Positions 1 through 36,501 of a stretch of 36,501 nt of DNA are shown here, one piece after another. The DNA is from a virus: positions 1 to 36,501 of IMG/VR virus record IMGVR_UViG_3300046819_000366; one strand, written 5' to 3'. Both the position numbers and the translations under genes were made by a program. Positions within the stretch are counted from its first letter, which is position 1. Every line of letters begins with the position of its first letter. Below the pieces are notes generated by a model, which did no database searches, was not told the DNA's origin, and saw only the letters and a program-made list of their open reading frames with translations.

Positions 1-181
1 CATCTATGATTTCTATTGCAAGAGGGGTTGCCTCTACTATACCGTTGCAAATAAAATATGCCATAGGCAAACCCAAATCGTTAATCTCAATGAAGTCTTC
101 AAACCATTCATTCTCAGAATGGTTGATCCAGATATCATTTAAGATATCACATTTGCTAGCGAGTTCTGTAGTTGTAGTCAT
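1..181 (-). CDS. Small phage protein, partial (C-terminus off the left edge)
   Basis: Sixty codons are visible from an ATG at 181 and the frame stays open to the window edge. The start follows a purine-rich GGAAGG about 8 nt upstream and overlaps the 3' end of the gene before it by 26 bases. Residues around 37-45 (DLGLPMAYF) resemble ELGLPMVWL in the product of 835-1137, so the two may be paralogues. No catalytic motif is seen and the function is unknown. It is the last visible gene of the leftward run started by the promoter near 382-390. Confidence 0.6.
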   Translation of the reverse strand, partial: MTTTTELASKCDILNDIWINHSENEWFEDFIEINDLGLPMAYFICNGIVEATPLAIEIID

Positions 182-365
182 GATGTTGCCCTTCCTTTTC
201 TGCTTCTGCTGAATCTGTTAATATGATCAAGCGATTGTAAATTACATTAGGTGATAAGCGTACCAAATAAATACCAATCATATCAAGGTCAAGGCGAAGG
301 TCTGCCAAGATATTGCATAATTGGATTGCTACCTTTTCTTCCTTCGTGACTAGTTTTTTTCTCAT
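156..365 (-). CDS. Hypothetical phage protein, 69 aa
   Basis: The ATG at 365 is preceded by a strong Shine-Dalgarno AAGGAGAACC, which fixes the start. An extended -10 (TGATACAAT) lies about 20 nt upstream. The product begins with a basic MRKKLVTKEEK stretch followed by an amphipathic helix and has no recognisable domain. Its last 26 bases overlap the next gene. The overlap is a little long for this genome, so the C-terminus may not be under strong constraint. Function unknown. Confidence 0.6.
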   Translation of the reverse strand: MRKKLVTKEEKVAIQLCNILADLRLDLDMIGIYLVRLSPNVIYNRLIILTDSAEAEKEGQHHDYNYRTR

Positions 366-381
366 GGTTCTCCTTATCTAC

Positions 382-390
382 ATTGTATCA
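382..390 (-). promoter_or_regulatory. Extended -10 promoter TGATACAAT
   Basis: On the minus strand TGATACAAT sits just after a terminator hairpin (390-434). Predicted +1 is about 375, giving a 10-nt leader that contains the Shine-Dalgarno of the gene starting at 365. The same TGA-TACAAT sequence precedes the genes starting at 6641 and 13002. Confidence 0.55.
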
Positions 391-434
391 AAAAGAGGAG
401 AGGGGCGCAACCCACCACAAATTGCGCCACCTCT
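390..434 (-). terminator. Rho-independent terminator
   Basis: Read leftward, GGCGCAA (428-422) pairs with TTGCGCC (410-404). A short C/T-rich stretch and TTTTT follow. It closes the leftward operon ending at 449 and lies directly before the next promoter. A second hairpin (GTAGGG/CCCTAC, 438-460) overlaps the stop codon of the gene ending at 449. Confidence 0.7.
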
Positions 435-448
435 AGTGTAGGGTGTAT

Positions 449-835
449 TTATACCCCTACGTGCTCAGTCAAAGCAACTGGTAGGTAGGCTTCAATAAAC
501 AATTGCCAGTCAAGTACATTGCCCTGGTTATCAATGATAGTTTCTTTAGAGATATCAATCACTACCGTCGTATCTCCTAGGTCCTCGTTAATATCATTAA
601 TAGCATAGATACCAAAACCTGTGTCACTGAATACAGAGTCTTGCATAAGCCAACTGATAATCATACGAGTAAAGTAACTGGCGTCACTCCACCTAGGTTT
701 AGCATGCAGCAGCGCCTGTGCTAGGTCCCTCTGCCATTCTGTCTCACCCCAGTGGCTATATAGGACCACATGGGAAGCTGGCTCGCCTACTGCAGCCTCT
801 ACATCTTTAAATATATAATTAATCCGTGCTCCCAT
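449..835 (-). CDS. Conserved actinophage-type hypothetical protein, 128 aa
   Basis: The product starts MGARINYIFKD and contains SHWGETEW, AKPRW, SYFTRMIISWL and TGFGIYAI. This pattern is familiar from conserved hypothetical proteins of phages of Actinobacteria (recognised from memory, not searched). No enzymatic motif is known to me. The ATG overlaps the stop of the upstream gene (TAATG) behind a GAAGAGGAG ribosome binding site, so it is translationally coupled. A terminator follows at its 3' end. Confidence 0.75.
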   Translation of the reverse strand: MGARINYIFKDVEAAVGEPASHVVLYSHWGETEWQRDLAQALLHAKPRWSDASYFTRMIISWLMQDSVFSDTGFGIYAINDINEDLGDTTVVIDISKETIIDNQGNVLDWQLFIEAYLPVALTEHVGV

Positions 836-1137
836 TAGTCTTGCTCCTCTTCTTCTTGGTCTGGCTCTATAATGAATTCGTTCTCGTGCATCCAGTCTGT
901 TACATCATCCCAGTGCTGCTCTGCCCCATACTCTAGAGAGAAGCCTTTGCCTGCGGCTACATCCTCACAGAGTTTATTCCATACAGTATCAAGGTTGACC
1001 TGTGCATGATATGTCTTGTCATCTAGTATATCTACAATGGCACTCCATGTCCATAGCCATACCATGGGTAGGCCTAGTTCTGTAGTGTGTAAGATCTCTA
1101 GACATTTGTGTAGTTTATCTTTATCTGCCGTTTTCAT
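835..1137 (-). CDS. Hypothetical phage protein, 100 aa, acidic C-terminus
   Basis: I place the start at 1137 (MKTADKDKLHKC). That ATG overlaps the upstream TGA as ATGA and has GAGGTAAA in front. A longer reading to 1191 would run into the upstream gene. Residues 15-30 contain ELGLPMVWLWTW, similar to the partial gene at the left edge. The tail ends in an acidic DQEEEEQD. Function unknown. It is coupled to its neighbours on both sides. Confidence 0.65.
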   Translation of the reverse strand: MKTADKDKLHKCLEILHTTELGLPMVWLWTWSAIVDILDDKTYHAQVNLDTVWNKLCEDVAAGKGFSLEYGAEQHWDDVTDWMHENEFIIEPDQEEEEQD

Positions 1138-1763
1138 TTTACCTCTACTTTCGGTGGTAGTCCCATTAATTCTAACACAGGCCACTGACATGTAGGGCAG
1201 ACCAACTCGTTGTGCTCTTCCATATATAAGTCATTAGGGTCCTCTGCATGCATGTAGTCGCACTCTTGACATTTCCAATTGTATTCCATGCCGTCAAGTT
1301 GTTCACCTCTGAGGAACTCACATTCCCCACCCCAACCTGTTTCTTCTTCATATGTTAAAGTAAATAACAAATCAGGGTACTGAGATGATAAAGTAATTAA
1401 AGCCTCATCTGGAATTCCCCAAGGGGATTCAAAGTTATACTGAATAACATAGTTCTCACCATTGGCTTGCTCTCCACCAATGTAAGGATTGCTTGCATCC
1501 CATTTAACTCCCCAGTTAAAGTTATTCCATTTATACCAGTCATTACCATTGTCAGACTGTTGAAGTGGATATGTATCTAGATCAGTAGGCGCTATGATAT
1601 TCCAGTAAGAGAAGATAGGGTTCTCAGTTAGTTTGACCTCTACCTCGTTTGTCTCCCAGTCAAGGACAGGAACATAGATAGGCTTGCCTACCTCATATTT
1701 TAATTTAAGTACAGATGACTTTGGACCTTCAACAGTTAGTCCGTTATATACCCAGTTTGGCAT
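1134..1763 (-). CDS. Api92-like ferredoxin-fold protein with C-terminal zinc ribbon
   Basis: The 209-aa product begins MPNWVYNGLTVEGP and has WGVKWDA near residue 86. These are the two signatures of the DUF1281/Api92-like family common in phages and mobile elements. The family is described as having a ferredoxin-like fold and its function is unknown. The last 50 residues carry CQEC and CPTC pairs about 30 residues apart, a probable zinc ribbon. A possible -10 (TATTAT, 1795-1800) gives a leader of about 25 nt with AGAAAGAAAAC before the ATG. The first gene of this small leftward operon. Confidence 0.75.
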   Translation of the reverse strand: MPNWVYNGLTVEGPKSSVLKLKYEVGKPIYVPVLDWETNEVEVKLTENPIFSYWNIIAPTDLDTYPLQQSDNGNDWYKWNNFNWGVKWDASNPYIGGEQANGENYVIQYNFESPWGIPDEALITLSSQYPDLLFTLTYEEETGWGGECEFLRGEQLDGMEYNWKCQECDYMHAEDPNDLYMEEHNELVCPTCQWPVLELMGLPPKVEVK

Positions 1764-1808
1764 GGTGTTTTCTTTCTAGTAGTGGTTTATATTAATAATA
1801 CAGGAATG

Positions 1809-2054
1809 CTATTGGTTTGTCAACTTAGCACGATCTGCAATTGCAAATGCTAGTTGATATGTTAACTCATATATATAAGCATAAGCGTCAAGCTGACCTT
1901 CATGATACTTACCCTCTGGCTTATAACGATTAAGAATCCAGTCTCCCTCAGCCTGTAGCATTAGGCCTTTAAGTTTGCCATGCAGGATATCTGTGCCTGA
2001 TTCCCCAATATCCACAAGGTACTGTAGATGTGGTGGTAGTTTAGTTGTGTTCAT
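1809..2054 (-). CDS. Hypothetical phage protein, 81 aa
   Basis: Starts at 2054 inside the 3' end of the previous gene (14-base overlap), which suggests coupled translation. The C-terminal half (AYAYIYELTYQLAFAIADRA) looks helical. No known domain is recognised and the function is unknown. Confidence 0.6.
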   Translation of the reverse strand: MNTTKLPPHLQYLVDIGESGTDILHGKLKGLMLQAEGDWILNRYKPEGKYHEGQLDAYAYIYELTYQLAFAIADRAKLTNQ

Positions 2055-2223
2055 CTAGATACTCCAATAGGTGGTCACAGGTAGCGATTGCTCCCTCAAA
2101 GTAATCATCTGAAGGATGATACTCAGAATCAATTAACTCTATGTTATTAATAGCGTCATCCCAATCCTGAGTCAGTGTGATTCTGTGAATTTTTATGTAT
2201 TCTCTTAATGTGTTTAGATTCAT
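2041..2223 (-). CDS. Hypothetical phage protein, 60 aa, probable leaderless start
   Basis: Starts MNLNTLREYIK. A TATAAT hexamer (2230-2235, minus strand) ends 6 nt before the ATG, so predicted +1 coincides with the A of ATG at 2223. The product is small, acidic and helical, ending LLEYLDEHN. No family is recognised. Confidence 0.55.
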   Translation of the reverse strand: MNLNTLREYIKIHRITLTQDWDDAINNIELIDSEYHPSDDYFEGAIATCDHLLEYLDEHN

Positions 2224-2226
2224 ATA

Positions 2227-2415
2227 TTAATTATAGTGAACTTTGCCAATAGAGTCAAGGTGATGTTCTGTGACTTCCGTCACATCATATCTGTTTATCC
2301 TAATAATGTGAGGCTGGCTACAGATACAGTTGGGTTGAATCACCAGGTCATTGCTGGTTGTGATTTCAAACAGGGTATCACAATTAGTACAAAGATACTC
2401 ATGCTTAGTCCACAT
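2227..2415 (-). CDS. Small zinc-ribbon protein, 62 aa
   Basis: I choose the ATG at 2415 (MWTKHEYLCTNC) because GGAGACC lies at proper spacing. The longer form to 2472 reads into the overlapping gene. CTNC and a later CIC motif about 20 residues on fit a small zinc-binding knuckle. It overlaps the 3' end of the gene at 2405-2506. Probable nucleic-acid or protein adaptor, function unknown. Confidence 0.6.
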   Translation of the reverse strand: MWTKHEYLCTNCDTLFEITTSNDLVIQPNCICSQPHIIRINRYDVTEVTEHHLDSIGKVHYN

Positions 2416-2506
2416 ACAAGGTCTCCATATCTTGTTCCTGATAACACTTCTTGCAAACCAGGGTAGAGTCAAAGAAAGTCACATATACATTACAACATAT
2501 ACTCAT
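2405..2506 (-). CDS. Micro-ORF with CC and CKKC motifs, 33 aa
   Basis: The ATG at 2506 overlaps the upstream stop as TAATG, and the 3' end overlaps the start of the next gene by 11 bases. Both are typical of this operon. The product has CC at residues 4-5 and CKKC near 18-21, so it could bind a metal. It is very short, so coding status rests mainly on context. Confidence 0.4.
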   Translation of the reverse strand: MSICCNVYVTFFDSTLVCKKCYQEQDMETLYVD

Positions 2507-2664
2507 TAGTCAAAGTACCCTTCTGCCCATAGGCCTTGCAAGAAAGTGATAGTGTTATGAAGGTTTGTATGTAGCCATGGATCATCGTCAAAGTTGACGG
2601 TAGTTAGAGCAGACTCAACTGCTAGAGTCATAGCGTCTAACTCTTCTTTATCATATCCTAGCAT
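2506..2664 (-). CDS. Hypothetical phage protein, 52 aa
   Basis: Reads MLGYDKEELDAM to GLWAEGYFD. The ATG at 2664 overlaps the stop of the preceding gene (TAATG) and its own stop overlaps the next ATG in the same way. The segment LHTNLHNTITFLQGLWAEG resembles LHITMNTILKYWGE of the upstream gene product, suggesting an old tandem duplication. Function unknown. Confidence 0.55.
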   Translation of the reverse strand: MLGYDKEELDAMTLAVESALTTVNFDDDPWLHTNLHNTITFLQGLWAEGYFD

Positions 2665-2825
2665 TACTCACCCCAATACTTTAAGATAGTATTCATAGTA
2701 ATATGGAGATTACAATCGCAATCCCCACCATTCATGTTTTCCATGAAATCAAAGTGCGAGAAGTTGTCCTCATAGATTTCTTCTACGAGTTCGTGTATTG
2801 TGTATGGTTTATGTGTAGTGGTCAT
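2664..2825 (-). CDS. Hypothetical phage protein, 53 aa, leaderless start
   Basis: Starts MTTTHKPYTIHEL at 2825. A -10 hexamer TAGAAT (2832-2837, minus strand) places +1 exactly on the A of the ATG. The product is acidic with CDCN near residue 36 and a C-terminal LHITMNTILKYWGE related to the next gene product. It heads a run of overlapping minigenes down to 1809. Confidence 0.55.
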   Translation of the reverse strand: MTTTHKPYTIHELVEEIYEDNFSHFDFMENMNGGDCDCNLHITMNTILKYWGE

Positions 2826-2951
2826 GTATTTATTCTACAGGAAAACTGGGAAAAAATCAAGTCCTCGTAATAAAAAAATCTGTGAATATTTATCTTAGCT
2901 TCTTAAATGTCCAATTTGTACCATTTTGCCTCGGGGCCCCATTTACGCTTG

Positions 2952-3025
2952 CGATCCCAACGAGACTTGAACTCGCAACCTCTACCGTGACAGGGTAGCG
3001 CTCTAACCAATTGAGCTATGAGATC
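2952..3025 (-). tRNA. tRNA-Asp (anticodon GTC)
   Basis: Minus-strand cloverleaf. The acceptor GATCTCA pairs with TGGGATC (one G-T wobble). The D arm is GCTC...GAGC and the anticodon stem CTACC/GGTAG encloses loop CTGTCAC, so the anticodon is GTC. The T arm is GCGAG-TTCAAGT-CTCGT. The discriminator base is G, as expected for tRNA-Asp. CCA is not encoded (GCAAG follows). It lies downstream of the DUF932 gene on the same strand and could be co-transcribed. Confidence 0.93.
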
Positions 3026-3027
3026 TT

Positions 3028-3053
3028 GCGAGCAGTTTTAATTCATGCTCAGG
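3028..3053 (-). repeat. Intercistronic hairpin repeat, copy 1
   Basis: On the minus strand it reads CCTGAGCATGAATTAAAACTGCTCG, a 5-bp stem GAGCA/TGCTC with an A-rich loop. It lies between the DUF932 stop and the tRNA. It is one of five related copies at gene 3' ends in the left arm. Confidence 0.6.
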
Positions 3054-3061
3054 AAATTTTG

Positions 3062-4078
3062 CTATGCTAGTTGCATTACATTCTGCACAACTTTTAGCAA
3101 ACGATTTTTTTCTGCGTTGATTGCAGGATCAAATCCGCTTGCGCTTGCGAGCATACTTTCATTGTTACCACCACGAGATGTGCGGTACCAGTCAAGGCGC
3201 TCAGTAAGTGCATTAAATGCACCCCACGCATTACCAGCGATCATACCATTGAATTCGCCAGTGTAAATGTCGTTAATAACATCTACCTTGTTCTCCCACT
3301 TCTTTACGGCACCCTTAGCATCTTTTTCAGGCTTAGGATATGCAGCAAGAATGATGTCATAGAAAGTCTTAGCACTGACTTCCTTCTCAATCATAGCCTT
3401 AGCCATGAGATCAAATTCGTCCATGTACTTATTGGCCATGCCAAGAGTCTCACGTGCAATCTGCACCTTACCATTGGCAGTCTGCGTGTGACGAATCTTG
3501 AATGATTGCTTAACGCCATTTTTCTTGCGTGTGGTGTTAAGTGCAAGATTGAGAGTGTTAGCGCACACAACACGAACGGGTGTTATGCTTGCTTGAATTG
3601 CGATTGAGCCGTCATGTGATGTGTTGATAAGTAGATAAGTTTTAACCTTATCACTTACGCCATTAGGGTCTAGGATTGTTTCACGCTCTAGTGCAAGCGC
3701 ACCAAAGACAACACGTCCACCCTTGATTGAGCCAGCAGTCTCCCAACGTCCACCGCCGTCTAGGATGTTATCACCAAATGAGAATAGATCCTCATTCTGC
3801 AATACGTGATAACGCTCACCAACTACGCCAAGAACATCGCTCTGGGTGTTGTCAGTAGGATTTGTACGCACGACATACTGATATTCTTTGTCGCTTGTTA
3901 AGTGTGATGGAATTGGCATATCTTCAAGACGAACGTTCCAGTTAGAAAGGTTAGCAAGATCTAACATTTCAGTAGTGGTCTTTTCCTCAGTGAAGACGGT
4001 ACCCAATCCATGCCATGCAGGTTCACGGAAAGATGCAAAAGATGTCTTGCCGTTTTGTATTTCTAGGTCATGTGCCAT
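3062..4078 (-). CDS. DUF932 / phage-plasmid-like protein (TIGR03299 type)
   Basis: The 338-aa product has the family hallmarks: FREPAWHGLG near residue 17, VVGERYHVLQNED near 85, a central LLINTSHDGSIAI and RVVCANTLNLAL near 168. Proteins of this family are widespread in phages and plasmids and their biochemical role is not established. The start at 4078 has AAGGAG and a leader from the promoter at 4110-4131. A Crp-like site lies about 102 bp upstream of the predicted +1. A hairpin repeat and tRNA-Asp follow. Confidence 0.9.
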   Translation of the reverse strand: MAHDLEIQNGKTSFASFREPAWHGLGTVFTEEKTTTEMLDLANLSNWNVRLEDMPIPSHLTSDKEYQYVVRTNPTDNTQSDVLGVVGERYHVLQNEDLFSFGDNILDGGGRWETAGSIKGGRVVFGALALERETILDPNGVSDKVKTYLLINTSHDGSIAIQASITPVRVVCANTLNLALNTTRKKNGVKQSFKIRHTQTANGKVQIARETLGMANKYMDEFDLMAKAMIEKEVSAKTFYDIILAAYPKPEKDAKGAVKKWENKVDVINDIYTGEFNGMIAGNAWGAFNALTERLDWYRTSRGGNNESMLASASGFDPAINAEKNRLLKVVQNVMQLA

Positions 4079-4109
4079 GAGTTTTTCTCCTTATTGTTGT
4101 TGAGATTTA

Positions 4110-4131
4110 AGTGTACCAGTACGGACTGACA
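4110..4131 (-). promoter_or_regulatory. TGTCAG-N10-TACACT promoter (copy 1)
   Basis: Minus strand: TGTCAG, 10 nt, then -10 TACACT with TGG extension. Predicted +1 is 4103. A possible -35 TTGCAT lies 17 nt upstream of the -10. Drives the DUF932 gene. Confidence 0.65.
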
Positions 4132-4197
4132 AATGCAAATCAGGATAAGTAAAAATGGGAAAAATCGGACATTGTTTTAATCTCTCGTAAAGACACG

Positions 4198-4213
4198 TGT
4201 GATATTGGTCACA
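4198..4213. promoter_or_regulatory. Crp/GlxR-like palindrome A
   Basis: TGTGATATTGGTCACA matches TGTGA-N6-TCACA perfectly. Its centre is about 102.5 bp upstream of the predicted start of the DUF932 transcript. A GGCCCGAGG element follows directly (4217-4225). Confidence 0.65.
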
Positions 4214-4247
4214 TGCGGCCCGAGGCCCAGATTTTGCGGGAGCTGGA

Positions 4248-4272
4248 TGAGCAGTTTATAGACATGCTTAGG
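4248..4272 (-). repeat. Intercistronic hairpin repeat, copy 2
   Basis: Minus strand ends in AAACTGCTCA and begins CCTAAGCATG, a variant of the five-copy element. It lies just downstream of the gene ending at 4297. A following TAGGGGGCTA segment is also shared in similar form with copy 3. Confidence 0.5.
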
Positions 4273-4296
4273 TCTATTAGTAGCCCCCTACTAAAA

Positions 4297-4467
4297 CTAC
4301 TTAGAGGTTTTAACCATTGCAAAACGATGTGCGCCGTTTGCAAGTTTAAGTGAAACTCTAGTTAGTTTGTTGTTGATTGGTGTGAAGTTAGTGATGCGAC
4401 CAGTGATGCCTGTCTTGCTTGTTGTGAATAGATCGCCTAGTTGATATGTGTATCCGTTTAGTGACAT
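4297..4467 (-). CDS. Tiny SH3-like barrel candidate, 56 aa
   Basis: Product MSLNGYTYQLGDLFTTSK... aligns by eye with the 53-aa product of 5134-5295: both have Y-x-(V/L)GD-x-(F/Y)T, a T-G-x-I turn, then V-S/K-L...NG. The spacing suggests a small five-strand barrel, but this is inference. The ATG at 4467 has GAAAAAGGAAAAAC upstream. No clear -10 is seen, so it may be read through from the gene ending at 4568. Confidence 0.6.
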   Translation of the reverse strand: MSLNGYTYQLGDLFTTSKTGITGRITNFTPINNKLTRVSLKLANGAHRFAMVKTSK

Positions 4468-4503
4468 TTGTTTTTCCTTTTTCTGTAGTGGTGGTTAATT
4501 GTG

Positions 4504-4528
4504 TGAGCAGTTTTGCGACTTACTCAGG
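4504..4528 (-). repeat. Intercistronic hairpin repeat, copy 3
   Basis: Minus strand CCTGAGTAAGTCGCAAAACTGCTCA; the stem TGAGTA/TGCTCA includes a wobble pair. Located downstream of the gene ending at 4568. Confidence 0.5.
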
Positions 4529-4567
4529 TCGTTAGGGTTCAGGACTTTAACTGCCCCCCTAAGTTAG

Positions 4568-4993
4568 TTAGAGATAACGGGCTACCGCTTGATAAGTTGA
4601 TGCAGAAACTACTTCCTCATCAGTCATCTTGAGAATACGAATTGCGTTCTCAATTTCTTGCTTCTGCTCACGATAAGCATGATGTCCAATAGACTCAAAA
4701 TCTCTAGTTGGCTCTTTTGGCAAATCCTTTTCTGCTACTGGTACATCAAAGTCAATGTTAAGAGTGCTAGACCATGAGCGGTATGATGTACGGAAGTTTT
4801 CTGCCTTCTTGATGTTTGCGATTGCATACTCCTGAAGTGACTTTACCCAAGCCATGCGAGCCTTGTCGTACTTTGCTTCTTTTGCTTCTTGTGATGCGTA
4901 GTCTGCTTCTAGTTTAGCAAGTGATGCTTCTAGTGCCTTGATTACTTTAGGGGTTGCTATCTTTACTGAGATTGCTTTGCTTCTTGTTGCCAT
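4568..4993 (-). CDS. Hypothetical coiled-coil phage protein, 141 aa
   Basis: Residues about 15-70 are rich in A, K and E (KALEASLAKLEADYASQEAKE) and look like a coiled coil. The C-terminal half has EKDLPKEPTRDFESIGHHAYREQ and another helix. No catalytic motif is seen. It starts 29 nt downstream of the predicted +1 (5022) and may form part of an assembly or regulatory complex, function unknown. Confidence 0.7.
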   Translation of the reverse strand: MATRSKAISVKIATPKVIKALEASLAKLEADYASQEAKEAKYDKARMAWVKSLQEYAIANIKKAENFRTSYRSWSSTLNIDFDVPVAEKDLPKEPTRDFESIGHHAYREQKQEIENAIRILKMTDEEVVSASTYQAVARYL

Positions 4994-5028
4994 TTATTTT
5001 TCTCTTTTCTTTGGTGGTTGATATTTCT

Positions 5029-5050
5029 ATTATAGTGGTTGGGACTGACA
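5029..5050 (-). promoter_or_regulatory. TGTCAG-N10-TATAAT promoter (copy 2)
   Basis: Minus strand: TGTCAGTCCC..., 10-nt spacer, consensus -10 TATAAT. Predicted +1 is 5022, upstream of the coiled-coil gene. No Crp-like site is visible nearby. Confidence 0.7.
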
Positions 5051-5056
5051 TTTTAG

Positions 5057-5082
5057 TGAGCCTTTTTGTATCTTGCTCAGGA
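5057..5082 (-). repeat. Intercistronic hairpin repeat, copy 5 (divergent)
   Basis: Minus strand begins TCCTGAGCAAGA and ends GGCTCA, so the element is recognisable but the loop differs. It lies between the gene ending at 5134 and the promoter at 5029-5050. Confidence 0.4.
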
Positions 5083-5133
5083 TAGTTCCTGCCACTTATT
5101 TAGAGTCGCTGTACATTGGCGACTATGAAAGGC

Positions 5134-5295
5134 TTACGCCTTCCAAGTTGTCCAGCGTGTTGTGCCGTTTACATCTAACTTAACACGAACTGTGTCCTTA
5201 GCGGTAGGGGCGATCTCAAGAATTGTTCCTGTGACCTTTGACTTCTGTGAAGTGTAAGTGTCGCCAACCTTGTATGTTGCTACTGATACTGTCAT
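5134..5295 (-). CDS. Tiny SH3-like barrel candidate, 53 aa
   Basis: The start at 5295 (MTVSVATYKVGDTYT) is set by AAAGGAGAAAA and by the predicted +1 at 5320, which rules out the longer reading to 5361. The product is a paralogue of the gene at 4297-4467 and ends TTRWTTWKA. The -10 is TACACT (5327-5332, TGC-extended) without the TGTCAG element. Crp-like site B is centred 74.5 bp upstream of +1. Confidence 0.65.
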   Translation of the reverse strand: MTVSVATYKVGDTYTSQKSKVTGTILEIAPTAKDTVRVKLDVNGTTRWTTWKA

Positions 5296-5326
5296 TTTTT
5301 TCTCCTTTGTAGTTGTTGATATATTA

Positions 5327-5335
5327 AGTGTAGCA
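5327..5335 (-). promoter_or_regulatory. Extended -10 TGCTACACT
   Basis: Predicted +1 is 5320. The leader TTAATATATCAACAAC resembles the leader of the DUF932 transcript. The upstream half lacks TGTCAG, unlike seven other left-arm promoters. Confidence 0.55.
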
Positions 5336-5386
5336 AAAAATCTAAGAAATATCAAATCCATTTCCTAGAAATCTCACTATTTGGAC

Positions 5387-5402
5387 TGTGATATAGGTCA
5401 CA
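5387..5402. promoter_or_regulatory. Crp/GlxR-like palindrome B
   Basis: TGTGATATAGGTCACA is a perfect TGTGA-N6-TCACA. Its centre is 74.5 bp upstream of the predicted +1 at 5320, the same distance as sites E and I. Confidence 0.7.
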
Positions 5403-5474
5403 CTATTTTTTTGTTATGGTGAACAATAATAGCCCTATGAAAGATAAGACTACATATATGTCCATTTATCCCCC

Positions 5475-6197
5475 TCACTTTTTAGTGGCTGAGAATACAA
5501 TGTCGCTCTTTGAGTATACACACAATGAGCAAGATACGCAAGCGGAGCCCTTTTGAGAGATAAGGGGAATAGCCTTGAGATTCTCAGGGCACTTAGCACC
5601 AGGGCGACCAATCATCTCTTTCATGTCTGCCTGCCCTACCGCAAAATTCTTAGCAAGGTAAGCAAGCTTTACGCCATGATCTTTTTTCAGGGTAAGACCA
5701 ATAGGCTTATTCTCACTATCTGTAGAATAGTATAAAGATAGATTAGCAATATCCTTAAGGATAAGCGCTGCAGACTTAACACGTGTATATACCCAGAATT
5801 GAATATCTGGCTGCTCTTCAATTACCATGCGCCATGCGTTAGTGTAGTCGTCGTTAAAGAAATCTCCGTCCCAGTGAATACGAAATAGCATAGGTGCATT
5901 CTTCTTTACGCATTCCGCCTTGAATTCTGCAATCATTTCTGAAAGTAGCGAATACATTCCTTGAAGATCTTCATCCTTGAGCAATGCCCAGTTATGCAAT
6001 AGGTTTTTCTTTACACTAGGGAATACCTTTTCTAGTTTTCCTGCATAGCATACACTCTCGCATACACTAGTAGCGCCAGGGCATGAATATGCTTTTCCTG
6101 CGGGAAGACCAAAAGTATTAGCCATGCTAGCCTGCTTACCATTAGGGGTAACTACGTTTGCTACTTTTCTATCTTTAGATCTAAGTAATTTTGTCAT
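5475..6197 (-). CDS. GP88 family protein (mycobacteriophage L5 gp88-like)
   Basis: The 240-aa product has FGLPAGKAYSCPG followed by SVCESVCYAG (residues about 30-52), a central FRIHWDGDFFNDDYTNAW, WVYTRVKSA, and a C-terminal CVSCSLC. This fits the GP88 family known from actinophages. Its role is unproven. The conserved cysteines suggest metal or cluster binding. I start at 6197 (MTKLLRSKDRK) because the longer frame to 6245 begins inside the promoter TGTCAG element. Its start lies 5 nt after the stop of the 48-aa gene. Confidence 0.85.
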   Translation of the reverse strand: MTKLLRSKDRKVANVVTPNGKQASMANTFGLPAGKAYSCPGATSVCESVCYAGKLEKVFPSVKKNLLHNWALLKDEDLQGMYSLLSEMIAEFKAECVKKNAPMLFRIHWDGDFFNDDYTNAWRMVIEEQPDIQFWVYTRVKSAALILKDIANLSLYYSTDSENKPIGLTLKKDHGVKLAYLAKNFAVGQADMKEMIGRPGAKCPENLKAIPLISQKGSACVSCSLCVYSKSDIVFSATKK

Positions 6198-6202
6198 GGG
6201 GG

Positions 6203-6349
6203 TTACTCGCTTTCTTTCTTTAATTCTAGCATGTACGACTGACATTTCTTTCTGTCATATTTCTTTTTATTTGGAATAGCGGAGGCAGCATTAGATCTAC
6301 GTAACTCCATAAGGATACGTAATTGTTCAGGGGTCTTTTTCTGGCTCAT
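6203..6349 (-). CDS. Basic micro-protein, 48 aa, leaderless start
   Basis: Reads MSQKKTPEQLRILMELRR and a lysine-rich KKKYDRKKC. The extended -10 TGGTAAGAT (minus strand, hexamer 6356-6361) places +1 exactly on the A of the ATG at 6349. A perfect Crp-like site is centred 53.5 bp upstream. The 3' half contains the promoter for the GP88 gene. Could be a small DNA- or RNA-binding protein. Confidence 0.5.
   Translation of the reverse strand: MSQKKTPEQLRILMELRRSNAASAIPNKKKYDRKKCQSYMLELKKESE
6223..6244 (-). promoter_or_regulatory. TGTCAG-N10-TAGAAT promoter (copy 3)
   Basis: Minus strand TGTCAGTCG..., 10-nt spacer, TGC-extended -10 TAGAAT. Predicted +1 is 6216, 19 nt upstream of the GP88 start chosen here. 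It lies inside the 48-aa gene. Confidence 0.55.
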
Positions 6350-6394
6350 ATAATAATCTTACCAGATATGGGGAAAAATATCAAATCTCTTAAA

Positions 6395-6410
6395 TGTGAT
6401 GTAGCTCACA
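6395..6410. promoter_or_regulatory. Crp/GlxR-like palindrome C
   Basis: TGTGATGTAGCTCACA is a perfect match, 53.5 bp upstream of the leaderless start at 6349. The GC-rich GGGGCCTCGGGCCCC (6411-6425) abuts it and can fold into a short hairpin, possibly ending the operon that stops at 6429. Confidence 0.7.
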
Positions 6411-6428
6411 GGGGCCTCGGGCCCCACT

Positions 6429-6641
6429 TTAGTCTATATAAACGTACCAATCAACTTCTTCATCAAAATCAAAGTCAACTGTTTGTGTTTCACCAAAGTC
6501 GTTGCTAACTTGAATACTATATATATCGCCAGTAGAATCAACATCAATAGCAATTACTTCAACGATATCATCGTCAAAAGAAATCAGATCACCAATTTCT
6601 AATGCATCTGCAGTTAGCACGTCAGCTTTTATTAGTTCCAT
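6429..6641 (-). CDS. Acidic hypothetical protein, 70 aa, leaderless start
   Basis: I set the start at 6641 (MELIKADVL) because TGATACAAT ends 7 nt upstream, putting +1 within 1 nt of this ATG. The reading to 6674 would begin upstream of the -10. The product is strongly acidic (SFDDDIVEVIAIDVDS, DFDFDEEVDW) and beta-rich. Such acidic phage proteins sometimes mimic DNA, but nothing here proves that. Confidence 0.65.
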   Translation of the reverse strand: MELIKADVLTADALEIGDLISFDDDIVEVIAIDVDSTGDIYSIQVSNDFGETQTVDFDFDEEVDWYVYID

Positions 6642-6663
6642 GATCTTTATTGTATCATCAGTT

Positions 6664-6729
6664 TTATCTTCCATCTGAAATCATCTTTACTGCAAATAAA
6701 ACTGCGACTGAAGTCAATAGTATTGCCAT
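6664..6729 (-). CDS. Single-helix membrane micro-peptide, 21 aa
   Basis: Reads MAILLTSVAVLFAVKMISDGR: a hydrophobic helix of about 15 residues and a charged tail. Its ATG overlaps the stop of the upstream gene (TAATG), like its neighbours. Very short, so coding is supported only by context and composition. Confidence 0.35.
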   Translation of the reverse strand: MAILLTSVAVLFAVKMISDGR

Positions 6730-7013
6730 TAGTACTCCTCCTCTGGTAGCCAAAAGTGCAGGTGGTGTTGTTGAATAATTGCGCTGGCAGGTGCCTGTGT
6801 TGAGCCACGATAAGTGATCTGAAAGTTACCAACCATAGGCATATCAATCATGCGGTGATAGTCCTCATCATAGTAGGCATCAATAGCCTCAATACATGGC
6901 GTGACCATCTCTGCAGGTACTGGAGGATAGTGATTACCCTTGAGGTGATAAAGAATCTGAGTTTCCAAATCCAATACTGTGTCCTGAATTCCTAGTGCGG
7001 TTACTGATCCCAT
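6729..7013 (-). CDS. Conserved phage hypothetical protein, 94 aa
   Basis: The start at 7013 (MGSVTALGIQ) overlaps the upstream stop as TAATG. The motif HLKGNHYPPVPAEMVTPCIE near residues 23-42 is one I associate with conserved actinophage proteins. No function is known. A glutamine/histidine-rich stretch (IQQHHLHFW) is near the C-terminus. Confidence 0.7.
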   Translation of the reverse strand: MGSVTALGIQDTVLDLETQILYHLKGNHYPPVPAEMVTPCIEAIDAYYDEDYHRMIDMPMVGNFQITYRGSTQAPASAIIQQHHLHFWLPEEEY

Positions 7014-7156
7014 TACATTCCCTTCCAATCTTCAACTACTCCGTCAATAGCATCCTGAATATCTGCATGGAATATTGCTAACTCATCTTGAGTCATTCCA
7101 CCTATAAAAGAATTCTGATAATTAGGCTTCCAAATAATTACTTCTGCATCTATCAT
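7013..7156 (-). CDS. Hypothetical phage protein, 47 aa
   Basis: Reads MIDAEVIIWKPNYQNSF to VVEDWKGM. The ATG at 7156 overlaps the upstream stop (ATGA) and its stop overlaps the next ATG. Function unknown. Confidence 0.55.
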   Translation of the reverse strand: MIDAEVIIWKPNYQNSFIGGMTQDELAIFHADIQDAIDGVVEDWKGM

Positions 7157-7362
7157 TTTACTGATACCTTTCCATCACGATAAAATACCTTAGTGTACAT
7201 TTTACCCATAGGGTCTGACATATTGTAGGTTGCATATGTATTAGCAATCCCAAAGTCTACGCATTTATTCCATGCGTCTACAACTTCTAGCATGTCCGTA
7301 CTACGCAGGGTATGTACAAGTGTGCCATCATATGAAGTGGTGAGTGAGTAGTTATATTCCAT
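7153..7362 (-). CDS. Hypothetical phage protein, 69 aa
   Basis: Reads MEYNYSLTTSYDGTLVHTL. The ATG directly abuts the TAA of the upstream gene. It looks like a small alpha/beta protein with a conserved-looking WNKCVDFG. Function unknown. Confidence 0.6.
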   Translation of the reverse strand: MEYNYSLTTSYDGTLVHTLRSTDMLEVVDAWNKCVDFGIANTYATYNMSDPMGKMYTKVFYRDGKVSVK

Positions 7363-7494
7363 TTATTCTGTCCAATCTAAAGTGAGTTCTGAGTCTAACA
7401 TGTCTGAGTAGTAAGTGTCAATTCCGCATGACCAACAATAAAATCCATCTACATGCAAATTCTCATTACATGTAACGCATAAAGCCTCAATCAT
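7363..7494 (-). CDS. Zinc-ribbon micro-protein, 43 aa
   Basis: CVTC (residues 6-9) and CWSC (20-23) form a four-cysteine knuckle, followed by an acidic tail. Start at 7494, one base after the upstream stop. Likely an adaptor or nucleic-acid binder, function unknown. Confidence 0.6.
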   Translation of the reverse strand: MIEALCVTCNENLHVDGFYCWSCGIDTYYSDMLDSELTLDWTE

Positions 7495-7495
7495 A

Positions 7496-7627
7496 TTACC
7501 CAAAGTACTCACCCATATTCTTTTCATCTTGCCAGTCACGATAGTGTGGCTCGCATAGTTCGTTGATCTTGATAGATATTGCAGAGATACTCATGCGCTG
7601 AGCAAAACATACTTTGCATTCGTTCAT
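7496..7627 (-). CDS. Micro-protein with CKVC motif, 43 aa
   Basis: Reads MNECKVCFAQRMSIS to MGEYFG with CKVC at residues 4-7 and CEPH near 28. This could bind one metal through C, C, C and H. AAGGAACC precedes the ATG at 7627. First gene of the operon from the promoter at 7665-7686. Confidence 0.6.
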   Translation of the reverse strand: MNECKVCFAQRMSISAISIKINELCEPHYRDWQDEKNMGEYFG

Positions 7628-7664
7628 AGGGGGTTCCTTCTTTCTTAATTAACTTGATATAAAT

Positions 7665-7686
7665 ATCCTACACTATGGGGCTGACA
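7665..7686 (-). promoter_or_regulatory. TGTCAG-N10-TAGGAT promoter (copy 4)
   Basis: Minus strand TGTCAGCCCC..., 10-nt spacer, -10 TAGGAT. Predicted +1 is 7658, giving a 31-nt leader. Feeds seven overlapping or near-contiguous genes down to 6429. Confidence 0.65.
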
Positions 7687-7734
7687 AGGGCAACTCTTAA
7701 GGGCACTTAATCTCAAAATATGAGAAAATTTGGG

Positions 7735-7750
7735 AGTGATTAATGTCACA
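7735..7750. promoter_or_regulatory. Crp/GlxR-like site D
   Basis: AGTGATTAATGTCACA has one mismatch in the left arm. Centred 84.5 bp upstream of the predicted +1 at 7658. Confidence 0.55.
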
Positions 7751-7760
7751 ACGTAAAGCC

Positions 7761-7780
7761 TGTGGATAACCTGTGGACGA
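7761..7780. promoter_or_regulatory. DnaA box plus degenerate second box
   Basis: TGTGGATAA (7761-7769) is a perfect DnaA box (TTATCCACA on the other strand), followed by TGTGGACGA (7772-7780). A stronger pair is at 10642-10662. GGGGGTCGGGCCCC follows at 7789-7802. Confidence 0.5.
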
Positions 7781-7814
7781 CACGCCGTGGGGGTCGGGCC
7801 CCATTTTTGAATGT

Positions 7815-7840
7815 TGAGCAGTTTTAAATCGTGCTCAGGA
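7815..7840 (-). repeat. Intercistronic hairpin repeat, copy 4
   Basis: Minus strand TCCTGAGCACGATTTAAAAC then TGCTCA. The stem is TGAGCA/TGCTCA with an A/T-rich loop, 3' of the gene ending at 7849. Confidence 0.6.
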
Positions 7841-7848
7841 TTTTTTAT

Positions 7849-7974
7849 TTACTTTCGCAAATCGTTTTTGATTTCTTGCAAATCAGCTTTTAAATCTTGC
7901 CACATTAAACGAAAACAAGAAAGCACTCCAAGAAATAAAATTACCTGCACAACGGTTGTGATAAATCTGCTCAT
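7849..7974 (-). CDS. Single-pass membrane protein, 41 aa
   Basis: Residues about 5-22 (ITTVVQVILFLGVLSCF) form a transmembrane helix, followed by a charged helical tail (LKADLQEIKNDLRK). The ATG overlaps the upstream stop as ATGA. Last gene of its operon. No function can be assigned. Confidence 0.55.
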   Translation of the reverse strand: MSRFITTVVQVILFLGVLSCFRLMWQDLKADLQEIKNDLRK

Positions 7975-8156
7975 GCGTTCACCTCAATTTCTTTTGTGCA
8001 AGCATCCCAAAATTTATTTTCATCAAATCTTGGATTATCAGAAGCGAACCATTCGCTAAATTCAAAAACTAAATCTTTAAAAGTTTTTGAGTCCATTTCA
8101 TCTACGAATAGATTTAGAATTTTTGCAGTTTCTACATAGTCTTTTCTAGTCATCAT
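7971..8156 (-). CDS. Conserved phage small protein, 61 aa
   Basis: MTRKDYVETAKIL and DNPRFDENKFWDAC form a pattern frequent in small conserved actinophage proteins (recalled, not searched). Two adjacent ATGs (8156 and 8153) are possible. The first overlaps the upstream stop. All-helical, function unknown. Confidence 0.7.
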   Translation of the reverse strand: MMTRKDYVETAKILNLFVDEMDSKTFKDLVFEFSEWFASDNPRFDENKFWDACTKEIEVNA

Positions 8157-8317
8157 TATAGTTGCACCAACTTTTCTACATGTGCAGAAATCTGATTGTA
8201 TGCATTAGCGCAATCATAGCAATAAGTTTCAGTAGGGATTCCACCTAGCATGAATGCGTCAATTCCAGAATATACAAGTGCAGTTGATTCACAATTAACT
8301 ATTAAACAATTTTTCAT
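8156..8317 (-). CDS. Small cysteine-rich protein, 53 aa
   Basis: Reads MKNCLIVNCESTALVYSG with C4, C9 and a later CYDC (residues about 33-36), a possible zinc site. Both ends overlap neighbours as TAATG. Function unknown. Confidence 0.6.
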   Translation of the reverse strand: MKNCLIVNCESTALVYSGIDAFMLGGIPTETYCYDCANAYNQISAHVEKLVQL

Positions 8318-8523
8318 TATTCTGCCACCTTTAGCGTTGCATATGAATTGCCTTCATTAAGAAAGTCAAGGATTGGCTGAATTTTTGGTGCAACCATTTC
8401 TTTTAGCATTGCCTCAAGGAGAGCAACCTGATCTATTGTAGGTAGTGCAAGCAATTGCTTAGCGACTGGATGTGTTTCATCTAATTCAGTTACGAATTGT
8501 AGAGAGTGGTTTATTGTTATCAT
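8317..8523 (-). CDS. Hypothetical helical phage protein, 68 aa
   Basis: Reads MITINHSLQFVTELDETHPVA to TLKVAE. The middle (PTIDQVALLEAMLKEMV) is amphipathic helix. TAGGAAATAAAA lies before the ATG. Function unknown. Confidence 0.6.
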   Translation of the reverse strand: MITINHSLQFVTELDETHPVAKQLLALPTIDQVALLEAMLKEMVAPKIQPILDFLNEGNSYATLKVAE

Positions 8524-8542
8524 TATTTTTATTTCCTATTCT

Positions 8543-8737
8543 TTAGTTTGAGTTTGTTAGTATTGCACTGCCACGAAGTGTGCCAGTAATTCCAAGAGTG
8601 TCGCAAGCGACTTTTACGGATACGCCAACGGGTAATTGTGTTGGGTAAGTGTTGATAAATTGTGCGACTGCACCTTTTGATGGTAGCGAAATTGTTTTGA
8701 CCTCTCCGCTAAAGGTTTCTAGTTTGATTTTGTACAT
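8543..8737 (-). CDS. Small beta-rich protein, 64 aa; paralogue of 11488-11664
   Basis: MYKIKLETFSGEVKTISLPS, then FINTYPTQLPVGVSVKVACD, aligns by eye along its length with the product of 11488-11664 (MKVTITTMQGNTRNINLLT... LPNQRVKITCD). The two genes lie on opposite strands on either side of the control region. Function unknown. Confidence 0.65.
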   Translation of the reverse strand: MYKIKLETFSGEVKTISLPSKGAVAQFINTYPTQLPVGVSVKVACDTLGITGTLRGSAILTNSN

Positions 8738-8755
8738 AGTTAGTTTCCTACTTTC

Positions 8756-8956
8756 TTAGTTTGTTTTTACTGCAACGGTAGCCATGAAATCGCTTCCATG
8801 CTTAGGGCGGACGGTTATTAAGTAAGCCTCAATATTTTCACCGTACCAAAGATCACGCTTTTCTGCGTGTGTGATTGTTCCCTCAATAAAACGGGAACGG
8901 GATTTGTATTGTGTTCCAACTAGTAGTGTTGGGATTGTGATTAGTTTGGTAGCCAT
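8756..8956 (-). CDS. Small beta-barrel candidate, 66 aa
   Basis: The start at 8956 (MATKLITIPTLLVGTQYKSR) has GAAGG at good spacing. A GTG at 8965 is too close to that site. The pattern VGT-x-Y...GTIT...V resembles the tiny SH3-like candidates at 4297, 5134 and 11160. First gene after the promoter at 8990-9011. Confidence 0.6.
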   Translation of the reverse strand: MATKLITIPTLLVGTQYKSRSRFIEGTITHAEKRDLWYGENIEAYLITVRPKHGSDFMATVAVKTN

Positions 8957-8989
8957 TAGGCGCACCTTCTTTCTTTTTGTTATGTAACT

Positions 8990-9011
8990 ATTTTAGCAGA
9001 TTGGACTGACG
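8990..9011 (-). promoter_or_regulatory. CGTCAG-N10-TAAAAT promoter (copy 5)
   Basis: Minus strand CGTCAGTCC..., 10-nt spacer, TGC-extended -10 TAAAAT. Predicted +1 is 8983. Crp-like site E is centred 74.5 bp upstream. Confidence 0.65.
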
Positions 9012-9049
9012 AAATCAAATCCAAAAACGGACATTTGAGACATTTTGAC

Positions 9050-9065
9050 TGTGATCTTGATCACT
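9050..9065. promoter_or_regulatory. Crp/GlxR-like site E
   Basis: TGTGATCTTGATCACT has one mismatch in the right arm. Centre 74.5 bp upstream of the +1 at 8983. It overlaps the last codon of the gene ending at 9064. Confidence 0.6.
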
Positions 9066-9240
9066 ATTGGCTGACTTTCCAGTCAGTCCACATAGGGAGA
9101 CGATCAGGGTCAGTATCGTTATACCAACGCTCAATGTTATTTTCACATTCCATGCAGAATGTAAATTGTGTATCTGCAATTTCTGAAATAGCAGACTTCA
9201 TAGGTTTATGCTCAACGCATTTTGTAGTTAATGTAGTCAT
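9064..9240 (-). CDS. Phage C/H zinc-finger protein, 58 aa
   Basis: Reads MTTLTTKCVEHKPMKS, then FCMECENNIERWY and DPDRLPMWTDW. The C-x2-H ... C-x2-C spacing is a plausible zinc finger and the layout matches a small conserved protein of actinophages (from memory). It has its own promoter at 9294-9315. Biochemical role unknown. Confidence 0.7.
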   Translation of the reverse strand: MTTLTTKCVEHKPMKSAISEIADTQFTFCMECENNIERWYNDTDPDRLPMWTDWKVSQ

Positions 9241-9293
9241 TTTTGACCACCTTTCTTTTTTTTCTTAAATTTATTTATTTTGTTATACCTAGA

Positions 9294-9315
9294 ATTATAG
9301 CAGGGGGGTCTGACA
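9294..9315 (-). promoter_or_regulatory. TGTCAG-N10-TATAAT promoter (copy 6)
   Basis: Minus strand TGTCAGACCCC..., 10-nt spacer, TGC-extended consensus TATAAT. Predicted +1 is 9287. Site F is centred 99.5 bp upstream. Confidence 0.75.
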
Positions 9316-9378
9316 TCTGCATATGTTATGTCAAGTAGATTATCACCATAATCTGTGACAAAACGGACATATCGTAAA

Positions 9379-9394
9379 TGTGATTTACACCACA
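9379..9394. promoter_or_regulatory. Crp/GlxR-like site F with GGGGCCCGAG
   Basis: TGTGATTTACACCACA has one mismatch in the right arm. AAACGGACAT lies upstream at 9361-9370 and GGGGCCCGAG follows at 9396-9405. Confidence 0.55.
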
Positions 9395-9423
9395 TGGGGC
9401 CCGAGCCTTTTTAGACCTTTAGT

Positions 9424-9528
9424 TTATTTTATTTTGTCTAGAATTTTTTCTAATTCTTCTAGTTGTTTTAAATTTAAATGATCTAGCTGAATTGCGTTTT
9501 CAAATAAATTAACAATTTTATTTTCCAT
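9424..9528 (-). CDS. Leucine-rich micro-protein, 34 aa
   Basis: Reads MENKIVNLFENAIQL and LKQLEELEKILDKIK, an amphipathic, leucine-zipper-like helix. AAAGG upstream supports the ATG at 9528. Last gene of its operon. Confidence 0.45.
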   Translation of the reverse strand: MENKIVNLFENAIQLDHLNLKQLEELEKILDKIK

Positions 9529-9542
9529 ATTATATTTTCCTT

Positions 9543-9647
9543 TCATAGCGTTTTACCGCATTGATTACATGGTAAGCCAGTTACATTATCTAATGCGTCA
9601 TATTTTGTATTCTTCCAACAATGCATGCACACAATTACGAATTCCAT
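9543..9647 (-). CDS. Zinc-ribbon micro-protein, 34 aa
   Basis: CMHC (residues 7-10) and CNQC (27-30) make a minimal four-cysteine ribbon. It lies between neighbours with only a few bases of spacing. Function unknown. Confidence 0.55.
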   Translation of the reverse strand: MEFVIVCMHCWKNTKYDALDNVTGLPCNQCGKTL

Positions 9648-9648
9648 T

Positions 9649-9822
9649 TTATTTTTCTCCCATCTCGTCAAGGTCTGCCTTGAACAATTTATAGATTCTT
9701 TTCTTTTCTTTATCTGAAGTGTTAGCCCATAGATAACCTAGTAAGTAGTGTGTTCCACTATCACGATCATTGTTACGAATTTGACGGCATATAGCAAGTG
9801 TGTCTTGTAGTTCAAGGCTCAT
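9649..9822 (-). CDS. Hypothetical phage protein, 57 aa
   Basis: Reads MSLELQDTLAICRQIRNND to KADLDEMGEK. Helical and charged. The ATG overlaps the stop of the upstream gene (TAATG). Function unknown. Confidence 0.55.
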   Translation of the reverse strand: MSLELQDTLAICRQIRNNDRDSGTHYLLGYLWANTSDKEKKRIYKLFKADLDEMGEK

Positions 9823-9953
9823 TAGTTTACTCCTTCTAAGAATAGTTCATATAGTGGCGAACACGTTAAGCAGATTGGATATTCAAAACGAAAGTCAAAA
9901 AAGTCATCTGCCATATTTATTTGGCAATTCTCACAATAAGTTAGATCGCTCAT
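9822..9953 (-). CDS. Zinc-ribbon micro-protein, 43 aa
   Basis: CENC (residues 7-10) and CLTC (29-32) with a short acidic/aromatic segment between them. TAATG overlaps at both ends. Probable metal-binding adaptor. Confidence 0.6.
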   Translation of the reverse strand: MSDLTYCENCQINMADDFFDFRFEYPICLTCSPLYELFLEGVN

Positions 9954-10117
9954 TATTTAACCCCCTTGTATAGGTGATCCCATGCCTGACGGCAGATCAG
10001 AATAGATTTGCAATTGTCGCAACAAATAGCCCCTTCAGGGTTAAAGTTTACGTCAAACGCATCTACATAGAAAGTGTTTTTTCCGCATACGGAATTAAGT
10101 GCATAAATAGCGTTCAT
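9953..10117 (-). CDS. Cysteine-rich small protein, 54 aa
   Basis: Reads MNAIYALNSVCGKN with a later CCDNC (residues about 32-36) and another C near 43. It probably binds zinc. Overlaps both neighbours by TAATG. Confidence 0.6.
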   Translation of the reverse strand: MNAIYALNSVCGKNTFYVDAFDVNFNPEGAICCDNCKSILICRQAWDHLYKGVK

Positions 10118-10251
10118 TAGTTTTCCTCATTTTCTTTTTGAGAGTGGATAAGTTCATTTTGTTTTGCAGCATTAGCAAGAATTGCCATAGCGTCAATGCG
10201 TGAGAATACACGCTTATCATTTACGAATTTTTTATATTCATCTAAGTTCAT
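10117..10251 (-). CDS. Hypothetical phage protein, 44 aa
   Basis: Reads MNLDEYKKFVNDKRVFSRI to QKENEEN. Helical and charged. TAATG overlaps at both ends. Function unknown. Confidence 0.55.
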   Translation of the reverse strand: MNLDEYKKFVNDKRVFSRIDAMAILANAAKQNELIHSQKENEEN

Positions 10252-10439
10252 TAGTTTATCTCCTCAATTGAAGTTTCAAGGACTATCCAACCATGATTAA
10301 CCATGTCTTGAAGATAGTCGTTAATTTCTTTTTCTGATTGAAAAAGTCCACCTAGATTAGATGAAGAATAATTCCATTTAGAAAATTCTCCAGACCAACG
10401 GAGATGATATTGTTTAGTAGTTACATTTAGTGAAGTCAT
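10251..10439 (-). CDS. Hypothetical phage protein, 62 aa
   Basis: Reads MTSLNVTTKQYHLRWSGEFS to VLETSIEEIN. First gene of the eight-gene leftward operon from the promoter at 10494-10515, with AAGGAAGT before the ATG. No known domain is recognised. Confidence 0.6.
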   Translation of the reverse strand: MTSLNVTTKQYHLRWSGEFSKWNYSSSNLGGLFQSEKEINDYLQDMVNHGWIVLETSIEEIN

Positions 10440-10493
10440 TTTGACTTCCTTTCTTTAGGGGGTTTACTTCTTTTTCAACCTTCTATATATAGA

Positions 10494-10515
10494 AGTATAG
10501 CAGGGGGGTACGACA
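10494..10515 (-). promoter_or_regulatory. TGTCGT-N10-TATACT promoter (copy 7)
   Basis: Minus strand TGTCGTACCCC..., 10-nt spacer, TGC-extended TATACT. Predicted +1 is 10487. Site G is centred 76.5 bp upstream. Confidence 0.65.
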
Positions 10516-10555
10516 TCTACTGACGGGTAATCATACCAAAACGGACATTTTGATT

Positions 10556-10571
10556 TGTGATCTGCGCCACA
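10556..10571. promoter_or_regulatory. Crp/GlxR-like site G
   Basis: TGTGATCTGCGCCACA has one mismatch. 76.5 bp upstream of the leftward +1 at 10487. AAACGGACAT lies just before it at 10539-10548. Confidence 0.55.
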
Positions 10572-10627
10572 CTTCTAGATGTATAGGGAATAAGGCTCTG
10601 AACAGGACTTTTATTAATGGGGATAAA

Positions 10628-10643
10628 TGTGATCTACATCATG
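10628..10643. promoter_or_regulatory. Degenerate Crp/GlxR-like site H
   Basis: TGTGATCTACATCATG has a good left arm and a weak right arm. It overlaps the first DnaA box by 2 bases. No promoter at a defined distance is seen. Confidence 0.35.
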
Positions 10644-10662
10644 TGGATAAACCTGTGGATAA
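10642..10662. promoter_or_regulatory. Two perfect DnaA boxes
   Basis: TGTGGATAA occurs at 10642-10650 and again at 10654-10662, 12 bp apart. Both match the DnaA box TTATCCACA on the opposite strand. They lie 22 bp from an iteron array, which supports a replication-origin role. Confidence 0.65.
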
Positions 10663-10684
10663 CTTTTGGGGCCCGAGTTTTTAT

Positions 10685-10798
10685 GACTGGTCATGAGCGT
10701 ATAAGCCTAAGACTAGTCATGAGCAGGGGAGCACAAGACTGGTCATGTATTGGGGAACCTAAGACTGGTCATAAGCGCATATGCACAAGACTGGTCAT
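10685..10798. repeat. Five iterons, exact 26-bp period
   Basis: The 10-bp core GACTGGTCAT (copy 2 is GACTAGTCAT) starts at 10685, 10711, 10737, 10763 and 10789. Each core is followed by a 16-nt spacer ending in CTAA or ACAA. The core contains the arms GAC/GTC. GGGGCCCGAG (10668-10677) and GGGCCCGAG (10801-10809) flank the array as a direct repeat. Candidate origin iterons or a repressor/partition binding array. Confidence 0.85.
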
Positions 10799-10813
10799 TA
10801 GGGCCCGAGCTTT

Positions 10814-10829
10814 TGTGACGGAGATCACA
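10814..10829. promoter_or_regulatory. Crp/GlxR-like palindrome I
   Basis: TGTGACGGAGATCACA is a perfect match. Centre 74.5 bp upstream of the predicted +1 (10896) of the rightward promoter at 10861-10889. Confidence 0.7.
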
Positions 10830-10860
10830 CTAGAAATGTCCGATTTGTCCGTGTCTAAAC

Positions 10861-10889
10861 TTGACTTTTTGATATTTTTGTGGTAGTAT
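10861..10889 (+). promoter_or_regulatory. Rightward promoter P1 (TTGACT-N17-TAGTAT)
   Basis: Near-consensus -35 TTGACT, 17-bp spacer, TGG-extended -10 TAGTAT, predicted +1 10896. Same elements and a similar initial transcript (AAATTAAATA) as P2, so the two look duplicated. Confidence 0.8.
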
Positions 10890-10925
10890 TCTCTTATACA
10901 AAAATTAAATAGGGTTAAAAGGTCA

Positions 10926-10976
10926 ATGAGCCTACCAAATAAGGCGAACAAGTGTTCGCATGAGCGTAGCAAATAA
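10926..10976 (+). CDS. Possible 16-aa leader peptide
   Basis: ATG AGC ... TAA encodes MSLPNKANKCSHERSK behind AAAAGG, 30 nt into the P1 transcript. The SOS-box palindrome lies inside it. Too short to be sure; it may be chance. Confidence 0.2.
   Translation: MSLPNKANKCSHERSK
10944..10959. promoter_or_regulatory. SOS/LexA-box-like palindrome
   Basis: GCGAACAAGTGTTCGC is a perfect inverted repeat with 7-bp arms. It contains CGAAC-N4-GTTCG, the core of the Gram-positive/actinobacterial LexA box. It sits +55 relative to P1 and about 96 bp upstream of the P2 start. In RNA it could also fold as a hairpin. Confidence 0.6.
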
Positions 10977-10991
10977 GTGACCTACATCACA
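10976..10991. promoter_or_regulatory. Crp/GlxR-like site J
   Basis: AGTGACCTACATCACA has one mismatch. Centre 64.5 bp upstream of the predicted P2 start (11048). Confidence 0.55.
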
Positions 10992-11012
10992 TCAGATATA
11001 CGGCGTGTCGCC

Positions 11013-11041
11013 TTGACTTTTCAGGGAATGTATGCTAGTAT
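11013..11041 (+). promoter_or_regulatory. Rightward promoter P2 (TTGACT-N17-TAGTAT)
   Basis: TTGACT, 17-bp spacer and TGC-extended TAGTAT, predicted +1 11048. Drives the rightward genes from 11160 after a 112-nt leader. Confidence 0.8.
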
Positions 11042-11116
11042 TACTACTATAAAATTAAATAAGAAATCCTAAGTGAGCCCCTAGCAATAGGGCAAATAAA
11101 TTAGGTCAAGGAAAGA

Positions 11117-11135
11117 GATAGACACAAGGTCTATC
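11117..11135 (+). other. Leader hairpin upstream of the gene at 11160
   Basis: GATAGAC (11117-11123) pairs perfectly with GTCTATC (11129-11135) around a 5-nt loop. A second, smaller stem (CCCTA/TAGGG) lies upstream. No U-run follows, so it may stabilise the RNA or expose the GAAAGGTGG site. Confidence 0.45.
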
Positions 11136-11159
11136 ACATTAAACGAAAGGTGGTCTACA

Positions 11160-11357
11160 ATGACTACACTATATAACTCAATCAAGATTGGTGATACTAT
11201 CACCATGTCTAACTATTCTAACCTTGTTAAGTCTGGGGTTGTCTCATCTATTAGAAAGTGGAATGGATCTGCAATGCAGGTCACTTGCACCAATGGTGCG
11301 GTATTCCAATTAAATCGCTATACCTCAGACTTCTCACTAGCAAGCGAGGTTAACTAA
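11160..11357 (+). CDS. Tiny SH3-like barrel candidate, 65 aa
   Basis: Reads MTTLYNSIKIGDTITMSNYS, then SGVVSSIRKWNG and VTCTNGAVFQL. The IGD-x-(I/Y)T ... G-x-(V/I) ... V-x-x-x-NG pattern matches the left-arm products of 4297 and 5134. GAAAGGTGG precedes the ATG. First gene of the rightward early operon. Confidence 0.65.
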   Translation: MTTLYNSIKIGDTITMSNYSNLVKSGVVSSIRKWNGSAMQVTCTNGAVFQLNRYTSDFSLASEVN

Positions 11358-11358
11358 C

Positions 11359-11487
11359 ATGGGTAACATCATGGACGAACTAGGCTCTATCTTCATCTGC
11401 ATAGAGTGCGATACACTTGCCACCGCTATCCGTCAGGGTAACACAATTACAATTAACCAATGCTCATGTACTACTAAAGGAAATTAA
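11359..11487 (+). CDS. Zinc-ribbon micro-protein, 42 aa
   Basis: Reads MGNIMDELGSIFICIECDTLAT with CIEC near residues 14-17 and CSC near 35-37. The ATG is one base after the upstream stop; its TAA directly abuts the next ATG. Function unknown. Confidence 0.55.
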   Translation: MGNIMDELGSIFICIECDTLATAIRQGNTITINQCSCTTKGN

Positions 11488-11664
11488 ATGAAAGTAACAA
11501 TAACAACAATGCAAGGTAACACTCGCAACATTAACCTACTAACTAAGCAAGAGGTATACGACTTCATGCATCTATTCCAATCTACACTACTACCTAACCA
11601 GCGTGTAAAAATTACATGCGATCTATTATGTATTGACGGATACATGCAGGGGGATACCTTTTAG
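11488..11664 (+). CDS. Small beta-rich protein, 58 aa; paralogue of 8543-8737
   Basis: MKVTITTMQGNTRNINLLT and LLPNQRVKITCDLLCIDG match the left-arm protein in order and spacing. AAAGGAAATTAA precedes the ATG. Together with the gene at 11160 it mirrors the pair at 8756 and 8543 on the other strand. Function unknown. Confidence 0.6.
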   Translation: MKVTITTMQGNTRNINLLTKQEVYDFMHLFQSTLLPNQRVKITCDLLCIDGYMQGDTF

Positions 11665-11866
11665 ACATGGCACTCCCCTACTGATTAAATACGGTAGGGG
11701 GTGGCACTCCCACTATGCCACTGGGTGGCACTACCCTATCAAAACAAAAAGGGTACTGGGTATCATTACAAACATGGCACTGGGTATCATTATCTCAAAT
11801 TACAAAAGGCGTACTACACCATGTTACAAAGCTGGCAATAGTACCAATTACAATGCAGGCACTCCC
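11665..11866. repeat. Non-coding stretch with TGGCACT and ACTGGGTATCAT repeats
   Basis: TGGCACT occurs several times (for example near 11668, 11702, 11727 and 11775), and ACTGGGTATCAT occurs twice near 11756 and 11779. CCCCTAC (11684-11690) can pair with GTAGGGG (11694-11701 region). A 117-aa open frame here has no start signal or protein-like composition. Confidence 0.45.
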
Positions 11867-11893
11867 ATAGTGTGCTCACTATTATTTTTTTAT
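11867..11893 (+). terminator. Rho-independent terminator
   Basis: ATAGTG-TGCT-CACTAT stem-loop (11867-11882) followed by TATTTTTTTATTT. It ends the rightward early operon. Confidence 0.75.
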
Positions 11894-11994
11894 TTATTTT
11901 CTCATTATATGTATCATACACATTTACAAAATATTCAGATTTTTGCTATTTTGGTTTTTACAAATTTTTTCAGATTTCGTGTATAATAGACGGT

Positions 11995-12198
11995 ATGGGA
12001 ATATTAGACAACTTTGAAAATGCCTGGGATATAGACTTCCAGTACGAATCTACACCTATTAAACAAATCAATAATGCTGGAGAACCTTCTCTGGCTGCAA
12101 AATTATTTTCAGAAACCTGCTGCGATGGATGCTCATGCAAATCATCAACTAATCATGACACAGAGTTTCAATTAGATGAAATAGATTTTGATATTTAA
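11995..12198 (+). CDS. Cysteine-cluster small protein, 67 aa, leaderless start
   Basis: The start at 11995 (MGILDNFENAWD) follows TGTATAATAGACGGT, placing predicted +1 one base upstream of the ATG. The longer reading from 11872 runs through the terminator. ETCCDGCSCKSS (residues about 40-51) could bind a metal. The ends are acidic. Function unknown. Confidence 0.6.
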   Translation: MGILDNFENAWDIDFQYESTPIKQINNAGEPSLAAKLFSETCCDGCSCKSSTNHDTEFQLDEIDFDI

Positions 12199-12199
12199 A

Positions 12200-12397
12200 T
12201 CACCACTTACCAATCGGACAAGTAGCTTTTTCTAATTTTGTTTTAAGCTTCATAAAACATCCACACTTCTTACAAGTTTGATTTCCTTTACGAAAGAACT
12301 CACAGCCTCTACAAATATTCAAACGGTATTCTTCAAGCTCTTCTGGGCTACGAGGAGAACCATTAATCAAATCCCAAGGACGAACTTCATCTGACAT
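12200..12397 (-). CDS. Four/six-cysteine zinc protein, 65 aa
   Basis: ICRGCEFF, TCKKCGCFM and KATCPIGKW (residues about 28-65) form a pattern I recognise from small conserved phage and bacterial proteins. It likely binds one or two zinc ions. The ATG overlaps the stop of the upstream nuclease candidate (TAATG), so the pair is co-translated. The stop is one base from the convergent gene at 11995-12198. Confidence 0.75.
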   Translation of the reverse strand: MSDEVRPWDLINGSPRSPEELEEYRLNICRGCEFFRKGNQTCKKCGCFMKLKTKLEKATCPIGKW

Positions 12398-13002
12398 TAA
12401 ATAATCTCCAATTTGGACGGCATATCAATAATATCACAAGATACAGTAGTCCATAACTGATGAGACATAGTAGGACGTATAGTAGCAGACATCCCTGGTA
12501 TCTCCATTATATATTTATATCCAGTTCCATGCTTAGATTCTTTTCTTGCCCAATGCTCAATTGAGTAGTCAAGGTTTGTAGCTTCAAATACAAACAGGTA
12601 ATAGGTTTTAGTGTCATTTTTGGACGGTATAGAAGACCAATCCTGGTCTGCTTTTGCTAAACACACATAATAATCAGCATGTGTAGATGCAACACTCTCA
12701 ACCATCTTCTCTAGTGTTTCATGTTTGCCTAGCCTGGAGCCAGATATAACTAACGTACCTTTTACTGGGTCATATCTTCCTGACTTGACGCTAATGGATG
12801 TTCCTGACTCTAATGTCATGTCTATACTGACGCTATGGCTTCTATCAGGCTTCCAGTCGTTTGGCATACCGTTTTCGTTTAGGGCATCAGAAACCAACTC
12901 TTCTAGAAACTCGGATGTACACGGCAAGCGATACACAGAGTGATGGATTTTTAATTTATCCAGCAAGCTGCCAATTAGAATATTTTTTATTTGATCACGC
13001 AT
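12397..13002 (-). CDS. Possible PD-(D/E)XK-type nuclease, 201 aa
   Basis: Residues about 27-41 carry an acidic helix (TSEFLEELVSDAL). HSVSIDMTLESGTSISVKSG (56-75) follows, giving an E...D...(S)xK arrangement as in restriction-endonuclease-like folds. Later come a YYVCLAKADQDW strand and a YLFVFEATNLDY strand. This is fold-level inference; no close family is recognised. The promoter TGATACAAT ends about 10 nt upstream of the ATG, so the leader is at most 3 nt. Paired with the zinc protein at 12200. Confidence 0.5.
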   Translation of the reverse strand: MRDQIKNILIGSLLDKLKIHHSVYRLPCTSEFLEELVSDALNENGMPNDWKPDRSHSVSIDMTLESGTSISVKSGRYDPVKGTLVISGSRLGKHETLEKMVESVASTHADYYVCLAKADQDWSSIPSKNDTKTYYLFVFEATNLDYSIEHWARKESKHGTGYKYIMEIPGMSATIRPTMSHQLWTTVSCDIIDMPSKLEII

Positions 13003-13145
13003 AGTAAATCCATTGTATCAGACATGCTTGGATTGGTCAATCCATATGTGTCTAGGGGATGGTTTATATATCTTCTATTTCGGCGACGAATTAAGTGCCC
13101 CGCCCGAACTTAAAAGATAACTTAAATAATGATATAATACTTCTT

Positions 13146-13412
13146 ATGACCATACAAGACTGGGCTTCGTTAATTGTAGCAATACTTACAATTGTATCTT
13201 CAATCGCTTTTGGAATTAAATGGCTTGTAAAACATTATCTAAGCGAGCTTAAGCCCAATGGAGGCTCAAGCGTAAAAGACCAAATCAATAGATTAGAAAC
13301 TGCTTTAGAAGATCAAAGAATAGATTCTATTGAATCTAGAAATCGTCAAGAGTCTAAGCTTGATGATATGTATAAAATTTTAATTGAGCATATTGCTAAG
13401 ACTACCAAGTAA
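13146..13412 (+). CDS. Membrane-anchored coiled-coil protein, holin-like candidate, 88 aa
   Basis: The start at 13146 (MTIQDWASL) is set by TGATATAAT, which puts +1 one base before the ATG. The longer frame from 13095 starts upstream of the promoter. Residues 8-28 form a transmembrane helix. NGGSSVKDQINRLE then leads into a coiled coil. This layout occurs in actinophage holin or lysis-cassette proteins, but the lytic transglycosylase is 2.5 kb away. Confidence 0.6.
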   Translation: MTIQDWASLIVAILTIVSSIAFGIKWLVKHYLSELKPNGGSSVKDQINRLETALEDQRIDSIESRNRQESKLDDMYKILIEHIAKTTK

Positions 13413-13630
13413 TATAATTTTCCTATTTTCCTTATATACTATATATAAACTATCTTTTAAAAACCTTGTTTAGATATAGTTCTTTTCTTTATATATTTTA
13501 AGTATACACCACTCAATACCCTGGCTAATTACCTATAACATAACAAAACGGACATTTAGGATTATAACAATTTGATAACGATTTTAAATACTCTGGTTTT
13601 ATGTTTTTTGATTGGTGATATAATATTTAG

Positions 13631-14305
13631 ATGATTCCTAAAATAATATGGCAAACACACGAAAATAAATATAAGGATCTAGAGCCATTTCAAAAAAATA
13701 TTGTAAACACTTGGAAAAACTTAAATCCTGGCTGGGAATATAATTATGTTACTGCAGAGGAAAGACATGAACATATAAAAAAATACGATAATTTTTTATA
13801 TGAATGCTATAAGTTGTCACCTGCAGTAAATCAAACAGATATTTGGAGATTGATTGTTATATATGAATATGGTGGGTTTTATGCAGACATGGACTCTGTA
13901 TGCACCAGGCCTTTAGACGACATTATGCTTAACTGTTATAATAATGAAGATATGATATGTTCTCCAATTGCATATCAACACTACGGAGTCAATAATTCAA
14001 ACTTTGCTGGCTTAAAAAACAGCAAAATAATAAAATTAATGTTAGATAAAGCAACAGAGAAATGCATAAAATTTAAAGAATCTGATCCTGTAAATATTTT
14101 AAATTCACACATTGGACAACCATGTAATGGTTTATTTTCAAGTATAGCTTTAAAAAATACAAATAAAATTTGTTTTAATAATGAATACTTCTTGCATTCT
14201 TTAGACTATAAGGTAGATTTTAATAAAAAATATAACATATTCTATAAACAAAAAAAAATGTTTTATCTTGATTTAGCAAATGAAAATAATTGGATAATTT
14301 ACTAA
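13631..14305 (+). CDS. Glycosyltransferase with DXD motif (Och1/GT32-like)
   Basis: MIPKIIWQTH at the N-terminus, then PAVNQTDIWRLIVIYEYGG and YADMD (D86 and D88), are the hallmarks of the DXD sugar-transferase family that uses nucleotide sugars and a divalent metal. At 224 aa it is a compact single-domain form. It starts exactly at the predicted +1 of TGATATAAT (13617-13624). It may glycosylate a phage structural protein, a host surface glycan or DNA; the substrate is unknown. Confidence 0.8.
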   Translation: MIPKIIWQTHENKYKDLEPFQKNIVNTWKNLNPGWEYNYVTAEERHEHIKKYDNFLYECYKLSPAVNQTDIWRLIVIYEYGGFYADMDSVCTRPLDDIMLNCYNNEDMICSPIAYQHYGVNNSNFAGLKNSKIIKLMLDKATEKCIKFKESDPVNILNSHIGQPCNGLFSSIALKNTNKICFNNEYFLHSLDYKVDFNKKYNIFYKQKKMFYLDLANENNWIIY

Positions 14306-14374
14306 TTTATAACAATATGTTATAAACTGCTGTATTATTATTTTATTATAAAATAATGTTATAATTCATATGGG

Positions 14375-14433
14375 TTGGTTCCTAGGTTGCTGCATAACCC
14401 ACCCCACTGCCCCTAGGAGCCAATTCTTTTTAT
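14375..14433 (+). terminator. Rho-independent terminator with possible alternative fold
   Basis: TTGGTTCCTAGG (14375-14386) pairs with CCTAGGAGCCAA (14412-14423), followed by TTCTTTTT. TGGGTT (14371-14376) could instead pair with AACCCA (14397-14402), which would disrupt the stem. An AT-rich palindrome TTATAACA-ATA-TGTTATAA precedes it at 14307-14325. Confidence 0.7.
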
Positions 14434-14451
14434 TATGGTATAATCATTGAT

Positions 14452-14868
14452 ATGTGCTCACCTACCGTAGAAAAATTTGGGGCTACCCCAGCAAATATTC
14501 AATGGACTGTCGTTCGTGGAGACTCTTCCTCATTTACCGTGTCTCTTCTTGAAAATGACGAAGTTACTGAATTTGATACAGACGGATGGGGCTTTGCTGC
14601 AACGGCATATGATCCAAGCAGTGATATTCTTGACGAGCTAGAAGTTTCTATTATTGGTTCAGTTATAACTGTAACTGCACCAGCCTCTGTAACAGAAAAC
14701 TGGGGAATAAAATATAGATCAGTAGTTGCAGAGCTATCTTTTGATCTACAGGCAATAGTGCCAGACGGAAACTCAACAATTACGTGGACTCCAGTTATTG
14801 GAACAATCTGTGTACTGGGAGATGTAACTCCAAGTGGTACAAGAAATGTTATAGGCGGAGTATCTTAA
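14452..14868 (+). CDS. Baseplate/tail-associated beta protein, 138 aa
   Basis: TGGTATAAT puts +1 one base before this ATG. WTVVRGDSSSFTVSLLEND (residues 18-36) resembles WTIVKGDTASFRVYLTDD of the gene at 16461. Both look like the beta-sandwich N-terminal part of baseplate/receptor-binding accessory proteins of the BppU kind (inference). It opens the collagen-like fibre operon. Confidence 0.55.
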   Translation: MCSPTVEKFGATPANIQWTVVRGDSSSFTVSLLENDEVTEFDTDGWGFAATAYDPSSDILDELEVSIIGSVITVTAPASVTENWGIKYRSVVAELSFDLQAIVPDGNSTITWTPVIGTICVLGDVTPSGTRNVIGGVS

Positions 14869-14952
14869 ATGATAATTAAAATTAAGGACACCAATCCAAA
14901 ACTTCCACCATTGATAAAAATTAATGGAACTGTTTTTAAAGTAAAGAAGTAG
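14869..14952 (+). CDS. Micro-ORF, 27 aa
   Basis: Reads MIIKIKDTNPKLPPLIKING. Its ATG abuts the upstream TAA and its stop is 4 bases before the next ATG, so it fits the operon. Basic and beta-like. Function unknown. Confidence 0.4.
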   Translation: MIIKIKDTNPKLPPLIKINGTVFKVKK

Positions 14953-14956
14953 TAGT

Positions 14957-15700
14957 ATGGCCATATCAAAGAATATGGATGCTCCAAAAACAAAATATTC
15001 GGAAGCTGTTAAGTATACAAAAAGCATAGAAGCAAATAATACTGAGTATATTGCTGTTCCAGGAATCCAGGGCGAAAAAGGTGAAGCTGGACCAATAGGA
15101 CCGCCAGGACCAGAGGGACCAAGGGGTGAAAGAGGCATTCCAGGTAAAGACGGTAAGGACGGTCCACAAGGCCCACAAGGGCCTAAAGGGGAGCCTGGCA
15201 GAGGCGGTGGAGAAGGATATGAAAGTCCTTCAGGTCAATACCCAGGTTGGGCATATTATGAAAATAAAAATAAAAAACCAATGCTACTTGGACCAGATAG
15301 AGGCGACGACGGCTGGGTAGATATTTTAATGGATGACGACATAGATAGTAATATTTTAAGATTTCTTCCAGTAGGGTCTGTGTCACTCTGGAATTCTGTT
15401 ACTCAAAGAATTAATTTCAAACAATTAAAGGTAGGGGCAAGAGTAGATATCAGATATGATATAGCATTAACTACCGACACAAATAGCACTGAGGCTTGGA
15501 TAAGAACCTATATTCCAAAAGTAGAATCTCCAACAGGATATATTGGAATGCTCAAATATAAATATCCTTACGAAATGTCTATTAATCAAACCCTATATGT
15601 GGATCTTTCAAAAATTAGATCAGAGGGTGGAATAATTCAGGCAAGGGCAGATAATGAAAGCTCTATTATTCTTAAGGGAATGTATATCTCAATTTCATAA
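14957..15700 (+). CDS. Collagen-like tail-fibre protein, 247 aa
   Basis: Residues about 37-83 are Gly-X-Y triplets (GPIGPPGPEGPRGERGIPG and on), roughly 15 repeats with Pro in X and Y positions and GPP triplets. A short N-terminal segment precedes them. A C-terminal globular domain follows, with RFLPVGSVSLWNSVTQRIN. Such proteins form trimeric fibres. Nearby prolyl-4-hydroxylase-like enzymes could modify it (inference). Terminates at a bidirectional hairpin. Confidence 0.8.
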   Translation: MAISKNMDAPKTKYSEAVKYTKSIEANNTEYIAVPGIQGEKGEAGPIGPPGPEGPRGERGIPGKDGKDGPQGPQGPKGEPGRGGGEGYESPSGQYPGWAYYENKNKKPMLLGPDRGDDGWVDILMDDDIDSNILRFLPVGSVSLWNSVTQRINFKQLKVGARVDIRYDIALTTDTNSTEAWIRTYIPKVESPTGYIGMLKYKYPYEMSINQTLYVDLSKIRSEGGIIQARADNESSIILKGMYISIS

Positions 15701-15705
15701 AAAAA

Positions 15706-15736
15706 ATACCCCCAAGGCAAATAGCCAAGGGGGTAT
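15706..15736. terminator. Bidirectional terminator between convergent genes
   Basis: ATACCCCC (15706-15713) pairs with GGGGGTAT (15729-15736), with an inner GGC/GCC stem. A-runs lie on one side and T-rich sequence on the other, so both strands have a U-tract. Confidence 0.85.
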
Positions 15737-15745
15737 CTTTATAAA

Positions 15746-16318
15746 TTAGTGCGGAAACTTCTTCATCCAATTTTTAGTTTTTGGAGTTATCCCGTGCCAA
15801 GCAGACCAGTCTTCACCAGCATTGCTCATATGGTATGCAACCTGTGCATTGATAACAGGGTTTAGCAATTCACTATTAAAGTTTATGCCAAACTTATCTT
15901 TGCGACTTTCCTTAAGCATTCCCAGCATATTTATCTGAAAAATACCATAAGAGTTGTCACCAGTTTTTTCATTGCCATTAAAAGCCAAAGGCCTTCCGTT
16001 TGACTCTTTTTTAGCAACTGCCCAAGCCTTTACAAGCCCTTGTCCACGAAAGCCAACAGCATGTAATAGTTCTTTTAGCTGACGATCTGTCAAGCTAACT
16101 GAGTCTTGATATTTATGTAGAACTTCTATGTTCTTTTTTACCTTTGTAAGACTCTTAGGTTTAGAAACCAAAAAAACCGCCTTGGCGGTTAAAGGTTCAG
16201 AAACTAAGGGTTTACTTAGATTATTTTCAGTACTTAAAGCATTAGCTGCATTTGTTAGTGGTGCAAGCAGCCCAATTGAAGCAAGGATTCCAATCCAGAT
16301 CTTTTTATCTCTTCTCAT
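15746..16318 (-). CDS. Secreted lytic transglycosylase (SLT/lysozyme-like)
   Basis: The ATG at 16318 has a perfect AGGAGG 8 nt upstream. Residues 1-28 look like a signal peptide (basic MRRDKK, hydrophobic core, cleavage near TNAANA). The C-terminal domain has KAWAVAKKESNGRP with the catalytic glutamate at about 105, then SYGIFQIN and NAQVAYHMSNAGEDWSAWH, the transglycosylase SLT pattern. It would cleave peptidoglycan for lysis or entry. It is transcribed against the surrounding virion genes. Confidence 0.85.
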   Translation of the reverse strand: MRRDKKIWIGILASIGLLAPLTNAANALSTENNLSKPLVSEPLTAKAVFLVSKPKSLTKVKKNIEVLHKYQDSVSLTDRQLKELLHAVGFRGQGLVKAWAVAKKESNGRPLAFNGNEKTGDNSYGIFQINMLGMLKESRKDKFGINFNSELLNPVINAQVAYHMSNAGEDWSAWHGITPKTKNWMKKFPH

Positions 16319-16344
16319 CAAAATAACCTCCTAGAGACTAAAGA

Positions 16345-16362
16345 TGCTACCAGTTGGTAGCA
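16345..16362. promoter_or_regulatory. Perfect palindrome at the transglycosylase start site
   Basis: TGCTACCA-GT-TGGTAGCA has 8-bp arms. It covers about +1 to +18 of the leftward transcript predicted from TGTTATACT (16370-16378). It could be a repressor operator or a 5' RNA hairpin. Confidence 0.6.
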
Positions 16363-16369
16363 CTAACTA

Positions 16370-16378
16370 AGTATAACA
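16370..16378 (-). promoter_or_regulatory. Leftward promoter of the transglycosylase
   Basis: Minus strand TGTTATACT, extended -10, predicted +1 16363. A possible -35 TTGCTT lies 18 bp upstream. Confidence 0.6.
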
Positions 16379-16460
16379 TGTGATTGCCACAAAAAGCAAG
16401 TTTTATAACATTTTTTTATTAAACTTAATAATTGCTATTTTCAAGTGGTATAATATAAAA

Positions 16461-16874
16461 ATGGCAACTTATAGAGGACAGGGCGCATCATCATACGACA
16501 TTGGTGAAGCACCACCATTTATTAACTGGACAATTGTAAAAGGTGATACAGCATCCTTCCGTGTATATTTAACTGACGATGCTAAAGAGCCATTAACTAT
16601 TTCTGACTGGGATATTGAAGCGGAATTTAAAAGACCAACCACCCCAGTAGATCCTCAAGTAATCACAGATACTGCAACACTAATTTTTACACTTACTCCA
16701 GAACAAGATCTGGAAGATGCTGATGGTGAGTTTAAAGTTAATTTAACTGCAGCACAAACTGCACTACTTAGAACAAATGATATTTTTGATATTGAATTAC
16801 GTCTTCCACAGAACACACTTGTTTGGACAGTTGCTCAAGGGAAGATTACTCTCCTTGAGGATGTTACAAACTAA
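16461..16874 (+). CDS. Baseplate/tail-associated beta protein, 137 aa
   Basis: TGGTATAAT (16446-16454) sets +1 exactly on the ATG at 16461 (MATYRGQGASS), so the reading from 16380 is rejected. PPFINWTIVKGDTASFRVYL resembles the gene at 14452, suggesting a duplicated BppU-like N-terminal domain. The stop overlaps the next start (TAATG). Confidence 0.6.
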   Translation: MATYRGQGASSYDIGEAPPFINWTIVKGDTASFRVYLTDDAKEPLTISDWDIEAEFKRPTTPVDPQVITDTATLIFTLTPEQDLEDADGEFKVNLTAAQTALLRTNDIFDIELRLPQNTLVWTVAQGKITLLEDVTN

Positions 16875-17095
16875 TGGCAACAGTTGTTATAAGTAACAAT
16901 GCCCCAGTTTTTACAAGAGCTGTTGAAAGAGTTTCTTTTCCTAATGTGCAAATTACCCAGCCAAATCGTGGGGTAAATATAAATTCAGTACTACCATTTA
17001 GAATAAGATTTACAGCAATACAGATACCAACATCTATTGGTAATGTTCCAGCAATTCCGCTACAAATTATTGGTTTCTCTAACTATATACTTTAA
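16874..17095 (+). CDS. Hypothetical structural-region protein, 73 aa
   Basis: Reads MATVVISNNAPVFTRAVERV; beta-rich and proline-containing, ending IIGFSNYIL. Coupled to the previous gene. Possibly a small tail component, function unknown. Confidence 0.6.
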   Translation: MATVVISNNAPVFTRAVERVSFPNVQITQPNRGVNINSVLPFRIRFTAIQIPTSIGNVPAIPLQIIGFSNYIL

Positions 17096-17116
17096 AATGT
17101 GTGATATAATTTTGTC

Positions 17117-17563
17117 ATGGCTAAATTATCAATCTCAAGCATAAAGTCTCTCTTTCAAACAGGAGACCGTCCAAGTCAAACAAACTATGAAGATTTGATT
17201 GACAGCACTTCTGCAAGATCAACAGATCTTGGTTCAGATGGTAACAATGAAGTTACAATTAACGGAATTGAAAACTCAACAATTTTTGATAATTTTTTAG
17301 CAAGTGAATGGAGATCAGTAAAATACTTGATCTCAATTAAAAAGACTTCTGGTGGCGCAAACAAGTATTGGGCCACAGAATTAACCATAGTCCCTGACAA
17401 CACAGATGTGAATGTTAGTGAATATGGAACAGTGGACAACGATGGGAATATTGGCACCATCTCCGTGTCTAGAGCAGGAGATACAGTTTCACTAACTGTA
17501 GTTCCAGTGGGTGGACAAACCCCGATTACCTTGCGCTATTTGCGTATTGGTTTGAAGGCTTAA
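17117..17563 (+). CDS. Tail-fibre-associated protein, 148 aa
   Basis: TGATATAAT ends 6 nt before the ATG, so the transcript is leaderless. The C-terminal half (WRSVKYLISIKKTSGGANKY to LRYLRIGLKA) shares its layout with the C-terminus of the fibre at 17578, so the two may share a trimerisation or tip domain. The N-terminus is MAKLSISSIKSLFQTGDRPS. Confidence 0.6.
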   Translation: MAKLSISSIKSLFQTGDRPSQTNYEDLIDSTSARSTDLGSDGNNEVTINGIENSTIFDNFLASEWRSVKYLISIKKTSGGANKYWATELTIVPDNTDVNVSEYGTVDNDGNIGTISVSRAGDTVSLTVVPVGGQTPITLRYLRIGLKA

Positions 17564-17577
17564 TCTAAGGAGATAAA

Positions 17578-19272
17578 ATGGCAACAGTAACAAAAGATTT
17601 TAGAGTAAAGGCAGGACTGGTAGTTGAAGGATCAACTGCGACTGTCAATGGAAAGAATATTATCACAGCTGGCGTTGTTGACGCAAAGGGTGATTTAATT
17701 GTTGGTAGTGCAGATGATGCAGTAGCACGTTTAGCAGTAGGTACTGACAATTATATCCTTACAGCAGATTCTAGTGCAACCAATGGCGTTGCATGGAAAG
17801 CACCACAAGCAGTTGGTGAATTTGGATCAAGCATTGTATTTGAAGGTGCAACAGCAAATTCTTTTGAAACAACTATTGCAGTAACAGACCCAACTGCAGA
17901 TCGCACAATAACATTCCCAGATGCAACTGGTACAGTAGCACTTCTTTCAGACATTTCTAGTGCATCAGATTTACTCTCAACATCAGACATTGAAGAAGGG
18001 ACAAACCTCTACTTTACAGATGAAAGAGCACAGGACGCTATTGGAACCAATGTCGGAACTGGTCTTTCATACAACGATACAACAGGTGCAGTTTCTGTAA
18101 CAGCAAATACATATGATGCATATGGTTCAGCATCAACAGTTGCAGGCAACCTTACAACTCACGGCAATCTTACAGAAGCACACGGTGCAACTGGTGCGGT
18201 AGTTGGAACAACCAACACACAGACCCTTACAAATAAGACACTTACAAGCCCAACACTTACAACTCCAGCACTTGGTGTTGCTACTGCTGATTCTATCAAT
18301 GGTACAACTATTCCAAACACAAAGACTCTTGTTGTAACAACAGATAAGTTAAACGTACTTGCAGCAACATCTTCTTCAGAACTTGCTGGAATCATCTCTG
18401 ATGAGACTGGTACTGGAGCACTTGTTTTTGCTAACACCCCAACACTTGTAACACCAAACATTGGTGCTGCAACTGGTACATCTTTGGTTCTTTCAGGGGA
18501 CCTAACAGTTAATGGTACAACAACTACAATTAACTCAACAGAAATTACAGTTGACGATAAGAACCTTACCCTTGGTTCAGTAGCAACACCAACAGATGCA
18601 GGTGCAGACGGTGGTGGTATTACTCTTAAGGGTGCTACAGACAAGACTTTCTCATGGGTAGATGCAACTGATGCATGGACCTCTTCAGAACACCTTGATC
18701 TTGCTTCTGGCAAGGTATTAAAGGTTAATGGAACTCAGGTTCTCTCAGCAACAGAATACACAGGAAATGCTGCAACAGTAACAAATGGTGTTTATACAAC
18801 AAGTAAGATTTCAGCACTTGCTGCAACATCATCATCTGAACTTGCTGGCGTTATCTCTGATGAAACAGGAACTGGTGCTCTAGTATTTGCTAATACACCA
18901 ACCCTTGTTACTCCAGTACTTGGTGCAGCAACTGCAACAACCATTGCTTTCCCAAATGCTCTTGTTGGTTCTAATACATCAACTGCTGGAACTTCAGCAA
19001 CAAATATTGATGCATGGGCAGTATCATCATACTCTGCTGCTAAATATATTGTTCAATTGAAAAAGGGCACTGACATTGAAGTAATTGAAATATTGGTTGC
19101 AGTAGATGGATCAAATAACGTTTACTTGACAGAGTACGCTAATGTACAAAGCAATGGTGAACTAGGAACAACAAATGCTGCCTATGATGGCTCTGGCAAT
19201 GTTGTTCTTCAGGTTACTGCAGCAGCAGCAGATACATCTGTTAAGGTAAGCAAGACCTACATTCAAGCATAA
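17578..19272 (+). CDS. Modular tail-fibre protein, 564 aa
   Basis: TAAGGAGATAAA precedes the ATG. It is built of repeated modules: FETTIAVTDPTADRTIT near 100, TNTQTLTNKTLTSPTL near 215, SGDLTVNGTTTTINSTEI near 305, and SELAG(I/V)ISDETGTGALV twice. These modules are common in phage tail fibres. The last 95 residues form the same domain as in the preceding gene. Likely a receptor-contacting fibre. Confidence 0.75.
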   Translation: MATVTKDFRVKAGLVVEGSTATVNGKNIITAGVVDAKGDLIVGSADDAVARLAVGTDNYILTADSSATNGVAWKAPQAVGEFGSSIVFEGATANSFETTIAVTDPTADRTITFPDATGTVALLSDISSASDLLSTSDIEEGTNLYFTDERAQDAIGTNVGTGLSYNDTTGAVSVTANTYDAYGSASTVAGNLTTHGNLTEAHGATGAVVGTTNTQTLTNKTLTSPTLTTPALGVATADSINGTTIPNTKTLVVTTDKLNVLAATSSSELAGIISDETGTGALVFANTPTLVTPNIGAATGTSLVLSGDLTVNGTTTTINSTEITVDDKNLTLGSVATPTDAGADGGGITLKGATDKTFSWVDATDAWTSSEHLDLASGKVLKVNGTQVLSATEYTGNAATVTNGVYTTSKISALAATSSSELAGVISDETGTGALVFANTPTLVTPVLGAATATTIAFPNALVGSNTSTAGTSATNIDAWAVSSYSAAKYIVQLKKGTDIEVIEILVAVDGSNNVYLTEYANVQSNGELGTTNAAYDGSGNVVLQVTAAAADTSVKVSKTYIQA

Positions 19273-19291
19273 TTAAGAAAAGAGGATAGAA

Positions 19292-19753
19292 GTGGCAACT
19301 ACTAATAGAGACTTTAAGGTAAAGCACGGGCTAGATGTAGCCAATGGCGGTACCTTTGGAGGCACTGTTACAGTTGCCACTCCTACCCTTGATGCACATG
19401 CAACAACAAAACTTTACGTAGATAGCAAGGGAGCAATTGCTGCACCAGCATCAACAGCCCCAGCAAATCCAGTAAATGGGCAGCTATGGTTTGATACAGT
19501 ATCACGCCATGTATCAGTATATTCTACTGATCAGGCTGACTGGATTATGATTGCAACATTTTCAGATACCGCTGACCTTAGACAACATATTCACGATACT
19601 GCAATTGACGGAACTGGACTTATTGTCTCAGTCTTTCAAGATGCAGGCTTCTACGATTCAATTTTTACATCAACTGAAATTGCAGGATTCTATGATTCAG
19701 ATTATTGGAATAACAGCTACGACGGCGGAAGCCCATTAGATAATTTTAGTTAA
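19292..19753 (+). CDS. Short fibre/adaptor protein, 153 aa, GTG start
   Basis: GTG at 19292 behind AGAGGATAGAA. The N-terminus MATTNRDFKVKHGLDV matches the start of the 17578 product (MATVTKDFRVKAGLVV), so they share an attachment segment. DAHATTKLYVDSKGAIA is also shared with the large fibre at 19797. The C-terminal FYDSIFTSTEIAGFYDSDYW is a short repeat. Confidence 0.65.
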   Translation: MATTNRDFKVKHGLDVANGGTFGGTVTVATPTLDAHATTKLYVDSKGAIAAPASTAPANPVNGQLWFDTVSRHVSVYSTDQADWIMIATFSDTADLRQHIHDTAIDGTGLIVSVFQDAGFYDSIFTSTEIAGFYDSDYWNNSYDGGSPLDNFS

Positions 19754-19796
19754 TTATCTGATATAATACTACAGGACACCTAAGAGGAGACTATAA

Positions 19797-22121
19797 ATGG
19801 CAACAAGAATGCAACAGCGCAGAGGTACTGCTGCTCAATGGATTTCAACAAATTCTGGCAACGGGCCAATCCTCAACGCAGGTGAAATCGGATTTGAAAC
19901 CGACACAAATAAGTTTAAAATTGGTGATGGCGTAAATCACTGGATCAACCTTGATTATTTTATTGATGCTAGCTCAACAGTAAACCCAGCCTTTGGCTCA
20001 AGCATTACTTTTGAGGGAGCAACATCAAATGCATTTGAAACCACAGTTTCCGTAACAGATCCAACTGCTGATCGCACAATCACTCTTCCAGATGCTAGTG
20101 GAACAGTGGTTTTGGCTGACGGTAGTGGAAATGTTACAGTATCAGGCGACTTAACAGTAAGCGGTACAACTACCACTATTAACAGCACAACAATTAATGC
20201 TACAACAGGAATTGTATTTGAAGGTCTTACAGCAGATGCTTTTGAAACTACATTAGCTATAACAGACCCTACAGCAGATAGAACGCTAACTCTTCCAGAC
20301 TCAACTGGAACACTTGTCACACAAGGATATGTAGATACTTTGGCTTCCAATCACACCTCAGCGACAACAAATGTGCATGGGATTTCAGATACAAGTGGTC
20401 TAGCAACAAAGACTTACGCAGATGCAGCGGTAACAACGCATAAAGCAGATACTATAGATATACATGGAATTGCAAATACATCACTTTTGACAACCACAAC
20501 AAACACGCAAACTTTAACAAATAAAACACTTACAAGCCCCAAAATCAATGAAGATGTTGTATTGACAGCAACAGCAACTGCTTTAAATTACGTATCTGGT
20601 GTCACTTCTTCTATTCAAACTCAGCTAGACAATAAGCAAAACATTGATGCCAATGTTTCAAGTGTTGAAATTGGATACCTAAGTGGCGTAACTTCGGATA
20701 TTCAGACTCAATTAAATAACAAGCAACCGATTGTTGCAAACGTATCAGATGTTGAAATTGGCTACCTTGACGGAGTAACCTCATCTATTCAAACACAAAT
20801 GGATGCTAAAGCACCATTAGCCTCACCTACCTTTACAGGTACTGTAATACTTCCTGCAAATACAATTTCACAATCAATGATGGGCGATGACTCAGTTGGT
20901 ACAAATGAAATTGCTGCTCTAGCAGTAACAGAAGGCAAGATTGCTGCTCTAGCAGTAACAGAAGGCAAGATTGCAGATGGCGCAGTAACTTCAGCCAAAA
21001 TTGCAACAGGAACAATTGTTAATGAAGACATTAATGCATCAGCAGCAATTGCTCAGTCCAAGGTTGCAGATCTTACTACTGACCTTGCAGCAAAGCTTGC
21101 TTTAGCTGGCGGAACAATGACTGGGGCACTTACTCTATCAGGAGCCCCAACATCTGACCTTCACGCAGCAACTAAGTTGTATGTTGACAACGTAACTGCT
21201 GGATTAAACTTCCATGAGGCAGTACACGCTGCAACAACTGTAAACTTAGCAACTATTTATAGCAACGGAACATCTGGGGTAGGGGCAACTCTTACAGCCG
21301 ACACAAACCGCGCTATGACTACAATTGATGGTGAGAGCGTTGTCCTTAACGAAAGAGTTCTTGTAAAGAACCAGACAGACGCTAAGCAAAACGGTATCTA
21401 TGTATTGACAACATTGGGCTCAGTCTCTGCTCCTTGGGTGCTTACCCGCGCAACAGACGCAGATAACAACCCAACTGGGGAAATGAAAAACGGAGACTTT
21501 ACATTTGTTCAGCGCGGAACAGTAAACGCCTCTATTGGTTTTATTAATAACTCAGCAACAAACCCAATTGTAATTGGTACCGACAACATTACATACACAG
21601 AGTTTAACGCTGGTAAGACAGTTGTTGCTGGCGATGGTTTAACAGAAGCAACACCAGGAACAATTTCAATTGATACATTAGTTACTGCTACAAAAGCTTC
21701 TGTAGACTTAAAGGCCCCAATTGATGCCCCAACATTTACTGGATTGGTAACGGTTGCTGCATCTGGAGTAGCATTTACAGACGGTACACAGACAAAAGAA
21801 GGCGTCCCATCTCAGACACTAATCATTCAGAAGACAGCATCATACACACTTTCATCACTTACTGAAAGAGATGACCTAATTGAGATGGCTTCAGGGTCAG
21901 CAATGACACTAACAATCCCAGCAGATAGCACATTAAACTTCCCAATCGGAACCTCCCTTGACGTCCTGCAAACATCAACTGGACAGGTTACAATTGCAGG
22001 TGCTGGTGGAGTAACAGTTAACGCAACACCAGGATTAAATCTAAGAACTCAGTGGTCATCTGCAACTCTATTTAAGAGAGCAGCAAATACTTGGGTTGTT
22101 TTTGGCGACTTGACAGCTTAA
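19797..22121 (+). CDS. Large modular tail fibre with Mtd-like N-terminus, 774 aa
   Basis: The N-terminus (MATRMQQRRGTAAQWIS, GEIGFETDTNKFKIGDG) is the major-tropism-determinant N-terminal type. It then has three FETT...DPTADRT modules, three copies of VEIGYL(S/D)GVTS-IQTQ, two identical 10-aa blocks from a 30-bp tandem repeat, a domain with ERVLVKNQTDAKQNGIYVL, and a beta C-terminus. A TGATATAAT lies 30 nt upstream with AGAGGAGA as binding site. Probable receptor-binding fibre. Confidence 0.75.
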   Translation: MATRMQQRRGTAAQWISTNSGNGPILNAGEIGFETDTNKFKIGDGVNHWINLDYFIDASSTVNPAFGSSITFEGATSNAFETTVSVTDPTADRTITLPDASGTVVLADGSGNVTVSGDLTVSGTTTTINSTTINATTGIVFEGLTADAFETTLAITDPTADRTLTLPDSTGTLVTQGYVDTLASNHTSATTNVHGISDTSGLATKTYADAAVTTHKADTIDIHGIANTSLLTTTTNTQTLTNKTLTSPKINEDVVLTATATALNYVSGVTSSIQTQLDNKQNIDANVSSVEIGYLSGVTSDIQTQLNNKQPIVANVSDVEIGYLDGVTSSIQTQMDAKAPLASPTFTGTVILPANTISQSMMGDDSVGTNEIAALAVTEGKIAALAVTEGKIADGAVTSAKIATGTIVNEDINASAAIAQSKVADLTTDLAAKLALAGGTMTGALTLSGAPTSDLHAATKLYVDNVTAGLNFHEAVHAATTVNLATIYSNGTSGVGATLTADTNRAMTTIDGESVVLNERVLVKNQTDAKQNGIYVLTTLGSVSAPWVLTRATDADNNPTGEMKNGDFTFVQRGTVNASIGFINNSATNPIVIGTDNITYTEFNAGKTVVAGDGLTEATPGTISIDTLVTATKASVDLKAPIDAPTFTGLVTVAASGVAFTDGTQTKEGVPSQTLIIQKTASYTLSSLTERDDLIEMASGSAMTLTIPADSTLNFPIGTSLDVLQTSTGQVTIAGAGGVTVNATPGLNLRTQWSSATLFKRAANTWVVFGDLTA
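20911..20970 (+). repeat. Exact 30-bp tandem duplication in the fibre gene
   Basis: The 30 bases at 20911-20940 recur without change at 20941-20970, duplicating ten residues (ALAVTEGKIA register). In frame. Confidence 0.9.
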
Positions 22122-22142
22122 GAAAATATAAAGGGGAATAAA

Positions 22143-23411
22143 ATGGCAGCAGGTAAAAAAATTGGAAAAAAGTCACAAGCTTCAAATGACTTTTTAGCAC
22201 CAGCCGCACCAATAAACGTTGTTGGTACAGACGTAGGAACAGGTAGAGCGTTTGGTGATGGCTCAGTATCAATTGCTTTTGAATTGCCAGCAGATTCCCG
22301 ACCAGCAACTTCCTATACAGTAACAGCCAGCGTAGGAGTTGCAGGACCATTTTATAATATGCCAGCTACAGCAACTGGATCATCTTCTCCACTTGTAATT
22401 TCTGGTTTTCAAACGGGAGCAGCACCAACATTTACAGTAACAGCAACTAACGCATCAGGAACTTCCGCTGCTTCTGCTGCTTCTGCTGCAGTAACAGTAA
22501 CAACGGTTCCAGGAAAAATGGATGTCCCAACCGTAACAGCTGGAGTTAATCAAAACTCTATTGCATTTACAGCTCCAGCAACTGGCGGTAAATCCATCAC
22601 CAGCTATACAGTGACAGGCTCTGATGGTACTTCTGGAACTGGTGCTACCTCTCCAATTGTTATTGCAGATACTGCTGGCACTTCTCAGACATATACAGTC
22701 AGAGCGACTAACGCTAACGGAGCAGGATTTAATTCTGACGCTTCTGGGTCAGTTACTACCTTATCTCCATTCTTCCCACCGTTCTTTCCTCCATTTTTCC
22801 CTCCATTTTTCCCATTTTTCCCTCCATATTTCCCATTTTTCCCAGGATTTGGACCATCATTCCCATTTTTCCCTCCATATTTCCCATTTTTCCTTTCTGC
22901 ACCTGGCAAAGGATCATTAGGAAGCAACGTTCTTGTTAGAACAGAAAATGGATTAGTTCGTGCACAAGATCTAAAGGTTGGTGACGTTCTTTTATCTCTA
23001 GATATTCCAGGCATTCCTCAAAACTTTACATCTATTGGAACAACTGCAGAAGATCTAGCAGCAATGATCTGGGATACAGAGACTATTTCATCTTCAACTC
23101 CAGCACTGACTACAATTAAAAGTATATCTGTTAATGAAAGAGAAGGCGCTGTATCTGTAAATGGAGAAATGTTTACACGTGCACACTACCTATTTATTGA
23201 AAGAAATGGAGTTGCAAAAATTGTAACTGTATCAGAACTTCTTAGTACTGATAAGGTATACAACTACACTGATTCACAATTTGTTGATATACATGATTTA
23301 GAGTTTTTAGATATAACATACTTTGCATATAGTATTAACTGTGAACCATTTGACTTCTTCTGGACAGAGCATTCATTAACATTTGATAATATTGAATGGA
23401 ATCAAGACTAG
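22143..23411 (+). CDS. Fn3 - Phe/Pro repeat - Hint-like protein, 422 aa
   Basis: Two fibronectin-III-like domains (about 20-120 and 125-205) are followed by a 42-residue stretch of only F, P, Y and a few G/S (PFFPPFF repeats, 209-250). A Hint (hedgehog/intein) domain follows: S258 in the position of the usual Cys, V-x-T-x-x-G (265-270), LKVGD (277-281) and block-B-like T345-x-x-H348. The end (CEPFDFFW...TFDN) resembles the intein C-terminal block with DN instead of HN. AAAGGGGAATAAA precedes the ATG. Likely a tail tip or surface protein, perhaps self-processed. Confidence 0.7.
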   Translation: MAAGKKIGKKSQASNDFLAPAAPINVVGTDVGTGRAFGDGSVSIAFELPADSRPATSYTVTASVGVAGPFYNMPATATGSSSPLVISGFQTGAAPTFTVTATNASGTSAASAASAAVTVTTVPGKMDVPTVTAGVNQNSIAFTAPATGGKSITSYTVTGSDGTSGTGATSPIVIADTAGTSQTYTVRATNANGAGFNSDASGSVTTLSPFFPPFFPPFFPPFFPFFPPYFPFFPGFGPSFPFFPPYFPFFLSAPGKGSLGSNVLVRTENGLVRAQDLKVGDVLLSLDIPGIPQNFTSIGTTAEDLAAMIWDTETISSSTPALTTIKSISVNEREGAVSVNGEMFTRAHYLFIERNGVAKIVTVSELLSTDKVYNYTDSQFVDIHDLEFLDITYFAYSINCEPFDFFWTEHSLTFDNIEWNQD

Positions 23412-23424
23412 ATATAATAAAAAA

Positions 23425-23931
23425 ATGATTGTTTATGAAAATAACAAATCTATAAATTTTACTCCAAGTATTAGTCAGTATCCAGAAGAATTATTTGGTT
23501 CTTGGTTTTGTTTTACAAACATAGAAAATCATCCTATTCTTTCAGGAATATGTTCAGTTTACTTTAACGACAAATATCCAAGTGGAACAATACTTCTATC
23601 TAATTATATAATTGATGAATATCCAGACATATATGCTACTTGGGATAAAGATTATATGTCCAATAAAATGTTTGTCTCACCCAAACTAAGAAAAAGTGGA
23701 AAAGGAAAAAATGCACTTATTGTTGGTGATCAATTTATTAAATTTTTAGGAAATGAGCTAAAGTATTCTTATGGAGAACACAAGAATGGAGATTTTTTAT
23801 TTAATGGGGCATATTCATTAGATAAAGAAATTGAAAATAAAAAAGTTGATGATTTTAACATGTTTGATTTTAGAGATCCAGCATATCCAATAATACATTT
23901 TGATAAAAGGTTTATAAGATATGAAGTATAA
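23425..23931 (+). CDS. Unknown protein, possibly GNAT-like, 168 aa
   Basis: Leaderless: GATATAAT sets +1 on the ATG at 23425. MFVSPKLRKSGKGKNALIVG (about 90-110) recalls the acetyl-CoA-binding V-x-P-x-x-(R/Q)-x-x-G-x-G turn of N-acetyltransferases. The rest gives no clear match. Opens the accessory island; the stop overlaps the next gene. Confidence 0.45.
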   Translation: MIVYENNKSINFTPSISQYPEELFGSWFCFTNIENHPILSGICSVYFNDKYPSGTILLSNYIIDEYPDIYATWDKDYMSNKMFVSPKLRKSGKGKNALIVGDQFIKFLGNELKYSYGEHKNGDFLFNGAYSLDKEIENKKVDDFNMFDFRDPAYPIIHFDKRFIRYEV

Positions 23932-24493
23932 ACGCAGAGACATTAAAGTATTTACAAAAAATATAGATAGCTTAAATGCTGATCATATTTTAAATTTAAG
24001 CAAAAACATGCATGATGATATATATACTTGTGAAAATTTAAAAAAAATAGAGTCCATAACTATAGACAAGCCTCAAAATATATTTCAGGAATATAATACA
24101 GAAACATATAAAATTTATAAAGAAATTTCAGAATTATTAAATGAAGCATGTAAGCACTACTCAATATATCAATATAGACAAGATTATTTTATTAAAGGTA
24201 AATTATTTAAATATACTAAAGATAACAATAATGAAATTTTTGATTTTCCAGGAAGAGACGTGCCAGTGTTTCATGGATTTGTTGTGCTTGGATCAGAAGG
24301 AATACAGCAAACATATTATACTGATAATGATAAACAAGAATATAGGTTTAATACAAACACAGTTACATTATCGTCCCCAACCAATCTTATAAATACAAAG
24401 GTTAAAGAAAGTTGTATTGTTATAGAATATTATTTATCACCTTTATCATCTATTCTAAACAATGACCAAAGGTTGTGGATTCCCATACTATAG
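23921..24493 (+). CDS. Unknown protein, possible degenerate oxygenase/cupin fold, 190 aa
   Basis: Overlaps the upstream gene by 11 bases. The C-terminal half (VPVFHGFVVLGSEGIQQTYYTDN... SCIVIEYYLSP) looks like a double-stranded beta-helix but lacks a clear HxD/H set. Very AT-rich. Its place next to the oxygenases suggests a relative, with low certainty. Confidence 0.4.
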   Translation: MKYKRRDIKVFTKNIDSLNADHILNLSKNMHDDIYTCENLKKIESITIDKPQNIFQEYNTETYKIYKEISELLNEACKHYSIYQYRQDYFIKGKLFKYTKDNNNEIFDFPGRDVPVFHGFVVLGSEGIQQTYYTDNDKQEYRFNTNTVTLSSPTNLINTKVKESCIVIEYYLSPLSSILNNDQRLWIPIL

Positions 24494-24520
24494 ACTTATG
24501 TTTTATGGTATAGTACTTAT

Positions 24521-25114
24521 ATGAAATCTTATAGTGTAGATACATTTTTAGACCCTGACGACTTTAATAAGGTTTCTAATATCTGTATTGAAAAAGTTAA
24601 AGAATTTAGTCATTTACATTACGCAGACGGATACAGCAGATACGGATCATTTATAAATTTTCCTACAGAAATAGAGGATCTCTTTACTGCAAAGGCAAGA
24701 AGATATTTTAAAATAGATGATTTGCTAATTACATATATACAGATAGTTAAGTACCAGATAATTAATGGCAATATTCCAAAACTTCTTCCACACGTGGATA
24801 AGCTACCATGTACGCATATTATTGACTTGTGTATTGATACAACCTTAAAAGACTGGGGGCTTTTAGTTGAAGATAGTTTATTTATAGACAAGCCCAATTC
24901 TGCAGTATTTCTATATGGAAGTGAAGAAATACATTCAAGACCAGAGTATACATCAACTAACGAAAATGACTATTCTTTACAGCTTTTTATAAATTTTGCA
25001 CCACCAGATTTTTGGTTTTTTAAAGGGGATTATAAGAAAGCACTAAAATATATTATTCCTGCACCAATTATGTATAATAAAGAAAACAATAATATTAATT
25101 TAATGCAAAAATAG
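24521..25114 (+). CDS. Divergent 2OG-Fe(II)-like protein, 197 aa
   Basis: Leaderless from TGGTATAGT. LPHVDKLPCTH gives H91-x-D93 and EEIHSRPEY gives H138, a possible metal triad. There is no Lys or Arg at +10 from the distal His, unlike the six typical family members downstream. It may have a different co-substrate or be inactive. Confidence 0.5.
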   Translation: MKSYSVDTFLDPDDFNKVSNICIEKVKEFSHLHYADGYSRYGSFINFPTEIEDLFTAKARRYFKIDDLLITYIQIVKYQIINGNIPKLLPHVDKLPCTHIIDLCIDTTLKDWGLLVEDSLFIDKPNSAVFLYGSEEIHSRPEYTSTNENDYSLQLFINFAPPDFWFFKGDYKKALKYIIPAPIMYNKENNNINLMQK

Positions 25115-25165
25115 TTTTAAGGATTATTTATTCTTGTGTTATAATATAATAGATAGGAGATAGTG

Positions 25166-25879
25166 ATGAACATTTATGATGAAAATGAAAACGACTGGTT
25201 TAATAAAGATAGATCAGAGACCGCCTCTAATAGGGTTGCCTTAAGAAATATAGAAAATGGCATTAGTGTTGAAAATTTAAGTTTGGGTTTAAACATTTAT
25301 AAAAATACTTTTTCACTAAAAGATGCAAACAGATACATTCAAACATTAGAGTCAAATCTATCTAATGGAAAAAGATTTAAATGGTCTGAGGCTACTGTGA
25401 CAAATTCACCAAATCCAATTAAAAAAGCAAGAGATTGTGTGGATTTTAAATATAAGCAAGTGGACTTAGGTCCAAGAGATGAATCTAACTCTGAGTTAAT
25501 AGAATTACATGAAGAGATATATCAGAAGTTAAAGTACTGTATAGATGATTATGCCAAGTACTGGGGAATAAATGTGGTATATTACGAAGCATTTAACTTT
25601 GTAAAGTATGAAGGAGAAGGAACTCACTTTAATATTCACGCAGACCACGGCCCAGCATATAACTGTACAGTTTCTGCCGTTATTTATATTAATGATGATT
25701 ACGAAGGCGGAGACCTAAAGTTTCCAAGACTTGATAACTTAGTATACAAGCCAAAGGTAGGAGACATTGCAGTCTTCCCATCAAACTATATTTATGAGCA
25801 TGCATCTCTTCCAATGGAGTCTGGTACAAAATATTGTGTTGTCATTATGACAGACATTAATACTTTAGGTCATAATTAA
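25166..25879 (+). CDS. 2OG-Fe(II) oxygenase, prolyl-4-hydroxylase-like (1)
   Basis: AGATAGGAGATA lies before the start (GTG 25163 or ATG 25166). The C-terminal domain has H158-A-D160 and H212 as iron ligands and K222 exactly 10 residues later, the layout of collagen-type prolyl 4-hydroxylases. NDDYEGGDLKFP is the P4H-family turn. Closely related to the gene at 26666 (EAFNFVKY, YNCTVS, FPSN, SGTKY shared). Confidence 0.85.
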   Translation: MNIYDENENDWFNKDRSETASNRVALRNIENGISVENLSLGLNIYKNTFSLKDANRYIQTLESNLSNGKRFKWSEATVTNSPNPIKKARDCVDFKYKQVDLGPRDESNSELIELHEEIYQKLKYCIDDYAKYWGINVVYYEAFNFVKYEGEGTHFNIHADHGPAYNCTVSAVIYINDDYEGGDLKFPRLDNLVYKPKVGDIAVFPSNYIYEHASLPMESGTKYCVVIMTDINTLGHN

Positions 25880-25884
25880 TACAT

Positions 25885-26655
25885 ATGAAGTCTAACATAG
25901 CAATTTTTAGATCTTTTAGGCCATGGTTAAATAAACAAAGCAAGTCTGTTCCAACGCCAACTCAAAGTGTTATTCCATCATGGTATAAAGACGCAGACAG
26001 ATTTGCAAAAATGTCAAATGGGGAATACTACAAGGCTCCAAAAGAACTTTGCCCGTTCCCTAAAGAAGGCACAACTGATGACTATGGGAAGGTGCCTACA
26101 TGGAAGGCATGTCCAGCAATTATGGATGCATTCTCAACTGGATATGTATTTAAAACTCCTTGTGATTTAGTATTTGTTAAAAATGATCAAGGAATAATTA
26201 CTGTAAAAAATGAAGATCCAATGCACCAAGATTTTTGTATACCAAGATCACCAATGCCACAGTTTGAACATCCACAAGGATACTACAAAAACCATTTTGC
26301 TTGGTATTCTGATTGGGGATTAGAGCTACCAGAAGGATATAGTGCACTATTTATGACACCAATGAATAGGTTTGACCTTCCTTTTTTAAATACCACTGGA
26401 GTTGTAGATTCTGATAAGGTTCATCTTTTAGGAACTTTTCCATTTTTTGTAGCAGAAGGATGGGAAGGAACAATTCCAGCAGGAACCCCATACCTTCAGG
26501 TTTTGCCATTTAAAAGAGAAAACTGGGATCACAAAATAGAGATATTAGATCAGTCTCAAATTTATGATAAAATGGTTGATAACATGAAATTTTACCGACA
26601 GCCAGATGGCGGTATATATAAAAACAAAGTTTGGTCAAGAAGAGAATATAAATAA
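25885..26655 (+). CDS. DUF6065-like protein, 256 aa (1)
   Basis: FRPWLNKQSKSVPTPTQS, then GYVFKTPCDLVFV, GYSALFMTPMNRFD and AGTPYLQVLPFKREN. The order suggests the DUF6065 family or a sister family, often seen near oxygenases in phage genomes (from memory). It may be a beta-sandwich partner or substrate-binding protein. Six bases after the oxygenase stop, same strand. Confidence 0.5.
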   Translation: MKSNIAIFRSFRPWLNKQSKSVPTPTQSVIPSWYKDADRFAKMSNGEYYKAPKELCPFPKEGTTDDYGKVPTWKACPAIMDAFSTGYVFKTPCDLVFVKNDQGIITVKNEDPMHQDFCIPRSPMPQFEHPQGYYKNHFAWYSDWGLELPEGYSALFMTPMNRFDLPFLNTTGVVDSDKVHLLGTFPFFVAEGWEGTIPAGTPYLQVLPFKRENWDHKIEILDQSQIYDKMVDNMKFYRQPDGGIYKNKVWSRREYK

Positions 26656-26665
26656 GGGGAAATAA

Positions 26666-27322
26666 ATGCAAACATGGACAGATAAAAAAGATTATGGCAA
26701 TGGAATAATTTGTTATAAAAATGTTATTAAAAAAGAAATTGATTTAATTAAGAGGCTTGAAGAAAATCTCAAGCCAGAGGGAGATAACACTGGGTATAGT
26801 TGGCTACCAGCTTATGTTGGGTATCAGCAATTAATGCCAGAGTATAGAAATTGTAATGACTTTAAATTTAAAAAAACTGATCTTGCACCAGATAGAAGCC
26901 AAGTATCTTTAAATCTACAAGACCTTTGGCAAGATGTTTATGATGTACAGTCTCCAGCAGTTGAAGACTATTGCAGGACTCATAATATAACCGAACTAAA
27001 GTATTGGGAAGCCTTTAACTTTATTAAATATGGTCCAGGACAACACTTTATGGAGCATCACGACCATGGGTTCTCATATAACTGTACAGTGTCTCTTGTG
27101 GCCTATCCTAATGATGACTATGAGGGTGGAGAGTTGTACTTTAGACTTCAAAACCTAAACATTAAACCAGAAGCAGGAGATCTTTTTATTTTTCCTTCAA
27201 ACTTTATGTATCCTCATCAAGCAATGCCAGTAAAGTCAGGTACAAAATACTCAATTGTAACTATGCTTGATTATAATAAGAAGTTTCATACGCCTGAAAT
27301 GTATATTGACGATAGACACTAA
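26666..27322 (+). CDS. 2OG-Fe(II) oxygenase, prolyl-4-hydroxylase-like (2)
   Basis: AAGGGGAAATAA precedes the ATG. H131-H-D133, H184 and K194 (+10) form a complete active-site set. NDDYEGGELYF is present. Paralogue of the gene at 25166. Its stop overlaps the next start (TAATG), so it is coupled to the second DUF6065-like gene. Confidence 0.85.
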   Translation: MQTWTDKKDYGNGIICYKNVIKKEIDLIKRLEENLKPEGDNTGYSWLPAYVGYQQLMPEYRNCNDFKFKKTDLAPDRSQVSLNLQDLWQDVYDVQSPAVEDYCRTHNITELKYWEAFNFIKYGPGQHFMEHHDHGFSYNCTVSLVAYPNDDYEGGELYFRLQNLNIKPEAGDLFIFPSNFMYPHQAMPVKSGTKYSIVTMLDYNKKFHTPEMYIDDRH

Positions 27323-28035
27323 TGTATAGAATATCAGTTCAAAAACAGCAAGGATCTCTTTTTACTATTGCTCCAATGTCAATAAAAAGAGATTGGATGG
27401 ATCAGACATCTGAAAACCATGCCTACAGATGTTTTCCAGTAACCCAAGCAAACGTAATTGGATGGAATCTTACATGTGAGGAAGATATTGAGTTTGAGTG
27501 GGATGGAATAAATGATCAAACAGGTGAGCATGTAAAAATATTTAAACCAGAAGGTTCTTACTCTGGAAGAGGTCAGTCCTCCATAAGCTTAAATACTGGT
27601 TTAGTTTTTAGAACAGATAATGACGTTAGCATTTGGACAATTAATCCAGTTAACTATTTTAGTGAATATTTTGAAACTATGTCTAATTTGGTTAGTACTT
27701 CATTTTATCCAAATCCACTACCATTAGCAATTAAAGCAAAAAAATCAAATGAAAGAGTAACAATAAGAGCAGGTACTCCAATAGCAACTATTATTCCTAT
27801 ATCTTTGACAGATTTAAATAATACTTCTATTATTATTAATAATTATGAAGATTTAGATGGGTCTAAAAGTAAGGCAAATATGTCATATGGAGAAGCAGCA
27901 CAAGTAATGAACAAGTCTGGACAATGGACAGATTGGTATAGAGATGCTGTTAATGAAAAGGGCGAAAGTAAAGGCTCCCATGAAGTAAAAACTTTAAAGC
28001 TTTTTGTAAAAGATCAGACTAAGAAAAAAATATAA
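27322..28035 (+). CDS. DUF6065-like protein, 237 aa (2)
   Basis: RCFPVTQANVIGWNLTCEEDI followed by EFEWDG is the DUF6065 signature as I know it. A later RAGTPIATIIPISL matches AGTPYLQVLPF of the first copy in position. Family function unknown. Coupled to oxygenase 2. Confidence 0.6.
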   Translation: MYRISVQKQQGSLFTIAPMSIKRDWMDQTSENHAYRCFPVTQANVIGWNLTCEEDIEFEWDGINDQTGEHVKIFKPEGSYSGRGQSSISLNTGLVFRTDNDVSIWTINPVNYFSEYFETMSNLVSTSFYPNPLPLAIKAKKSNERVTIRAGTPIATIIPISLTDLNNTSIIINNYEDLDGSKSKANMSYGEAAQVMNKSGQWTDWYRDAVNEKGESKGSHEVKTLKLFVKDQTKKKI

Positions 28036-28069
28036 ATTGTAGTCTAGAACCCTATGATATAATCAAGTT

Positions 28070-28744
28070 ATGAACAAAAATAGCGCCTCAGTTGTAGTTA
28101 GAAAGCCATCAATTACCCCCTCTGGTTGGTTTGGTAATAGCAAGGATATGATTGTTGAATTAGAAAACTTCATGACAGAAAAAGAAATTGCATTTTTAGA
28201 AAAATCTGCAAGTTCTATAACTATCTGGGATATAACACAAAGTCACATAAATGAAAATGGGACAGTCGTGTATGATTCAGATTACTGGAAGGACAGAGTA
28301 GCAACCCAGCCTTCTTTAGACAAAAATGACCCATCTATATCACCAGTAATTAAAGGTTTGTTTGAAAGATTAAAACCAATTATTGAAAATTTTTATAAAG
28401 TAGAAGCTACTCCTACAGGAACAACAATTGTTAAATGGCTTCCAGGTCAGCTTCAAAATCCTCATGCAGACAAAGAACTTCATGAAGGTCCAGATGCTGG
28501 TCTTCCCAATGACTTTCCCAACTATGATATTGCAAGTCTATTTTATTTAAATGATGATTACGAAGGTGGAGAGTTGTACTTCCCTTTACAAGGAATTCAG
28601 TTTAAGCCCAAAAAAGGTGCTGCATACTTTTTCCCAGGGGATAGAAACTATATTCATGGAGTAACAGAGATCAAAAGTGGTATAAGGTATACCTGCCCAT
28701 TTTTTTGGGAAATTACAAAACATACTGGAGAAAGACAGCCATGA
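28070..28744 (+). CDS. 2OG-Fe(II) oxygenase (3), 224 aa
   Basis: Leaderless from TGATATAAT. H132-A-D134, H196 and R206 (+10). NDDYEGGELYFP is conserved. Arg replaces Lys as predicted 2-oxoglutarate ligand. Stop overlaps the next ATG (ATGA). Confidence 0.85.
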   Translation: MNKNSASVVVRKPSITPSGWFGNSKDMIVELENFMTEKEIAFLEKSASSITIWDITQSHINENGTVVYDSDYWKDRVATQPSLDKNDPSISPVIKGLFERLKPIIENFYKVEATPTGTTIVKWLPGQLQNPHADKELHEGPDAGLPNDFPNYDIASLFYLNDDYEGGELYFPLQGIQFKPKKGAAYFFPGDRNYIHGVTEIKSGIRYTCPFFWEITKHTGERQP

Positions 28745-29496
28745 ACTTAAATAATAAAAAAAGAATAACTAAAGATATTGTTGTGTATGAAAAATTTATT
28801 GATGAAAAGACTTGTCAAAAAATGATCAAAGCACTTGATGCCCATGCAGCCAATGGAAAGATTTCTTGGATGCCAATATCTTTTTATGAGTCATACTCTT
28901 CTGTTTTGCCACTGGATAATGACGAAGAAGTAATTTCTTTAGGGTTAAGTCCAACAATATTTTCAGATATTGAAAAGGCTATGCCTACAGCAATAGCATC
29001 AGTCCATGACCTTGACCCATTAACAATTGTTAAAATTGGCTATCATACACAAAAGTGGGAGCCAGGAGCATACGCAAGAATTCATTCTGACAATACAGAC
29101 GAGCATGGAAAGTCGGGAGCTTTTACAAGAAGCCGTTACGCAGGGTTTCTATACCTTAATGACGAGTTTGAAGGTGGACTACTTAAGTTTCCAGGTCAAA
29201 ACATAGAGATTAAACCAGAAGTGGGAATGCTCGCTGTATTTGACGGGGGATTTAACAATATGCATGAGGTATCATTAATTGAAAGCGGAGTAAGATATAC
29301 AATCGGATCATTTTGGGATGATAGAGAAGAGTCTGCATACCCACAAGAACTTAGAGATGCTTGGGCAGCAGAAATGAAAGAGACAAGATCAAAGCAAGAG
29401 CTTGAAAGAGCAGAATGGCAAAAATTACTTAAAGATGGATGGAAAATAGATTTAAATGGAAAGAAGTATAGAGTAGATGGTGATAAACATGATTGA
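28741..29496 (+). CDS. 2OG-Fe(II) oxygenase (4), 251 aa
   Basis: Starts at the overlapping ATGA (28741). H115-S-D117, H175 and R185 (+10). NDEFEGGLLKFP. A C-terminal charged extension after residue 195 (EMKETRSKQELERAEWQK) is absent from its paralogues and may be an interaction helix. Confidence 0.85.
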   Translation: MNLNNKKRITKDIVVYEKFIDEKTCQKMIKALDAHAANGKISWMPISFYESYSSVLPLDNDEEVISLGLSPTIFSDIEKAMPTAIASVHDLDPLTIVKIGYHTQKWEPGAYARIHSDNTDEHGKSGAFTRSRYAGFLYLNDEFEGGLLKFPGQNIEIKPEVGMLAVFDGGFNNMHEVSLIESGVRYTIGSFWDDREESAYPQELRDAWAAEMKETRSKQELERAEWQKLLKDGWKIDLNGKKYRVDGDKHD

Positions 29497-30148
29497 TTCT
29501 TTTAAGAAACAGTTGCTAAATAAAGGATATTCTATTAAGGAAATTACTTCAGAGATATTTTCTGTTGAAAACTTTTTATCAAAAGAACAGATAAATATTC
29601 TTTTAAGTATTATAAATGGTATTTCCCAAGAAGATTGGGAAGTAGAGTATTCCGCTAATTTAAAAACTTTTTGTATGACAAAGTTTGGAAGAGATGATGT
29701 AGAAAATCTGGTTGCTGAAGGTAAATTTGAAATTACTCAAAACTGGAAAGATAAAAATTTTAACATAGCAAATCATGAAATATATCGCAAAATATATGAT
29801 AACTTAAACTCAATGGTAGTGAATTCCAATTCAGAACTTCACCTAAGTGGATTTGCAACAATTCAAAGGATGCAACCTGGAGTAGAACTAAAGTCTCATT
29901 CAGATCAGCATACAGATCCATCCATCCAATATGCTACAATCGCATATATAAATGATGATTACTTAGATGGTGAATTATTTTTTCCACATTTAGGAATAGA
30001 GATAAAGCCTGAGCCAGGATCATTGTTATTTTTTCCAGGTAACAAAGAGCATGAGCATGGAGTAAGACACGTAGGAGAAGGTCCTATAAGATATGTTCTT
30101 GTTGGATTTATAAAAGAAAATGATCATTACATAAAGAATAAGTATTAG
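29489..30148 (+). CDS. 2OG-Fe(II) oxygenase (5), 219 aa
   Basis: The start at 29489 (MIDSFKKQLL) overlaps the upstream stop. H137-S-D139, H190 and R201 (+11, one residue longer than in the others). NDDYLDGELFFP. An N-terminal part of about 120 residues is unlike the other copies. Confidence 0.8.
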   Translation: MIDSFKKQLLNKGYSIKEITSEIFSVENFLSKEQINILLSIINGISQEDWEVEYSANLKTFCMTKFGRDDVENLVAEGKFEITQNWKDKNFNIANHEIYRKIYDNLNSMVVNSNSELHLSGFATIQRMQPGVELKSHSDQHTDPSIQYATIAYINDDYLDGELFFPHLGIEIKPEPGSLLFFPGNKEHEHGVRHVGEGPIRYVLVGFIKENDHYIKNKY

Positions 30149-30158
30149 GAGAATAACA

Positions 30159-30893
30159 ATGAATAAAGAAATATTAGATCCAAAAGTTTACTACTATACT
30201 GATGCTATAAAAAATTTTGATAAGTTCCAAAGTGTTTTAAAAGAACTGGACAATCTTGATTCAAATAATGAATATGGAGTAAATATCTGGAATCCTTGGA
30301 CATCTTCTAATGATAAAAACTTTATTTATGGTGAAACAAAAACATTTGATATTAATGCAATAAATAGTTTAGGTGGCAAAGTTGGAGAAAAAAGCAAGTA
30401 TGTTTATGATGCAATAACAACTACTCTTTATAATGTTTGCAAAGATTATGCTACTTCCCTAGGAGATTTTGATGAGCCAAGACTTTTTCCAACATTTAAT
30501 ATAAAAAAATATAACACTGGAATGGGAATGGGAGCCCACTTTGATCAACTAGACGGAGACAAAACCCTAAGATATTCTCTTGTAATGTATTTAAATGATG
30601 ATTGTGAAGGTGGAGAAATATCTTTTCAATTAAAAGATTACAATGGTGGATGGACAAGTGCTGATGGTTTTTCTAAAGGTGTAGCACCAGCAGTAGATTT
30701 AGACTATGATGTATCTGTTGCAAGCGGAGCAATTGATTTTGGATTAAAGCCAAAAGCAAACAGTGTTATAATTTTTCCAGCATTTCCTCCATATTTTCAT
30801 ACAGCACATATTGTAAAGTCTGGCTTTAAATATATGGTGCCTGGACACTGGATTCATAATGGAATGGATCTGAATAAATCTAACGGTATGTAG
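30159..30893 (+). CDS. 2OG-Fe(II) oxygenase (6), 244 aa
   Basis: TAGGAGAATAAC before the ATG. H127-F-D129, H214 and K224 (+10). NDDCEGGEISFQL, with an insertion of about 30 residues (GGWTSADGFSKG and on) between the HxD and distal His. Ends two codons before the dehydrogenase start. Confidence 0.8.
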   Translation: MNKEILDPKVYYYTDAIKNFDKFQSVLKELDNLDSNNEYGVNIWNPWTSSNDKNFIYGETKTFDINAINSLGGKVGEKSKYVYDAITTTLYNVCKDYATSLGDFDEPRLFPTFNIKKYNTGMGMGAHFDQLDGDKTLRYSLVMYLNDDCEGGEISFQLKDYNGGWTSADGFSKGVAPAVDLDYDVSVASGAIDFGLKPKANSVIIFPAFPPYFHTAHIVKSGFKYMVPGHWIHNGMDLNKSNGM

Positions 30894-31562
30894 ATGAAGA
30901 CAGCAATAGTCACAGGTGCCAGCAAGGGTGTTGGATATGCAACTGTTAAACGATTATCTGAAAATGGATACAGAGTTATTGCTGTTTCAAGAGACCTTTC
31001 TAAAGTATCTGAACTTGTATCTGATAATGTTGAAGTATATAGCCTAGATATTACAGACTCTAAAGCAATACAGGTATTTTTTGAAAAATATAAAGATATC
31101 ACCTTAGACCTATTGGTTAATAATGCAGGTGGAGGGTCTGGACCAACTCATATTATAAATGAAACCCCAGAAAACTTTAGAAAGTCTTATGACATAAATG
31201 TCACTGGCCCTATGTATCTATCTCAGCTATTTGTTCCTTGTATGGAAAGATCAGAGTCTCCAACTATTATTTTTATAACTTCCTTTGGTGGAAAAATACC
31301 ATATCGTGGTGGAGGCAATTATACAAATGCCAAAAGAGGACAGAGAGGTTTAATAGATACAATGAGGCTAGAGTTCCCTCAGTTTGGAATTAAGATTACA
31401 GAAATCTGTCCAGCAACCATTGATACTCAAAAAGAAAAAAGGGATAATGCTTTAACTGCAGAAGATTTATCAGAAGCAATTTTTTGGGTTGGATCTTTAC
31501 CAAAGCATCTAAATATTAATCAAATAGAGATGTGTCATATAAATAGTAGCAAGTTTGGCTAG
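30894..31562 (+). CDS. Short-chain dehydrogenase/reductase, 222 aa
   Basis: TGASKGVG (residues 7-14) binds the nucleotide. NNAG (about 76-79), S130 and Y143-x-x-x-K147 are the catalytic set. The ATG directly follows the oxygenase stop. It could oxidise or reduce a hydroxylated or sugar substrate made by neighbours; substrate unknown. Confidence 0.85.
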   Translation: MKTAIVTGASKGVGYATVKRLSENGYRVIAVSRDLSKVSELVSDNVEVYSLDITDSKAIQVFFEKYKDITLDLLVNNAGGGSGPTHIINETPENFRKSYDINVTGPMYLSQLFVPCMERSESPTIIFITSFGGKIPYRGGGNYTNAKRGQRGLIDTMRLEFPQFGIKITEICPATIDTQKEKRDNALTAEDLSEAIFWVGSLPKHLNINQIEMCHINSSKFG

Positions 31563-31663
31563 TTAACTAAAACTACAGACAGCATTGCATATAGCAAAGC
31601 TATAACCTTAAACTACATCTTAATAGAATAAAAATGAGCGTGTTTTTGTTTTTAAATCTATGA

Positions 31664-31698
31664 TATACTTAACACTACTTCAGAAAACATGAAGTGCT
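31664..31698 (+). promoter_or_regulatory. Promoter and leader hairpin of the ribonucleotide reductase
   Basis: TGATATACT gives a -10 at 31664-31669, predicted +1 31676. ACTTCA pairs with TGAAGT in the leader. The leader is 52 nt with GAAAGG before the ATG, too short for a cobalamin riboswitch. Confidence 0.55.
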
Positions 31699-31727
31699 CA
31701 CTTAATTTTACTTTGAAAGGTACATAA

Positions 31728-33761
31728 ATGTCAGAAAGCGTATTCTCATTCCGTCTATCAGAGGACTTTGTAAACAAGTACTCTACTATCCCAGCACCAT
31801 TTGGATTCTCAGATGCTGGATCTAACTCGTTGGGAGAGATTACATTTATTCGTACTTATTCTCGTGTTAAAGAAGATGGAACAAAAGAGCGCTGGCATGA
31901 AGTATGCCGTCGTGTAATTGAGGGTATGTATTCAGTTCAGAAAAACCATGCAAAAGATAACCGTCTTCCATGGAATGATAATAAATCACAGAAGTCAGCT
32001 CAAGAAGCATTCCAAAGAATGTTTGAACTAAAGTGGACACCACCAGGACGTGGCCTATGGGCATTTGGAACTCCAATGACTATGGAGAAGCGCAACTCAG
32101 CTTCCCTTCAAAACTGTGCAATGGTTTCTACTCGTGATATTGATCGTAATGACCCAGGTGCTCTATTTGCCTGGGTAATGGATGCATTAATGCTGGGCAT
32201 TGGAGTTGGATTTGATACCCTTGGACAAGACAAGCAGATGCCTATTTATGCTCCTACTGAGCCAGAATCAATCTATGAAATTCCAGATACTCGTGAAGGA
32301 TGGGTTGAATCAGTTCGTCTTTTGATTAACTCATTCCTACGCCAAAACCAATCAATTCAGCAATTTAGCTATGATCTTATCCGTCCTCTAGGAGCCCCTA
32401 TTAAGGGCTTTGGAGGCGTTGCAAGCGGTCCAGCACCACTTATTGATCTCCATACACGCATTCGTAATGTAATTGGTTCTAGGGCAGGTGAAGCCCTTGA
32501 CAGCCGTGCTATTGTAGATATCATAAATCTTATTGGTACCTGCGTTGTTTCTGGAAATGTTCGTCGTTCTGCCACCCTTGCTCTTGGTACACCAGAAGAT
32601 GATGGTTTTATTAATCTTAAGAATCCAGAAGTATTTCCTGAAAGAAATTCATATGATCCAGAAAAACCAGGTTGGGCATGGATGTCTAACAATTCTATTT
32701 CAGCAACAGTTGGAACAAAGTATGAAGATTATGTAGATTTAATTGCAGACAATGGAGAGCCAGGTTTTATCTGGCTTGATGTTGCTCGCAGTTATGGCCG
32801 TCTTGCAGATACTCCTGATTATAAGGACACTCGCATTATGGGCTTCAATCCTTGTGCGGAGCAGCCATTGGAATCGTACGAACTTTGTACACTTGTAGAA
32901 GTGCACTTAAATCGTCATGATTCTAAGGAGGACTTCCTCAAGACATTGAAGTTTGCATATCTTTATGGAAAGACTGTAACACTTATGCCAACTCATTGGC
33001 AACAAACAAACGGTATCATGCAGAGAAATCGTCGCATTGGAACATCTCTTACAGGTATTGCTGCATTTGCTGATGAGCATGGTCTTCCAACAACTCGTGA
33101 GTGGATGGATGAAGGATACAACAAGATCCGTCATTATGATCACAAGTATTCAGAATGGCTATGTGTTCGTGAATCGGTTCGTGTAACAACTGTTAAGCCA
33201 TCAGGATCAGTATCACTTCTTTCTGGTGCCACACCTGGAGTTCACTGGGGACCTGGTGGAGAGTTCTATCTTCGTGCTATTCGTTTTGGAAATACTGATC
33301 CAATGCTTCATTTGTTTAAAGCAGCGGGATATAAGATTGAACCAGACCTAGTATCAGCAAATACACAAGTAGTTTATTTCCCAGTTGCATCAGGGCATAG
33401 ACGTGCTGAGAAGCAGGTAAGCTTGTTTGAAAAGATTGGTTTGGCAGCAACTGCTCAGAAGTATTGGTCAGACAATGGTGTTTCTGTAACACTCTCATTT
33501 GATAAGGAAACTGAAAAGCAGTTCGTTGCTCCAGCACTTAATATGTATGAGGGCCAGCTTAAGGCAGTTTCATTCCTTCCAATGGGAAATAAGACATACC
33601 CTCAGCAACCATATAGTGAAATCACAAGAGAAGAATATAATGCATATGTTGGCAAGATTGGCAAGATTGACTGGTCTGCTATCTATGATGGTGTAGAAAA
33701 TCTTGAGGCTGAAGGCGAAGCATACTGCAGCACAGATGCCTGTGAGATTAAACTGTATTAA
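31728..33761 (+). CDS. nrdJ: Class II (B12-dependent) ribonucleotide reductase
   Basis: A 677-aa monomeric type, like Lactobacillus leichmannii RTPR. LQNCAMVST supplies the first active-site Cys (C130). NPCAEQPLESYELC supplies the radical Cys, the Glu and the second redox Cys. CSTDAC near the C-terminus is the regenerating pair. It makes deoxynucleotides from ribonucleotides for phage DNA synthesis, using adenosylcobalamin from the host. It lies between the accessory island and the portal module. Confidence 0.93.
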   Translation: MSESVFSFRLSEDFVNKYSTIPAPFGFSDAGSNSLGEITFIRTYSRVKEDGTKERWHEVCRRVIEGMYSVQKNHAKDNRLPWNDNKSQKSAQEAFQRMFELKWTPPGRGLWAFGTPMTMEKRNSASLQNCAMVSTRDIDRNDPGALFAWVMDALMLGIGVGFDTLGQDKQMPIYAPTEPESIYEIPDTREGWVESVRLLINSFLRQNQSIQQFSYDLIRPLGAPIKGFGGVASGPAPLIDLHTRIRNVIGSRAGEALDSRAIVDIINLIGTCVVSGNVRRSATLALGTPEDDGFINLKNPEVFPERNSYDPEKPGWAWMSNNSISATVGTKYEDYVDLIADNGEPGFIWLDVARSYGRLADTPDYKDTRIMGFNPCAEQPLESYELCTLVEVHLNRHDSKEDFLKTLKFAYLYGKTVTLMPTHWQQTNGIMQRNRRIGTSLTGIAAFADEHGLPTTREWMDEGYNKIRHYDHKYSEWLCVRESVRVTTVKPSGSVSLLSGATPGVHWGPGGEFYLRAIRFGNTDPMLHLFKAAGYKIEPDLVSANTQVVYFPVASGHRRAEKQVSLFEKIGLAATAQKYWSDNGVSVTLSFDKETEKQFVAPALNMYEGQLKAVSFLPMGNKTYPQQPYSEITREEYNAYVGKIGKIDWSAIYDGVENLEAEGEAYCSTDACEIKLY

Positions 33762-33808
33762 TGGTTAAGGGTAGTTCACTTTAACATCATTATGGTATAC
33801 TTATGGTT

Positions 33809-34216
33809 ATGAGTACAACAAATAATCCGCTAATTAATCAAAAGACTGGCTTGCCTATTGTGGGTAATGTCAGAAAAAAGGTCATTGAGAAGAACTATGA
33901 TTGGGGCCTATATGTTTATAAAAAGGCTTCTGGAAAGTGGTTTACGGACGGCGACGGTAATGTTTTAAACATTGAATCAATGCGTGGTGATATTGCCAAG
34001 ATTACAGAACTAAAGAGTGCAGCAAGACACTATGGAGATCCTGGAGATGGTGACGCAGTATTTGTTCCAGGACTAACCAGGATTACTGAAGAAGAACACT
34101 CAGAGCAACTTGATCGTATGGTTAATGGTTTGATTCCATCAAGAAATGATTTAGGTGCATGGCATGCAGCACAACAGACTCTTAAGACTCACGGGAAAGA
34201 AGCATTTGATGAGTAA
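33809..34216 (+). CDS. Hypothetical protein upstream of portal, 135 aa
   Basis: The start is set by TGGTATACT: +1 is one base before the ATG at 33809 (MSTTNNPLINQ), so the ATG at 33803 is less likely. KKVIEKNYDWGLYVYKKASGKWF and a C-terminal helix. It overlaps the portal gene by 8 bases. Perhaps a packaging or head accessory protein; no family recognised. Confidence 0.7.
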   Translation: MSTTNNPLINQKTGLPIVGNVRKKVIEKNYDWGLYVYKKASGKWFTDGDGNVLNIESMRGDIAKITELKSAARHYGDPGDGDAVFVPGLTRITEEEHSEQLDRMVNGLIPSRNDLGAWHAAQQTLKTHGKEAFDE

Positions 34217-35819
34217 TGACCAAGACTATACATATATTTCTGCCAGCTTAAATACACAAGAAGAAAAAGATAATCCATTTAAAGAACAAGATCCATTCAA
34301 TAAGTCTTGGGACATTCTAAAAGATTATTCTGGACTAGATCAAAACTTTCGTAGAAGAACTGCAAGAAATATTGGCAAAGCCCTAGACATAAATAATACA
34401 GCATATCTTGACTCAGCAAATGCAACTCCTGCAGGTGTAGATGCGGGATCAAAAGCTATAAATCCTGGTACTGTATATCGCAATGGCTATGGAATCTATG
34501 ATGTAATTACTCCACCATACAATCTTTATGAACTTGCAAATTTTTATGACACATCATTTGCTAACCATGCTGCTATTGATGCTAAGGTAGCTAATATTGT
34601 TGGACTTGGTTATTCATTTGAAGTAACAGATCGTACAATGCTAAGTCTTGAAAATAAAGATGACGAGTTAGCAGTTGGTCGTGCTCGTAAGCGTATTGAA
34701 AGAATGAAGCTTGAAATGCGTGATTGGCTAGAAAATCTTAATGACGATGATTCTTTTACTAAGACAATGGAAAAGGTTTACACAGATGTTGAGTCTACTG
34801 GAAATGGATATATTGAAGTAGGTCGCACTGTTAACGGAGATATTGGATATATTGGCCACATCCCTTCAACTACTGTTCGCATCCGTCGTTTACGTGATGG
34901 ATACATGCAAATTATTGGACAAAAGATTGTTTACTTTAGAAACTTTGGTGCAAGAAATGTTAACCCAGTAACAGATGATCCACGTCCAAATGAAATTATT
35001 CATATTAAAGAATATTCTCCATTAAATACATATTATGGAATCCCTGATATTATTGCAGCACTACCGTCATTGATTGGCGATCAACTTGCATCACAATATA
35101 ATATTGATTATTTTGAGAACAAGGCTGTTCCAAGATATGTCGTAACACTCAAGGGTGCAAAGCTATCTGGAGAAGCAGAAGACAAGATGTTCCGATTCTT
35201 GCAGACAGGACTAAAAGCTCAGTCACACAGAACTCTTTACATACCACTTCCTGGCGACACAGATCAAAATAAAGTTGAGTTTGATATGAAGCCAATTGAG
35301 AATGGCATTCAGGATGGATCGTTTAAAGAGTACCGCAAGCAAAATCGTGATGATATTCTTGTTGCACATCAGGTTCCAATTTCAAAACTTGGCGGTACTG
35401 ATTCAGCAGCAATCGCAGCATCAATTGCACAGGATAGAACATTTAAAGAGCAGGTATCTCGTCCAGCACAAGGACACCTGAATAAAGTCATTAGCAAAAT
35501 CATCAAGGAAAAAACAGATATCCTTGAACTTAAGTTCAATGAGCTAACCCTAACTGATGAAATTACTCAGTCACAAATTCTTGAAAGATATGTAAAGACT
35601 CAGGTAATGATGCCAAATGAGGCTCGTGAAGCTATTGGTCTTCCTCAACATCCAGACGGAGATGCTCCTTTTGTTATGTCTCCAAGACAGGCAACAGATA
35701 CTGCAGCAAATCTTGCTGGTAATAGATCAAGAGATTCAGAAAGAACAAACAGCCAATCCGATGGTCCTGCAACCACAAGTGGTCGCAATGCACAGGGTGA
35801 AGGTAGATCGTCTCAATAA
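34209..35819 (+). CDS. Phage portal protein (PBSX/HK97-like)
   Basis: The true start is the ATG at 34209 (MSNDQDYTYIS), overlapping the upstream stop; the frame extends further upstream to 34155. PPYNLYELANFYDTSFANHAA and EVGRTVNGDIGYIGHIPSTT, then HIKEYSPLNTYYGIPDIIAA, YFENKAVPRYVVTL and VPISKLGGTDSAA follow the portal family order. It forms the DNA-entry ring of the capsid. The tail end is low-complexity Ser/Arg/Gly. Confidence 0.88.
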   Translation: MSNDQDYTYISASLNTQEEKDNPFKEQDPFNKSWDILKDYSGLDQNFRRRTARNIGKALDINNTAYLDSANATPAGVDAGSKAINPGTVYRNGYGIYDVITPPYNLYELANFYDTSFANHAAIDAKVANIVGLGYSFEVTDRTMLSLENKDDELAVGRARKRIERMKLEMRDWLENLNDDDSFTKTMEKVYTDVESTGNGYIEVGRTVNGDIGYIGHIPSTTVRIRRLRDGYMQIIGQKIVYFRNFGARNVNPVTDDPRPNEIIHIKEYSPLNTYYGIPDIIAALPSLIGDQLASQYNIDYFENKAVPRYVVTLKGAKLSGEAEDKMFRFLQTGLKAQSHRTLYIPLPGDTDQNKVEFDMKPIENGIQDGSFKEYRKQNRDDILVAHQVPISKLGGTDSAAIAASIAQDRTFKEQVSRPAQGHLNKVISKIIKEKTDILELKFNELTLTDEITQSQILERYVKTQVMMPNEAREAIGLPQHPDGDAPFVMSPRQATDTAANLAGNRSRDSERTNSQSDGPATTSGRNAQGEGRSSQ

Positions 35820-35859
35820 TTAAGAAAAGTTATAAAAGGTTTGGTATAATAGAATCGTC

Positions 35860-36501
35860 ATGAATATAAATAAAGCACACTGGACCACTGATGGCGACAA
35901 AGTTCGCTTATCCATGCCTCTTACAAAGGTTGATGAAGGCCGTCGTATTGTCTCTGGTTTTGCATCTCTAGACAACCTAGACAAGCAAGATGATATTGTA
36001 ACAACAGAAGCATCTATGGAAGCTTTCGCAAAATTCCGTGGAAACATTAGAGAAATGCATCAGCCATCAGCAGTAGGCAAGATGGTTTCATTTAAAGAAG
36101 AAAAATATTTTGATCCAGAATCAAAGAAGTTTTATAAAGGTGTTTTTGTTTCAGCATATATTTCTAAAGGTGCACAAGATGCATGGGAAAAAGTTTTAGA
36201 TGGAACTTATACTGGTTTTTCTATTGGTGGAAGAATGAACAAGTGGGATGATGCTTATGATGAAAAAGCAGATAAAACAATTAGAGTTATTAAGGAATAT
36301 GATTTGATAGAGTTGAGTCTTGTTGATTCCCCTGCAAATCAGTTTGCAAATATTATGTCAGTTGAAAAAGTTGACGGTGTAGATACATTAACTGGTTCAT
36401 CAGCAAACACTGTTGTTGAAAATGTATTTTGGGATTCAGAGTCTGGCATTGTTACAGTCTCTCAAAACGAAACAGAGCTTAGTCCAGTCTCTGGAGAAGA
36501 A
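35860..36501 (+). CDS. Prohead protease, XkdF-like, partial (3' end off the window)
   Basis: 214 residues are visible with no stop. IVSGFASLDNLDKQDDIV, a histidine in REMHQPSAVGKMV and the serine in GFSIGGRMNKW fit the XkdF-type serine protease that matures the head. TGGTATAATA lies 9 nt upstream, so the leader is about 3 nt. Directly follows the portal, as in many phages. Confidence 0.85.
   Translation, partial: MNINKAHWTTDGDKVRLSMPLTKVDEGRRIVSGFASLDNLDKQDDIVTTEASMEAFAKFRGNIREMHQPSAVGKMVSFKEEKYFDPESKKFYKGVFVSAYISKGAQDAWEKVLDGTYTGFSIGGRMNKWDDAYDEKADKTIRVIKEYDLIELSLVDSPANQFANIMSVEKVDGVDTLTGSSANTVVENVFWDSESGIVTVSQNETELSPVSGEE

Follow-up and report, generated by a model that had tools for sequence, protein, structure and literature searches.

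What does a tailed phage do with six prolyl-4-hydroxylase-like oxygenases encoded within a few kilobases? The question is raised by an IMG/VR virus record (IMGVR_UViG_3300046819_000366), which was analysed over its whole length of 36.5 kb (36,501 nt; hereafter the window). Between its tail-fibre region and a gene for a class II ribonucleotide reductase (RNR) lie eight closely spaced genes on the plus strand, A, D1, B, D2, C, Dd, E and F, which encode six oxygenases and two DUF6065/phrog_7084 proteins (D1 and D2). We describe these genes and their conservation, and then ask which substrate their surroundings point to.

Motifs, fold and layout of the cassette

The oxygenase genes are A (25163..25879, with its ATG at 25166), B (26666..27322), C (28070..28744), Dd (28741..29496, the start of which overlaps the stop of C), E (29477..30148) and F (30159..30893). 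An earlier note on this DNA had spoken of a run of six; the number holds, but the run is not unbroken, because D1 (25885..26655) and D2 (27322..28035) stand between A, B and C. D1 and D2 belong to the same unit as the oxygenases. The gene directly after F, also on the plus strand, encodes a short-chain dehydrogenase/reductase (SDR; 30894..31562; PF00106, 136 bits) and accompanies many related cassettes, not all.

All six ORFs are intact, and the motif HxD...H...(K/R) is present in each. They score 33.2–54.2 bits against PF13640 (2OG-FeII_Oxy_3), all above the gathering threshold of 27 (A, 43 bits; B, 54 bits), and all match phrog_61 ‘2OG-Fe(II) oxygenase’. The residues are H159xD161/H213/K223 in A and H132/D134/H196/R206 in C (both HAD), H131/D133/H184/K194 in B (HHD), H115/D117/H175/R185 in Dd and H141/D143/H194/R205 in E (both HSD), and H127/D129/H214/K224 in F (HFD). 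The last residue therefore lies at +10 in five genes and at +11 in E, with Lys as the anchor in A, B and F and Arg in C, Dd and E, exactly as had been read from the sequence before. Lys is the 2OG anchor of collagen prolyl 4-hydroxylases (P4Hs), and Arg occurs in this role in PHD-type prolyl hydroxylases too; the substrates of the Arg users C, Dd and E may perhaps not be proline. The six proteins are only about 21–43% identical to one another over their aligned parts. Gaps aside, neither the triad nor the K/R varies in 140 distinct relatives of A, 142 of B, 136 of C, 126 of Dd, 91 of E and 102 of F, and because this holds in 91–142 distinct relatives per gene, the motif goes beyond chance.

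The structure was predicted for oxygenase B, and the AF2 model (pLDDT 92, pTM 0.89) is a double-stranded beta-helix whose nearest known structures are prolyl hydroxylases. Its best PDB matches by Foldseek were the P4H of P. putida, which was solved in complex with EF-Tu and ranked top, the viral collagen P4H of PBCV-1 (vCPH), an algal P4H, PHD2 and the P4H of B. anthracis, with TM values of 0.56–0.67 against the top prolyl hydroxylases. At the sequence level, the profile of B matched B. anthracis P4H (E 3e-5) and, weakly, the lysyl hydroxylase LH3. Thus, model and profile matches of B both bear out the description of the family as prolyl-4-hydroxylase-like.

D1 and D2 are related to each other (profile comparison, E 7.6e-6), and both match phrog_7084; D2 in addition matches DUF6065 (PF19541) with 100.5 bits. 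The model of D1 is confident (pLDDT 92) and beta-rich, with a fold other than that of the oxygenases. Its similarity to solved dUTPases (beta-clip) is weak, with a best E of 1.6e-3 and a query TM of about 0.3 or less; its sequence had no match in the PDB, and the clear matches of the model were uncharacterised phage proteins only. We also considered D1 and D2 as extra oxygenases and rejected this, since by profile they do not resemble any of the six families, and the D1 fold is different. No match to D2 was found among 50,697 deposited phages. Relatives of D1 occur in 49 records of haloarchaeal viruses, and in one such virus, HF2, no oxygenase is annotated within 6 kb of the D1 relative; D1 is therefore not tied to oxygenases everywhere.

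Two plus-strand genes upstream of A, T1 (23921..24493) and T2 (24521..25114), had been taken for decayed or distant relatives of the six, which neither motif nor profile tests support. T1 has no HxD...H triad and reached a marginal 7.2 bits to F with all filters off. T2 retains the triad without the 2OG-anchoring K/R at +10, and its hhalign profile comparison with B was negative (probability 0.4%). As H91, D93 and H138 are kept in 4/4 known homologues, T2 is not decayed in its homologues; its kinship with the oxygenases is putative at most, and it could be a distant member of the double-stranded beta-helix group. Most related cassettes have neither T1 nor T2.

Conservation of the cassette and its linkage to a Phe-Pro array

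A relative of B is encoded by 520 IMG/VR stretches, the best 80 of which are 81–85% identical to it, and the phages that carry the cassette are aquatic and form a widespread group. Among the loci fetched, the order A-D1-B-D2-C-Dd-E-F was seen in 102; in variants A, B, D1 and D2 are shuffled or copies are added, and a whole record can contain as many as 13 PF13640 genes. For sequence pairs 85–97% identical, median dN/dS values (Nei-Gojobori) were 0.048–0.080 across all eight genes, indicating strong purifying selection. In a family tree of 67 rows each of the six oxygenases formed one clade, with A grouping with B and C with Dd, and the paralogues were therefore already distinct before these phages diverged. 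Taken together, invariant motifs, selection and separate clades argue that all eight genes are kept as working, non-redundant parts. It is almost certain that the six are working 2OG oxygenases that together make up one conserved module. Six monophyletic clades under purifying selection would also fit the suggestion of the earlier note that the enzymes serve several substrates or positions.

Upstream of the cassette, on the same strand, lies a tail-region gene for a virion-type protein (22143..23411) that is our proposed substrate. It has an N-terminal Ig/FN3-like part, an FFPP/FFP array at about residues 210–250, read directly in the sequence, and a Hint-like C-terminal domain without the usual first Cys. 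The copy in the window had no match in Pfam or PHROG, and its FN3-like part none among the 50,697 deposited phages; its relatives carry fn3. In 136 arrays of relatives the median length was 68 residues, with a maximum of 172, and the composition was almost purely F, P and Y (5207 F, 4146 P and 187 Y); a Cys/Gly-rich tail often ends the array. The earlier note dealt with positions 25166–30893, outside which the array lies, and mentioned neither the adjacent array nor the fixed cassette.

Array and cassette were found together from both directions. Starting from oxygenase or DUF6065 matches, an array ORF was present upstream in 51/51 cassettes with at least 4 kb of upstream sequence, and in two apparent exceptions of a second count the array lay about 5.5 kb upstream, past an insertion. 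A reverse scan used a DNA pattern for FFPPFFPFFP and was blind to oxygenases; among the matches that it listed, an oxygenase lay within 3.5 kb downstream of 74/80 array ORFs for which that much downstream sequence was available. Three of the six exceptions (L102, L151 and L163) are extra arrays with the cassette elsewhere on the contig, one has its oxygenases farther downstream (L145) and another has six oxygenases elsewhere in the record (L090); around the last array (L129) no PF13640 gene was found in 38 kb, in a record that may be incomplete. When the pattern was recast in GC-rich codons, one further lineage with arrays was recovered (L289, L291 and L294), with no PF13640 gene in 28–48 kb of records that again may be incomplete. 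PF13759, another 2OG family, was tried as the missing partner in the array-only records and was not found there. In cellular genomes the pattern matched seven times, with no real array ORF save one (L284), which is a virus-like fragment in a Chitinophagaceae MAG. The number of oxygenases correlated weakly with array length (rho 0.25, p 0.011, uncorrected for phylogeny). Thus the link between array and cassette is very strong within this phage group, and because two array-only lineages exist it is not obligatory outside it; these counts are of loci from one broad phage lineage sharing ancestry and are not independent trials.

Relation to known phages and hydroxylation systems

In or just upstream of related cassettes there are extra genes for an Asp/Asn beta-hydroxylase, TauD, glutathione peroxidase, TylF methyltransferases, radical SAM-SPASM proteins and glycosyltransferases, as well as an O-fucosyltransferase-like protein with a score below its cut-off. 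Accessory genes of this kind fit a modification island. The portal protein is 45% identical over 98% to those of Stanwilliamsviridae phages of Streptomyces (Yaboi, Bmoc and Daubenski), and an actinobacterial host seems plausible. The gene order glycosyltransferase, RNR and, farther on, portal is also shared with these phages. Yaboi differs in that RNR directly follows the glycosyltransferase, before endolysin, hypothetical genes and portal, and no fibre/array/oxygenase block is annotated between glycosyltransferase and RNR; the block therefore looks inserted relative to that backbone.

That phages carry single oxygenases and that six are unusual, as the earlier note held, is wrong as a general statement and partly right overall. 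Cyanophage S-SCSM1 has 24 2OG oxygenase genes (PMC9602691), four of them contiguous, T4-like cyanophages commonly have 1–5 (PMC9602691, PMC3037559), and eight types occur in pelagiphages (PMC9599517). The roles proposed for phage oxygenases are metabolic or in DNA repair (PMC9602691, PMC3037559, PMC9599517), and according to the authors of PMC9602691 what these genes do has not been specifically investigated. S-SCSM1 and the pelagiphages resemble the present phage in that their oxygenase genes are numerous and in part contiguous and close to tail fibres. In contrast, the cyanophage enzymes are largely scattered and are interpreted as metabolic, and no Phe-Pro array was found in the 23 kb read at the S-SCSM1 oxygenases clustered with tail fibre genes. 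Seven S-SCSM1 copies in our tree fell outside the six clades, on long branches.

PBCV-1 vCPH (5C5T) and bacterial and algal P4Hs share the fold and the metal and 2OG residues of B, and vCPH is also alike in being viral and in its Pro-rich repetitive substrates, such as we propose for the phage enzymes, with peptides as substrates of the viral P4H (Eriksson 1999, as cited in PMC9301287). There, however, a single enzyme serves a eukaryotic virus, whereas here six diverged enzymes and two DUF6065 proteins form a fixed cassette in a tailed phage, adjoined by Phe-Pro arrays. In extensins and collagens, a repetitive Pro protein is combined with several position-selective hydroxylases, P4Hs and glycosyltransferases being involved. 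Those systems differ in being eukaryotic and in their repeats, SPPPP or GXY and not FFPP, and hydroxylation in our phage is only proposed. Searches for papers about FFPP arrays, about DUF6065 or about proline hydroxylation in phages turned up nothing relevant. The fixed six-oxygenase/DUF6065 cassette, the Phe-Pro arrays and their linkage appear undescribed in the open-access papers and INPHARED records searched, which is not proof of novelty.

Proposed function and alternatives

The presence of an enzyme block beside a Phe-Pro repeat protein suggests that the phage modifies its own fibres. We propose that the block would be a dedicated protein-hydroxylation module of the host-recognition region, in which six prolyl-hydroxylase-fold Fe(II)/2OG oxygenases and two DUF6065-type helpers would act on freshly synthesized repeat proteins of the virion inside the infected cell. 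The chief target would be the Phe-Pro array protein, and a possible second one is a collagen-like protein encoded on the plus strand at 14957..15700 (18 G-X-Y triplets; PF01391, E 8.5e-8). Each enzyme would use 2OG and O2 to add a hydroxyl to proline, or to a residue next to it, within a repeat context of its own, such as FFP, the first or second P of FFPP, or collagen-type GxP. Hydroxylation could then stiffen the polyproline-like rod and/or supply attachment points for decoration, a step that we include because extra glycosyltransferase, methyltransferase and radical-SAM/SPASM genes stand at this position in related loci. That the oxygenases act on virion proteins is quite probable. For the whole statement, which has the module hydroxylate the Phe-Pro protein of the virion and, perhaps, a collagen-like neighbour, and in which we infer activity, substrate, residue and virion role, the balance is close to even.

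Other proteins of the module could be hydroxylated instead (the Mtd_N fibre at 19797, the collagen-like protein at 14957, or the DUF6065 proteins), the array being a mere neighbour. The linkage of an Mtd-type fibre gene, upstream in 46/50 loci, is almost as tight, the window does carry a collagen-like ORF, and the PBCV-1 P4H acts on peptides (Eriksson 1999, as cited in PMC9301287). Yet the link between array and cassette survives replacement of the fibre gene, since in L159 and L200 a collagen-like gene takes the place of Mtd while array and oxygenases stay together, and Pro-containing collagen-like ORFs were present in only 19/273 loci, which makes this reading rather unlikely. Modification of host proteins such as EF-Tu or ribosomal proteins, as a means of taking over the cell, is brought to mind by the EF-Tu complex in which the top structural match of B was solved. 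It would not readily explain why six conserved copies are fixed next to a gene of virion type, among the tail-fibre genes and not among early genes, nor why the accessory genes are transferases, and we consider its probability to be low.

We think it similarly improbable that the enzymes act on sugars or small molecules for modifying the host surface or virion glycans. The 2OG oxygenase superfamily includes small-molecule enzymes, the SDR gene adjoins the cassette, a glycosyltransferase gene is present at 13631 and related loci have sugar and methyltransferase genes, but structurally B stands closest to peptidyl-prolyl hydroxylases. Tuning of the 2-oxoglutarate pool or of host metabolism, which has been proposed for cyanophage oxygenases (PMC3037559, PMC9602691), would need neither six diverged, individually conserved enzymes nor a fixed link to a repeat protein, and is very improbable here. 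Hydroxylation of the Phe-Pro array protein is thus the reading that we prefer. In its broadest form a hydroxyproline-based Phe-Pro fibre, or one hydroxylated and then glycosylated or cross-linked, would be a general virion material of aquatic bacterial tailed phages, namely an extensin- or collagen-like (FFPP)n rod served by six position-specific hydroxylases with DUF6065 proteins as substrate-handling partners; this extension is tentative and somewhat doubtful.

Phage 2OG oxygenases are abundant and unexplained, and the published ideas about them are metabolic. With a fixed hydroxylase cassette coupled to a repeat protein of virion type, there is a definite candidate substrate, and the question can be put to a direct test. 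Were the proposal true, this would be dedicated post-translational hydroxylation of a phage structural protein, giving a hydroxylated biomaterial of a prokaryotic virus and a function for DUF6065, and aquatic phages would harden or decorate their fibres by chemical means, in the way that animals treat collagen.

Additional genes within related cassettes

In three related loci the interval separating the array gene from oxygenase A encodes a radical SAM-SPASM protein (L257:3440-4507, L264:1756-2823 and L242:3005-4006), accompanied in L264 by TylF methyltransferase, PLP enzyme and IMPDH-like genes, an arrangement reminiscent of peptide maturation clusters. Moreover, nine loci carry a glutathione-peroxidase-like gene within the oxygenase cassette (for example L015:5192-5965), the putative product of which perhaps protects against uncoupled oxygenase turnover.

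Arrays and D1 homologues in other viruses

Phe-Pro arrays are flanked by FN3-like domains in a second phage lineage (L289:32-1777, L294:3189-6281 and L291:2603-3082), and no 2OG oxygenase was found in these array-bearing records of 28-48 kb. Similarly, the 38 kb L129 record, in which the array protein lies amid several large collagen-like genes (GPTGPTG; 21-7053), contains no PF13640 genes. Forty-nine records of haloarchaeal tailed viruses, HF2 among them, encode homologues of the phrog_7084 protein D1 (window 25885-26655) with 27-31% identity; there they lie near ribonucleotide reductase, and no annotated oxygenase is nearby.

Array-protein termini, window genes and a possible host

One possible C-terminus of the array protein is a Hint (self-processing) domain (window 22143-23411, L054:340-1656 and L106:6071-7393), the first Cys of which is present in L054 (GCVDEDTLI) and L106 (QCIYEDTLI) and absent from the window protein; in most of the remaining copies a Cys-rich tail takes the place of this domain. 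The ORF at 23383-23931, which has no Pfam match and co-occurs with T1 and T2, the genes preceding oxygenase A, in a few relatives (L121, L151 and L172), contains an RKSGKGK stretch whose sequence recalls a GNAT acetyl-CoA loop. The fibre region opens with genes for a DXD-motif glycosyltransferase (PF04488; 13631-14305) and a collagen-like protein (14957-15700). The window portal (34155-35819) is 45% identical to that of Stanwilliamsviridae actinophages, a likeness suggesting that the host is an aquatic actinobacterium.
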